Positions 1-64,000 of a DNA stretch of 64,000 bases are shown here, one piece after another. Position 1 is the stretch's first letter, and every line of letters starts with the position of its first letter. The stretch is from Amphiura filiformis (taxonomy: Eukaryota; Echinodermata; Ophiuroidea; Amphilepidida; Amphiuridae). The DNA is taken from positions 70,840,058-70,904,057 of the forward strand of contig NC_092635.1 of assembly GCF_039555335.1 (NCBI RefSeq), written 5' to 3'. The notes below the pieces were generated by a model. That model saw only the letters and a program-made list of their open reading frames with translations, was not told the origin of the DNA and did no database searches. The translations under genes were made by a program, and so were the position numbers.

Positions 1-577
1 GGTCAAAAAAGGTCCAAAATTTTGGAAACAAAGTTCACTTTTTCAAAATGTGCCCCTAATCCAAAAGGTAAAATTTATGTATCACATAAAAGTAGAAACA
101 CAACTAAAGTATTAGCATGATTTGTATATAGTCTATGTTTAACACAATGCCTACATGATACTAGTATTCCTTAGCTGTGTGTAATCTTCTTTTCGGTTGT
201 TTTTGACAGATACTTGTTTCATAGGGCCTACTAATCGTATCTCACAAGTCGCTAGTGGTGTAACTCAGACTGCTGAGTTCTAGAAAGTGGTGCGTTTTTA
301 TTGACGATTTAAGCACGTGTTAAGGTTATTATGTTAAGATCTTGAATGGCTTTGCCTGCTGAAAAAATGCTTACCTTACATGTAATAAAACATGTCTAAT
401 TATGGGATATAAACAAATGCAGAAAAAATATGTAAAAATGTGTTTTTAGCTTTATTTCGTCAGTTGCTGTAAAGCACCATACTGCAGTTACTGTCCGTTT
501 TCCTATACACAATACACAGTGCTCTTCCCATTGACGCGTGATCTCTACAAATAGCGTACGTTAAAAGTATGGGGATT
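1..577. other. AT-rich non-coding stretch
   Basis: I see no convincing coding exon, RNA gene or long inverted repeat here. The sequence is low in GC with stop codons in all frames. Confidence 0.5.
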
Positions 578-1110
578 TGCCTAGTTAACGTCGCTGTGTG
601 AAAAATAACCGGCCGATATTAAAAGTACTCTTCTAAAATTCTATAAAATATAGTTTTGTAACATGTCCTAAATTTTTAGCTAATTTAGATGTTTGGAAAT
701 ATGCGTACTTTGGTGTTTTAGTATATGTTATAGGTAATAGTACATTGCCTAGTTAACGTCGCTGTGTGAAAAATAACCGGCCAATATTAAAAGTACTCTT
801 CTAAAATTTTGTAACATGTCCTAAATTTTTAGCTAATTTAGATGTTTGGAAATATTCGTACTTTGGTGTTTTAGGAAGGATATGTAAATGACAGATAACA
901 CCAAAAAATATGAAGAAATTATTTCCAAACCGTGTTAAGTCAACAATCATTATGTTGCTCATGGTTAACAAAAAGCAGGCCATTGTCTCATTTCGTGAAC
1001 AAAGGTCCACATACCATTGTTTCCTTGCGTTTCCTTTATAATCGGTTACCCAACTGAAGCTATAAATAAGCTCATTGGGATACCGCACATATAAAACAGA
1101 CACATGTGCA
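578..1110 (-). repeat. Dispersed repeat with a local direct duplication
   Basis: A block beginning TGCCTAGTTAACGTCGCTGT occurs at 578-720 and again at 746-873, with a short internal difference. The adjoining part to about 1110 reappears on the opposite strand at 23420-24030. On the minus strand both loci keep a similar short open frame (here 801-1103) sharing a run around PKT.K..YFQT.KLAKNLGHV. I do not recognise the peptide; it more likely belongs to an uncharacterised mobile repeat than to a host gene. Confidence 0.6.
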
Positions 1111-2904
1111 CAACCAGAGAAGATCTGATTTAATCAGTTGAGCTGTTTTCAATGAGTGTTATCTTGGTTTAATAGCTTTTAATGGGGTTTAAGTCCTGCA
1201 AAGGTCGCGGTGAATTCTACTGTAGACATGACTGCATCATGCTATTGTTCGAGTAGTTTACAAGCACCACGCAACTGTCGTCAAGGAGAGTGATTGACAG
1301 GATAAAATCATGTGACAATGCGTTGTAACGCTAAATCAGCGACACGCGATTTGTTTGTAGCCAATTAGTGTGCTTTTTGTTTCCTGGAGAGAAGCGCACT
1401 TCTTCATTGGTCATAAACCAATCGCCCGTCACTCATTCATGGAGTAGAATTTTCCCCTAAAATCTGTAATACGGCCCTTCTATAATTATATACCATCATA
1501 TAACGATATAATCTATAACCGCTCATAGTAGGTATGTCACAGTGGCTGCACAATAATTCTGCTACACTGTGCATGCAAGCATAACAGTGAATTGAAAAGC
1601 GCGCGCTTCAAAGCTGGCCAATTGTAGAAAACATCAATGTCTATAAATGAATTTCCTCATATGCTTCATTTATCCAAATTGTTTGAATTTTTAATATATA
1701 TATGGTGTGTAAAGCCTTTCCGAAGGTACCATCGGGTCCTCAAAAATTAAAAATTGTTTTGTTTAAGAGCTACTGCCTGTTTTTATGGATTTTTGAAGAT
1801 CGCTCATAAATCAATAAATATAGGCCTATTGAAATAAAGGGACTTACCACCATTTAGCTGAAATACTAATCTTTCTTAGCATGTAGATTATTTCCATCGA
1901 CAACGAATGAAACACTTGAGGAAAACTAGTTGAATCAAAACATTATCAAAGATATTTTTTAGGGAGTAATTTTCCAAACCACAATAGCTCTAAGTCCAAG
2001 GCCATACTATCTTTGTATACGCGGTAGAGTCGAATGGCTGTTCATTTTACCATTTGTCTTCCCATGTTAATCCAGATAACAAAATGTTAATTTAATGTCT
2101 CATTGCAAATGAATTTATGTTTTTACTTTTCGGATTTGGCTTTGAGCAATGGTGACACATACCATGTTTACAGAAAAAAAAATGAAAATTCTATTCCAGA
2201 CATTGTCAAAATGTCAAACTTTGTATGTTTTGTATTATATTTAAGTAATTAACTGCAGTTTCTTTATTCAACATCATAACAGGTTCATACTTGACAAATT
2301 TATGGTGTATGAATAGACTTGCATTAAATATTGAAAAAACACAAAATTACTCATGCCTAATTTAAATTGATTCTAGAAGTTTAAAGTATAACAAATCTCT
2401 AATAACAAAAATGACACAATAACCAAAAAATGACATATGCATAATGAAGATTGCGCTTTTACTCAAACTTGATGGTTTGATGTGTTAATGGGACACTGAT
2501 GCCCCGGACATGAAATTATGAAGCTAAAGCTTTATTCTTTTTGTACAATGATAATAATAATTGTTAACATTACAATTGAGCAATGTTTTCACTTGAAAAG
2601 GAAACTCAAATGTTGCCCAGTGTCGGCCCTCTGTACATGAGGAACATGTGATTGATTTTGAGAAAGTGAGTGCTAAGAGATCATAAAGAAGACTTTAAAA
2701 GTTTAAACTCATTTTTTTACAACGGTCATCTGATTTTATCACGTTTTGTGATTAGCCTAGAATTCAATTAAAAATGTTTGTTTCTTGAGAGTCTTTTCAA
2801 GGTGTCTGCAGACAGTCCAAACAAAAGAATATTTACACCAAGTGCTTATAAATTGATAAAAAGATCATTAAAAATAAAAATCCTTAAAACAGTTAAAACA
2901 CGAT
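1111..2904. other. Non-coding, downstream of the minus-strand GPCR
   Basis: No gene or long repeat is recognised. On the minus strand an AATAAA lies at 2531-2536, about 370 bases beyond the receptor stop codon, and could be its polyadenylation signal; this is inference only. Confidence 0.35.
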
Positions 2905-3972
2905 TTAATGCCCTTTCTCCATTTCCTTCATATCTATGTCACTATGTGACTGGGAGACTGCATTAGTAGACACTTTTGTCGCAGAATCATCAAATGGAAC
3001 TTCAAAGAGCGTATTCTCCTTATACTTTCGAGATGATCTCAGTGACAAAGGCAGCTGCTGGCGTATCGCCTCTCGAAAGTTTTTGTTGACAAATAAGTAG
3101 ATGATTGGGTTTACACAGGAGTTGGCAAAGGCTAGCACCACAAAGAATCGGTAGAGGTTACCGAACAGGTACTTGAAGGGTACTAATCCCCAGTTAAAGA
3201 CAAGGAAGGCAAATTGATCAGGAGACCAACAAATGACGAATGATACAATGACAATGAGGAGCATGATGATGACACGACGACGAGCTCGAAGAACAGACAT
3301 TGTGGCAAGACTTTTTGGACTCCCCTTTTCTCCTGAAAGATTACGTCCTTGTTCTTGAAGAATTTGAATTGTTCGAACATTGGCAATAAGCATAATGATC
3401 ATCGGTATAAGGTATTCAATCAAGAAGAGGGATGTTCCGAGGAAGATTTGGAAACCCATACTGGGGAACTCTATAATACATTGTCCTTGATGGAGATGGG
3501 TAACATAGTAACTGAAGGTATTGATAATGAATGCAGTCAACCAGATGCTGACGATAATGATTCTTGTGACTTTTAAATTGAGTAGGCTCCTATAGCGCGA
3601 TGGATAGCGAATAGCGACAAAACGTTCAACTGACACAGCTGTGAGTGTAAAAATGGAAGCAACTATTGACACCCACATGATATTTGATGAATATACTACT
3701 TTACAGTAGAAGTGCCCAGCTGTTGTGTTAGGAACTCGCGACAATAGTGGATGCGGAATGATACAAATTGATGTGATGAGGTCAGCTATAGCAAGAGCTG
3801 CGATGAGTGTGTTGGTTGAAGATTTGATAAGCTTACGCGAGCGAAGATAGACATGGATGACGATTGAGTTCCCAATGATGCCTATGATGGCTAGAATGAG
3901 TTGTATGATTGGTCGCCAGTCCCACTGAATTGGAACCAAATAGATTGGTTCTGACGTAGATGTGTTTTCCAT
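2905..3972 (-). CDS. Class A (rhodopsin-like) GPCR, peptide-receptor type
   Basis: A seven-transmembrane receptor of 355 residues, read from the ATG at 3972. An in-frame extension to 4128 exists but crosses a good splice acceptor, so I start at MENTSTSEP. Seen: N-glycosylation sites at N3 and N82, N35 in TM1 (GNS), D64 in TM2 (LAIAD), C90 and C165 for the extracellular disulfide, ERF 116-118 in place of DRY, CWSP 248-251 in TM6, NPIIY 288-292 in TM7 and helix 8 (NKNFREAIR). The basic third loop (RARRR) fits G-protein coupling at the plasma membrane. The general look is of the galanin/allatostatin/QRFP-type peptide receptors, but I cannot assign a ligand. It is on the opposite strand to, and clearly a different family from, the melatonin-like array downstream. 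The coding exon is intact. Confidence 0.85.
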   Translation of the reverse strand: MENTSTSEPIYLVPIQWDWRPIIQLILAIIGIIGNSIVIHVYLRSRKLIKSSTNTLIAALAIADLITSICIIPHPLLSRVPNTTAGHFYCKVVYSSNIMWVSIVASIFTLTAVSVERFVAIRYPSRYRSLLNLKVTRIIIVSIWLTAFIINTFSYYVTHLHQGQCIIEFPSMGFQIFLGTSLFLIEYLIPMIIMLIANVRTIQILQEQGRNLSGEKGSPKSLATMSVLRARRRVIIMLLIVIVSFVICWSPDQFAFLVFNWGLVPFKYLFGNLYRFFVVLAFANSCVNPIIYLFVNKNFREAIRQQLPLSLRSSRKYKENTLFEVPFDDSATKVSTNAVSQSHSDIDMKEMEKGH

Positions 3973-3996
3973 TGTAGAAAATAACAGTAGAATATT

Positions 3997-4018
3997 CCTA
4001 TGAAAAAGAACCAACAAA
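3997..4018 (-). promoter_or_regulatory. 3' splice site upstream of the peptide GPCR start
   Basis: On the minus strand a pyrimidine-rich run ending TTCATAG lies just before position 3997, 25 bases ahead of the ATG at 3972. This suggests a 5' UTR intron and argues against the longer in-frame start at 4128. The matching upstream exon was not identified. Confidence 0.55.
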
Positions 4019-4603
4019 CAAAACAAAACAAAAATATCATACAAACTATACAATATCAAACACGTGAAGTTTTTAAAATTGGTAAGGGGACATGGAAGAG
4101 TGGAAGAGTGGTATAGTATTTTTAACAAGGCAAAGGTAGATTGGAGGCAAATTTAAAAAAGATCAATAAACTATATATTGATCTCATAGGTAATGAGGTC
4201 AAGAAGCCAATGAATTGTACTTATATTTCCATCGGTCTTGTGGTTCTTGAGTTAAAGCCAATACTATATCAAAAATAATGTTTTGAGCGTTTTTCCTCAA
4301 TCACTGTCCATAGCAAAATCATGCACATCCCTTAACCATTGGGATCGCCTTTTGAAACCTATACCATTCCTCTTATGAGTCAGCTTTATATGTGTCAATA
4401 TTTTGAGGAAATCCTCCCCTCCGTGATCCACTTTAAAGTTACTCTTGGGCAGCGGTGATCATGATTAGATAGATGAAGCTGTACTGATCAAAAAGGTGAA
4501 CGTTTGTGAAACTAATCGGAAACAAATGTGACCCTTTTGTGACATATTTTTTTTGCAAAATTTAATTGAAGGAAACTATACGTGCAAATGAGAGAGGGTA
4601 TAA

Positions 4604-5004
4604 CCCAGCGAACACAAAACGTTTTCGATATCATTCGCAATAGGTTATAAAAGTTTGTCAGATAACGTTTAAATGTCGGATTATATAAAGGGTATATAAA
4701 GGGTATAAAACGTTTTTATAGCATTAAAACACATTTTCTGATAACCTACTGCAAACATTTAAACATAATGTTATTTTAGTGTTGAGAAAATATTTGGCAA
4801 AATGTTTGCAAAAAATAGTTTACAATAACCATGATAACATTTTGAAAACATTGTTGTAGTGTGTTTTCATACAAAACGTTTTAAAACATTTTCATGACCT
4901 TTTTATAACCCGACATTTAATGTTAATAAAACGTTTTTACCTAAACCAAAATCCAAAATATAACTAGTCTAAAATGTTTTTTAAACACTTTTGTGTTTGC
5001 TGGG
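4604..5004. mobile_element. MITE, CCCAGC...GCTGGG family
   Basis: Terminal inverted repeats CCCAGCGAACACAAAACG and TTTTGTGTTTGCTGGG bound about 400 bases made of imperfect repeats of AAAACGTTTT and AACATT motifs. Related copies in this window are at 25813-26080, 29347-30256 and 58478-58995. There is no coding capacity, so it is a non-autonomous DNA transposon whose superfamily I cannot assign. Confidence 0.75.
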
Positions 5005-5908
5005 AAATTACTGAAAGAAATTACAAAGTGATAAATAGAGACAGAGAAACTGGTAGAGATATAACACCGTACAATTATTTGCTCATAGTAAAAAGAAAAT
5101 GCAAAATCTTTCTTTAGCATAGATTGACACTAGCCATATCAATTAACTATTTCTGTAAGAAAAGTTTTTACACTAGGGTCCTCAACATGCTCATCTATCA
5201 GGGCACAGTTCTTTAACCCCAACCAGTTGCACATTCATTGAATAACCTTTGAAAATTTTGGTACACAAACTCATACTCCGCAACTTGAGGTCAAATTTTG
5301 CTCTATGATTGTTTAATTGATGTTATTGAACTATGACATTGGGATGAGGCTACTGTGGTTCATAGTGTTAGCTAGGATCCTTTGGTGGTACCCAATAACC
5401 AAATATGATATAAAACCAGCGTGACATATTGCACTTCCAGTCTATTCGGCCATTTAACTTCTGGAATACGTAGAGTACGTGCCAAACTACAAATGAAAAC
5501 ATAATTGAATCAATTAGGCAACAATAGATTTGAATCTGGATCAAGCGAGTGGTTTCAATAGCAAGGTCACAAAATATAAAGGAATTAATAAATAGAGGTC
5601 AACTTGCAAAGACTATGAACAATATAGGGGGTGTTCTACCTATAAATGGTGTCTTTACCTTTTGGTTGCATTTTCTGTGATTCTGATACAGCTTAGCATA
5701 GTGTTCGCTATAAACATTATATATAAATAAACTAAGAAATAAGCAGTAGTGTATCAGGAGGTGGCGGGGCAGCAGCGTGTCCTCGGCGGGAGTCTCACGT
5801 ATTTTCACGCGTATGGGCAATTTCTCAGGCTCTCAAGATAATACAATTCACGCACTGTTTAAATATCTCACGCATTGTCAAAATATAGTTAGAGAAATTG
5901 TCTGCCCC
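5005..5908. other. Non-coding, nothing recognised
   Basis: No exon with GPCR or transposase motifs and no long inverted repeat was found. Short open frames here look random. Confidence 0.35.
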
Positions 5909-6928
5909 CGCAGGGAGGTAAATAAGGTTAATTTACTGGGTGGGCAATTTATTTTGTTTTGCTCTCAGATCGGGGAAAATAATTTACTGACTGGGCAAGT
6001 GTGTGGATTTTATGTCAGTTTGCGAAGAATTAGGACCGTATAACATTGGTCAAAATTTTTTATCCTTTCTGACCCAAATGAAAGGAAAAAAATAAATAGA
6101 TAAATAAATACAAAAAGTTCTAAAATTTGAGATCATAAATATGCAGTTTTCGCTGAGTTGTTATGGGGGTCGAAAAAAAATGGCGCTTTTCTCAAAAACT
6201 GCTAATCTGCTGTGCTAGTTGTTGCATTGCATTTTTTCCTTTCTGAAAATATATACTTTCATTGTACTTATCTTCATTACTTTTAAAGATACAAAACAAT
6301 GTCTAAAATTTCACACTTATAGAGTGACCCTGCGTGACCCTTAATCATTTAAAAAACATGGGTTCATGAGGAATGTTGCCCGTTGTATTGTTCTATTATC
6401 ATGATTATCCGATGAACCGTTTTCATCACAATCATTCACTGAGGCTTGTTTTTCATTTTTTCAAAGGTTTCCATGGGTACTGGTCGGGTGTGGTTTCGTG
6501 TATTTTTATGTATTTTTCATCACAATGATTCAATGACCCCTATATGACTTCTGTAGCTAAGAATTAATTTCATACAATTATGATCGCAAATATCATGAAC
6601 TACAACTGTCATCGCGAACGCGGATCGGGGCATCGCGATCAGAGGGAACTGAGCCAGTTCTATATATTACATTGTGTAGTCTGTGATATTTATTTCTGTA
6701 CGAAGTTGTAACTGAATAATTGGCATTATGTTATGAAAAGATACACCAATATGACCACAATAGAAACAGTTGATTTCAAGAGATATCATAATGATATTAG
6801 TTTTATAATAATCATTATGATGCCCAATTGCTTGTGGGCAAAATAATTTACTGGGTGGGCACTTTGGAGCAATGGGCAAGTTGAATTTACTGGGTGAGCA
6901 AAACATTTCCTGTTATTTACCTCCCTGC
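5909..6928. mobile_element. Probable non-autonomous DNA transposon with 15-bp TIR
   Basis: CAGGGAGGTAAATAA at the left end is matched by TTATTTACCTCCCTG at the right end. Inside both ends lie variants of AATTTACTGGGTGGGCA (5935-6000 and 6840-6900), giving subterminal inverted repeats. No transposase frame is visible. I could not find a clean target-site duplication, so the exact ends are provisional. Confidence 0.5.
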
Positions 6929-8212
6929 CAAATGGACAAATGACCAATACCACTAAAAGGATTTAGTCACGAGATTCAAATAATCAGTTTTGCGAGTCCT
7001 GTTGTTTTTATGGTATTTCGGGCCTAAAATGGTAAAATGTAGACCTATATCAAGAAGCACCAATGATATCGAACAAGGATTAGAATATTATATAGAATCC
7101 TCGGGATTGAAATTATCTAGAGACATCGGTGTTAATAAAAATTTAATGATAAGAAAAGCAGGAACTAAAAAAAAAAATACTCAAAACATTTCATAATACC
7201 ATTTGCATGATATTGATAAGAAACTTTAAATTGCTCATCAAACTTCACCTCAGACCACGGTCCACATGTTCTAACCATTGTTTTAAGGTGTCGCAAAGCA
7301 TAACATGAGCGCTTACCTGTTATTGTTGTTGTAAACTTATCCGTAATATAGCCCGCCCGGTTTGTTGCTATAAACACCCTGGTATAAACGTACGTGTGAA
7401 AGTGAAAAATGAACTGAACCAAAGGGTCACGCTGCGTGCGATCGTCACGTGGTATCAAGAATAAACTAAATTATACCAAAGTAAACCATCAAACTGAACA
7501 CAGTATAGTCAATTCCCAGGAGAGTTAATTATTTTGGCACGTACGTTCTCCACGGTAAATTATTGTAATGAACTATGATTGTATTGATATTAAAACCGCA
7601 GTTACACGACTATCGTATTTCTATGGGGTACCACATGGCTCTGGTTCTCCGTGGGTATCCTTCCACTAGTACACGTCAGATGTCGGCCAAGATTATTAAG
7701 ACCATTCAATATAGCCTTCATGTTATAATGCGGCCCATACACTTTCAATTTGATTAATCAATATCACACACCGACATCGCCTGGTAAATAATTACATTGT
7801 ACAGCAGAGAAACTAAAATCAATACCGGGATCGATATCAGTGTATGTGCTATGTACGATTTGATATTCAGACGATAAATCTTTGGATACCGGGGTAGAAA
7901 ATGATGAATATCTCCCATAATTGTTTGATTCTAAAGAAGCTAATTTCAAGGCTTGCACTTGAATATGTTGAAAGAATATGACAGTGGTTAGCTTGTGTAT
8001 TGAGAAAGAACCGTGCGTTTTGAACTCAAAAACTGACAAAAATTCTGATTTTATATGTGCCGAACCAAAAAAAATGACAGCTGCCCTCATTCGTAAACAC
8101 TCGGGTCACGGAAGATACACGGTACTATAAAAGCAGTCTAAAAGCAGATGACGTCATGACGTATGCTCACTGACATCTACAGAGGTCAGTCACCAGGCTA
8201 TTGTCAATAGCC
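6929..8212. other. Non-coding, nothing recognised
   Basis: No supported gene. Open frames of up to about 100 codons occur on both strands but lack homology I recognise and lack splice or promoter context. Confidence 0.35.
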
Positions 8213-8215
8213 TTA

Positions 8216-8440
8216 AGGTCCGTTCATACTACCACCGCATTTGCGATGCGTTGCTTTGCGATGCGGTGCGTTGCCGCACTGCATGGTACTGCAAACTACT
8301 GCATTGGATTATCGCAATAAAGTTAAATACATTTTAACATGGAAATGCGACGAGTTACGTTGAGTTGCGGCAAAAAGTAATCGATATATCGACATCGCAA
8401 AGCAACGCATCGCAAATGCGGTGGTAGTATGAACGGACCT
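8216..8440. mobile_element. MITE with about 45-bp TIRs and TTA target duplication
   Basis: AGGTCCGTTCATACTACCAC at the left is mirrored by GTGGTAGTATGAACGGACCT at the right, and the inverted identity extends about 45 bases through a GATGCGTTGCTTTGCGATG stretch. TTA flanks both ends (8213-8215, 8441-8443). A 3-bp TWA duplication is typical of PIF/Harbinger elements, so that superfamily is inferred. Confidence 0.75.
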
Positions 8441-8443
8441 TTA

Positions 8444-9700
8444 GTCGGATGTCCCTCGGCTCACTATGCGTCTCAAAACTATTAAACAGGTCGTAACAAA
8501 ATGGCCATGCATGGCTGTGGATTCAACCTACCATCATGGCGATGTCTGTCATGAAGATATCGGGGTGAATCAAAGACCCATACAAGAGTGACAAAAGCCG
8601 GACATTAAATTCGTTGATTATTTTAAGCGGTGTGGTGGTACATCTACTAAATCAGGGGAGAAGGGGCACAGATTATTAGCATACTCTTGACCTATTCTTG
8701 AGGACTTTTGCTCTCACGCTAAATGGTATTTATCAAATTAGGAGAATAAAGTATTTATTTTTATTATTAGAGTCAGTAACAAACTATAGCCTATATTAAA
8801 AGTCATCGGTGTTATATGACAACGCGCCGGAAATTATTATGAAACGTGGATCCGGTATCCACTCTGTGTATTAGATTAGTTCTGGTGTTGATATGAAGTT
8901 CTTTAAGGTTAGCAACTATTTTAAACTGTTGGGATTTGGTAGTCTACAGCATCTTGCGAATGTAGTGAGCTTTGGCAAAAATTGCATTAACCATTTCATA
9001 GCGAGCGTGTAGAAGAATTAAAATATCACAGATATACTTTTGTAGGTCCTGTGGTTCTTGAGTTATGCCGTAAAGAGGGCTGAAACAACAAACTATATTA
9101 TTTGTAGAATTAACTTTTGCAAAACATCAAAGTGTTATTTTTCAATAATATATTGATTCAGATAATAACAATCGCTTTTTTGGCTGCTTTGACCAACAAT
9201 ACCTCATGTACCCTTAATACTTAGGTTTTCAGTGACCATGGTCGCTGTTTGGTCGATAATAGAAATGAGGAACAGATAACTAGTATTCTTTTGGCATTAT
9301 TGTATTATTTCCAGGATTTCCGCCCATTTCCTCCTCCATCAGTTGGCTCTATGGAGTTCCAAAAGTGTTTGTTTCAACAATATTAGGAGAATTGCATATA
9401 ATACTAATATAAGTCTAATTTAACCATGGCTAATTTATAAGCAACTGCGCCATCATTCAATACACTTGGCACATAAATTGTTTGAATCTGGTAGCAGAGT
9501 TGATGCTGTTTTTGTTTGATGATGTTTGGCAGTTAATTTGTATTCGTAGCTAATTATTGCACATTATTTTGGTGGAACAAAATGATATCATTTGGTTGGG
9601 CGTAAAACTGTCGTTGTTGGGCACTTTTATTAACTTTTCTAAACAAAAAACATTAAATAATGTTCAATTCTAGTAGACCTGGACAATACCGCTATTTTTC
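8444..9700. other. Non-coding, nothing recognised
   Basis: AT-rich sequence without a supportable exon, RNA gene or long repeat. Confidence 0.35.
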
Positions 9701-9712
9701 GTTTCTTTATCA

Positions 9713-10284
9713 AATCGTCGCTGTTTTGACATACTGTCGTATGACGAAAAATACCGTTTTGAGAAAATCGCATTTAAAGTTTTTCCAATTTTTGAAGACC
9801 CACTGGAGAGCACCAAAGTAAAATATGTTTATTATTATCAAAGAATATAATCAATAATATATCTGTCTTTGTTCTCTACTTAATACAAACTGTTTATTCA
9901 TTCACTAATTAGAAGTAATTAATCTGCAAACTCATACGACAGTATGCCAAAATATGCACAATTTGAAAACCTATGTATTAATAATGATACGACATTGTGA
10001 TACGACAGTATATGTTAAAACAATAGGCAACTACAGTTACGGTGGCCTATGGCGACGTATCATGATACGACTGTATGTCAAAAATTAATATAGAATGACG
10101 TTTTCGGGGGGGTTACATAAAAACCATGTCGTATCACACTAATTAGTGCCATATCTCATGAACTAATTACATTTAGGTCTCAAAACTTTGTGAATATATA
10201 AAGTTTCATTCACAGATTTTGAATGTTTATATAACTCATTTTGCCCCAAAATCGTCATTCGACACTATGCCAAAACAGCGACTA
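9713..10284. repeat. Large foldback with internal TACGACAGTAT repeats
   Basis: The left arm (CGCTGTTTTGACATACTGTC, then GTATGACG) matches in inverted orientation the right arm (CGTCATTCGACACTATGCCA, then AAACAGCG). Between them the motif ATACGACAGTAT and its complement recur at least five times. Probably a non-autonomous transposon with iterated internal sites; no coding capacity. Confidence 0.55.
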
Positions 10285-11310
10285 AGTGATTCATTTTTTT
10301 CTGCTTTTTTGTGATAATTTTTATTCTATAAACTGTACATTTGTGTTCAAATTGAGGGCGCTATTTAATTTTAGCCAAATATTATGACTTATTCCTTACA
10401 TTTCATGATAAAAAAGTTTTTGGAAAATGTCCTTACCATTTTTTAGTATTTTTCCTGTTCATCATACTTATCTACCCCTTGTAAAGATGCAAACAAGATT
10501 TAAGATAAATAGCGCCATCATTGTTCAACCTGACTTTAAAGTGACACAGTTTTACATTACATCATACAACCGTGTGGGCAATTGAAGAATTCAAAGTGTA
10601 TACATGGGTCCAAATTAAAACATAACACTAACCAGAGGCCAAAACTTGCTTTTAGATTATAAATCGCAAATAGGTCAAACTATACTTTTTCTGAATCTTT
10701 ATGACATGAGGAATACATTAGTGTATAGGTTTCAACACAGTCTGAGCTTGTAATTTGACCCCTGTATTAGGGGCCATCGCCTCTCCCCGCAAAATGGCAG
10801 GTCAGATTATTTGATTCCGTAGCTGTTTGTAATTGGTACACCTTATAGACCCTATGTATACATTTTTATTATTTCTGTCAGTAGGGAACATCTATATCAC
10901 CTATCCGTCTAACTATATATAATAAAAAAAAACATACAAAGACAAAGTACTTGAGCTCAATATAACGATGTTGTTGCCTTTAATTTGGGAATATCTGTGA
11001 TATAATGTATGACACTGTGACATAAATAAACCTTATATTACAAAAGTTCCGGAACAACTTGTAACCATCAGGAACCAACAATGTACACGGATCGTTTACA
11101 ATATTGTGGGTATTTCCGTAATACCAGAGAAGACGAGAAAGTTCTCTCTAGATACAAGACGCATAATTGCACTTTGTACTATATAACAATGTGTTTCATT
11201 GATTGTCTTTTTAGCGTACGAGGTAAGCATGGTGAGAAATTCATAATCCGGTGTTAGTCAGTTCCTTTTTCACTGTTGTTCTTTGACATCTTTGATATGC
11301 GATTTTGGTA
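10285..11310. other. Non-coding, upstream of receptor A promoter
   Basis: No gene or repeat family recognised. Confidence 0.35.
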
Positions 11311-11315
11311 AAACT

Positions 11316-11405
11316 TATAAAAAGATCCTAGATCTTCACGGTCATTATTGTTGTAATATATAAAACGTTTCGTGTGACTTCAGAAGAGAAAGTTTCATTT
11401 GCCAG
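11316..11405 (+). promoter_or_regulatory. Promoter and non-coding exon 1 of receptor A
   Basis: TATAAAAAG at 11316-11324 is followed about 20 bases later by TTCACGGTCATTATTG, which I read as the start region. The transcript would run to CAG|GTACGTAG, with the 5' splice site at 11406. The final 25 bases of the exon align base-for-base in length with the corresponding segments before the donors at 18482, 26416 and 30552, all starting C.GAAGAG. Spliced to the acceptor at 12095, the intron is 690 bases. No ATG lies in this exon, so translation begins in exon 2. The start point is inferred; the donor is well supported by paralogue conservation. Confidence 0.7.
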
Positions 11406-11829
11406 GTACGTAGCGTAGTTTACGAACCGTCATTTTATAATTACGATGAAAATATTAGTCGAACGCATACGCGATGTTCATAACATGTACGTACATGGCC
11501 TGCGGGACGGTGATCTACACAACAAAGGATCGTACCGCAACATGGCCGAAGGAGTGATACGAATTGGCGATATCGGCGCGGGTAGTAAATTCCAATTTTT
11601 TTTGCTTTGCCTTGGTTGTTCAGCTCAAAATTAAAAGGGGATATATCTGACAGTAAAAGCTAACATTTTATGGCAAAGCAATGCTAATCTATTTTGTATG
11701 AAAATGGCTTTAAGCAGTGTATGGGATGAGAAGAAATTCTACAATTTTCTGTAAAGTAACTGAACACAATTGTAGGATTTTCGAACTTATAGGAACATTT
11801 TGTGAGATCGAAGAATAGAATTCTCACCT

Positions 11830-11908
11830 AAGGCAAGCCCAAGGCGCGAACCTGATCGTATTCTCTCGGCCGACAGCGCAACGTCTTGACCACTCGGTCA
11901 TCTCACCC
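11830..11908 (-). repeat. tRNA-like sequence, probably a SINE head
   Basis: On the minus strand, TGACCGAGTGGTCAAGACG resembles a class II (Leu/Ser-type) tRNA A box and GGTTCGCGCC resembles a B box at the expected spacing. A proper long-variable-arm cloverleaf is not convincing, and the sequence sits in the intron of receptor A. A tRNA-derived SINE or tRNA pseudogene is more likely than a working tRNA. Confidence 0.45.
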
Positions 11909-12126
11909 TTTTATATCATTGAATCTCAACTATTCTAAGGTATTCAAGAAAGTAAATCACTTTATTATTCTTTTTAATTACATTGTATAAGTACAAGAAA
12001 TGTAATAATTTACTAAGGCAATATTTTGAGTATTGGGTAAATCAATAATGAATGCCCCTCTTTCTTTTTCTTCTTCCTCGTCTTTTTTCATACAGAAACC
12101 CGTCAATAGTTATATTTGCCAAGAAA

Positions 12127-13182
12127 ATGGAATTTTCGGAGGGAAATTATACAACAAATCCACCAGTCATTACCGATATCCCCAAACCTTTAGTGATGAC
12201 TGTAGTAGTTATCATGGTATTTGTGGCCATAATTGGAACATTGGGGAACACTCTCGTCATTTGCGCTGTTGTGGGTCATAAGAGACTTCGAAGTATTCAT
12301 AATATCTTTATTATCAATCTGGCTGCTGCTGACCTGATCGTTACTGTGATCATTATTCCATTCGCTATTGTAGCAGCGATAAAAGGGACATTTCTCACCG
12401 AACACGATGCACTTTGTGAGACCATAGGATTTTTTGTTGATCTTAGTTGTGTTACGTCAATGATTTCCATCGCCAACATAGCCCTAGATCGCTACATTTG
12501 TATTTGTCACAAGAACATATATCCCAAGATCTACAATAAGTTAACTGTTCCATTTATGGTGATTGGAATGTGGCTCTACTCGTTTCTGGTAGATTTACCA
12601 AATTTCGACTTTGTTGGTTGGGGAGCACATGACTTTGATCGGAAGACATTAATTGTGTGTTCGTTTTCGGCAGCGAAGGCAGGAGAATTTGGTTACATAT
12701 GGTTTTTATTTGTATTTTCGTGGGGAGTTTCGTTTACTATCATATGTTTTTGTTATTCGCGTTTGTTTTTGTTTGTCCGTCGCAGTCGGAAATCGCTTAA
12801 ACAAAGTCATCGAATATCTTCGTCAAGAAAGTCCTCAACAGGAATCAAATCGGCAGACAAACGGCTACTGAAAGTTCTCGCTGTCATTATCATATTATTT
12901 GTTATCATGTGGGCACCATTTTGCCTCATTAGCTTGCTTTACACATATGTTGAAGTACCTTCGTGGCTATATTTCCTATCCGGTCATTTGTGTGTATCAA
13001 ATAGTTCCATCAATTTCCTTGTTTATGCATTTAATAAAGATTTTCGCGAAGGTTACAAACTGGTTTTAAAGAAGTTTACTTGCGATAAAGAAGCCACAGA
13101 AGGAAATGAACGAGTTTGCATGACCATGATGACTAACATTAACACTGATTCGACATCTCAAGGTAGTCATAATAAGATATAA
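12127..13182 (+). CDS. Melatonin-receptor-like class A GPCR (paralogue A)
   Basis: A 351-residue plasma-membrane receptor in one exon. Start chosen at ATG 12127: the splice acceptor TTTTTTCATACAG ends at 12095 and the same ATGGA start follows the acceptor in B, C and D. Seen: N-glycosylation site N7, N41 (TM1), D69 (LAAAD, TM2), C97 and C178 (disulfide), DRY 121-123, then ICICHKNIYPKIYNK, which resembles the NRYCYICH...KLY second loop of melatonin receptors. TM6 has MWAP (W262, P264) instead of CWxP. TM7 has NFLVY 296-300, lacking the NPxxY proline, as melatonin receptors do (NAxxY). Helix 8 is KDFREGY, with a possible palmitoylated C319. The TM5 residues aligning with the melatonin-contacting His and with P5.50 are S198 and S202, so the ligand may differ. 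Complete and apparently functional; it is closest to pseudogene D, with B and C next. Confidence 0.88.
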   Translation: MEFSEGNYTTNPPVITDIPKPLVMTVVVIMVFVAIIGTLGNTLVICAVVGHKRLRSIHNIFIINLAAADLIVTVIIIPFAIVAAIKGTFLTEHDALCETIGFFVDLSCVTSMISIANIALDRYICICHKNIYPKIYNKLTVPFMVIGMWLYSFLVDLPNFDFVGWGAHDFDRKTLIVCSFSAAKAGEFGYIWFLFVFSWGVSFTIICFCYSRLFLFVRRSRKSLKQSHRISSSRKSSTGIKSADKRLLKVLAVIIILFVIMWAPFCLISLLYTYVEVPSWLYFLSGHLCVSNSSINFLVYAFNKDFREGYKLVLKKFTCDKEATEGNERVCMTMMTNINTDSTSQGSHNKI

Positions 13183-14274
13183 AACATAACATATCGTCAT
13201 GATTTGCATGATGACGAAATATCATATACGGCAAACCGTTCATATCTAGCACGTGACCTGCTTTAGTAACGACCAAAGCAAAAATCGCCCTCTCTAGTCC
13301 AATAACACAAAAGGATGCAGACGGCCGGTTTACAGTTGGGTGAAATTCGGCAATATGCGGATATCGTAATGACTAGCCTATAAACCTTTTCATACTGAGT
13401 AATTCCAATAAACGCGCGCTCATAAAAGTACCTCTTCAGCATCATTTACAGTGGCAAAGTTTCAGTGTATAACAGGCATCATAACTACGATGAACTTTCG
13501 ACGGTCAATTTTGGATGAGAGAGGTACTTTTGCCAACGTGCAATCAAGCGTGTGGTGGTAGTGTTGTGTAAGAGACTGACTGTGGAAGAGGTGATGCACA
13601 TAAGCAAAACGTTCTGTAAAAAAAAAATAACGGACGATTCCATTAGTATCTTATTGTGAAAAACCAAGTAGCTGAGGTGTTAGCTCAATATGCAGGAAGA
13701 TATTTCTCGCGATGACCCCTTGTTCACAATAAGCTGTATTTTCGCGCAAAAGGGTACCGTAATTCATGACATTTCTTGTCTGCCAGTTTGGGTACAATTT
13801 GACCCCTAGCTTACTGAATAAATAAGGAGGTTTTCCGAACTTTTCCGATCTTGATATGAAATGGTCTATAGGGTGTGTCACAATAAATGACACATTCGGA
13901 AATTGTTTTCTTCTAAAAAACTAAAACCAAACTGGTCTAAAATAATATGCAGTAAATGTTATTTTGTGTAATTGAAATGTTTCGTTTTAAATTTATACTC
14001 ATGGAACTAGCACTATTCTCATATAATTTGATATAACTTTAGATATCGATGTTCAAATGAGATGGGGGTAGAAAGCATGTTGAGAAACAACCATGTAACG
14101 TAGATGAAGCAGTGCTTAAGCCAAAGCCAAGTTTATGAGTCCTATAGATTTCGAATCCAATGCAGTCTGAGCCCAAATCAAGTGCAAGTCCGTCTGGAAC
14201 CGAAGTCTGGACATATATCCGAGTCGTTTGAAGCAAGTACAAGTCCCGGGTACAAGTCCTCTAAAAACGGACTG
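13183..14274. other. 3' flank of receptor A, no further gene
   Basis: AATAAA occurs at about 13407 and may serve A, which would give a 3' UTR of roughly 240 bases. Otherwise nothing recognised. Confidence 0.35.
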
Positions 14275-14615
14275 GGTCTGCACCCCTGTGGTAAATTTGT
14301 GACTATTTTTCATTTTTCTCAAAAAATAATAACACACTGGTAACAAAAGTTATGTATATTATTGGGGCAAGTTATCCAATTACTACACTGAAATTTCAGC
14401 GACTCGAGACAAGCGGTTCAGTATATATGATAGGAAATGAGGTACATCCTAGCGGTACCTATATTTCTTATCATAAATAACGAGTCGCTTGTCTTGGGTC
14501 ACTGAAATTCCAGTGTAGTAATTGGATTCCTTGCCCCTATAATATTCATATATTTTGTTACCAGTGTGTTATTAGTTTTTGAGAAAAATGCAAAAATAGA
14601 CACAAAATTACCCCC
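14275..14615. mobile_element. Degenerate MITE of the TTAA / CACCCCTGTGGTAAA family
   Basis: Two arms of about 150 bases (GTGGTAAATTTGTGACTATT... and its complement) surround a GGTACATCCTAGCGGTACC centre. The same structure is at 26882-27239, where both TTAA flanks are intact. Here the right TTAA (14616-14619) is present and the left end is decayed. A piggyBac-like non-autonomous element is inferred from the TTAA duplication. Confidence 0.7.
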
Positions 14616-14929
14616 TTAAGTCTGGCTTCGAAGGAATCTGCTCTGATACCCGCCCATGTTGTGAATCGACATCATATTTTATTTTATAAAAAAAATACAT
14701 TTTTCTGTGTTACACACTTTCATACACTTTTGACAGGGTTGTGGTATATATATTATAACTACCGTAGAAACCCGTCTATAAGGAATAGAAGCGACTGTGA
14801 TGATAGCATATTTCACGCTAGCGCCCTCCACAATATTATATCATTATGGAATTTGAGCAAATCATTTACCGACACACGCAGGTATACAATGTATTATTTT
14901 ATCTTTATTTCGCATCTCACGAGCATAGC

Positions 14930-15001
14930 TCACTTGGCAAGGCATAAGACTTTGGTTCTTTAGATCGGAAGATGTTGAGTTCGAGCCTCATCACGGTCAC
15001 A
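14930..15001 (+). repeat. tRNA-like sequence, probably a SINE head
   Basis: CATAGCTCACTTGGCAAGGC looks like a tRNA A box and GAGTTCGAGCC like a B box about 40 bases later. The acceptor ends do not pair well and a T-rich tail follows. I read it as a tRNA-derived retroposon head or tRNA relic. Confidence 0.4.
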
Positions 15002-15664
15002 CAAACTTTTATAAACAAAATATTGTTCAAACTTTTCATTTATATTTTCTTGCATTTTCTAAAGACTCCTTTCGTGATCATTTTTTTTTCATATTTAGTT
15101 TAATTTATTCTATTGTTTTTCTTTTATTGTTTCTTTTCTTTGTCTTTTTTTCTTGTTTAATTTTATTTTTTCTTTATTTTTCTTTGATTCATATAATATT
15201 GGCAGGATAAGGAGAGGAGGGAACTAAAGACCCATTCAGTGATTTGCTCATCCGGACGATCGTAAAAATCATCAAAATTCACCTTTGTCATTGTCATAGA
15301 TGTGGTAACATAGCCTGCTAGTGGTTCAGCAGAAAACCGTGTGACACATAATATACATTTGGCTACATTTTATTATACGATAAATACGAATTTATTAAAC
15401 ATGGTAACAAATATTCTCTAGCAGATCGGTTATACGATGGAACTGGTAGGCATAGGCCTATTATAAATTCGGGATATTAAATATCTTCCTGACGAGACAG
15501 ATCTGCGCATGTGGTCAAAGACGATTCCTTACTAGCCACAGACCGTCCGCTGGAATTAGTTGAATCGCTATGGCTGTTGGTCGGACCTCTCATCTCTCCA
15601 CATCGATTGTGACCTATCCCCGACATTGCCCTTATGAACTCACATCCTCCTGTTTTATTCAATA
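15002..15664. other. Non-coding, T-rich then unremarkable
   Basis: 15050-15190 is strongly T-rich (runs of TTTT/TTCTTT), consistent with a retroposon tail or simple low-complexity DNA. No gene seen. Confidence 0.35.
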
Positions 15665-15958
15665 CGCTGGCGAAGTTACGTAATAATCGGATTAACTACC
15701 ATAGCAATAGGTGAAAACAATTTTTGAATATACCGCGTTATACACTGATACGTTCAGGCGGTACCTCTTCATTGAACCATATCATGCTGCACCTGTAAGA
15801 TCTTTGAAAAGACCAGTATTGTATTCAATCTATGATTGCAGACATACACAGTACAGGTGATGAGTGTAACCTGCTTGTAGCGCAGCGCGATATGTTCAAA
15901 ATTGTTTTCACCTATTGCTATGGTAATTAATCCGATTAATTACGCAACTTCACCAGCG
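15665..15958. mobile_element. MITE with CGCTGGCGAAGTTACGTAAT ends and TA duplication
   Basis: CGCTGGCGAAGTTACGTAAT at the left is mirrored by ATTACGCAACTTCACCAGCG at the right, with about 60 bases of inverted similarity (GGATTAACTACCATAGCAAT continues the arm). TA flanks both ends, as in Tc1/mariner-type elements. A second copy is at 16020-16281 and diverged parts lie at 35150-35520 and 53040-53280. Confidence 0.75.
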
Positions 15959-16019
15959 TATAATGGCCGAATAAATTCTGACCATCACTTGGCTTGTTGG
16001 ATTCGTCTATACTACAATT

Positions 16020-16281
16020 CGCTGTCGAAGTGACGTAATAATCGCAATAACTACCATCAAGCAGATTGCACTAATCACCCGCGTATGTCACCAAACATAG
16101 ATTGAATACCACTCTTTTCATAAATACTAATCTTACATGGCGAGTGATTAGCATTTCTTTGACAACTATGGTTTAATGCATAGGTGCCACGTGAACGATG
16201 AAGTGCAGGGCTATATATTCGAAATTGTATTCATCAATTGCTATGGTAGTTAATCCGATTAATTACGTCACATCGACAGCG
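16020..16281. mobile_element. Second copy of the CGCTG...CAGCG MITE
   Basis: CGCTGTCGAAGTGACGTAAT at the left and ATTACGTCACATCGACAGCG at the right are inverted repeats related to those of 15665-15958. The centre differs. It lies only 61 bases from the first copy. Flanking bases are ATT/AAT rather than a clear TA. Confidence 0.7.
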
Positions 16282-16950
16282 AATAGCCTATAGTATGGGT
16301 TCAAGTGGAACAAAAAATAGTGTATGTCCATTGCTAGCTATGGTAATTAATCATGTTAGTGTTTACATCACTACTTCGGTGAAGACAAGAGAAGTGTGCC
16401 TTCTCTACCAACGCCTGTGATATAACAGGTGCAAGCGAAACAAAATTGAATGACCAGAATAGTTTCCTTTGTCAGATGAATTGATTGAAGTTTTTGAAGA
16501 CACTCTATTCTTGATGGGACAATAGATTCAAATATGGAATAATTATTATTCCTCATCTATTTTTTTTATTGAAAAAACTGCAATTGTGGCAACAGAACAA
16601 TATTTATTTTGATTTCATTTCAAGTAGAAACAAAATCGTGCTTAAGCCAAAAACGCACCCTACCTCAAGAATTGGGATGGCACAAAGGTGCAACATAGGT
16701 TTTATTGCAAAGACGAGGACAGACAAGTAGTTACAACACATCTGTCTAACCGTGGGTTTCGCTATTATTTAGAATAAATGCTTTTACTAGTTTCTATAAA
16801 ACCACAAAATTACTAAAAAAAACTATAAAAAAACTAAAAAAACAAAAAAACAAACAAAAAAAACGCACCTAAAATTAAAAGTAGAAAGGTAGATTTGAAG
16901 AAAGATAAAAAGAACATGTCAAAAGTTAAAATTAAACGAGAATGAAAAAA
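16282..16950. other. Non-coding, nothing recognised
   Basis: Includes an A-rich stretch at about 16800-16865. No exon or RNA gene is supported. Confidence 0.35.
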
Positions 16951-16954
16951 CGGA

Positions 16955-17032
16955 ACCGGTGCCCGGACCATGCTCTCTTCAGCATGTCTTCAGTTCCAAA
17001 GTCTGACGCTCTATCAATTGAGCTATACGATC
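16955..17032 (-). repeat. tRNA-like sequence, probable SINE head
   Basis: On the minus strand, TATAGCTCAATTGATAGAGC is an excellent A box, and the next stretch can form an anticodon-like arm (TCAG/CTGA). The B-box region (CACCGGTTCCG) is poor and no acceptor stem forms. A tRNA relic or SINE is favoured over a working tRNA gene. Confidence 0.4.
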
Positions 17033-18380
17033 CTGATATACGAAACAGTCGTTATTATGTCAATACAATTGATTGGTGTTACAACATACTTAGATGGAAT
17101 GCATAGCCACCCAGTGCCAGTATATAATTATTTGCTCAAACTCCAAATACAACAAGCAACCAATTTTATTGAGGGCGTTTCTTAGGTATATCCTTGTAGA
17201 CGGGGTTTTACGGTATGATATTAAAAGCAATATTATAATTGTGGTAATTACATTTATAATTGTATTTTAATTATAATTGACCACTGTAATTATTGTTCAA
17301 TTACATTGACAAACTTTGAGGTTCAGATGACTTTGAGGTTATTTATGCTGTACAAGAAACATAAAAAAATATTATAATTTTGATGTAAATGATCTTTAAA
17401 ACTTGTCTGTTTTATCACAGAAATCTTACTAAAGAATAGGCCTTCCTGAAATTCTTCGTTACCTAGATCCACATCAACAATAAGCCCAGTCGGCATTGGA
17501 AGTTTGCAATGCATTGTAGGACAGTTTTTGCAGTTTTGGCACACTTTGTCCTTTGACCTTTCAGAAAATTTAGAAATATTGGGTTTTTGTACGTACAAAA
17601 TATAATCTAAAATGTTTTACAATATTTAAAACAAATATAAAAATATTAGTATTTTATAAATTAATTATTTGGTATTTTTAATGATCAAAATTGTGACAAT
17701 AATAAGAAAATTAATAATAATTACGTCAATTTTCCGATATGTCAGAGGTCAAAGTGTCCCAAAACTGCTCTCAAAAACCGGAAGTTAGAATGGCGATTGA
17801 GCTTATCCAATAGGCAATAAACTATTGTGCTGTTTTTTCAAGATAACGAGTTATTCTAATGTAGTATTGCAAACTATTCTTTATTATAAACTTTATTATA
17901 GTTATTATGACGGAAAACAATTTAAGACCATTTCCACCCAAATCCGAGAATTTATCTTATTTGATCCCTGTGTAGCCCCAAAGTTTGAGTCTAGAAATGT
18001 TACATTAAACAATTCGTACTCTAGCTCAATAATAATGATGCTTGAATTTGATAATATCTGTAATATGTTGTATGTAAAATAAGAAAGTCTATATATAAAA
18101 TATTGCAAATGATCCGGAACAACTTGAACCCATCGGAAATCATAATGACTCCCAATAATCCTTTTCTAATATCCAAATTGTGACGCACTTCCCTTGGAAA
18201 ACGATTTACCATGACCCTGAATTTGTTCAACATGTGGTGGGTCTTGTTCTGATTCCCTGCGTAGAAGGGATGCACCATGTACTATTACGGTGTTTCGCTG
18301 GGATGAGAAATGCATACGTAGGCTCATTGGTCAGGGCATCAGTTTCCTTGTTCTTTGAAATATTTGCTATCGTTTGAATC
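17033..18380. other. Non-coding, upstream of receptor B promoter
   Basis: 17236-17300 is an AT-rich imperfect palindrome built on TTATAATTG/CAATTATAA. Nothing else is recognised. Confidence 0.4.
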
Positions 18381-18381
18381 A

Positions 18382-18481
18382 TATAAAAGGAGTCCGCCCT
18401 TCACAATCATTATTGTGATATGTAGGACGTTCCATGTATATACTTATCTGACGTGTCTGAAGAGGATTTACCGTGTTGGAG
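18382..18481 (+). promoter_or_regulatory. Promoter and non-coding exon 1 of receptor B
   Basis: TATAAAAG at 18382-18389, then CCTTCACAATCATTATTGTG as the likely start region, parallel to receptor A. The exon would end at TTGGAG|GTATTC, with the donor at 18482. The last 25 bases match the length and CTGAAGAG start of the other paralogues, although GTATTC is a weaker donor than GTACGT. The acceptor is at 19277, giving a 796-base intron. Two tiny upstream ORFs lie in the exon: ATG directly followed by TAG, and a five-codon ATGTATATACTTATCTGA. Confidence 0.65.
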
Positions 18482-19308
18482 GTATTCAAGTTAGAATCTC
18501 TACTATTTCAACAATTCTAATTTGCAAATTGAAAGAGAATAACTGGAAAGCAGCTTATGAAAGAAACGACTCAAGCGGTTATGGGCACCAAATAAGCATA
18601 CTTCCCGAGTAAGCTACTAGTTTATTAAGTTGATGAGTATAAGTGGCGATTTTGTGATTTCCAAATCTAGGTAAGTTATTACATAAGCTTACATAGACTA
18701 GTAAAGTTACGCTGCTAGTATTCTTGTTTATTTACTCGGCAACTTACCTTCTTGGTCTCTAGCAGATTTATTCTGCTCCGTTCTGATACTGGCGTACCAT
18801 AACACAAATCTTTTTGTCTTTATCTGCTAGGCGTAATCTTCTAAGTATTCTTAATGACAAGACAAATATATCAAGTAACCTCTATTCCCAGAATCACTCC
18901 ATTCGTAAAAAAAATAAAATAATGGAGCGATAAAGCACATTGGCGTTACGTCCGAAGATGTGTGTTACGTGCAAATATCATATGGCTATACCAACTCTGT
19001 TACGTCTGGTAATGGACGCGGATTAGAACACTCGTTGATAAAGGCTTATACGATTAGTAGCGAGACCATTAGTATTCACGAATTTTCAAATCCATTGTCA
19101 TTATCCTTTACGTAATGTACCCCGATTTGGTACACATAGCCGAATATGTTCTATAATGATGCATAATTATTTTGTGAACAGAATAAGAAACGAAAGCATT
19201 GAATACAACATGATGTAATACTAGTCTAAATCATTAACAAATGTTTCTTCTTCTTTTTTTCTTCTTTTTAAATACAGAAAACCGTCGATAGTGATATATC
19301 CCAGGAAA

Positions 19309-20349
19309 ATGGAACCATCGATAGGGAATTATTCAACATCTCCAACAGCCATATCTGACATCCCCAAAGCTTTAGTGACGACTGTGGTAGTTATCATGAC
19401 ACTTGTGGCCATAATTGGGACACTCGGGAACTCTCTTGTTATTTTGGCTGTTGTAGCGCACAAGAAACTTCGAAGTATTCATAATATCTTTATTATCAAT
19501 CTGGCTGCTGCTGACTTAATCGTTACTGTGCTAATTATTCCCTTTGCCCTTGTCGGAGCAATAAACAAAGGATCATTTCTCACCGAACACGATGCAATTT
19601 GTGAGACCGTAGGAGTATTGAGTGTTCTTAGCTGTGCTACGTCAATATTTTCCATAGCTAACATCGCCTTAGATAGATACATTTGTATTTGTCACAAGAA
19701 CATCTATCCCAAGATCTACAATCGGTCAACTGTTCCATTTATGGTGATGGGTATGTGGCTATACGCATTTCTTATAGATTTACCAAATTTTGACTTTGTT
19801 GGTTGGGGAAAACATGACTTTAACCCTGAAGTACGTGCATGTTCGTTTTCTGGAATGAAGGCTGCTGAATCTGGATATATTTGGTTCCTTTTTGTATTTG
19901 TGTGGGGGATATCGTTTACTGTCATATGTTTTTGTTATTCGCGTTTGTATTTGTATGTCCGTCGCAGCCGGAAAGCTGTTACGCAAAATACAGTAACTTT
20001 GTCAGGAAAATCCTCAACGGGAATCAAACCAGCTGACAAACGGCTCCTGAAAATTATCGCCGTTATTTTTATTTTGTTCGTCATCATGTGGACTCCGTTT
20101 TGCATCTTTGCTTTGCTAAATACACATGTTGAAATACCTTTCTGGTTGTATTTCTTACCCGGTCATTTGTGTCTTTCAAACAGTTCCATAAATTTCCTTG
20201 TTTACGCATTTAATAAAGACTTTCGCGAAGGTTACATATTGGTTTTAAAGAAATTTACTTGCGAGAAAGAGACCCAAAAGGGAAACACATGTGTTAATAT
20301 GATGAACATAAACACTGATTCTACATCTTTAGTTAGTCATAATGAATAA
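19309..20349 (+). CDS. Melatonin-receptor-like class A GPCR (paralogue B)
   Basis: A 346-residue receptor in a single exon. Start ATG 19309 lies 31 bases after the acceptor AAATACAG, the same spacing as in A. Differences from A: one extra residue in the TM2-TM3 loop (AINKGSF), TM6 motif MWTP rather than MWAP, a shorter third loop (SRKAVTQNTVTLSGKS), and C-terminal KKFTCEKETQKGN. Conserved: glycosylation site NYS at 7, GN in TM1, LAAAD, DRYICICHKNIYPKIYN, LPNFDFVGWG, NFLVY in TM7, KDFREGY. No disruption seen. The conserved TG[IL]K.ADKRLLK before TM6 is a strongly basic coupling region shared by the array. Confidence 0.88.
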   Translation: MEPSIGNYSTSPTAISDIPKALVTTVVVIMTLVAIIGTLGNSLVILAVVAHKKLRSIHNIFIINLAAADLIVTVLIIPFALVGAINKGSFLTEHDAICETVGVLSVLSCATSIFSIANIALDRYICICHKNIYPKIYNRSTVPFMVMGMWLYAFLIDLPNFDFVGWGKHDFNPEVRACSFSGMKAAESGYIWFLFVFVWGISFTVICFCYSRLYLYVRRSRKAVTQNTVTLSGKSSTGIKPADKRLLKIIAVIFILFVIMWTPFCIFALLNTHVEIPFWLYFLPGHLCLSNSSINFLVYAFNKDFREGYILVLKKFTCEKETQKGNTCVNMMNINTDSTSLVSHNE

Positions 20350-20389
20350 AAAAATGAAGAATGATATCATCGTCATTTGCAATATGCCG

Positions 20390-20427
20390 AATAAAAGTTA
20401 TTATAAAGCATAAAAAAAAAAAAAAAA
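20390..20427 (+). terminator. Polyadenylation signal region of receptor B
   Basis: AATAAA at 20390-20395 lies 41 bases past the stop codon, followed about 15 bases later by a genomic run of 17 A (20411-20427). The A run could be a remnant of reverse-transcribed sequence, but the gene retains promoter, exon 1 and intron, so it is not a retrocopy. Confidence 0.5.
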
Positions 20428-20517
20428 ATGCAGTTTAGGCAGTTTTGCTGTCAGCAAAACTATCGTATATGCTGCACTTAACATTTATCTATGAGAGAAA
20501 TGGCGCCGTGGTGTATG

Positions 20518-20957
20518 TGATCACCTATAATTAAAGACAGAGATAAAAAGATTTTATCGCGTCTGACGTCACCTGTCAATCAAATTCGAGCACGGTTTGT
20601 TTACAAGTGTCGTGATGATGACTTGCTGAACGCGGCGGTATAACCGGGTGCCTTATTGTTAATTTGCACCTTCAAACATGCAAACCATCTCAAAAGTTAG
20701 GTCTTTACAGTAGGAAACTTTCTTTCGCGAAGGCACCATGTCAACAATGTCTAGAAAAGCTGCTTTTTGCCTTGTAAAAGTACGTAATTTTTCGCCATTT
20801 GCTGCTATTCCTTTTCTCCGATCAGCACCAGATAGATCGGTCTTCCTTTTACGCGCTATTAACCTGTGTAAACCAATCAAGGATCGTAATTGACAGTGCC
20901 ATCAGACTCGATAAAATCTTTTTATCTCTGTCTTTAATTATAAACACGCATAATCAC
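20518..20957. mobile_element. Foldback element, about 75-bp arms
   Basis: The arm containing TATAATTAAAGACAGAGATA and AAAAGATTTTATCG is repeated inverted at the right (CGATAAAATCTTTTTATCTC, then TGTCTTTAATTATA). The centre (20600-20880) is unique in this window. A non-autonomous DNA transposon is inferred; no clear target duplication found. Confidence 0.65.
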
Positions 20958-21790
20958 CGCGAGATCAACTTTGAGAATGGATTGTCGACAACCCCATTAT
21001 CTGCGCAAATCGGACAATCTAGTAATTTACCTTTGCCAGTTTACGAATATAACATGCAGAACGTATGATGATTATTAACTTGAAAAGACTTTCTAACATC
21101 TAAAGGAGCTTTTGAAAATATCCATAGATGCAATGTTGAAAAATATAGGTCACAAACACCAAGCCCCCCTATGTATGTAGATTGTGTGCACTTGTATACG
21201 TAAAAAATTTACTGGAAGTTTTCGGATGCAAGGGAAAGAATGTATGACAAACGTGGACACAACGAAAAGATTGTGTTGTCGATGTAAAATTTTGTTTAGA
21301 CAAAATAGTCAAAATGAAAAACAGGCTTGTCTTACTTGATTCAGTTAGCAGGTGTACATGGAAATATGTGAAGAATTTTGCATGCATGACAAATTCTCGA
21401 GTAAAAATAAAAAATAATGTTTTAAACGGTTGTTCTGTTTGGAGACACACTTGGGTCCTGATGCGACCAGGCTCAAACAAAATCTTCAAGCCAGGCTAAA
21501 GAGTGAGAAACAGGTTTGACTATCAAGTGAACAATGTGTGTGTAATTTGATTCGATTTCATGTCTGAGTTTAAATTTATGGACAAGTATTTGGTGTAGAT
21601 GTCACGAGGGTCAGATTTATCATTGGGCCCAGAGGCCACGATCTGGAAGGGAGGTGTGCAACATTTTGAGAGGAAATAATAATTATAATAAATAATTAAA
21701 AAAAGAGAAAGTGGGAATAAGCATCTTCCATTGGCCCGGTTTTAGGCCACGATTGTTTTAATGTTGCCAAATTTTAGCACTAAATTGCAA
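20958..21790. other. Non-coding, nothing recognised
   Basis: A minus-strand open frame of 106 codons at 21169-21489 has no recognisable domain and no support from repeats or splice sites; I do not call it a gene. Confidence 0.35.
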
Positions 21791-21801
21791 ATGGTCCCGG
21801 T

Positions 21802-22207
21802 CATGGGTAATTACCAAGGACATGGAAAACAAGATCAATGCATTTGCAACATCTTGCTACAGAGTCATGTTAAACATCAAGCGTGTGGATCGGATTCCAA
21901 ACGAAACCATCTACGGCCTGGCCGGCACCACTCCACTGGTTGCCAGAGTCAAGATTCGTCAACTCAAATTTCTCGGCCATATACTGCGTCTTGAAGATGG
22001 CGAGCCTGTGAAAGAATATGCGCTTTATATTCCACCACATGGGAAGAGGAAACCGGGACGACCGCGCACACTGTACTTACAGTATGTCCAGCACCTCCTG
22101 GGAGATACTGAAGGGATGCTGCAGCCAAACAAAATTGTTTCGCTTGCCCAAGATCGCATTAGTTGGAGAAAGCTTGTAGTCGCCTGCTCCGCAGCCGACT
22201 GATGATG
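21802..22207 (+). mobile_element. 5'-truncated RTE-like LINE copy with target duplication
   Basis: About 400 bases matching the 3' end of the LINE at 44286-48470, encoding the C-terminal region from ITKDMENKINAF to the end (VVACSAAD), in frame at 21822-22202. It ends in GATGATG, the simple-repeat tail expected of RTE-type LINEs. ATGGTCCCGGT at 21791-21801 recurs at 22208-22218, an 11-bp target-site duplication. It codes for no reverse transcriptase motifs, so it is a dead copy. The 5' truncation point is almost the same as in the copy at 55476. Confidence 0.85.
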
Positions 22208-22422
22208 ATGGTCCCGGTAAAGTCATTTGAGGATACTCGAGCAACTCTTGAAAAACTTAGGTTACAGTGGTGGAGGTGTGGTGTAACATCCGGGGAACTA
22301 AGGACCGATCATATTGCCATGCCCAGGGACCAGCAAAAGGTAATTCCGGCCCTGGCTGTAACGGACGCAGTCAAGAGACATTTCCTTAGAAACATGGAGG
22401 TGTATAGAGTGTTCTTATAATT

Positions 22423-22695
22423 GGTCCCTTCCAGCCGTTGATGGCGTTTTGGCTCGGCTAACTCCAATCAGGCCTAGTCTTTGTCTCGCGGGTAGTAGAT
22501 CAGTTTCCCAGTCTGTAACACAGACTAATCCAGGCCGGAATTGGCGATGCCAGGCTACACATTCGTCCTTGCTTTCAGCATTGACTGCTTTCAGTTTTCA
22601 GGCAACACAATCGTCCTCGCTTACAGTTTTCCGCTTCGATAATTCCGGCCTGATTGGAGTTAGCCGAGCCAAAACTCCATTAAGGCGAAGGGACC
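22423..22695. mobile_element. MITE with GGTCCCTT ends
   Basis: GGTCCCTTCCAGCCG at the left pairs with AAGGCGAAGGGACC at the right, and GGCTCGGCTAACTCCAATCA pairs with TGATTGGAGTTAGCCGAGCC, giving arms of about 55 bases. The stretch just upstream (22219-22420) is GC-richer than its surroundings and may belong to the same or another element. Confidence 0.7.
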
Positions 22696-23419
22696 GACTA
22701 TATATAAGAAAAATCTATAACTTTGATTATATTGTTCTTGAAAGATGACTATTGGTGTGAGATCGAAAAAGAATTTTCCTTACAAATTGTGTGTGTTGTT
22801 TAGATTTATTACAAATTGTATCATTTGCTGAGGAAGACATCCTCAATGTTTTTCAAAATTCTGATTTTCACACAATAGTAATGTACTTTAATAAACTAAC
22901 ATATCCTGCAAAAACCAAGGCCTTTTGATGATCGATTCCGGTGATCGATTTGACAGCTCTTTACTTGTTACGTAAGAACTGGATCGCAGACTCTGAAAAC
23001 ATGTAGCGCCCAGTTCTGAATTCACAAGTCAAGAGTCATCAAATCGATCAACGAATTTTATCATTATGCTGAACAAGGATAAACCAAAAAAATCAGGTGA
23101 CCAACTTTTATGTTCTCTGAACAAAAGTTCAATCCTTCATTTAAACATTAGATAAGTTTTCGCATGATAAATTGACAAAATAGGAAAATGATGTATTAGA
23201 AACGTTTTCTATTTCTATTCTCAAAATCGATGGTCAATGTTTATTTTTCAGGCCAATCTTAACTAACTGAAATAGCCCATAGCGATAAGAACTAAATAGG
23301 GCAATACAGGGCTCGCAGGTTTTTGACGCAGGTGAAAAAAAAACCCGCGGTTTTAACCGCTTGGCAAAAATGGCAAAAACTAAAATAAGTGATTTATAGT
23401 TTTATATGTGCGGTTATCG
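22696..23419. other. Non-coding, nothing recognised
   Basis: No supported exon, RNA or long repeat. Confidence 0.35.
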
Positions 23420-24030
23420 CAATGAGCTGGTATTAGCTTCAGTTGGGTAACCAATTATAAAGGAAACGCAAGCAAACAATGGTATGTAGACCTTTGTTCA
23501 CGAAATGAGACAATGGTCTGCTTTTTGTCAACCAGCATTCTTGAAAATGAGCAACATGATGATTGTTGACTTAACACGCTTTGGAAATAATTTCTTCATA
23601 TTTTTTGGTGTTATCTGTCGTTTACATATCCTTCCTAAAACACAAAAGTGCGACTATTTCCAAACACCTAAATTAGCTAAAAATTTAGGACATGTTACAA
23701 AACTATATTGTCTAGAATTTCGTAGAATACTTTAAATGTAGCTTGTACCGTTTTTTTGTGGCATCCTTCAGAACTGAGCGGTCCGTTACCAATATTAGCT
23801 AATATTTTCGGTCAAATCTCCATTCAATTAACACGGGGAGTTGGCTAGCAATGAGCTAGCTATGCCTTGCACTCACTCATATTTTACGAAAGTGCGACTA
23901 TTTCTGAACATCTAACCTAGCTGTAATTTTAGGTCATGTTAGAGAAATATATTTGCTAGAAGTTTGGAGAATACTTTAAATATTGGCCGGTTATTTTTCA
24001 CACAGTGATGTTAACTAGGCAAATTCATAT
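23420..24030 (+). repeat. Second copy of the 578-1110 dispersed repeat
   Basis: Opposite orientation to the first copy. It includes GGCCGGTTATTTTTCACACA near 23980 and the peptide-like frame at 23505-23735. An internal part (23620-23730) is partly repeated at 23880-23980, as in the first copy, so the internal duplication predates dispersal. Confidence 0.6.
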
Positions 24031-24760
24031 ACTTCTATACATACACTATCTCCCATTCACCCGTGCGTGGTGAATTGACCACGTAATCACGCACTCAAGG
24101 GTATAGGCCAATTGCACGAGTCAACTCCTTTCGAAGGCCGTATCTTGCTAAACAAATGTATTTAGGTCAAAATATCACAATTAATATTGATTTGAATATG
24201 TTATCTTCATATTACATGCAAAAAACTTTGTTTATTCTATATCAAATATGCATTATAAGTCATTATTGTAAGTCATTGTTAGTTTCCGATAGGTTCAAGT
24301 GGGTCCGGTCTTCTAATAGGGTTTACTGTGTTACAGTGTCATACATTATGTTACAGATATTCCCAAATTAAATGTAGCAACATTGCACTACAGTATAGTC
24401 AGTATTATGTGGATTTCAACTGCAATTTGCTCACTGGAATTACACAGACACTACGTGGCAAGAGATTCACGCCTAGAATTGACCACCGAGTAACCAAGGC
24501 GGTTCTCGAACCACTAGTCTCGCCTGCTTTCGCGATCACTGGTTTGGGAAATTGAGAGATACCGTTAGCTGCGAGCAATTTGTTCATTAGTCGTTAAAAA
24601 ATCACAGAACGAAACATTAATGGAATACTACATGCAATGTTAGATTTCAATACATTTGTTTAGAAAAGAAGTGTTTCATGATAACGCGAAGTTAGAACCT
24701 TAAGAGAAAGAGTTAATTGTGATGGCATTGCCACGTTTGTAGTTTATATACCGTACTAGT
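24031..24760. other. Non-coding, nothing firm
   Basis: CGGTTCTCGAACC near 24500 resembles a tRNA B box but no A box fits on either strand. No gene called. Confidence 0.35.
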
Positions 24761-24763
24761 ATA

Positions 24764-25664
24764 CAGACCTGACATTAAGTTTGGACTATTTCTTCAAATT
24801 TTCTATTTCTTTAAACCGCGCGGGTTAAATATTTATTTGGGTGTGTCGGGAGATGGTGTCAAATAATTTTTGATAGAAAATATGCTTTACATTATGGTGC
24901 TCATAGTGTAGTGAATTAGCCTAAAATGGCGGATTTAAGGAGACTGAATTTGAGTTTTGTGGGGGATAGAATGTCTGAATTTCTGAATATTGTTCTGATA
25001 TTATTAAATTGATTGAAGTTTGAAGTGATATGTATACTGAACTTAAATACCAATAAGTGTTGATCAGAACTGAAATGCACTTGTAATGTAACAGTTTTGA
25101 ATGTGGGATGAGCTTTTGAAAAAAAAAGTGGCTCTTAAAAGTGGTACATACTCTCAGAAAGTTTAAATGGCCCATTGGGCCAATTGTTATAAACTTACTG
25201 TACACAAATAAACAGCGTGAGTTTATTGGACAGCCAGGAATCAGCGCAGTTGAGTACGTACCATTTTTAAGAGCTATATTTTAAGCTCCCCATTTTCAAA
25301 ATATTGGTACATTGCAAATGCATTTCAGCTCTGACGAATGCCAATTAATGACGAAGTTTAGGAAATATCACCTCAAACCCCAATAAATTTGATAATAACA
25401 GAACAATGTTGCATAAAGTCCGAAATTGTGTCCACCATTAAACTTAAATAAAGCCTCCTTAAATCCGCAATTTTAGTCAAATGCACTACATTATGAGCAC
25501 CATAATGTAAACTCATGGAAAGCAGACTTTCTCTCAAACAATTATTTTTACAAAATCTCCCGACACACCCCAATTAATATTTAGCCCGTGCAGTTTATGC
25601 AGACCCCTTCCAGATTAGTTTTGGCACTTCGTGAATAAATATCCCATACTTAATGTCAAGCCTG
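24764..25664. mobile_element. MITE with CAG..CTGACATTAAGT ends and TA duplication
   Basis: CAGACCTGACATTAAGTTTG at the left pairs with CATACTTAATGTCAAGCCTG at the right, and TA flanks both ends. Internally GTGTGTCGGGAGAT and ATTATGGTGCTCATAGTGTA are repeated inverted near 25480-25570, so the element is a long imperfect palindrome. A partial copy is at 56170-56640. A Tc1/mariner-type origin is inferred from the TA duplication. Confidence 0.75.
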
Positions 25665-25812
25665 TATTATCTGAAGTGGATGTATATATATTCTTTAGTA
25701 ATTTAAAACTAATTTCTTATTTAACCTTATCATATCATTTAAAAACACTTAAGTACACAAATGTTAATAAACAAATACACCAAATACACATACAGGGTCT
25801 GATAATATGTAT

Positions 25813-26080
25813 ACCCAGCAAACACAAAACGTTTTACAGAAAACGTTTTAATCTCGTGTTATATAAATGGTATAAATTATTTTAATACCGTTACAAAAAT
25901 ATTTTTGAAAACTTGACAAAAACATTCCAACATAATGTTATTTAAAAGTTGACAATATATTTTCAAAAATGTTTGCCAAAAATATTTTTCAATTACACGT
26001 TTTTAAATGTCATATGAATCGCTTTCGAAATTTCGTTTTTTCGGTTTTTCTTGACCATTATATAATCCGGCATATGCGCA
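25813..26080. mobile_element. Partial CCCAGC-family MITE upstream of receptor C
   Basis: Starts CCCAGCAAACACAAAACGTT and carries the family's internal repeats but lacks the right-hand GCTGGG end. The paralogous position upstream of D (29347-30256) carries the same family, so this insertion probably predates the C/D duplication. Confidence 0.7.
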
Positions 26081-26317
26081 TTTAAATGATATTGAATTGA
26101 AACAATTGAATAAACATTACATTCTACAGCATGGTTTCAGTTTTGATGAAGTGATAAATATAATCAGAATGGAATGCGGATGTATTGTATCAGAAGCCAG
26201 AAATGATGAACAATGTTTATACAAATTATGTACAAGTGTTTCGTCGGACGATCATTATTCATGCGTATGATCTGATTTGTATTAGTTTCTTATGTGGCAG
26301 TGGACAGTGATGAAACC

Positions 26318-26415
26318 TATATGCGATTCGCATCCAGCTCTTCACGATCATCGTTGCTACTTTAAATGAAGGACGTTTAATGTGGCTTTTCTGAAGAGAA
26401 CGTTTCATTTGTCAG
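26318..26415 (+). promoter_or_regulatory. Promoter and non-coding exon 1 of receptor C
   Basis: TATATGCG at 26318, then CTCTTCACGATCATCGTTGC as the start region. The exon ends TTTGTCAG|GTACGTAC with the donor at 26416; the acceptor at 27620 makes a 1205-base intron that holds two MITEs. The exon contains a short upstream ORF, ATGAAGGACGTTTAA (MKDV). The whole block from 26100 is repeated at 30260-30555 ahead of pseudogene D with only scattered differences. Confidence 0.7.
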
Positions 26416-26526
26416 GTACGTACGTCTATGTATGACTGATTACGTGCGTTATTCAATAATGAACGCACCTTCTTATTTTGTATTTCAGTAGTTTCTTTTT
26501 TGGGGCATAAATTTTGATTGGGTTAA

Positions 26527-26877
26527 GGGAAGGGGTATGAACGTTTGGACAGTATTTATTGTGGGACATTAGAGCACATCAGACATATCGAAGTGCATTC
26601 TGAATATGAAGAATGGCCTTCTGATATCAAATAATTTTGAATTTTTGAAATTAGCAATGTAATGCACATTTTATGGCACTGTAATAAAATGGTTAATAAT
26701 GCACATTTTATGACACTGTAATAAAATGTGTATTATATCGTGAATTTCATAAAATGAAAATTATTTGATATCAGAAAGACATTCTTCGTATTTAGAATGC
26801 AATTCGATAGATCTGATGTGCTCTCATGTCCCACAAAAAATGCTGTCGAAACGCTCAAAACGCTCATTCCAGTTCCC
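26527..26877. mobile_element. TTAA-flanked MITE (GGGACAT/CAGACATATCG family)
   Basis: The left arm runs through GAACGTTTGGACAGTATTTA, GAGCACATCAGACATATCGA and GAATATGAAGAATG, and the right arm is its complement. TTAA at 26523-26526 and 26878-26881 marks the target duplication. Other copies: 29479-30104, 42594-43155 and a half copy ending at 42043. A piggyBac-like superfamily is inferred. The right TTAA is shared with the next element. Confidence 0.8.
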
Positions 26878-26881
26878 TTAA

Positions 26882-27239
26882 GGGGGTACTACACCCCTGT
26901 GGTAAATTTATGACTATTTTTGCATTTTTCTCGAAAAATAATTACACACCGGTAATAAAAGTTATCTATATTATTGGGGCAAGGAATCCAATTACTACAC
27001 TAAAATTTCAGTGACTCAAGACAAGCAGTTTAGTTTATATGATAGGAAACGAGGTACATCCTAGCGGTACCTTATTTCTTATCATAAATAACAAACCGCT
27101 TGTCTTGGGTCACTGAAATTCCAGTGTAGTAATTGGATTCCTTGCCCCAATAATATACATAACTTTTGTTACCACTGTGTTATTAGTTTTGAGAAAAATG
27201 AAAAATAGACACTAAATTTATTGAGGGGTGTAGTACCCC
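26882..27239. mobile_element. TTAA-flanked MITE (GGGGGTACTACACCCC family)
   Basis: Ends GGGGGTACTACACCCCTGTG and AGGGGTGTAGTACCCC are inverted. TTAA is at 26878-26881 and 27240-27243. Long arms as in 14275-14615 with a palindromic centre, TACATCCTAGCGGTACC. It abuts the previous MITE, using that element's terminal TTAA as its target. Lies in the intron of receptor C. Confidence 0.85.
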
Positions 27240-27650
27240 TTAAAGTTTTATGATTGGAAGAATTTGTAGGTACTGGTGATAATTTTGGTGCCAAAATCTC
27301 AAAATGACCAAAAAGGGAGTTAAGGCTTTCTGGTTCTGAACCCTCGATATTTATGTTGAACAATATTGTTATTGTAAAATGTACACAAAAATGACACTGT
27401 ATTGAAATTGAACTTGGTATTATTATGTCATCGAAGAGAATGAAGAATGTTTAAACTAATTGAGGATGAAAACGTCCGGATTAAAATATAACCAAATATG
27501 CAGTCACATATGAGGTTCTTACCTATAATTACGATAATTTGATACACGAAAGTACATGGATGGCTGATAAATCGATAATACTGACATCATTTGTCTGCAT
27601 TTGTTTATTTTCTATTACAGTGTCTATATATGGTGCATAGGTTACACAAT

Positions 27651-28655
27651 ATGGAATCAACTGCGGGAAATAATTCAACAGCCGTATCTGATATTCCCCA
27701 AGCTTTAGTGATAACTATAACAGTCATCATGGCTCCTGTGGCCCTAGTTGGAACCTTGGGGAACACCCTGGTGATTTTGACCGTTCTGGCGTATAAGAAA
27801 CTTCGAAGCATTCATAATGTCTTCATTATCAATCTTGCTGCCGCTGACGTGATCGTTACTCTAATAATTATTCCCTTCGCTATTGTTGGAGCGATAGACA
27901 AGGGATCATTTCTCACCAAACACTCTGCACTATGTGATACTATAGGTGCCTTAGTTGCGATTAGTTGTGTAACATCAATGATTTCCATCGCCAACATAGC
28001 CCTAGATCGCTACATTTGTATTTGTCACAAGTACATATATCCCAAGATCTACAATAAGTTAACTGTTCCATTTATGGTGATGGGTATGTGGCTCTACTCG
28101 TTTCTTGTAGATTTACCGAATTTAGACTTTGTTGGTTGGGGAGAGCATGACTTTAATCCAAAGACACGTCAATGTGCATTTTCAGCAACGAAGGCAGCAG
28201 AAACTGGATATATGTGGTTCCTTTTTACATTTTCGTGGGGAATATCGTTTACTATCATATCGTTTTGTTATTCGCGTTTATATTTGTTCGTCCGTCGTAG
28301 TCGGAAAGCGCTTAAACAAAACAAAACCTCTTCGGTAGGCGAATCCTCAACTGGAATCAAATCGGCAGACAAACGGTTATTGAAGGTGCTCACTGTCATT
28401 ATTATTTTGTTCATCGTCACTTGGGCTCCGTTTTGCCTCCTTAGCATGCTTGATACCTATGTTGAAGCACCTTACTGGCTGCATTTTCTATCCGGTCATT
28501 TGGCTCTTTCAAACAGTTCAATTAATTTCCTTGTTTACGCATTTAATGAAGACTTTCGCGAAGGTTACAAACTTGTTTTAAATAAAGTAACTTGCAAGAA
28601 TGATGCACAGAAAGGAAACACAGGATTTAATATGACAGTCATAGCCACATCTTAA
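27651..28655 (+). CDS. Melatonin-receptor-like class A GPCR (paralogue C)
   Basis: A 334-residue receptor, the shortest intact member because the N- and C-termini are trimmed. Start ATG 27651, 30 bases after the acceptor TATTACAG at 27620. Features: NNS glycosylation site at 7-9, GN (TM1), LAAAD, conserved Cys pair, DRYICICHKYIYPKIYN, LPNLDFVGWGEHDF, TM6 motif TWAP (not MWAP), NFLVY in TM7, and helix 8 with NEDFREGY, where Glu replaces the usual Lys. The third loop is short (SRKALKQNKTSSVGES). Intact. By residue pattern (DTYVEAPYWLHFLS) its distal half resembles E and F, while its promoter resembles D, which hints at mosaic history or gene conversion. Confidence 0.87.
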   Translation: MESTAGNNSTAVSDIPQALVITITVIMAPVALVGTLGNTLVILTVLAYKKLRSIHNVFIINLAAADVIVTLIIIPFAIVGAIDKGSFLTKHSALCDTIGALVAISCVTSMISIANIALDRYICICHKYIYPKIYNKLTVPFMVMGMWLYSFLVDLPNLDFVGWGEHDFNPKTRQCAFSATKAAETGYMWFLFTFSWGISFTIISFCYSRLYLFVRRSRKALKQNKTSSVGESSTGIKSADKRLLKVLTVIIILFIVTWAPFCLLSMLDTYVEAPYWLHFLSGHLALSNSSINFLVYAFNEDFREGYKLVLNKVTCKNDAQKGNTGFNMTVIATS

Positions 28656-29346
28656 TTAGGCTTTTCTTTTCGGCCGTAGCAGGAAGTCAAAGCTAATTTT
28701 CAGACGGCATAGAAAAGTCCTTCAGGTTGAACAAGTGACGTAATCAGGGGAGGGCAAAAAAAGGGGAGGGGGAGCGCCGACCCCCTGTAAAAACTCTTGC
28801 CCCTTCTTGCCCTCCAGTGGAATGGTGGCTGCCCAGATATTTAAGATTTTAGGCCTTTTTTGTGCTTTTTAGCCCATTTTTGTCAATGTTTTACCCCCTT
28901 TGCCCACCCTCCAAAAAAGTGCTGGCTACGCCGTTGGGCTGAACCTGGTTTGACAACTAAACAATACAGTATAGTGACTATTTAGCCAAAAGTGCTCTAT
29001 ATAATGTTTCGTAGGACAGATGATTCAAATGGACAAACCATTGTATCAAAATGTTCAGAAGTGTCGTGAAAATCGTTTTTTTTGCCATGTTGGTCTGTGT
29101 GCAGAACACATGATATCTATGAACAAAGCCTCACTTAATTCAAAACATTTATGGGTGAAAATACCAATGAAAATGTTTGGTGATGCGCAGTTGTGACCAA
29201 GAAAATGTAATTTTTACATGGGATTTTTTTGGAAAAATGATTTATGCGTCATAAAAGTGTATCAATGTATTAAGGGGAAAGGCAACACTCAAAAGTGAGA
29301 AATAAAGTAATTCTAGTTTTTTTTCCTATTTTTTTGTCTATAGTAA
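28656..29346. other. 3' flank of receptor C, repeats of uncertain type
   Basis: 28740-28940 carries G-rich then C-rich arms (GGGGAGGGCAAAAA / TTTGCCCACCCTCC) suggesting a small foldback. No gene seen. Confidence 0.4.
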
Positions 29347-29773
29347 ACGTTTTATTTTCGGGTACATAAATGGTATAAAACAATTTAATACCGTTAAAAA
29401 AACCCCAAGAAAACAAACAAACCATTTTTGAAAAAACCATTTTTGAAAACTTGATGCAAAATATTCTAATGTTATTAAGGGCTGGGGTATGAACGTTTGG
29501 ACAGTATTTATTTTGGGGCATTAGAGCACATCAGACATATCGAATTGCATTCTGAATACGAAGAATGTCATTCTGATATCAAATAATTTTGATTTTTTGA
29601 AATTCGCAATTTAATACACATTTTATGGCAAATCATTAAAATTGATGTTTTTGATATTTAACAGTACTTGAAGTAAATTTTATAAATCTGATGATTTATA
29701 CTTAAAGTGTATGTAAGTGGGAAAAAAAGCCGACGATAAATTGAAAATTTTAAAAAATCGAATTAAAGATATG

Positions 29774-29806
<33 letters not shown>

Positions 29807-30256
29807 AGGTCTTTTGGGAAAAAAATCCATATCTTCAATATGAAAGGTCAAAATTTTCAATTGACCGTCGGCTTTTCCTCGCTGCTACATACACTTTAAG
29901 AATATATCATTCGATTTATATAATTTACTTCGAGGACTGTTATATATCATAAAAGTTGTATTATATTGTGATTTTCAAAAATGAAAATTATTTGATATCA
30001 GAAAGACATGCTTCGTATTCAGAATGCAATTCGATAGGTCTGAGGTGCTCTCATGTCCCACAAAAAATACTGTCGAAACGCAATAAACGCTCATTTTAGA
30101 TCCCTTAAGAGTTGACAAATATGTTGCAAAAAATGTTTGCTCAAAATATTTTACAATATTTTGACGCCGCTTTAAAAATATTGCTGTAGTGGTTTTTTTA
30201 ATGACCTTTATATTACCCGACATTTAAATGATATTAAAACGTTTTTGCTTGCTGGG
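29347..30256. mobile_element. CCCAGC-family MITE split by a later MITE
   Basis: Left part 29347-29478 and right part 30105-30256 (ending TTGCTGGG-like at 30256) together make a normal CCCAGC-type element. It is interrupted at its internal TTAA by the element 29479-30104; in the intact relatives the same place reads ATGTTATTTAAGTGTTGA. The extreme left end has been lost. Confidence 0.7.
29479..30104. mobile_element. TTAA-flanked MITE nested in another MITE
   Basis: Same family as 26527-26877, but about 275 bases longer in the centre, which holds a run of about 28 A (29775-29803) and inverted copies of AAAATTTTCAATTGACCGTC. TTAA at 29475-29478 and 30105-30108. Confidence 0.8.
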
Positions 30257-30453
30257 TAATTATCTTTTCAAGCACGCGTTTCAGTTTCAATGAAGTGATA
30301 AATATAATCAGAATAGAATGCGGATATTCTATCAGAAGCCAGAAATGATCAACAATATAAAGTCATTTATACTACAAGTGTTTCGTTGTGACGTATGAGA
30401 TCATAATAAATGCGTATGATCCGATTGGTATAGTTTGCGACAGTGATAAAACC

Positions 30454-30551
30454 TATATGCGCTTCTCATCCAGCTCTTCACGATCATCGTTGCTACCTTA
30501 AATGAAGGACGCTTGATGTGAATTTTCTGAAGAGAGCGGTTCATTTGTCAG
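30454..30551 (+). promoter_or_regulatory. Promoter and exon 1 of pseudogene D
   Basis: TATATGCG at 30454, CTCTTCACGATCATCGTTGC start region, exon end TTTGTCAG|GTACGTTT with the donor at 30552; the acceptor GTTTTAATGCAG ends at 30781, giving a 230-base intron, the shortest in the array. An upstream ORF ATGAAGGACGCTTGA (MKDA) parallels MKDV in C. The promoter looks intact although the receptor is not. Confidence 0.68.
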
Positions 30552-30811
30552 GTACGTTTTGTCATGTCATCTTTAAATTGGCATCGCAACAATTCTAAAA
30601 GCAGCCAAGAATGTAAAACGTTTGAAAGAAATGAGTAAATAATGTTAGAAATCTTTAAAAATTACTTCGTATACCGTACGAGAAAGGTGCATGACTGATT
30701 GTAGATTCGTAAGTACATTAATAATGAATGCTCCTTCTTCTTCTTTTCCTTCTCCTTTCCATCTTCTTCGTTTTAATGCAGAATACCGTCGGTAGCGACA
30801 TTGCCAAGGAA

Positions 30812-31770
30812 ATGGAATCATCGAAGGGAAATTATTTAACAACTCCTACAGTCACGTCTGATGTACCACAAGCTTTGGTGAAAACTATAGTGGTCATCAT
30901 GGTATTTGTGGCCTTAATTGGAATCCTGGGGAACATCCTCGTGATTTGGGCTGTCCGAAGCTTTCATAATGTCTTCATTATAAATCTTGCTGCTGCTGAC
31001 CTGATCGTTACTGTTATAATAATTCCCTTCGCTATTGTCGCTGCGATAAAAGGGATTTTTCTCACCGAACACGATGCACTTTGTGAGATCATAGGATTTT
31101 TGGTTGATGTTAGCTGTGTTACATCAATGATTACAATCGCCAACATAGCCCTAGATCGCTACATTTGTATTTGTCACATGAACATATATCCCAAGATCTA
31201 CAATAAGTTAACTGTTCCATTTATGGTGATTGGAATGTGGCTCTACTCGTTTCTGGTACATTTACCAAATTTTGTTGGTTGGGGAGCACATGACTTTGAT
31301 CCGAAGACATTAATTGTGTGTTCATTCTGGGCATTGAAGGCAGGAGAATTGGGTTATATTTGGTTTTTATTTGTATTTTCCTGGGGAGTATCGTTTACTA
31401 TCATATGTTTTTGTTATTCGCGTTATTCTGCATGTCTTCGTCGAGAAAATCCTCAACAGGACTCAAATCGGCGGATAAACGGTTACTGAAAGTTCTCGCT
31501 GTCATTATTACCTTGTTTGTTATCATGTGGGCTCCGTTTTGCCTCTGTAGCTTGCTTTATACATATGTTGAAGTACCTTCCTGGCTGTATTTTTTATCGG
31601 GTCATTTGTGTGTATCAAATAGCTCCATCAATTTCCTTGTCTACGCATTTAACAAAGAATTTCGCGAAGGTTACAAACTTGTCTTAAAGAAGATCACTTG
31701 CAAAAAAGAAACCACAGAAGGAAACGCAAGAGTTGATATGTCGAACATAAATACTGATTCAACATCTTAA
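30812..31770 (+). pseudogene. Melatonin-receptor-like GPCR paralogue D, frameshifted
   Basis: Reads as a receptor from ATG 30812 through TM5 in one frame (stop about 31489) and from the third loop to the C-terminus in another (to 31770). Compared with A, a net loss of about 43 bases near 31425, just after CFCYSR, removes most of intracellular loop 3 and shifts frame. There is also an in-frame loss of six residues in intracellular loop 1 (AV.RSFHN) and of two residues before VGWG. DRYICICH, MWAP, NFLVY and FREGY are otherwise intact, so the lesion is recent. A polyadenylation signal AATAAA is at 31784. Closest relative is A. A separate five-TM product is possible but unlikely to signal. Confidence 0.8.
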
Positions 31771-31869
31771 GTGTCAGCATTGCAATAAAGAACTTCCCTC
31801 CATCGTACAGAAACATAAGCTAGAGTGATGTGCCTACGTCTGTCACTCGCGGTCTGGCAAAAACAACCC

Positions 31870-31960
31870 TACGGGCACAGATGATGGAGCTAGAAGACGT
31901 GGTAGGCAATGGACATGTGAAGACAACATCCAGGAATGGAGGAATCAAGTTCACTGATTT
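31870..31960 (+). mobile_element. Decayed LINE C-terminal remnant
   Basis: One frame reads GARRRGRQWTCEDNIQEWRN then a stop. The pattern RxRGRxxxxWxDNIxEW is typical of the C-terminal end of non-LTR retrotransposon polyproteins. It is a different lineage from the LINE at 44286. Only this short piece is recognisable. Confidence 0.45.
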
Positions 31961-32235
31961 CCAGAGGTCTTGGTTAGCAATATTAAACTAGGATCTCCCG
32001 ATTATTATAAACAGGTCATCTTTCTCTGGCTTCACCTAGAAAACATTAAACTTCTCTGATCTGTGTTGCTCTCAAGATGGTGTAAACTCGCATGAGGTAG
32101 TTTGACCCATGTAATAACTAAATTCTAATGATAGTGAATTGAATCTGAAAAAGAGCGAGAACACGAATGGAGTACAAAATTCGTACAACAAGATTTCCCT
32201 TTGGCTCAGACTAAAACTATTACTAAGACTCCTTA
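31961..32235. other. Non-coding, nothing recognised
   Basis: Short gap between the LINE remnant and a MITE, no further signal. Confidence 0.3.
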
Positions 32236-32638
32236 GGGGCTGGCATTTTCTTCGGAAGGGGGGTGGGGGTCCCAATTATGTCGGTGACCGGTGTCAATTA
32301 TTTTTATGACCCCCCTATCGCGGGCAAATGTTTTTACGACCCCCCTATCTTGGGTCGAAAATTTTATCATGACCCCCCTTCCACCTACACAGACTCAAGA
32401 CAAATTATTCATTGTCAGAACTAAGGCGCGGAGCGCGCCAAAAACTTAAGAGTGAAGAAAGTTAAAATTTTTATCCCAAAAATTTTGCATAGATTATACG
32501 CACAGCCCTCAATAATTCTATAACCCCCCTATTTTGAGTGTTAAAAAATAACAACCCCCCCCTATTTTTGGTCTGAAAATTCTATGACCCCCCTTGTATT
32601 TTTGGGACCCCCCCCCTTCCGAAGAAAATGCCAGCCCC
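32236..32638. mobile_element. MITE with GGGGCTGGCATTTTCTTCGG ends
   Basis: GGGGCTGGCATTTTCTTCGG at the left is the exact complement of CCGAAGAAAATGCCAGCCCC at the right. The body consists of repeated ATGACCCCCCTATC-like units, giving a C-rich strand. No coding capacity. Confidence 0.8.
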
Positions 32639-33122
32639 ATTAGGCATTTGCCTTTTAGGAGCACTATGACAATTTTTCTCACGATATTTATTTTTAGGAA
32701 AAATAATTTTGAAGGCGGTTACCAGCATCATATTTGAGGACAGATTTTGACAAAAGAGTGACCCCTTAAGAATATGAGTGAACACACAATAAAATTATGA
32801 CACAGAGACAGAGAGCCAGATTAGGAGAGCAATATTATGGCGATTCTGCGATTCTGACAGGTTCTATAGTCAAACAACATTGGCTTGATGCTTGCTTCCA
32901 AATTCGACACCCAAGTTACTATCGTTTACAATGTTTACCGTTACATTGTTACCGCAAATTTTTGTCTTGAAAAGGTTTATATTTTTGGTAGAGGAAACTA
33001 TCAAATTTCCTAGTCGAAGCATTAAAATAATAGGTAAGCAATCTATTAAGCACCACCATAGTGTCGAAAATCCAAGTCAAATATTTTGCATAAATTCAAT
33101 AAAAATATAAATCGTTATTCAT
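32639..33122. other. Non-coding, nothing recognised
   Basis: No gene or repeat supported. Confidence 0.3.
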
Positions 33123-33548
33123 AAAGTAATCGTCTACCGCAGATATCAGTCTGGACGACGTAGTCATCTAGTTGAAGTAGTCATCTACTGCTGATATTAG
33201 TGTGGTTGAAGTAGTCATCTACTGCTGATATTAGTGTGGATGAAGTAGTCATCTACTGCTGATATTAGTGTGGATGAAGTAGTCATCTACTGCTGATATT
33301 AGTGTGGATGAAGTAGTCATCTACTGCTGATATTAGTGTGGATGAAGCCATCTACTGCTGATATTAGTGTGGATAAAGGAGTCATCTACTGCTGATATTA
33401 GTGTGGATAAAGTAGTCATCTACTGCTGATATTAGTGTGGATGAAGCCATCTACTGCTGATATTAGTGTTGATAAAGGAGTCATCTACTCCTGATATTAG
33501 TGTGGATGAAGTAGTCATCTACTGCTGATATTAGTGTGGATGAAGTCA
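33123..33548. repeat. 34-bp minisatellite, about 12 copies
   Basis: Unit GATGAAGTAGTCATCTACTG plus CTGATATTAGTGTG (34 bases), with some 31-base variants lacking TAGT. The first copies are more diverged (CAGTCTGGACGACG) and the middle ones almost identical, which indicates recent homogenisation. Diverged arrays of the same unit are at 38769-39110 and 43873-44135. Confidence 0.92.
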
Positions 33549-33793
33549 TGGAAAAAGCTTTTGAGTGCATGTATTGTACAAGAAATATAATTTTGCCTTA
33601 TATTATCTGAAATTAAGTCCAGTTCAGAGCTAACCTCAGGTACGTAGCTATCAATTGTGCTATTGTTACAATACAGATACGTAAGTGCTTTTAGAGCTTA
33701 ATTACTTCTGAGTGAAAATCATTCAAAATATCGTCATGACATTATTAAAATAAGTATCGGTATTCAATAACGTCTTCAACATTCTGGTATTCT

Positions 33794-34204
33794 TGATATC
33801 TTGGTGTAGATTAGTCATCCAGTAAATAACATATAAGGTAAAGTTAAATCGAATTCTGGAAATAAAATTTGCAACTTACATGCGACAGTTGCGTCCGGTA
33901 ACTCCGAACTTCATCAGGCATCTGATTGGTCACGTGACAAACGACGGGGAAGATCCTGCAAAGCCTGGTCCCACGCGTGCGGCAGTTGAAAGCGGAGTCC
34001 CCCTTTTTTGTTGATGGCTGGCTGCTCCACTCTCTCCCAAATGGCTTCCCTGACACCCCGCTCGAACCACTTTTCTTCTTTGTCGACTTTTCTGATTTGT
34101 CACGTGACCAATCAGATGCCTGATGAAGTTCGGAGTTACCGGACGCAACTGTCGCATGTAAGTTGCAAATTTTATTTCCAGAATTCGATTTAACTTTACC
34201 TTAT
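33794..34204. mobile_element. Foldback element with about 110-bp arms and 13-bp duplication
   Basis: Arms: TAAGGTAAAGTTAAATCGAA through CATCTGATTGGTCACGTGAC, and the complement on the right. A GC-rich centre of about 150 bases lies between. ATTCTGGTATTCT occurs at 33781-33793 and 34205-34217 and only once in the paralogous segment near 52650 (ATTCTGGTATTTTG), so the insertion followed the segmental duplication. Confidence 0.8.
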
Positions 34205-34540
34205 ATTCTGGTATTCTGTTAAAATGTAAAGCAGCATTGCGAAATATTTAGTAATGTAAGCAAAACAGTAAGTAAGAAATCTCTTCATACAAAAATTAAA
34301 AAATCGTGTTTTGTGTATATGTACTTTATTTGGTAAATGTAAGATTTCTTTTCTTAACAAATAAAAATTGAGATTTATAAATGTAAGAGGCAATTTCTTG
34401 CCAAATGAAAATCGAATTCGTACATGCAAGTGTAAGTAAAAATGTAAGAAATAATTTCTTACAAAATCAAAGTCACATTTTGAAAGTGAAATTGGAGGTA
34501 AATTCTTACAAATATAGTATTACCATCGAGCCAGTTCCCT

Positions 34541-35127
34541 TTTTACTATGCTCGTTATGAGTCGATACTGAGCAATCAGGTATGAATGGTGCACTATCGA
34601 TTTGCTAAGCTTCTTATCTATTGAGCGTGGCCGGTTATGAACCACCGTTATCGCGACTTCTAAGCTGAATGACGTCATTTTTACCCACAAAGCATTGTGG
34701 CCGTGACCATAAACAAAGGAAAACAATTTATTTCCGGTAATTTTATAACGCCAATATTTCTTATGGCCAAGCTTGGCAGATCGTAGAAACAACATTGCCA
34801 GTCTTGGAAAACCTTTCCAAATCAATTTCACTGGTTTAAAAGTCCCGCAGGCATCCGCCAGTATTACTAATCATAATCAGAAAAAATACATAAATTCACC
34901 GTAACTTTAAAAGGAAATGAGGGAATTCGATCAGGTTTTCGCTAGTAAGTCTACTTGAACTCGGAAACACAATGACGCAATCGAAGAACAAGTGACCGAT
35001 GCAAAAGGGCACTAATACCATCCATTTCCGGTACGGGTCACCTGGGGGGTCGGTTTAAATTAAATTTTAAAATAGATGATCGACATTGTCGCATAACGAT
35101 CATAAAACATCAAAGGCCGTGTTTGAG
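34541..35127 (-). repeat. 587-bp element, inverted partner of 40435-41021
   Basis: By eye an exact reverse-complement match along its whole length to 40435-41021. On the minus strand it holds an open frame of about 95 codons (MKLIWKGFPRLAML...) whose product I do not recognise. It has no terminal inverted repeats. It is absent from the paralogous position in the 52450-55120 segment. Confidence 0.85.
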
Positions 35128-35227
35128 ATTTTTCTGTGGAATCTCCTTCTATTAGTAGCTCGATGATTGAACCATATCATGCTGATCACTCGCACCTGTA
35201 AGATTAGTATCATTGAAAAGAACGGTA

Positions 35228-35457
35228 TAGAGGTTATCCGTGTTCTATAAGCTGCATATCCTACCAGCGACTCCTATACCTTGTTTAGGACTTTCAAAAG
35301 AAGTACCTGCATGTGCAACCATGACTATTTCAAAATAGCCCGCCAAAGTCATGCAGGTAACTCCGAGGTCGTGCATTGAATTAGTTTGAATGAGGAATAC
35401 TACGGGAACCAGTGCCTTTTGTTAGAAGTCACGCATGAGTAAATTGGATAAGCTCTA
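35228..35457 (-). mobile_element. Element with TAGAGGTTATCC end
   Basis: Starts TAGAGGTTATCCGTGTTCTA. A reverse-oriented relative at 61699-61928 has both TAGAGGTTATCC termini and shares ACTTCTTTTGAAA- and CCTCGGAGTTAC-type internal segments. Here the far end is decayed. Probably a small TA-type DNA transposon. Confidence 0.6.
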
Positions 35458-35550
35458 TTGTATTCAATCTATGATTGCAGACATGCACAGGTGATGAGTG
35501 CAACCTGCTTAGAATACTCCGTCGACGCTTAATCTTGTTGAAAGGCCCTA

Positions 35551-35740
35551 TTTTTCTCATAAACATATTGAAATTAGAAGTTCCAACTCAGTGTATTTCC
35601 GAAGATATCGTCAAAAAACTGCCTAATTAGTCTCAAATGCGGTATACCATATTTGAGACTAATTCAACAGTTTTTTGATGATATCTTCGGAAATATACCG
35701 ATTTGAAACGCCAAATTTCAGTATGCTTATGAAAAAATAT
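35551..35740. repeat. Foldback of about 85-bp arms
   Basis: TTTTTCTCATAAACATATTG..., CCGAAGATATCGTCAAAAAA and TAATTAGTCTCAAATGCGGT on the left are complementary to the right half ending ATGCTTATGAAAAAATAT, meeting at GGTATACC. A 13-G run follows at about 35785. A MITE is likely. Confidence 0.6.
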
Positions 35741-37070
35741 GAGCTCTCATCTGATACCAAATCAGCATTTTGATGAGGTAAAGTGGGGGGGGGGGGGATG
35801 AGATTGTCAATCAATTAATACATTATTGTCATCCGAGGTCAAATGTCATCAGGCAGAGGTCAACTGAGATCAAAGGTCATATGGGGTCAACGGGATAGGC
35901 TTAACTCGGTCCACCAGTTTGCGGTGCAATAACCGCTCTTGTTTTATCAAATTGTATTAATAATTGTGAAAACAAGACACAATTTCAATGCTAGATATTG
36001 ACATTTTGGTATAGGTATAGCATAATATCAAAAATAATATTTGGAATAAATATAATTTTCTTACACTAATGAGGAAATGAACTACAGAATACAGATGGAG
36101 GACACTTTCGATCCGAACAAAAAATGCTGGATATTCTGGTACAAAGTACTTGCTCTATAAAAATGTCAACGAATTGTGTATGCGATTCTTCCACTTTTTA
36201 ATCATGCCAATTTCCTCAATTCTGGCCGTGCCCTTTGTTTGATTCTGCATCAGAAGTTGAAAAGAAAGGTTAGGCTTTTGTGACTGAGGTTGCGTGTCAA
36301 TATAAAACATTTTCATATTATATCTTTTTCTTATAATTTCCTCTTTATCGGTTAAAATTTGCCATGACAACGGGTAGATAGACCATTAACGTTGAGGTAT
36401 AGGCCTAATTGATAGATTGAAAATAAGAATACAAACGTAGCCAGAGAATGTATATCTTACATCTGACATTTAAACCCGGGGGATATATAATAAAGCAGAT
36501 TGAACGATATGTTGATGTTCAACGATGTTTTATTGACATATATATTTTTATGTCAATAAAACATCGTTGAAAATCTCCATGTCGTTCCATCTACTTTATA
36601 TTTTTATCATGCGATGTCACGTGGGAACCTTTACTTTTATGTAAATCCGGGGAATATTTTGATTTTGGACTGGGCTGTGATTTGCGACTCCAAAATCGTA
36701 CCCCAACTATAAATACCAATTTGATCGAAAAAGACACTCAAATAATATGAATTGTCTGGACATTAAAATGTTTACCAACTTTTGGAGAATTTTGCTTTGA
36801 TTTTCCCAGAAATTTGCTGTCAAATTCAGGAAATTGTTCGCAAAATTTGTTGAACAATTAGCACTTTTTCGATATTTTATTGAGAAAAACTTGAACTTAA
36901 CCACCCCTTCTCTAAACATTCTTTAAAAAATATACACCCCGTATTTAAACCTAATATCCTGAAAATACACCCGAAGCTGACGCACATCTCCATACCCGCC
37001 TTTCCACTAAGAAACACCCACCGGACAGCCAATTACTATAATCAGAGCCACTCACGTTATTCATGTAATA

Positions 37071-37162
37071 ATATAAATCACAGCATAAATAGATAAGGAC
37101 ATAGATCGCGCACTTCGTATAATTTCTAAGCATCAAAATCTTGTAAGAAATCCATTGAGAAG
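37071..37162 (+). promoter_or_regulatory. Promoter region of receptor E
   Basis: TATAAATC at about 37071 and ATAAATAG at about 37085 precede the ATG of the proposed first coding exon by roughly 80-90 bases. The same arrangement is duplicated at 54928-55018. It does not resemble the TTCAC.ATCAT promoter of A-D, so the cluster has two promoter types. The start point is not determined. Confidence 0.45.
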
Positions 37163-37184
37163 ATGGGGAATAGCAATGTTAGAG
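37163..37184 (+). CDS. Receptor E, proposed first coding exon
   Basis: Encodes MGNSNVR plus one base before the donor AGAG|GTGAGTAAG (37185), a near-consensus site. Joined to the acceptor at 39406, the reading frame continues through D-NSNTTV into MSDVPQAL of the receptor exon (phase 1). It restores a glycosylated N-terminus (NSN and NTT), which is otherwise lost because exon 2 of E lacks the ATGGA start of the other genes. The same phase holds independently for F and G, which supports the model. The intron would be 2222 bases. Confidence 0.65.
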
Positions 37185-38768
37185 GTGAGTAAGATATTAT
37201 AAATCTGTTTCCAAAGACGTGTGATTTTTTATGTGCAACTAACCAATAATGATTTAATCCAAAGAGCTTTCAATAGAAATAGAGTCGCAATAGATTATAT
37301 AATGCTTTGTTCGTTTGATGCCGATTAGAAGTTGCGACAGGCTATTCATAAAAGTGGTACCATTGTTTCAAACAAAGGGGTTCCGCCATTAAATCGGTTA
37401 CTGATCCGGCATCATATTAACGCTCTACACAACAGACGAGTATCAATAAGTGACCACAATACAGTCATGTGTAAGGGCAGTCGTGTGTAAAGTGGTACCA
37501 TTGTCCCCACGTACCCCAAATGTGTGCTTGTGTGGTCTGAAGTCTATAAAGGAGGCTTTAGCTGTCGATGCAATCATCTTTACCACCCACCTGAAATTAG
37601 GCGCTTCATTTAAATAACTTGAATGCTCTTGCTGATCGATTACACATTAGAATGTACGAAGGCTGCCATTTCCACATATCTATATTGCACTATAATGGTA
37701 ATCGCTATACGTATACAAGCAAGTATAAGTATAGGCCTATAAAGGTTGTTTTTAAGAAATTTCCATTTAATTTTATTTTAAGGAGATTGGTATAGAAACA
37801 ATTGCGTACCCAAAGAGGGGAGGGGTTGGGAAGGGGCAGATTCACCCCTGTGAGAAGTCTTGGGAGGGGAGGAGGGAGGAAGAGGGGAGGAGGGTATATG
37901 GATAATGAGAGAGGGCTGGAGGAAGGAGAAATGAAAAGATATAGGCCTAATAAAGACAATAGATAAATTGAAATATTATAAGGAAAATGATGGGAATGAG
38001 AGAGGGAGGGTGAGGGAGTGATAAAGTGTAGTATAGTAAAGGCATAGTAAAGAATAAGTAAAGAGAAGGGAAAAGAAAGGAATGATGAATACATTAAATA
38101 ATTATTATTAGGCCTAAATAACTAAACACATAAAAGCACTGGGCAGCCATTGGATGATGTCAATGCCTTTATTCGTTACGTAATTAAAACGCCCAGTAAG
38201 ATGTATTTCACACCTACCAAACACAACTCACCCAATTTCGCAAACTGGACGTCTCATGAATATTGATTGGCAACATTTTCCAATATGTCAGCGCTCTAAT
38301 CGGAAACAATAGAACAATAGACCCTGCAGAGCGTTGGTCACACCCAATGTAACAAAAGAAATGAAGAAGAAAACAGGTGAGCATTAACAAAGTAAGAAAG
38401 CAAAATAAAAAGCTATAGAATTAGAAAATCAATGAAGTTACTGGTCAGAAAAAAATATAGGGTGAAACAAAATATGAGCAAGAAATACAAATACATAGGG
38501 TGTAAAAAAAAAAAAATAAGCAGCATTAATTTTAAACAAATCCAAATTGTCTAAGAACTCTCATCAAGCACACAAAGGGGAAAGAAAAGACAGGTGCAAA
38601 ATATTGATTGCAAAAAATGATCCCAAACTAAATTTTGTCGCCCTCTTTTGACAACCCAATTAATTTAAATCTCCTCCAATTTAAAATGAGGGCAGTATAC
38701 CTGAAAATTTAATAGTGCTGCTCAGAGGGTGAGAAACCTGAACAAAATGCAAAACCCAATTCGTAACA
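37185..38768. other. Intron of receptor E, first part
   Basis: Contains a purine-only-like tract at about 37810-38070 (GGGAGGGGAGGAGGGAGGAA and similar), which could form triplex or other non-B DNA. No other gene is seen. Confidence 0.5.
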
Positions 38769-39110
38769 ATATTAGTGTGGTTGAAGTAGTCATCTACTGC
38801 TGATATTAGTGTGGATAAAGTAGTCATCTACTGCTGATATTCGTGTGGACAAAGTAATCGTCTACTGCTGATATTAGTCTGGACGAAGTAGGTAGTAGTC
38901 ATATCCTGCTGAAGTAGTCACCTACTGCTGATATCAGTCTGGACGAAGTAGCCATCTACTGCTGATATCAGTCTGAAGTAGTCATCTCCTGCTGATATAA
39001 GTCTGGACGAAGTAGCAATCTACTGCTAATATCAATCTGAACAAAGTAGTCAACTATTGCTGATATTAGTCTGGACGAAGTATCCATCCACTGCTGATAT
39101 TCGTCTGAAC
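38769..39110. repeat. Degenerate minisatellite in the intron of receptor E
   Basis: About ten copies related to the 34-bp unit at 33123, with TCTGGACGAAGTAG variants and several shortened units. The equivalent place in F's intron has the same array (43873-44135). Confidence 0.85.
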
Positions 39111-39406
39111 AAACTAAACCTTTTATTTTTTTTAACTAAAACTTTTATTTTTGATTCCTGTGTTTAAAATTTTTGCAACTTTTTCAGCACCCGTACAGGT
39201 ACAACCCCCATTTGAAATTCACACTCCCTGTTTGGAAGATTACGGGCCTCATCGTCTCTTCCATTTCTAAATGTTGTTTTTATTATTATGTTATTGAAAT
39301 GAAGCTGAATTGAGAGCTTTAATGGAACCGCTTCCTAAGAAAAAAACCTTTACTAGTGAGTATTTAATTTATAATGAAATATTTCTTCTTTTTCTTTTCA
39401 ATACAG

Positions 39407-40410
39407 ACAATTCCAACACAACAGTCATGTCTGATGTCCCCCAAGCTTTAGTGACAACTTTGGTAGTTATCATGGTCTTTGTGGCCATAACTGGAACATT
39501 GGGAAACACCCTCGTCATCTTGGCTGTTGTGGCTCATAGGAAACTTCGAAGTATTCATAATATCTTTATTATCAATCTTGCTGCTGCTGACATGATCGTT
39601 ACTGCGGTTATTATTCCATTCGGAATTGTTGGTGCAATAAAGAAAGAATCATTTTTCACCGAACACAATGCATTATGTGAGACTATGGCAGTTTTAGTTA
39701 ATGTTAGCTGTATTACATCAATGATTTCAATCGCTAACATATCCCTAGATCGGTACATTTGTATTTGTCACAAGAACATATATCCCAATATCTACAATAA
39801 GTTAACTGTTCCATTTATGGTTATGGGTATGTGGGTATACTCATTCGTTGTCGATTTACCAAATTTTGACTTTGTTGGTTGGGGAGAGCATGACTTTAAT
39901 CTAAAATCAAATATATGTTCATTTTCTGCAACGAAGGCAGCAGAATCGGGATATATATGGTTTATATTTGCATTTTCGTGGGGAATATCGTTCGTCATGA
40001 TATCTTTTTGTTATTCACGTTTATATTTGTTTGTTCGCCGCACTAGGAAAGCTGTTACCCTCAATTCTGCAGGAAACCCCTCAACAGGAATCAAATCGGT
40101 AGACAAACGCCTACTGAAAGTTTTCGGTATCATCATTATTTTATTCGTTATCATGTGGGCTCCGTTTTGTCTCCTTAGCATACTTGATACCTATGTCGAA
40201 GCACCTTACTGGCTGCATTTCTTATCACTTCTTCTTTGTCTTTCAAACAGCTCTATCAATGCCCTGGTGTACGCATTTAATAAAGACTTTCGCAAAGGTT
40301 ACATATTTGTTTTTAAGAAACTTACTTGCAAGAATGACACCCAAGAACACGAAGAAGGAAACTCAGGAGTTAAAAGAAGCATCGTAAATATTAGTACCAC
40401 AGTAGTTTGA
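39407..40410 (+). CDS. Melatonin-receptor-like class A GPCR (paralogue E), main exon
   Basis: Carries all seven TMs. The acceptor TCTTTTCAATACAG ends at 39406. With exon 1 at 37163 the protein is 341 residues; without it translation could begin only at MSDV (39427), giving 327 residues with no N-glycosylation site. Features: GN, LAAAD, Cys pair, LDRYICICHKNIYPNIYNK (Lys to Asn within the loop), LPNFDFVGWGEHDF, MWAP, and INALVY in TM7, the closest match in the window to the NAxxY of melatonin receptors. Helix 8 is NKDFRKGY. Third loop short (TRKAVTLNSAGNPSTG). Closest relative is F, including flanks, so E and F are a recent tandem pair. The 3' UTR is replaced 25 bases past the stop by a 587-bp element. 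Confidence 0.87.
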
Positions 40411-40434
40411 AAAGTATTTTAATCAGTACAGTCC

Positions 40435-41021
40435 CTCAAACACGGCCTTTGATGTTTTATGATCGTTATGCGACAATGTCGATCATCTATTTTAAAATTT
40501 AATTTAAACCGACCCCCCAGGTGACCCGTACCGGAAATGGATGGTATTAGTGCCCTTTTGCATCGGTCACTTGTTCTTCGATTGCGTCATTGTGTTTCCG
40601 AGTTCAAGTAGACTTACTAGCGAAAACCTGATCGAATTCCCTCATTTCCTTTTAAAGTTACGGTGAATTTATGTATTTTTTCTGATTATGATTAGTAATA
40701 CTGGCGGATGCCTGCGGGACTTTTAAACCAGTGAAATTGATTTGGAAAGGTTTTCCAAGACTGGCAATGTTGTTTCTACGATCTGCCAAGCTTGGCCATA
40801 AGAAATATTGGCGTTATAAAATTACCGGAAATAAATTGTTTTCCTTTGTTTATGGTCACGGCCACAATGCTTTGTGGGTAAAAATGACGTCATTCAGCTT
40901 AGAAGTCGCGATAACGGTGGTTCATAACCGGCCACGCTCAATAGATAAGAAGCTTAGCAAATCGATAGTGCACCATTCATACCTGATTGCTCAGTATCGA
41001 CTCATAACGAGCATAGTAAAA
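40435..41021 (+). repeat. 587-bp element just downstream of receptor E
   Basis: Reverse complement of 34541-35127. The paralogous flank of F (about 49650-49680) passes from GAAAAGTATTTTA directly to CACCTGTAGCAT, showing the element was inserted here after the E/F duplication. It begins 25 bases after the E stop codon and so would form most of E's 3' UTR. Target duplication not clear. Confidence 0.85.
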
Positions 41022-41459
41022 GTTCTTAAGTACCTAGTAGCATGATAACAAAATGAACGATAATGCTCATAATATACATAACTGCAAAATATTCCGACAT
41101 ATTGTTACTGAATGTCAACATAATCAACATTTGATCCCTAGATGAGCTTTTTTGTCATATTCCCCTCATATTGAAGATTATTTTCACATATACATGTAGA
41201 TGTCTCATTTTGTTTGTGAATTTTCTCAAGCATCCTATGTATAAAGACGTACTATTGAGCACTGTATAGAGCTCTGTATTTGATAAATCTACTTCTTAAT
41301 ATTATACACGTAGTTGACAAAAATATTTTTAAATATCTGTTCACCTTGACTTTCTAATTTGTGGCGAGTTAAAACCGTCACCCCAAATAAATGATGAAGG
41401 TACGGGCGATAACAGACACAGTACGGTGAATACGCTAGTTGATCGTGATCGTGATTATT

Positions 41460-41690
41460 TGAGTCTATTGGAGTTTTAGCTGTTGTTAGCTGTGTAACAA
41501 CAAGGATTGTAATCGCCAACATAGCCCTACATCGGAACATTTGTATTTGTCGTACGAACATCTATTCAAAGTTCTACAATCAGTCAACTATATATAATTC
41601 CATTTTTGGTTATGGGTGTGTGTTTCTACTCATTTCTTGTTGATTTACCAAATTTACACTTTCTTGATTGGGGAGAACATGACTGGGATA
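41460..41690 (+). pseudogene. GPCR array relic, TM3-TM4 fragment
   Basis: Reads GVLAVVSCVTTRIVIANIAL then HRNICICRTNIYSKFYN, aligning with TM3 and loop 2 of the array. The DRY motif is HRN, frameshifts follow, and a second frame gives FLVDLPN and a GEHD-like end. The rest is missing; homology stops where a MITE begins at about 41690. It lies 3' of E and is a dead partial gene. Confidence 0.8.
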
Positions 41691-42043
41691 CAAAACCGAC
41701 GATCAATTGAAAATTTTGACCTTTTGTATTGAAGATATGGATTTTCCCCCAAAACACCAAAAACAAATTAGGCCTTTTTGGGTCAAAATTTTCAATTGAT
41801 CGTCGTATTTTCATCCCAGCTACATACACTTCAAGTACATATCATTACATTTAGATATCAAAAATATAAAAAAATATTCAATTTTAATAATTTGTCATTA
41901 AATTTGTATTATATGACGAATGTCAAAAATCAAAATTATTTGATATCAGAAGGACATTCCTCGTATTCAGAATTCAATTCGATATGTCTGATGTGCTCTC
42001 ATGTCCCACACAAAATACTGTCGAAACATTCATACCAGAGCCC
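41690..42043. mobile_element. Left-truncated TTAA-type MITE abutting the relic
   Basis: Contains the family's centre (GACGATCAATTGAAAATTTT and its complement), the right arm with GATATCAGAAGGACATTCCT and TGCTCTCATGTCCCACA, and a right TTAA at 42044-42047. The left arm is missing at the junction with the GPCR relic. Confidence 0.7.
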
Positions 42044-42047
42044 TTAA

Positions 42048-42593
42048 ATGAACAACAAGTCAAGAAGGTCCTCGTACCATGTGAATCGCAGACGCAGATG
42101 ATTTCAGTAAAATCTTTTCACAAAAATCACCCCTCCCTTTTCTCACAATATGTCAACCTCGACCCATTTCCAAAAACACATACCCACAACTTACCACTGA
42201 CAACCTCTCCAACCACCACTCTCAACCGGTTGAACGGGCCAACCAGCTATTCAGAATCTGTAGACGAATATAAACTATCGATGGCCGTTCCTTCTATATG
42301 ATAGAAATAGCCGACCTCGTAAAATATTTTTGTTTTAAATATTATTCTAAAAGTTGGAGCTATTTGTTATGTTAACTTTTGCTCCAATTGCGAAAAACGC
42401 GGCGATTGGTATAAAATAATTATTGTATGTATAAGACTTGGTCGTTCAATATTTTCGCATACGTACAAAGCATATGTATGATGGTAAAAACATCTCGGGT
42501 GTGTATGTATACCAAAATAAAATCGAGAACTGTCGGTGGGAAAATAGGTGAATCACGTATAGGCATGACTTTTCTGAAATAAATGTTGATTAA
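42048..42593. other. Non-coding, nothing recognised
   Basis: No gene or long repeat seen between two MITEs. Confidence 0.3.
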
Positions 42594-43155
42594 GGGATCG
42601 AATATCAACGTTTGTGCAGTATTTTTGTGGGACATGAGTGCACATCAGACATATCGAATTGCATCCTTCTGATATTTAGTAATTTTGATTTTTTGAAATT
42701 GGCGATGTAAAACACATTTTATGGCAAATTATTAAACATTTATATTTTTTTAATTTTTCATAATTATTTAAGAGTTCTCGAAGAAAAATGATAAAACTGA
42801 TATGTATTTAAAGTGTATGTAGTTTGGAGAGAAAAAGCCGACGATCATTTGAAAATTTTGACATTCTGTATTGAAGATATACATTTCCCCTCAAATTTTG
42901 TATGTCTTTTTGGGAAAAAATGTACATCTTTAATACGAAAAGTATAAAATATCATTAAATATATATATTTTACTTCGAAGCTGTTACATATAAAATTTTA
43001 ATTTGGCATAAAATTTGTATTATAGCGTGAATTTAAGAAAATTAAAAATTATTTGATATCAAAAGGACATTCTTCGTATTCAGAATGCAATTCGATATAT
43101 CTGATATGCTCTCAGGCCCCACACAAATGCTGTGCAAAGGTGGCTGACCGACCCC
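42594..43155. mobile_element. TTAA-flanked MITE, long form
   Basis: TTAA at 42590-42593 and 43156-43159. Left arm CAGTATTTTTGTGGGACATG, right arm CTCAGGCCCCACACAAATGC, and a central palindrome with GCCGACGATCATTTGAAAAT. Same family as 29479-30104. Confidence 0.78.
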
Positions 43156-43713
43156 TTAAATGGATTTTGTTGCAATTAGGGGTGGTTTAACCCCTTATTT
43201 TTTCTTAATTTGACTGGGCTATTATGGTTATTGAATTGCAGTTTCCTCATATTGATAAGATTGTTGAGCTAGCTTGGGTCATTAAAAAGCCATACGCTGA
43301 TATGCTAGAACAGCGCAGAATCAAATCAGGCATATATTTTATTATGCTTGCAAAAAGGATGAAACGAAATGTTACTAATGTGCCAATGGGTTTCTGTGAT
43401 CGAAGTAGTGTCAAGGTAAAACATGTTCATAGTTATACCATTATCTCATGATTCCTAATTTCCCCTTCATTGGGTTTCTAATTTTGTAAAATACAATTCT
43501 GTCACGACTAAAAGTTGTCACCAAGGATATATTGACTTGAAGTTGTAACCAACGATAGATTGACCTAACATGCCTAAAGGCATATTATTTTTTATTGAAT
43601 CACGTGACATCTAAACGACTGGTAATTAAACCAGTGCAGTCATGATCAGTTAACACTATAACAGCAAAGTCTCGAACATCGTATTCTAAGGAGCAAACCT
43701 CGCAAGAAATCCA

Positions 43714-43750
43714 ATGACAAAATTAGAAGTGTCAGCAATTAGTGCTACAG
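43714..43750 (+). CDS. Receptor F, proposed first coding exon
   Basis: Encodes MTKLEVSAISAT plus one base before TACAG|GTACGTGAAT (donor at 43751). Joined to the acceptor at 48630 it continues in frame as D-NSNTTVMSDV, the same phase-1 junction as in E. The upstream AAGAAATCC is shared with E and G, but in F the start is an ATG nine bases further 5', because the E/G ATGGGG has been lost and an ATT became AATG. The intron is 4880 bases and contains a minisatellite and a LINE. Confidence 0.65.
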
Positions 43751-43872
43751 GTACGTGAATTTATTATCTATTTGTGTCGATGTTTTTCTTGTGATTTTTA
43801 ATGTGCAATCAATACTATGGTGAATTTTCTTACCAGTAAATTAAAAATCATGACAGTATTGAAACCCTTAGT

Positions 43873-44135
43873 CTACTGATATTAGTGTAGACGATGTAGT
43901 CATCGTCTGGTATTGTCTGCTGATATTACTCTGGACGAAGTAATAGTAATCATATCCTGCTGATTTTAGTGTGGAATAAGTAGCCATCTACTGCTGATAT
44001 CAGTCTGAAGTAGTCATCTGTTACTGATAAGTCTGGAAGAAGTAGCAATCTACTGCTGATATCAGTCTAAACAAAGTAGTCAACTGTTGTTGAGTCTGGA
44101 TGAAATATCCACTACTACTTGTATTCTTCTGAACA
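43873..44135. repeat. Degenerate minisatellite in the intron of receptor F
   Basis: About eight diverged copies of the 34-bp unit (CTGATATTAGTGTAGACGAT and similar), 120 bases downstream of exon 1. Same unit as 33123-33548 and 38769-39110. Confidence 0.8.
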
Positions 44136-44285
44136 AACTACATACCTTAAGAAACTTTTATGTGTGATTTCTGCTTTTAAAATTTTGTAACTTGTTCAGC
44201 AGCCATACAGGTAACCTCATTTGGAACCCACACTCCCTGTTTGGAAGAGTCGGGATCCGGTATTACGGGCCTCATATACCTTCCT

Positions 44286-47200
44286 GATTCATGATTACGA
44301 AAACTACAAGCAAATCTTCGAAAATACCGAGGGTAGATGAGCGGCAGTCTACTGTTGACTTCATGACGGACCAGCGGGAACTCGGCACACCATCACGAAC
44401 TGTTGGCCCTGATTATTGTCGCCTGTCTACCTTCAAACCTCTTGTAATATCTACTTATAATGTCCGTACTGTAAATCAACAAGGGAAAATGCATCCGCTA
44501 TTCATGGGCTGTGCTGATGCAGGTATTGACATTGCCGGAATTCAAGAACAAAGCCCAACCGATGAACTTTGGTCAGATGATAGGAACTGGGTTTTATTAT
44601 TCAGTTCTGCTACCAAGCAAAGGCACGGAGGAGTTGGTCTGGTAATGTCCAAGCACATTCACAGATGTCTTAAGAGTGTTGAAGCTGTTTCCGAGAGGAT
44701 ACTATTTGTAACATTCCATGGCAACCCTCAGCTCAGCATCACTGTTGTATATGCACCTACTGAGTGTGCAACATCTTCTGACAAGGAGGAATTCTATTCA
44801 TCTCTATCTGACCACCTGGATGGTATGAAAAGGCACAACATCCATCTCATCCTCGGCGATTTTAATGCCAGAATAGGAACAGACAGTCATCTTTCCCATC
44901 CTTGGGTCATTGGTCCGCATTGCTACCATGATTCAACAAGTGACAATGGTGAGCGTCTGGTCAACACTTGCCAGGAGTACAATCTCAGACCGGCCCAGAT
45001 GAGATTCCCGCAACCCAGGAACCGTCTCTGGACTTGGACCCATCCAGCTGGATCAACCCATGCACAGTTAGATCACATACTAATAAACAGCAAGTGGGTA
45101 AATTCTCTCCGCAACTGTCGAGCATACAACTCAGTAGAAGTGGACTCCGATCATCGTATTGTGAGCATCCGTCTAGCTGCCAGTCTGCGAACTAGCAAAG
45201 GAAAACCTTGCAAGAGACCAAAATTCAACTGGAAGAAGTTGCAAGATCCTGATACAAAGGAGGAATTTCAGTTGGAGCTATCAAACAGATTCCAGGTCTT
45301 GAGCATGGATGACACCACACCCATCTCTGATAGGTATGAGACCTTCGAAACAGCGGTCCGTGAAGTTGCTGAGAAAGTTATTGGAAAACAAGAGCCATGC
45401 GGACTACCAAGTTGGGTATCAGATGCAACCATCAAACTTAAACTTGAAAGGGATGAGGCCAAAAAGCGGTACTCCATTTCAAAGTCTCGTCAATCTAGAG
45501 AAAGATGGAGGAACTTGAACACCAGCCTTAACAACTCGTATAAATCTGATGACCTTGCTACCCTCAATAAGCAAATGGAAGACCTGAAGCTGGCCGACGA
45601 GATGGTGAATTATACCACCACCTGGAAAATTATACACTCGCTTTCTGGGAAGAACTCAAGGAAAGGGGTGAAAGTCAAAAAGAGAGATGGATCAGCTCCA
45701 ACCAGTGACCATGAACTGCTTGAGGAATGGAAGGAATATTTTAGCTCACTCCTTAAGGTAGCTGTGTACTCTCAGATACGCATGTAGTAAAAGTGCCATA
45801 ACTTTGTAATTATTCACGCAAGACATGTAAAAGTATACATTTTTATAAAGACAAGACATCAATAAATCTCAATATAAGTACAGTTTTGGTGTAAAAACAA
45901 CAATTATGAAGAAAATCACAAAAAAGGGAATTTTTGGCAATTTTTGTTCGGTACATCATAACAAAAAAACACTCTTTCCAAAAATTTTTGTTTTGCTTTT
46001 TTCTTAGTGTTGAGGCACCATTCCAAAAACGGTTTTTTAGTTTTTTGATATTGGCCTTATTTTTGGAGATATTGACCATATAAGGCATCAAAATGAACTT
46101 TTTAAGATTCACAACCGCCTATTTGCACAAAATGATGCCTAAAATTGGAAATAGACCAAAATATAAAAAAATGAGAAAACCGTTTCTTAAGTCAATCATG
46201 TTTTTTATGATGAGCATAATTTCTTATGCTGTATTTATTGAGTTATCGTGTACCTAAATCGTCATTTTACCGAGAAAATGAACATTGAAATAAAGGCCGT
46301 TGAAGTTTAAAGTGGTCACATTTTGCACTTTGATCGAAGCTTACAGGAGAATGCGGCAGTTCTCGTTTTTCTACCTTACATTACGTGAACATCGGGTAAA
46401 TCCACAACCCCTTGAGAAGTTTGGGCGAAATCTATTCATATCTTGATGTTTAAATCGGGGGAAAGAACTTGAAAAAAATCACATTTTATCAGCTAAAACG
46501 GAGCCATTTGACCGCTAGGTTTTTGTGAAATCAGTGCTTCCGTGGTGTTTCCATAAGTTGCGCCACGCATGCAGATAAGCGTCGCGTATGCATAGCGTAT
46601 CTGTGCGTTACCAAATTGCGCGATACGCAACGCGATGCGTTGTTGCGCGCGTGTAACCTGCTGGTACAACAAAGATTTTCTTTCCTTTCAAATTTCAAAC
46701 ACGAGTGGAATAGTGAAATAAAATCCTTAAAATATTGCAGTTGGAGTTTTTAAATCTGGATTTTTTTTTTTTGTTTTTATAAAAAACATAACAAAGTACA
46801 AACATATAAAAAAACCCTCAATTTCGCGAAAGAAACAATGTCTAGAGTACACAGCCGCGTTAACAACGACAGTGGCACAGCAGCTTCAGAACTTCCTGCA
46901 CCAGCTGTTGAAGATCTTCCTATTATCACTGTGCCCCCAACTCGTGAAGAAGTAGTCAAAGCAATATCAGTCATGAAGACCAACAAGGCAGCAGGATTGG
47001 ACTGTGCTATAACTGCAGAAGCACTTCAGGGAGGAGGGGAGAGCATGATTGATATGATTCGCGAATTCTGTATGGAAGTATTCTCAACGCTGACACCGCC
47101 ACGTCAATGGGTTACGAATGTAATCATTCCTCTACCAAAGAAAGGTGACCTCTCTCTCATGACAAACTACCGTGGTATTTCGCTTATGTCCATTGCCGCA

Positions 47201-48470
47201 AAAGTGTACAACAAGATCCTTCTGAACAGGATCCGACCCCACATTGATCCTTTACTGAGAAGCAACCAGGCTGGCTTTAGATCGGGTCGCAGCTGTGCTC
47301 AGCAAATACACATTTTGAGGAGGATCATGGAAGGCTTCAAGGAGTACCAACTTCCCTTAACAGTCACTTTTGTGGACTTCAAAAAGTCTTCGACTCCATC
47401 AACAGGTCCGCCATGTTTTCAGTGCTGCGGCATTATGGAATACCAAAGGTTGTGGTCAATGCCATCCAGGTGCTCTACAAAGACTCCAATAGTGCCGTTA
47501 TGGTAGATGGCAGTATCTCAGAGCCTTTCCAAGTAACAACTGGAGTGCTTCAGGGTGATGTGTTGGCACCATTCCTGTTCATTATCCTGGTAGACTACCT
47601 TCTGATGAAATCAACTTCTGGAATTGACGCTGGAATTGTTACCTACCCACGTCGGTCAAGCAGGTATCCTTCCAAGATGCTGAATGACCTGGATTTTGCT
47701 GATGATATTGCCCTGCTGGAATCTTCCATAGACCGGGCCCAGTCACAGCTTACTAGGACTGCAACTGCAGCAGCAGATCTAGGCCTTGTCATCAGCGCAC
47801 CTAAGACAGAATATATGACTGCAAACTGTAACGCCCAACCAGCACTTGAAGTCTATGGTAGTACCATCAACCATGTCACAGACTTCAAGTATTTGGGTTC
47901 CAAGATGGGCTCTAGTGTTGGAGACCTAAAAAGAAGAAAAGCACTAGCCTGAGCAGCTTTCTGGACACTGGAACGCCTTTGGAGAAGCCCGTCCTTGCCA
48001 ATCGAAACAAAAATCAAGCTGTTTCAGACAACGTGTGTTACTGTCTTTCTGTACGGGTGCGAGTCATGGGTAATTACCAAGGACATGGAAAACAAGATCA
48101 ATGCATTTGCAACATCTTGCTACAGAGTCATGTTAAACATCAAGCGTGTGGATCGGATTCCAAATGAAACCATCTACAACCTGACCAACACCACTCCACT
48201 GGTTGCCAGAGTCAAGATTCATCAACTCAAATTTCTCGGCCATATACTGCGTCTTGAAGATGGCGAGCCTGTGAAAGAATATGCGCTTTGTATTCCACCA
48301 CATGGGAAGAGGAATCCGGGACGGCCACGCACACTGTACTTAAAGTATGTCCAGCACCTCCTGGGAGATACTGAAGGGATGCTGCAGCCAAACAAAATTG
48401 TTTCGCTTGCCCACGATCGCATTAGTTGGAGAAAGCTTGTAGTCGCCTGCTCCGCAGCCGACTGATGATG
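44286..48470 (+). mobile_element. RTE-like non-LTR retrotransposon (LINE), nearly full length, inactivated
   Basis: A single polyprotein begins at ATG 44291. Endonuclease (APE type): STYNVRT, IQEQ, LILGDFNARIG, LDHILINSKW, SDHRIVSI, in order over about residues 50-290. Reverse transcriptase: NYRGISLMS, QAGFRSGRSC, TFVDFKK, TGVLQGDVLAP, LDFADDIALLE, GLVISAPKTEYM, FKYLGSKM. The C-terminal tail ends VVACSAAD, then GATGATGAT. Breaks: a 1103-bp insertion after 45756, a one-base frameshift near 47385 just after FVDFKK, and an in-frame TGA at about 47950. Element without insertion is about 3.08 kb, normal for RTE. Flanking ATACCTTCCT (44276-44285) and ATATCTTCCT (48471-48480) are a probable target duplication with one mismatch. 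It sits in the intron of F; the same site is empty in E (about 39250). Confidence 0.9.
45757..46859. mobile_element. TTAA-flanked element inside the LINE
   Basis: TTAA is at 45753-45756 and 46860-46863. Inverted ends: GCTGTGTACTCT (45761-45772) against AGAGTACACAGC (46844-46855). No transposase motif seen. Element plus one TTAA is 1107 bases, and the LINE frame is the same on both sides. A piggyBac-like non-autonomous element is inferred. GC-rich CGCGATACGCAACGCGATGC repeats lie near 46620. Confidence 0.85.
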
Positions 48471-48630
48471 ATATCTTCCTATCCCCTCTTCCATTTCTCA
48501 GTCTTGTTTTTATATGTTTTTAAAATGAAGCTGAATTGAGAGTTTCAATGGAACCGCTTCAAGAAATGACCCACCCCTATAAGTTAGTAATTAATTAATG
48601 AAATGTTACTTCTTTTTCTTTTCAATACAG

Positions 48631-49628
48631 ACAATTCCAACACAACAGTCATGTCTGATGTCCCCCAAGCTTTAGTGACAACTTTGGTAGTTATCATGGT
48701 TTTTGTGGCCATAACTGGAACACTGGGGAATACCCTCGTCATCTTGACTGTTGTGGCTTATAAGAAACTTCGAAGTATCCATAATATCTTTATCATCAAT
48801 CTTGCTGCTGCTGACATGATCGTTACTGCTGTTATTATTCCATTCGGAATTGTTGGGGCAATAAACAAAGGATCATTTGTCACCAAGCACGATGCACTGT
48901 GTGAGACTATGGCAGTTTTAGTTAATGTTAGCTGTATTACATCAATGACTTCAATCGCCAACATATCCCTAGATCGGTACATTTGTATTTGTCACAAGAG
49001 CATATACCCCAAGATCTACAATAAGTTAACTGTTCCATTTATGGTTATGGGTATGTGGGTATACTCATTCGTTGTTGATTTACCGAATTTTGACTTTGTT
49101 GGTTGGGGAGAGCACGACTTTAATCTAAAAACAAATATATGTTCATTTTCTGCAACGAAGGCAGCAGAATCGGGATATATATGGTTCATATTTGCATTTT
49201 CGTGGGGAATATCGTTCGTCATGATATCTTTTTGTTATTCACGTTTATATTTGTTTGTTCATTGCAGCCGGAAAGCTATTACCCCCAATACCACAGTGAC
49301 AGGAAACCCCACAACAGGAATCAAATCGGCAGACAAACGCCTACTGAAAGTTTTCGGTATCATCATTATTTTGTTCGTTATCATGTGGGCTCCGTTTTGT
49401 CTGCTCAGCATACTTGATACCTATGTCGAAGCACCTTCCTGGCTGCATTTCGTATCACTTCATCTTTGTCTTTCAAACAGCTCTATCAATTCCCTGGTGT
49501 ACGCATTTAATAAAGACTTTCGCAAAGGTTACATATTTGTTATAAAGAAACTTACTTGCAAGAATGATACCCAAGAACACGAAGAAGGAAGCACAGGAGT
49601 TAATATAAGTATCGTAAATACTGAATAA
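48631..49628 (+). CDS. Melatonin-receptor-like class A GPCR (paralogue F), main exon
   Basis: Acceptor TCTTTTCAATACAG ends at 48630; with exon 1 at 43714 the product is 344 residues. Without it, only the ATG at 48651 (MSDV, 325 residues) is available. Nearly identical to E through TM7. Notable differences: INKGSFVTKHDAL in loop 1, an FVHCSRKAI third loop (Cys in place of the Arg-Arg pair), SINSLVY in TM7 (Ser in the NPxxY proline place, Ala in E), and FVSLHLCLSN before TM7. DRYICICHKSIYPKIYN, MWAP and NKDFRKGY are conserved. Intact frame. The 3' flank shows the original sequence into which E later acquired a 587-bp element. Confidence 0.87.
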
Positions 49629-50052
49629 TATCACAGGGATGTGAAAAGTATTTTACTCTAAAGCACCTGTAGCATACTGCAATATATTCCGACATATTGT
49701 CACTAAATGTCAACACAATCAACATTCTTATTCATTTAGTGCGTCTTGTAAAGAAAGCACGCAATTTGATCGCTTTTCTGGTGTATAGTATCACACAATA
49801 GTGGATATAGTGATATTAGTCAGGGCGCGCGCCACGACGCAACGGCTTGTTGCTCCTCAATGATCGCGCGATATTGCTTCGCGTAATACACGTGCGAGAG
49901 CTAAGAACGCGGTTTGGCGGCTTAGATGTTTTTGATGGTTGCGTTCATTTAATTAGAACAATTTAAAACAGGATGTCTTCGCAAAAGTAACTTTTTTTTT
50001 TCTAAAAAAAAAGTTTTCCTCACAAAAATTAAATTTAAACTGAATAAGAAGA
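49629..50052. other. 3' flank of receptor F
   Basis: Matches the 3' flank of E (TATTCCGACATATTGT, AAATGTCAAC), confirming a common duplication. No further gene. Confidence 0.45.
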
Positions 50053-50180
50053 AGAATAAAATATAGGATTTTATATTTTGCCTATCCAATATCGTGTCAT
50101 AATGGATGGGCTGGCCAATATTTTTTTATCGTAGTAACACCATATTGGATAGGCAAAAGACAAAATCCTATCTTTTATTC
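50053..50180. repeat. Foldback with GCCTATCCAATAT arms
   Basis: GAATAAAATATAGGATTTTA ... GCCTATCCAATAT pairs with ATATTGGATAGGC ... TCCTATCTTTTATTC, arms of about 40 bases. A small MITE or hairpin. It interrupts sequence shared with the E flank (GATCCCTAGATGAGC at 41136 and 50193). Confidence 0.65.
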
Positions 50181-50335
50181 TCTAATTTGATCCCTAGATG
50201 AGCTTTTTTCTTCTTCATATTCCCCTCATATTGAAGATTATTTTCACCAATTCAAAGGTCGACAGACGCAGCTCATTAGTTTAGTATTTATATAGATGTA
50301 GCTATTTATGCCGTAAACAGCCTCAAAGCGCTTGT

Positions 50336-50568
50336 ACCTGAGCGCAAGAAGACCGTAAGTCCAATTGGCCTCTCATCATGTATACACTCAAGTTGCGTAT
50401 AGTTTCGTATAGTTTGTTCAGGGGCCAAAACAAATCTTTCACAACCTTTCATGATGTTTTCACCCTGGAACAAGTATTAAACATTATAAAACCCTAAGAA
50501 ACTATACGTAACTTTAGTGTATACATGTTGAGGGGCCAAGTGGACTTATGGTCTTCTTGCGCTCAGGT
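50336..50568. mobile_element. MITE with ACCTGAGCGCAAGAAGACC ends
   Basis: ACCTGAGCGCAAGAAGACCG at the left pairs with GGTCTTCTTGCGCTCAGGT at the right, and arms continue through TGTATACACTCAAGTT / AACTTTAGTGTATACATG for about 70 bases. Confidence 0.7.
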
Positions 50569-51168
50569 CTATACATGTAGGTGTTTACTGTCTCATTCGG
50601 TTTGTGAATTTTCTCAAGTATCGGTTAGTATCCTATGTATATAGACGTACTAATGAGCAGTGTATAGCTATTTTGATAAATCTACTTATAGATATACACG
50701 CAGTTAACAAAAATATTATTAAATATCTGTTCACCTTGACAAATACGGGAGATAACAGACACAGTACGGTGAATATGCCACGTGATTTCACACCACCAAA
50801 TAGTAGTATATGGTTTTGCGCCCTTAAATTTCGATTCTTAGAAAAAAGTAAAGAATAAAATGAGCAGAAATTTGCATACGACGTATACGACCCACTTTTG
50901 AAGACTGTGAATAAGCAACACCGGAAACCACTCAAACCAGTCTCCTGGGAAAAGTGTATCAGATGACCATGTCAGTCATACCTGGTGAAGTCCTCCGATG
51001 CGAAGGACAAAATATTGTAGTGAGGTTTGTCAAGCATATGTCATTTCGTTTAGTTTGCCAACTTTATGCTCATTTTGTTAGAGCTGGTCATAGTGAGTTC
51101 TGAACCCTCAATGTATTTACTTTCTCTTTGCAATTCCAATAATATCCAATGATTGCATTTTAGTACAA
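50569..51168. other. Non-coding, E/F-flank homology
   Basis: 50690-50800 matches 41310-41450 downstream of E (AAATATCTGTTCACCTTGAC, GATAACAGACACAGTACGGT). No gene is seen. Confidence 0.4.
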
Positions 51169-51172
51169 ATAT

Positions 51173-52260
51173 TGTTACGAGTCGTACTTCGACTCAAGGC
51201 CAAAATCACCTTTTACCCGAACTCACACGAATGCACAACACAAATGCACTGTTTGATTAAGCTAACATAATCTAAGTCTTTAATTGAAAACAAAGTATGC
51301 TTGGTACATATAACAACAATTACAATAAAATCACACAATGACAGTTTTATTCTATTGGTACTTAACCAGCGGTCTTCTTGTTGGTGATTCTAGAGTTCTT
51401 GCAATGTTCTGGACGACTGATGTAATATATCCTTATTCACTTGTCCTGCGAAAATCAGCGAAGTCCATAGTACACTTGCATTTATAAATCCTTGCGTATA
51501 AAATCCTCATACGAAAATGATGCTGCTTTCTTCTATTGCTTATCTTCTTGTGCTGCTCTCTCCGCAATATATCTCTTTGTGCTGCTTTCTCCAAAATGGT
51601 GTTTCTTTCACCAATCACTCTTTTTCCAGGGAACAGGTTTCTTTAACACAGCTCCGCTATTTTTGACAGATGCGTGGCCTTCACAAACTCAGCAAACTCC
51701 AGCAATTTGACAGAAGAACTTTTAATCCTTTTATGAGGAAGAGCACTTTTGTGTGCTCGCTGTCTTCTTCGTTGCTGTATTAAATTTAGCTCAATTATTG
51801 GCTATATAAACTGGTTAAAATGTACTTCTTTTTGAAGCACGAAGACCATCACACACATGTGGAGTTTTCAATCTCCCATGACATTCTGTAAAGTCCCAAC
51901 AAAACCTCCAGCTTTTTTATATCAGTACTCATGCAAAAACCCATCATCTATTAATAAACCATTACTTCAATCACATTTTCACAACATTGCTGCAATCTTG
52001 GGATTTCCCAAGATTAATTATACACATTCACATTACATCACTTCCTGGGGGTTTTCCTGATGGTGCAATAATGAACTGGGGCTTTCCAAGTTCCAAACAT
52101 AGCTCTGACTTTGTTTACAATAATTTTGGGGGAATTCCAAAACGACTTTCCACATCATTATCTTGCACGTACAAGGGGTTTTCCCATCTCATGACATACT
52201 TTCAGCTTGTAAACAAAGTTAAATAATCAAATTAAATTAAATTACTCAGGACACATCACA
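51173..52260 (-). mobile_element. Probable solo LTR of a Gypsy-type retrotransposon
   Basis: The 1088 bases begin TGTTACGAGTCGTACTTCGA and end ACACATCACA (TG...CA on either strand), flanked by ATAT on both sides (51169-51172, 52261-52264). Read on the minus strand it has TATATAG near 51800, then AATAAA near 51350, and ends ACTCGTAACA, the usual LTR order. No gag-pol frame or second LTR is present. The 4-bp AT-rich duplication carries little information, so this is a moderate call. Confidence 0.5.
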
Positions 52261-52449
52261 ATATTCAATATTATAAATATTCAAATTCATTCCAAGAGCA
52301 ATTCAAATAAGCAATTCTTGCACAAATTGCTGGTGCTGATCTGACCGTTGCTTATACTGTGCACATTACAAATACGAGAAAAAAAAGGAAGCTTCACAAG
52401 CAGAGAGATATGAGGCGTTTACCTTTAGAAAATATTATGAATTGTTATT

Positions 52450-55120
52450 ATACATCTGAAATCATATCCAATTCAGAGTACATCTTACGACCTCAGCAAG
52501 ATAAAAAATTTTGACCATGGCCAATCCTACTAAATAAATATCTGATATTGCACTTAATTACTTCTGAGCGAAAAACATTCAAAATATCGTCATGACATTA
52601 TTAAAATAACGTCTAATAACGTCTAATTCAATAACGTCTTCAACATTCTGGTATTTTGTTAAAATGTAAAGCAGCATTGCGAAATAAGTAATGTAAGCAA
52701 AACAGTAAGTAAGAAATCACTTCTTACAAAAATTAAAAAATCGTGTTTTGTGTGTGTACTTTTTTTTTAAATGTAAGATGTCTTTTCTTAGCAAATGAAA
52801 ATCGACATTTGTAAATGTAAGAGGCAATTGCAATTTCTTGCCAAATGTAAAATGTAAAAAATAATTTCTTACAAAATCAAAGTCACATTTTGAAAGTGAA
52901 ATTGGAGGTAAATTCTTACAAATATAGTATTACGAGACCGATTTGTGGGAGGCGTACTGTAAGAACGTTTGTGACGATACAATGAATATTAGTTTTTTTG
53001 AACATTATTAGTGGTAGTATTAGAGAAACTGTACCCATGAAAACCATTCGCTGGCGAAGTGATGTAATAATCGGATTAACTACCATAGCAATATAGGGTA
53101 AAACTATTTTTGAATATACCGCATTTCACTAGTACGTTCACGCGGTACCTCTGCATTGAACCATATCATGCTGATCACTCGCTCCTATAACATTAGTATC
53201 TTTGAAAAGAACGGTATTTTATTCAATCTATGATTGCAGACATGCACAGGTGATGAGTGCAACCTGCTTTTAGTGAAAAGCATTGTGCATTTTTTAGTGG
53301 AAACATGAGAATTTCCACACACGTTGTACAAGGTGGATTTGAAGATGTGGAGCCATTTTGGATTTGACCCCTGGTGACCGTTAGAGGTCACGAAAGGTCA
53401 TACAGGGGTAGAAAATTAAAAAATACTCCGTCGACGCTTAATCTTGTTGATGGATATATACTAGTCTGATCACAAGGATAAAAAAAATGTTTAGTTTGCG
53501 TTATCTACGACCTTTATGGAGTTTTCGGACAAAAACCTCATTTTCGGGTAAAATTGTACGTTTTTTTGTTATACAGGGTTAAAACATTTTCAGATTTTGA
53601 CATATACGATGTCAAATTGTGCGTCTTGACAAAAGAATCAAGAAATGGTACAAATCTCAGTATTGTCAGTTAAATAAGTAAAACATGAATAATTGAATTA
53701 ATTAATAAAATAATTAATGTCATCCGAGGTCAAATGTTATCAGGCACAGGTCAACCGAGGTCAAAGGTCATATGAGGCCAACGGGATAGGCTTAACTCGA
53801 TCCACCAGTTTGCGGTGCAATAACCGCTCTCTTGTTTTATCAAATTTTATTAATTGTGAAAACAAGACAAATTTCAACTTTATGCTAGATATTGACATTT
53901 TGGTATAGCATAATATCAAAAATAATATTTGGAATGAATATTATTTTTTTACACTAATGAGGAAATGAACTACAGATGGAGAATACTTTCGATCCAAAAA
54001 AAAAGCTGAATATTCTGGTACAAAGTACTTGCTCTATAAAAATGTCAACCAATTGTGTATGAGATTCTTCCACTTTTTAATCATGCCAATTTCCTCAATT
54101 CTGGCCGTGCCCTTTGTTTGATTCTGCATCAGAATTTGTTGAAAAGAAAGGTTCGGCTTTTGTGATTGAGGTTGCGTGTCAATCTAAAACATTTTCATAT
54201 TATTTCTTTTTCTTATATTTTCCTCTTTATCGGTTAAAATTTGCCATGACAACGTGTAGACCATAACGTTGAGGTATAGGTCTAATTGATAGATTGAAAA
54301 TAAGAATACAAACGTAGTCACAGAATGTATATCTTACATCTGACATTTAAACCCGGGGGATATAAAACAGATTGAACGATATGTTGATGTTCAACGATGT
54401 TTTATATGTGATGTCAATAAAACATCGTTGAAAATCTCCATGTCGTCCCATCTACTTTATATTTTTTTAAATTTTATTTACTTTTATGTAAATCAGGGGA
54501 AGTTTTTGATTTTGGACTGGGCTGTGATTTCCGACTCCAAAATCGTACCCCAACTATATAGCAATTTGATCGAAAAAGACACTCAAATAATATAAATTGT
54601 CTGGACATTAATAAAATGTTTACCAACGTTGGGAACATTTTGCTCTGATTTTCCCAGAAATTTGCTGTCAAATTCAGGAAATTGATCGCAAAATTGGCTA
54701 AACAGTGAACAATTAGCACCTTTTCGATATTTTTATTGAGAAAAACTTAAACTTAACCACCCCTTCTCTAAACATTCTTTAAAAAAATTATACCCCGTAT
54801 TTAAACCTAAGATCTTGAAAATACACCCGAAGCTGACGCACATCTCCATACCCGCCTTTCCACTAAGAAACACCCACCGGGCACCCAATTACTATAACCA
54901 GAGCCACTCACGTTATACATGTAATAATATAAATCACAGCATATAATAGATAAAGACATAGTTCGCGCACTTCGTATAACCGTAAGCATCAAATTTTTGC
55001 AAGAAATCCATTGACAAGATGGGGAATATCAATGTTAGAGGTGAGTAAGATATAATCTGTTTCCAAAAACGGGTGATTTTTTTATGTGCAACTAACCAAT
55101 GATGATTTAATTTAATTGTA
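52450..55120. repeat. Segmental duplication, copy 2 (carries exon 1 of pseudogene G)
   Basis: Collinear with 33600-37200, without its three insertions. It includes the hairpin TTCAACGATGTTTTA / TAAAACATCGTTGAA (about 54395-54435; counterpart 36518-36575) and the promoter/exon 1 block ending GGTGAGTAAGAT. Confidence 0.85.
55019..55040 (+). pseudogene. Exon 1 of pseudogene G (or orphan duplicate exon)
   Basis: Encodes MGNINVR with donor AGAG|GTGAGTAAG at 55041. It would join the acceptor at 56842 in phase 1 (G+CT, Ala). Because the segment was copied from the E neighbourhood while exon 2 of G is divergent, it may instead be an orphan first exon that landed upstream. Confidence 0.5.
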
Positions 55121-55475
55121 ACCAGGTTCAAAACTACATAAAAGTACAATGCAATGAGGTATGTCGGTTTTCCTATATCCTGACTTGAAAGTAAATTATT
55201 AAAGCAAACTTCTGACGGAATATTCTAAAAGATTTTCAGAATTTTAGTGTTTGGAAAAGTTTAAAGCCCCACAAAATGAGAAATTCATTTATTCATGTAG
55301 CTGCATGTAAATAACAATAAAATAATTATGAAATTATGAAATTGACTTTTTAGCATTCCATTTAGAACACATTTATCATATATGAATATCCACTCGTACA
55401 TTTATCATTGTTTGCAGACGAAAATTGACGAAATTGGAGAAAAGTTTGAAATAAAATTAAAGACTTTTTGTATTT

Positions 55476-55755
55476 ATGGGTAATTACCAAGGACATGGAA
55501 AACAAGATCAACGCATTTGCAACATCTTGCTACAGAGTCATGCTAAACATCAAGCGTGTGGATCGGATTCCAAATGAAACCATCTACAACCTGACCAACA
55601 CCACTCCAAATTTCTCGGCCATATACTGCGTTTTGAAGATGGCGAGCCCGTGAAAGAATATGCGCTTTATATTCCACCACATGGGAAGAGGAAACCGGGA
55701 CGGCCACGCACACTGTACTTTCAGTATGTCCAGCACCTCCTGGGAGATACTGAAG
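55476..55755 (+). mobile_element. LINE fragment, truncated at both ends
   Basis: Matches the LINE 3' part starting at ATGGGTAATTACCAAGGACA, the same point as the copy at 21802. It has an internal deletion after ACCACTCCA (about 30 bases) and stops in GGGAGATACTGAAG, before the usual 3' end. No GATGAT tail and no target duplication seen. Confidence 0.85.
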
Positions 55756-56169
55756 TGATCAAACGCCAGTAGAAATAATGTAAAACGCTGAAGTTTGTTC
55801 GGCTTATGCGAAAATTATTCGGTTTTTGTTACTGCGCGCGTCACGTCAATAAAGTCTCCCAAGTCAAGCTCGCGTAAATTCACATAAGCTTGAGCATCAG
55901 CGGTAACTTCACCCTGATGTGGCAGAGACGTCAACGCATCTATGCGGCGTCTTTAAGCGGGTGTGCGTGTACACCAGCGCTGTTAGCGAGCGCTGTTAGC
56001 GAGCGCTAGCGATTTAAGGCTGCGCCAATGCGCACTGGCGTCACTGCCACATCAGAGGAAACACGGTATAAATAGAAGTTGCCATGAAATCAACTGGTTG
56101 TGATTTGCCGCTACGGCATGCTAGCGACTTGTGATCGATAATCGGCAATCGCTTCGTTGTTCAATATGA
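55756..56169. other. GC-richer block with short inverted repeats
   Basis: CTGATGTGGCAG (about 55915) pairs with CTGCCACATCAG (about 56044), and GCGAGCGCT is repeated tandemly between them. Possibly a small foldback element. No gene. Confidence 0.4.
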
Positions 56170-56640
56170 TTATACAGACTTGACGTTTAGTATGGAATCT
56201 GCATAAACCGCACGGGCTAAATATTAATTCGGGGTGTGTCGGGAGATGGTGTTAAATAATTGTTTGATAGAATGTGCTTTCCATAAGTTTATATATGTTG
56301 CTGATAATGTAGCAAATTTGCCTAAAATGACGGATTTAGGAAGGCTGAATTTGTGCTTTGTGGGGGACACAATTTCGGACTTTATGCATCATTGTTGTTT
56401 TGTTATTATCAAATTTATTGGGGTTTTTGAGGTGATATTTATAAACTACATCAACGATTAGCATTCACCACAGCTGAGATACACTTGCAATGTACCAATT
56501 TTTTAAACATGGGAGGAGCCTAAAATATGGCTCTTAAAAGTAGTATGTACGCAGAAAGTTTGAATGGCCCCATGGGGTCAAATGTTATAAACTTACGGCA
56601 TAAAAAACAACTGCGCGGATTCCTGGTTGTCCAATGAAGT
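56170..56640. mobile_element. Partial copy of the 24764-25664 MITE
   Basis: Starts TACAGACTTGACGTTTAGTA and continues through GTGTGTCGGGAGATGGTG; homology ends near the AACTGCGCGGATTCCTGG segment. The right half is missing. Confidence 0.7.
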
Positions 56641-56684
56641 CACGCTGCTTCTTTGGATTTGGATTTCTCTTTAATTTTTTAAAA

Positions 56685-56811
56685 TAAACTGGCCTCAAAA
56701 AGAAACTTACAATTTTTCACAAGGTCATATCTTAAAATTCTGTCTATAAAAATGAGGGTTTTAAGATATGACCTTGTGAAAAATTATAAGTTTCTTTTTG
56801 AGGCCAGTTTA
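56685..56811. repeat. Long hairpin abutting the splice acceptor of G
   Basis: TAAACTGGCCTCAAAAAGAA ... AAGGTCATATCTTAAAA is followed after about 18 bases by its near-perfect complement, giving a stem of about 53 bases. It ends 31 bases before the acceptor of exon 2. An apparent in-frame extension of the G reading frame into it is an artefact of the repeat. Confidence 0.8.
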
Positions 56812-56842
56812 CTTTTATTTTTTATCTTTATAATTATTTCAG

Positions 56843-57731
56843 CTTTCGGTTTGTGCGGAGAAAGGAAATCACCATGGTTGAATACCTCTACCAATGTGGA
56901 TATTGCCACTGACACACCGGTGTCGTTAATGACAACTATTGCTATCATAATGTCTTTTCTGGCCTTGATTGGAACTTTTGGAAATATCCTGGTCATCAGT
57001 GCTGTTGTTGTATATCATAAACTACGCAGCGTTCACAATGTTTTAATTATAAACTTAGCTGTCGCAGATTTGATCGTCACGACAATGATAATCGTTGCTT
57101 CACTAACTGTCATCAGCTGCATTACGTCAATATACTCCATCACCAATATAGCTGTAGAACGATATATTTACATGTGTCACAATACTCTTTATAACAAATT
57201 GTATACCACAATTACTATTCCCTTAATGGTTTTCTGTTCATCGGTTGGGGAAAGCATGGGTTTACACCAGAGACGCAATCCTGTACTTTTCACATTGAGA
57301 AAGCAGTAAATTCTGGATACATCTGGTTTCTCATCGGTTGTGGCTGGGTCATCTCTTTTGCTACCATTTGTTTTTGCTACACACGGCTTTACATGTTTGT
57401 GCGTCAAGGGGCTATTGCCCAAAAAACCGTTAAGGTATCGTGTGTAAGTCTACCAGCACCACGAATCAAGGCAGCTGATAGAGAACTGGTAAAAATCCTG
57501 GCTTTCATCGTGGTGTTTTTTCTCTTGATGTGGACGCCGTTTTCGTTCTTCAGTATTTTGAAAGCATGTATTGATGTACCACATTGGGTACTCTTTGTCA
57601 CTGGGCATTTGTGTCTTGCTAATAGCTCCATCAATTTTATGATCTATGCGTTTAGTAAAGATTTCCGAGATGGGTATCAGCTCGTGTTCAAGATGTTAAG
57701 AGGACACCGTGGAAGAGACTTGCAAGTTTAG
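56843..57731 (+). pseudogene. Melatonin-receptor-like GPCR paralogue G, multiply damaged
   Basis: After the acceptor TAATTATTTCAG the frame gives an N-terminus with an NTS site, TM1 (GTFGN), loop 1 (YHKLRSVHN) and TM2 (NLAVADLIV). About 25-30 residues are then missing, including PFA, loop 1 and the disulfide Cys. TM3 with VERYIYMCHNTLYNKLY follows. Most of TM4 is lost near 57235 together with a frameshift, and the rest (GWGKHGF, SGYIWFL, FCYTRLYMFV, IKAADRELVK, MWTPF, INFMIY, KDFRDGY) continues in another frame to a stop at 57731. ERY, RDGY and MWTPF group it with H rather than with A-F. It is not expected to make a receptor. Confidence 0.82.
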
Positions 57732-57949
57732 AAAAGATTTCCGAGATGGGTATCAGTTCGTGTTCAAGATGTTGAGAGGACACCGTGGAAGAGACTTGCA
57801 CGTTTAGTAAAGATTTCCAAGATGGGTATCAGTTCGTGTTCAAGATGTTGAGAAGACACCGTGGAAGAGACTTGCACGTTTAGTAAAGATATCCGAGATG
57901 GGTATCAGTTCGTGCTCAAGATGTTGAGAGGACACCGTTGAAGAGACTT
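57651..57949 (+). repeat. 76-bp tandem repeat made from the receptor C-terminus
   Basis: Four copies (57651, 57727, 57803, 57879) of a unit starting TTTAG and encoding helix 8 (KDFRDGYQ.VFKML.GHRGRDL). As 76 is not a multiple of three, copies 2-4 are out of frame, and the stop codon of the G frame arises from the junction into copy 2. Copies differ by a few bases each. Confidence 0.92.
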
Positions 57950-58477
57950 GTAAAAATGCGTTTACATTACTAATGTTCTGCGTGCCGGCAATACAGGTTT
58001 CACAATACAAATTCCGCGTATGAGACTTTCACCTCAAAATATCAGGAGCGATCTCAAGAACCACTGACCGAATACTAGGCTTGTTTGTACTCAATTTAAT
58101 GCATTTTTCATGCTTATTCCAAATATGGTCTGTGTCATGCAGTGAGTGATATGTCGTATTACTGAATTCTAACACGATTAGCCATTTATAGTAGAAATCC
58201 CGTAATAACTATTGACCAATCAGCGCGGTGCATCTCTTTGGAATGCGATTCATATTAGAATATTTGGCAAATTCCTTCACGGTTCAAGACCTTTTGATAT
58301 AGTGACAAGCTCGGCAGAATCTCGGAAGCAGCGATCTGACTTGGAAAGAGGGGCCATGAATATCTTCGATACGACGTGAATTTGTTTATTGACCTCATCT
58401 CCATTTTCTCCTTTTGTTTCTTTCTTCCATACAATTTAGTCCCGTCGTTTCTTTACTCAACTTAACTATATGCATAT
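57950..58477. other. Non-coding, nothing recognised
   Basis: No gene or repeat supported. Confidence 0.3.
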
Positions 58478-58995
58478 CCCAGCAAACACACAATGTTTTA
58501 CAGAAAATGTCGGGTTATATAAAAGGTATTAAAACGTTTTGATAACATTCCATAAAAACATTTTTGAAAACTTCATACAAAACATTCTAAACAGAAATAT
58601 TTTGGGGTTGAAAAAATATTTTGCGAAAAATGTTTTCCCAAAATATTTGCAATATATAACCTTTATATAACCCGACATTTGAATGTTATTAAAACATTTT
58701 GAAAAAAAAAAAAAATTAAGAACATTTCTGTGTTTGCTGGCTGTAAATATTTTAACATAATGTTATTTAAGTGTTGATAAAATATTTGGCAAAAAATGTT
58801 TGCAAAAATAGTTTACAATAACATTTTGAAAACATTTAAAAATATTGTTGTAGTGTGTTTTCATACAAAACGTTTTAAAACGTTTTCATGACGCATAACC
58901 CGACATTTTAATGCTATTAAAACGTTTTTACCTGAACCAAAAGCCAAAATATAACTTATTTAAAACGTGTTTAAAACGTTTTTGTGTTTGCTGGG
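58478..58995. mobile_element. Two CCCAGC-family MITEs joined head to tail
   Basis: The first unit runs from CCCAGCAAACACACAATGTT to TGTGTTTGCTGG at 58740; the second continues to TTTTTGTGTTTGCTGGG at 58995 but lacks its own left terminus. Either a composite element or a tandem insertion. Confidence 0.75.
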
Positions 58996-61658
58996 TAGCG
59001 CACATATTTACCAATGTTGCCATCGCTTGCATCGCTTATCGCATACCCGCACAAACCAGTGCGTCCACAGCCGTTTTACCACAGCACTCACAAAACACAC
59101 GCAATGTTTAACGTTTTCAGAGTCTGTCCGTTTGTATTCAATCCATATGCTTACGCCGCTCAGCGGCAAGTCGCATGATTGTATGAACCAACTTTTGTTA
59201 TGAACGAACTGAAGGACAGATCTATTGCATGAACTGGCTTCGCCGCTAAAATATTTTCAACTTGCATATCATTTCAAGCTAGTGTGATTAGTCATGCATA
59301 GAGTAGTTGAACTATTCATTAATTGTGTACCTTTCTATATTGTGAATGTTGAAATAAACACAATTTACTGGCATTCAATGATATGTTAATAATATGTTTA
59401 CACTCCGTATACAGTGTCATCGTTTTATGTAAGTAGATTATGTTATATATTTAAATATTTGATTATTGTATTAAAATAATAAGATTGTAAGCTTTTTGAC
59501 TTGCTTAATTTTATAGTTCGGAGAATAACCCATTTTCTAAAGCTGTTTTTGCCCATTGTGGGCTCAATAAATGCAACACTCTGTAAATTTAGTCACCTTG
59601 TGTTGTATAAACTTGCAGACTTGTAGTGGAAAGTGCCTGTGTGATATAAAGGGGCCCTTTCTTGAACTACAAACAACCTGTTGACTTCCCTGCAGTAATC
59701 AAATTGTTCAAATCATCACAATATTATTTTAGTGACATAACAATATAATACTTCACACCCATATTTGGGTGGGTGGGTGGGACAAAAAACTTCCTTCTGG
59801 TGTGACAGCCAAAAACCATATGATACCAAATACTAAACAAAGAAGAGCACAGCCAATGTTAAAGCTAGAAAGCTGTCAAAATCTAGGCAACCAGAAATAA
59901 ATGTTGTCAAAACACAATCCCCAAGGGCACCGCACTGAAGCCCAAGGAGCATTATGAATGACCTGGAACTTCGCAACTTTGCATATAAAGCTGGCTGCTC
60001 TTAAGGACCCTTGACCTGCATGCATGGCTAGCCAAAGACCAATGGCTTAACAAAACCCTTAAACCTTAAAAGTATCGGGCGAATGTAAAAAAAGCCATAT
60101 GCCACTCTTAAAACATGATAAAAATGTACATTTTTTTTATCAATGAAACAATGGAGCTAAGTTGCTTGGTATCAGAGACTCAGCTATCAATTATATATAT
60201 TCTCGTAACCTGATTGATATTAAATATGGCGACTAAAATGGACGCCAATATACTGCGCGCTGGTACTTACATGTATATTAACTTAGTAAACATAGTAAAA
60301 TATATGATACAATTAAAGTACATAAATTATGAGTAACTTTTGTGTATATGGTCAATATCTCAAGTGCCATACATGTACGTCTTTGGTCCTAAAGGACAAT
60401 GTTTTATACACATTTACCATCCCAGTTGTTAAATTCAAGATGGTCGGCATCAGATATTAGTACTAAGCAGCTGTGGAGCATGGTGCTCTCAAATTATAAA
60501 TACGCATAATTTATCATTGATTAAACTTAATTGTCATTTATTTCTTATGCAAATTGTGTGAAATTGTTGCACCCATACTGTAGGCAATCACATAATTGTA
60601 TGTAACCTATTGAAACTATAATTCCCAGTGCGTTGTATAATATCGCCCTAATCATGCTAATATAGAGCTAATTTCATTAAAAAAAATAATATTATTTCAC
60701 TATTTTATGGGCTATCTTCGTTGGTAATAAGATACCCTGTACCGCTGCATTGTTTCCGGTAGATATTAAAATTTAAATTATTAACAAGCTGATATATTTG
60801 TACTCCAAAAAGCAATATGGCATTTACTCTAACAAAATACGACAGCATGTATGGTTACCCACATGTAAGTATTTTATGATTATTCATGAGAATTTCCGCT
60901 TTCTTTCGACAGGTAAATTTGACCAAAATAGTAATTAAAAAAGTGCTTATGCAAATCTAACGTTTTATGTTTTTCACACACGTAGGGACTATTTGTATTT
61001 CTTTTGAAAAATCGGTCAAAATGGACTCATTGAACTAGACAATTCTTGACAATCTTGAAAATGACCTTGAACTTATGTTGAAATACTATGCCTTACTATC
61101 TATGGGTATACTATGCAGTAATATACAAATATAACAGGTTTTGAGGGAAGTAGTCAAAACTACTTGTCCCGAGGACAAAAAAAACATAAACAAACGTAAA
61201 AACACACCGGTACCGGTCAGCGTGCCGGCCGGTATGGAAAAGTGTGCTGAGGCTTGCGGATCAACGTCTGGGCGTTGTGCCTGTGCGCTTTTTTTTTTAA
61301 TAAGCTTAATATTTTGCTTACCGGATTCTATAGGAAGATTTATGTTCAATCAATTTAGATTTATATTATTCTAATTTTCTTTTTAACACTCCATACAAAA
61401 TATTTTGTTTCTTAGAACGTCAAATTCGCGTGTTAATATTATCCATCGGTACTCTCGGCAAAATAACTGCAGCAGACGCCATTTCCATGTGTGTACATGT
61501 TTGTTTGTTTGTTTCACGAAGCTTAGCTCCAGTGATAACTGCGCGCAGGTGCTTCATGCTCATCATTGATTAAACTTAATTGCGGTTAAATTGCCATCTA
61601 TTTCGCAAATTGTGTAAAGCAACCACATAAATTATAAACATCTCAAAAAAAAGTAACT
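58996..61658. other. Long non-coding gap upstream of receptor H
   Basis: No exon recognised. A diverged direct repeat around ATCATTGATTAAACTTAATT occurs at about 60513 and 61560. 61195-61270 is GC-richer with CCGGTACCGGT and GCCGGCCGG palindromes. Confidence 0.4.
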
Positions 61659-62312
61659 AACCCCCCTTAAATAATTACCATTATTCAAAAACAGATGATA
61701 GAGGTTATCCACATTACTCATGTGTGACTTCTAACAAAAGGCGCTGGTTCCCGTAGTATTCCTCATTCAAACCAATTCAATGCACGACCTCGGAGTTACT
61801 TGCATGACTTTGGCGATCTATTTTGAAACAGTCATGGTTGCACATGCAGGTACTTCTTTTGAAAATTTTAATTATGGTATAGCAGTCGCTGATAGGATAT
61901 GCAGCTTATAGAACACGGATAACCTCTATTAATTGTATTACAAATCTGTAAAATGCGTTGGAAGCACATTTTGACACCTCATTTGCAGCAATTGACAAAA
62001 TATTGACGTCACAGCGTACATTTAAATCAATGTAACCCAATATTTGAAAGTTGCAATAAATTGTATTGATTTTGTATTCAGTGTAATGGAAGGAAATCTG
62101 TTTAATGATATCTGAGTGTTTTTCTATTGTAAAAATTTGTATGTAAGTGCAACTTTCAAATCTGGACCTCACTATGTTCAATTGACCGGTGTTTTATTGT
62201 TTTCTGGGCTATCGTATCAAATGAGGTGTCAACATGCGCAGAAATAACTTCTGCTTTCAACGCATTTTACAGATTTGTAATACAATAACCCCTTTTTGAA
62301 TAATTAGGGGTT
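61659..62312. mobile_element. Outer palindrome enclosing two further inverted-repeat elements
   Basis: CCTTAAATAATTACCATTAT / TTTTTGAATAATTAGGGG form outer arms. Inside lie 61699-61928 (TAGAGGTTATCC ... GGATAACCTCTA) and 61932-62286 (ATTGTATTACAAATCTGTAA ... TTACAGATTTGTAATACAAT, with inner CACCTCATTT / AAATGAGGTG). Read as successive insertions of small DNA transposons. Confidence 0.65.
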
Positions 62313-62679
62313 CATTCATATATTTTCATGACTAAACGGTTGTCATGGAGCAATCGGAAGACTTCCATTTTGTTGACATAGAAGGTTTCAAGCAAGAAAA
62401 ACTGCGATAGGTGCATTAAGGTATGCATTGACCATGTTCATGAGTGAGATAGAAAGAATTTGGCTAGTACTTCTGCAAGTATCTTGTTCTACGAATTTAT
62501 TGACAGCCGCTCGTATCTCTAGGTTTCAAAGAGGACCAGTAAAGATCAATTGATGAATATCCATCTTAAGTAAAGTAAAAATAGTCATAATTACTACATA
62601 AAAGGTTTTCTAAATCAAAACTACGTGTATTTAGCTGTGCAAATTCTCTTGATATTGAAACTTGCTGTCATTATTTACT

Positions 62680-62697
62680 CTTTAATTTCTATTCAGG
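62680..62697 (+). promoter_or_regulatory. 3' splice site ahead of receptor H
   Basis: CTTTAATTTCTATTCAG ends at 62697, 22 bases before the ATG. A speculative first exon is ATG 62345 to 62384 before GTTTCA, which would join in frame, but its donor is weak and I do not call it. Confidence 0.55.
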
Positions 62698-62719
62698 AAA
62701 ACAGATCCACACGCACAGA

Positions 62720-63745
62720 ATGGAATCTCTTGAACTACGGAATTGCTCGGAATCTGTACAAGCTTCAACCACTCCTGAATCATTAAGACTGGTTTTTGTT
62801 ATCATCATGGCGTTCATGGCCATAGTTGGGACCTTGGGGAACACACTTATTATAGCTGCTGTGGCTGTGTACGATAAACTTAGGAGCGTCCACAACATCT
62901 TTATTGTAAACTTAGCTGTGGCTGATTTATGTGTCACTACACTTGTGATGCCCTTTGCTATTGTCGGAGCAATAGGAAAAGGGTCTTTCTTTTGTCAACA
63001 TGATGCAATATGTCAAGTCATGGGACTATTGCTTATAGTAAGCTGTGGTACATCGGTATGGTCAATAGCTAGTATCGCTATCGAAAGATACGTATACATT
63101 TGCTATAACCATGTATATTTCAAAATTTATAATCGCGTCACATTCCCAATCATAATAGTGTGTATTTGGATATATGCTTTTCTCCTTGATTTGCCCAATT
63201 TCGTCGGATGGGGAGAACATCTTTTTTCAGCTGAATTACTTGCGTGTACTTTTCGACTAGTGCCTGGCTACATTTGGTTCATCAATGTGTTTGGAGGTGG
63301 CATTCCTTTTCTCATTCTAAGCTTCTGTTACACACAAATATATCTTTTCGTCCGTAGAGTTTCCTTCAAACAATTCATACTACGGAGAGCTTCATCGGAC
63401 TCCACAAGCACAATTACCGGAATAAAATCCGCAGACAAACACCTGTTGAAGATTCTTGCAGTCATCATTTTATTTTTTACTTTAATGTGGACTCCTTTCA
63501 TGTGGCTAATGATAGTTTATTCCTACACTCCCTTGCCACATTGGCTACTTTATATATGTGGTAATTTGTGCCTTGGTAACAGCGCCGTCAATTTTTGGAT
63601 CTATGCATTTAACAAAGATTTCAGGGATGGCTATCTTCTTGTTGTTAAACGAATTAAACGACAAAAGAAAGACGAAGAAAAAATCGTGGTGGAATCCAAA
63701 CAGAAGACAGACTTCGATAATGTCACGTATGATACTAAACTGTGA
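62720..63745 (+). CDS. Melatonin-receptor-like class A GPCR (paralogue H, divergent)
   Basis: A complete 341-residue receptor from ATG 62720. Seen: NCS glycosylation site at 8, GN at 40-41, LAVAD (D69), C98 and C176, ERY 122-124 followed by VYICYNHVYFKIYN, LPNFVGWGEH, a TM5 that keeps proline at position 5.50 (P196, GGGIPF) unlike A-F, MWTP (W257, P259), NFWIY 291-295, NKDFRDGY helix 8, and a long basic/acidic tail (KRIKRQKKDEEK). The His that contacts melatonin in TM5 of vertebrate receptors is Gly or Ser here. H shares ERY and RDGY with pseudogene G and most resembles typical melatonin receptors, so it may represent the founder type of the array. Intact. Confidence 0.88.
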   Translation: MESLELRNCSESVQASTTPESLRLVFVIIMAFMAIVGTLGNTLIIAAVAVYDKLRSVHNIFIVNLAVADLCVTTLVMPFAIVGAIGKGSFFCQHDAICQVMGLLLIVSCGTSVWSIASIAIERYVYICYNHVYFKIYNRVTFPIIIVCIWIYAFLLDLPNFVGWGEHLFSAELLACTFRLVPGYIWFINVFGGGIPFLILSFCYTQIYLFVRRVSFKQFILRRASSDSTSTITGIKSADKHLLKILAVIILFFTLMWTPFMWLMIVYSYTPLPHWLLYICGNLCLGNSAVNFWIYAFNKDFRDGYLLVVKRIKRQKKDEEKIVVESKQKTDFDNVTYDTKL

Positions 63746-64000
63746 CCATAACGCAAACTAGTCTTTTTAATTCGGTCTTCAATTATAGATGTATATTACA
63801 TCCCTATACTATTTAATATTCGGGTTTGGAGAGTAACCTGTTGTTATATATTGAGGTGCTCATAATTATTTTCACATGCAATATAAAATGGTTCTATTCA
63901 GATTGAAGACATGACCTTAATCTTCCACACAGTGAGTGTGAATTTTAAACGTTATTACCTGAATGGATGACTCCATTTGAAATCTACACACCCTGTGTGG
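63746..64000. other. 3' flank of receptor H
   Basis: The last 30 bases (CCATTTGAAATCTACACACC then CTGTGTGG) resemble CATTTGAAATTCACACTCCC in the introns of E (about 39212) and F (about 44218), so another copy of that dispersed repeat starts at the window edge. Confidence 0.4.

Follow-up and report, generated by a model that had tools for sequence, protein, structure and literature searches.

Loss of an exon-2 start codon and its probable replacement across an intron in two tandem receptor genes

Genes for class A receptors in which the receptor exon has no initiator ATG and the start codon is provided by an upstream exon are known from human and mouse. Barnes et al. (2020, PMC7055050) list split olfactory receptor genes at 13 human and 41 mouse loci, the latter with 23 independent events; in their account the intron is situated mostly in the N-terminal domain or in helix 1, and the events are described as insertion of an intron into the reading frame. 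Another two-exon coding layout is that of the vertebrate melatonin receptors, where the coding intron, as given by Maugars et al. (2020, PMC7541902), falls in the first intracellular loop. Finally, tandem arrays of sensory GPCR genes have been described in echinoderms, among them the surreal-GPCRs of sea urchin and the receptors of Acanthaster (PMC5442662).

The stretch of DNA considered here, a window of 64 kb, carries a cluster of class A GPCR genes, A to H, that resemble melatonin receptors and stand in tandem, with all features on the + strand. Like the arrays presented in PMC5442662 the cluster consists of rhodopsin-like receptors in tandem. Pfam was run on the receptor exons of A, B, C, E, F and H and on a piece of G: the top family was 7tm_1, and olfactory receptor models gave no match at E-values up to 0.001. 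The best PDB matches of A and E, the two queries searched, are melatonin receptors, and adrenergic receptors follow closely among the matches of A. All seven helices are contained in a single open exon in A, B, C, E, F and H. A search for relatives gave 113 pattern matches in a prokaryote contig collection, none of them confirmed, and none in a viral contig collection, a result of little weight for an animal gene family.

The ordinary layout of the family is seen in A, B, C, D, H and the dead gene G: the intron ends 23–31 nt ahead of the ATGG of exon 2. The start ATGGAA is at 12127 in A (exon 2 at 12096–13182), 19309 in B (19278–20349), 27651 in C (27621–28655), 30812 in D (30782–31770, frameshifted) and 62720 in H (62697–63745), that is, 31, 31, 30, 30 and 23 nt past the acceptor, respectively. 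First-exon donors are situated at 11405 (A), 26415 (C) and 30551 (D). The N-termini of A, B, C and H contain an N-glycosylation sequon.

Exon 2 of E (39407–40410) and of F (48631–49628) encodes the seven helices and, as the initial annotation had recognised, has no ATGGAA. Ahead of a shared anchor codon there are 70, 70, 60 and 69 exon-2 bases in A, B, C and D, respectively, and 17 in both E and F. The 3' end of the E intron resembles the intron ends of A, B, C and D (4, 4, 12 and 0 of 300 shuffles as good), and so does that of F (1, 0, 18 and 0 of 300). At that, neither shows resemblance to the 5' ends of exon 2 in these four genes (95, 105, 125 and 157 of 300 shuffles as good for E; 265, 285, 234 and 95 for F). 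Hence the 5'UTR intron seems to have been retained, with its acceptor, and 43–53 bases of exon 2, including the start codon, to have been lost. Since ATGGAA is present in the outgroup H, and an ATGG stands 31 nt into exon 2 of G, loss of the start in E and F is simpler than its gain elsewhere; in the tree H is placed outside A–F, the outgroup placement of G and H depending on midpoint rooting and on branches that are long. We also considered ATGGAACCG, found upstream of the E (at 39322) and F acceptors and similar to the start of B, as the old start hidden in the intron; it was rejected, because the intron ends of E and F align with intron ends of A–D and not with their exon-2 starts. A MAFFT alignment of this region forced the pairing of intron with exon-2 start and was set aside. 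The exon 2 of E and F has evolved under purifying selection (dN 0.048, dS 0.131, dN/dS 0.37).

An upstream ATG is available to both genes. Exon 1 of E (37163–37184) is 22 nt long and ends in the donor GAG|gtgagt, whereas that of F (43714–43750) has 37 nt and the donor CAG|gtacgt. The scanned upstream stretches contain one strong donor for E and one for F, each with an open phase-1 ATG; ten strong donors of such pattern exist on the + strand of the whole window. The joins 37184–39407 and 43750–48631 are in phase 1 with no stop, in agreement with the initial annotation, and fall after codon 7 in E and codon 12 in F, ahead of helix 1; the junction, acceptor and phase are common to the two genes. 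The start context is strong in E (A at -3, G at +4, as for the starts of A, B, C and H) and weak in F (C at -3, A at +4). The two first exons are homologous (local score 46, reached by none of 500 shuffles; 36 for a narrower stretch, reached by none of 300), and the homology extends over exon 1, the leader and the first intron bases. The amino acids encoded by exon 1 are not conserved between E and F, and the sequon N-T-T is encoded in exon 2, contrary to the suggestion that exon 1 provides a glycosylatable N-terminus. Intron 1 of F harbours a LINE-type element (44288–48465) with endonuclease and reverse transcriptase pieces, RVT_1 scoring above the Pfam cut-off and the endonuclease matches just under theirs.

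As E and F have lost the old start and kept the inherited acceptor, and have a constrained exon 2 and an in-frame ATG in exon 1, the best reading for them is that the exon-2 start has been lost and translation probably begins at the exon-1 ATG, across the inherited intron. Use of the exon-1 ATG is likely in E and less certain in F, where its context is weak and exon 2 offers an in-frame Met; leaky scanning to this Met is plausible in F. Thus the proposal that the ATG moved across an intron holds as the preferred reading for these two genes, the word "moved" being loose: the exon-2 ATG was deleted, and different ATGs, eight columns apart, would serve E and F. An arrangement of this kind is already published for the split olfactory receptor genes of human and mouse. 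E and F resemble the latter, as characterised by Barnes et al., in being tandem class A receptors with a receptor exon devoid of an initiator ATG and an upstream exon that gives one, and display the sequence features of split receptors, an upstream in-frame ATG and an intron in the N-terminal extracellular domain. However, the vertebrate split genes are presented with RNA and conservation evidence, whereas E and F are described here from their sequence; moreover, unlike the intron insertions reported in that paper, the intron end in E and F seems to descend from the 5'UTR intron that the paralogs have, with exon-2 sequence lost. With the melatonin receptors as described by Maugars et al. they share the two-exon coding layout, but differ in having the intron within or ahead of the N-terminus and the seven helices together in one exon.

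The course of events may be sketched as follows. For the E/F lineage the alignment shows an intron retained with its acceptor, and the first 43–53 nt of exon 2 removed together with ATGGAA, so that a former 5'UTR intron would now interrupt the coding sequence for the extracellular N-terminus; the ATG, donor and frame are there, and splicing and initiation are presumed. The promoter and first exon were probably gained as a module, since exon 1 of E and F has no detectable kinship to the first exons of A–D. In eight comparisons of A–D first exons with exon 1 of E or F, 20 to 176 of 200 shuffles were as good; in twelve comparisons with E, F and G the range was 11 to 300 of 300, and the lowest values (11 for B–G, 18 for A–G) are unmatched by E or F. 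Subsequently E and F would have diverged within exon 1. In the alignment the ATG of F lies eight columns upstream of that of E, and seven extra bases return it to frame, the order of these changes being our reconstruction. The full scheme, in which module gain and exon-2 start loss yielding a coding intron were followed by a second start turnover, with the E and F ATGs in different ancestral frames and seven compensating bases, is more tentative, and we regard it as possible rather than probable. Were it true, a single small cluster would display each step of start-codon relocation. Even the simpler reading gives a small, checkable case without intron gain, where a 5'UTR intron seems to have been turned coding by deletion of the adjoining start codon. 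It also suggests that automatic annotation can miss the true N-terminus of receptor genes, and that intact genes may be called pseudogenes when the receptor exon shows no ATG.

An alternative is that the start has shifted downstream inside exon 2, to the in-frame Met codons at 39427–39429 in E (ACG in D) and 48651–48653 in F; exon 1 would then be 5'UTR, and its in-frame ATG incidental or the source of a minor long form. These codons, which the initial annotation did not consider, are ahead of helix 1 and have G at -3 in both genes, the exon-1 ATG of F is in the weak context given above, and in-frame ATGs are not uncommon in leaders (0.17–0.24, see below). However, initiation there would lose the sequon that is present in the N-termini of A, B, C and H. 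Moreover, scanning ribosomes are expected to use the first ATG in a strong context, and in E the exon-1 ATG is first, in frame and in such a context, and hence should be used. We consider a downstream start unlikely, though the likeliest of the alternatives.

Less probable still, and on balance doubtful, is that the ATG–donor pairs of E and F arose by chance, and that other first exons or promoters within the intron are used. When stretches of 50–150 nt were drawn at random from the intergenic DNA of the window, an ATG whose phase-1 frame stayed open as far as the end of the stretch occurred in 0.17–0.24 of draws per gene, and such an ATG was also the first one in 0.05–0.12 of draws. For E and F jointly the chance would be about 0.03–0.06 if they were independent, the independence being partial only. 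Since the two exons are related and the chance per leader is 0.17–0.24, the two phase-1 matches are weak evidence. B, with its start in exon 2, also has an upstream ATG with a strong donor (18633–18670), open and in frame with B exon 2 in phase 2, which counts against the frame argument for E and F; this pair may be either a chance control or a further candidate. In addition, a strong donor, at 33639, lies between D and E and has no in-frame open ATG within 120 nt, and the frame of E continues without a stop across the end of the intron as far back as 39298, including the ATG at 39322. What argues against chance is the homology between E and F described above, which covers the first exon, its leader and the start of the intron. 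No first exon is a clear match to the 33639 region: in six comparisons 27 to 183 of 300 shuffles scored as well, with 0 of 300 for both controls, C–A and C–D. The idea that this donor marks an earlier first exon of E was therefore rejected.

Initiation in exon 1, still the preferred reading for E and F, does not extend to G. The proposed first exon of G (55019–55040; 22 nt, ATG, donor GAG|gtgagt) is identical to exon 1 of E at 21 of 22 positions and belongs to a copy, at 53696–55111, of the E 5' block (35809–37258), which runs from upstream DNA through exon 1 into the first 74 bp of the intron; the two are 88.8% identical over 1,477 columns. Thus the 5' block of E was copied alone to the G locus. 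The join 55040–56843 is indeed in phase 1 and has no stop, as had been claimed, but G as a gene does not stand: exon 2 (56843–57731) is a pseudogene, which has kept its own ATGG at 56874, 31 nt past the acceptor and out of frame, and has a later frameshift (tblastn frame 1, then 3). As its exon 1 is a copied piece of E beside a frameshifted pseudogene with an ATGG of its own, G is no example of start relocation and does not qualify as a split receptor. The argument from three independent frame matches fails, the exons of E and G being parts of one duplicated block and those of E and F homologous.

The exon at 55019–55040 is in frame with exon 2 of H as well, which likewise weakens the frame argument for E and F. 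The least probable of the alternatives is that H uses this exon, splicing over the dead G exon (join 55040–62697, open into the ATGGAA of H) to gain a longer N-terminus: the 3 kb ahead of H exon 2 are devoid of a strong donor of the same pattern, but one third of joins would be in frame at random, exon 2 of H already carries an ATGGAA in a strong context, and the weak likeness of the H upstream DNA to exon 1 of E and F would suggest a first exon of its own. In six comparisons of this upstream DNA with exon 1 of E, F and G, aligned in different registers, 2, 7 and 9 of 300 shuffles were as good in three, and 32, 56 and 85 in the other three.

The window is animal DNA, judged by its content, and class A receptor exons stand in a tandem array on its plus strand. 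A Pfam scan covering the receptor exon, exon 2, of genes A, B, C, E, F and H, together with a 3' piece of G, assigned the domain 7tm_1 to each. Among solved structures, searched within the cluster with A and E as queries, the best match of A is the melatonin receptor MT1, and those of E are MT2, then MT1. The receptor exon is open in A, B, C, E, F and H, and contains frame changes in D and in G. Between E and F there is a frameshifted fragment of a further family member (41461–41704), and a separate class A receptor, with the opioid and galanin receptors as its best solved-structure matches, is found on the minus strand (2905–4152).

The initial annotation proposed that the start codon of E, F and G had been relocated to a separate first exon, with three independent phase-1 joins. 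The candidate first exons (E, 37163–37184; F, 43714–43750; G, 55019–55040), their donors, and the acceptors and phase-1 joins to exon 2 (39407–40410, 48631–49628 and 56843–57731, respectively) are all present in the sequence, and exon 2 of E and F indeed lacks ATGGAA, the usual start in this family, situated 31, 31, 30, 30 and 23 nt past the acceptor in A, B, C, D and H. The independence does not hold, as the G exon is a copy of the E 5' end, and exon 1 of E and F are homologous (score 46, 0/500 shuffles as high; in a second comparison score 36, 0/300). In their alignment the F ATG lies 8 columns upstream of that of E, and from there to the donor F is longer by 7 bases; the total offset is 15 bases, hence the phase is kept.

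The copied block comprises E 35809–37258 and G 53696–55111 (88.8% over 1,477 columns; two additional short matches lie upstream), including exon 1 (21/22 bases identical) and the beginning of the first intron (67/70), where the match stops 74 bases in for E and 71 for G. Where the E and G receptor exons match, they are only some 70% alike. Exon 2 of G has an ATGG exactly 31 nt past the acceptor, like A and B, yet out of frame, and a second frame break occurs further downstream. G is therefore an ordinary family member, now dead, with a stray copy of the E first exon upstream; with its own start out of frame, the frame broken and exon 1 copied, it drops out as a case of relocation. A 3' piece of the LINE-type element present in intron 1 of F (55476–55759; 87.3% over 315 columns) lies between the exon-1 copy and exon 2, and the C-terminal end of G recurs as a tandem array of four 76-bp units (57649–57950, 94% matches).

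Of random intergenic stretches of 50–150 nt from the window (five lengths, 40,000 draws per length), 17–24% have an ATG that stays open in phase 1 up to the end, and in 5–12% this is true of the first ATG; with the two genes taken as independent, the chance of any open phase-1 ATG in both is about 0.03–0.06. Strong donors, NAG/GTRNGT, are sparse: the 64 kb contain 10 on the plus and 5 on the minus strand, and 69.7 kb of intergenic DNA, both strands counted, contain 2. There is counter-evidence: B starts in exon 2, yet 18633–18670 combines an open in-frame (phase 2) ATG with the strong donor GTAAGT, and the 55019–55040 exon is in frame with exon 2 of H (62697–63745) as well, in a join test of seven acceptors, G's own not among them. 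The B ATG is a weak start (T at −3, A at +4). The counterpart in B of the A, C and D donor reads, by eye, GAG/gtattc; B may use the donor at 18670. Another strong donor, CAG/gtacgtag at 33639 between D and E, has no recognised gene, and its region could not be clearly matched to any first exon of the cluster.

In E, the last 55 nt of the intron are similar to the corresponding ends in A, B, C and D (4, 4, 12 and 0 of 300 shuffles as good), and the same holds for F (1, 0, 18 and 0). No likeness is seen to the first 65 nt of exon 2 of A–D, either for E (95, 105, 125 and 157 of 300) or for F (265, 285, 234 and 95). Hence the acceptor looks inherited, with no downstream slide. Exon 2 has 70, 70, 60 and 69 nt before a shared anchor codon in A–D and 17 nt in both E and F, therefore 43–53 nt including the start are absent from the latter. 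Since G and H, which are outside A–F in the tree (support 100/100 for A–F; long branches, midpoint root for drawing), have an exon-2 ATGG, its loss in E and F is the simpler history. Exon 2 of E and F is still constrained (dN 0.048, dS 0.131).

In E, the context of the exon-1 ATG is A at −3, G at +4, shared with the A, B, C and H starts; the two bases are G and G for the D start, and C and A for the exon-1 ATG of F. Exon 2 of both E and F contains an in-frame Met, its context being G at −3, T at +4. Initiation in exon 1 gives both proteins one N-terminal sequon, encoded by exon 2, which is lost if translation starts at the exon-2 Met. For E, initiation in exon 1 is judged likely; for F, somewhat so.

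The first exons predicted for A, C and D are mutually homologous (A–C 76.1% over 92 columns, A–D 72.5% over 91, C–D 73.7% over 495), and none of their ATGs stays open: the scanned stretch of A has none, and C and D have two each, stopped inside the exon. In C (26345–26415) and D (30480–30551) these form two short upstream ORFs each (4+4 and 4+1 codons), closed within the exon. The first exon of B is uncertain, since its match to A is confined to the region upstream of the donor. Exon 1 of E and F does not match the first exons of A–D beyond shuffles, while the A–C match is detectable, though in the receptor exons the A–C and C–E distances are nearly the same (dS 0.51 and 0.52). The likely source is a new promoter with its first exon; the E/G block demonstrates that a piece of this type can duplicate without its receptor exon. 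Identity between E and F is 936/988 aligned bases in exon 2 and 125/142 at the intron 3' end, against 25/33 in exon 1, with 8 gap columns, and 49/64 in the leader. This drop towards the 5' end may mean that the 3' part underwent gene conversion, or that the 5' part changed faster.

Barnes et al. (2020, PMC7055050) describe olfactory receptor genes, at 13 human and 41 mouse loci, whose coding sequence is divided between two exons; some had been deemed pseudogenes until the initiator ATG was found in an upstream exon. Most likely E and F work in the same way in another receptor family. The arrangement thus seems to be of an already known kind, and the difference is in the route: the E and F intron seems to be an old 5'UTR intron, whereas those of the olfactory receptors, as described there, were inserted into the reading frame.

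A minisatellite with a unit of about 34 bp is situated between D and E (33173–33546), and intron 1 of E (38769–39107) and that of F (43978–44107) contain related minisatellites. The F intron also contains a LINE-type element (44288–48465), with about 1 kb of other DNA between its two coding parts. The E locus is flanked, as seen by eye, by long inverted copies of one element (34500–35130 and 40425–41080).
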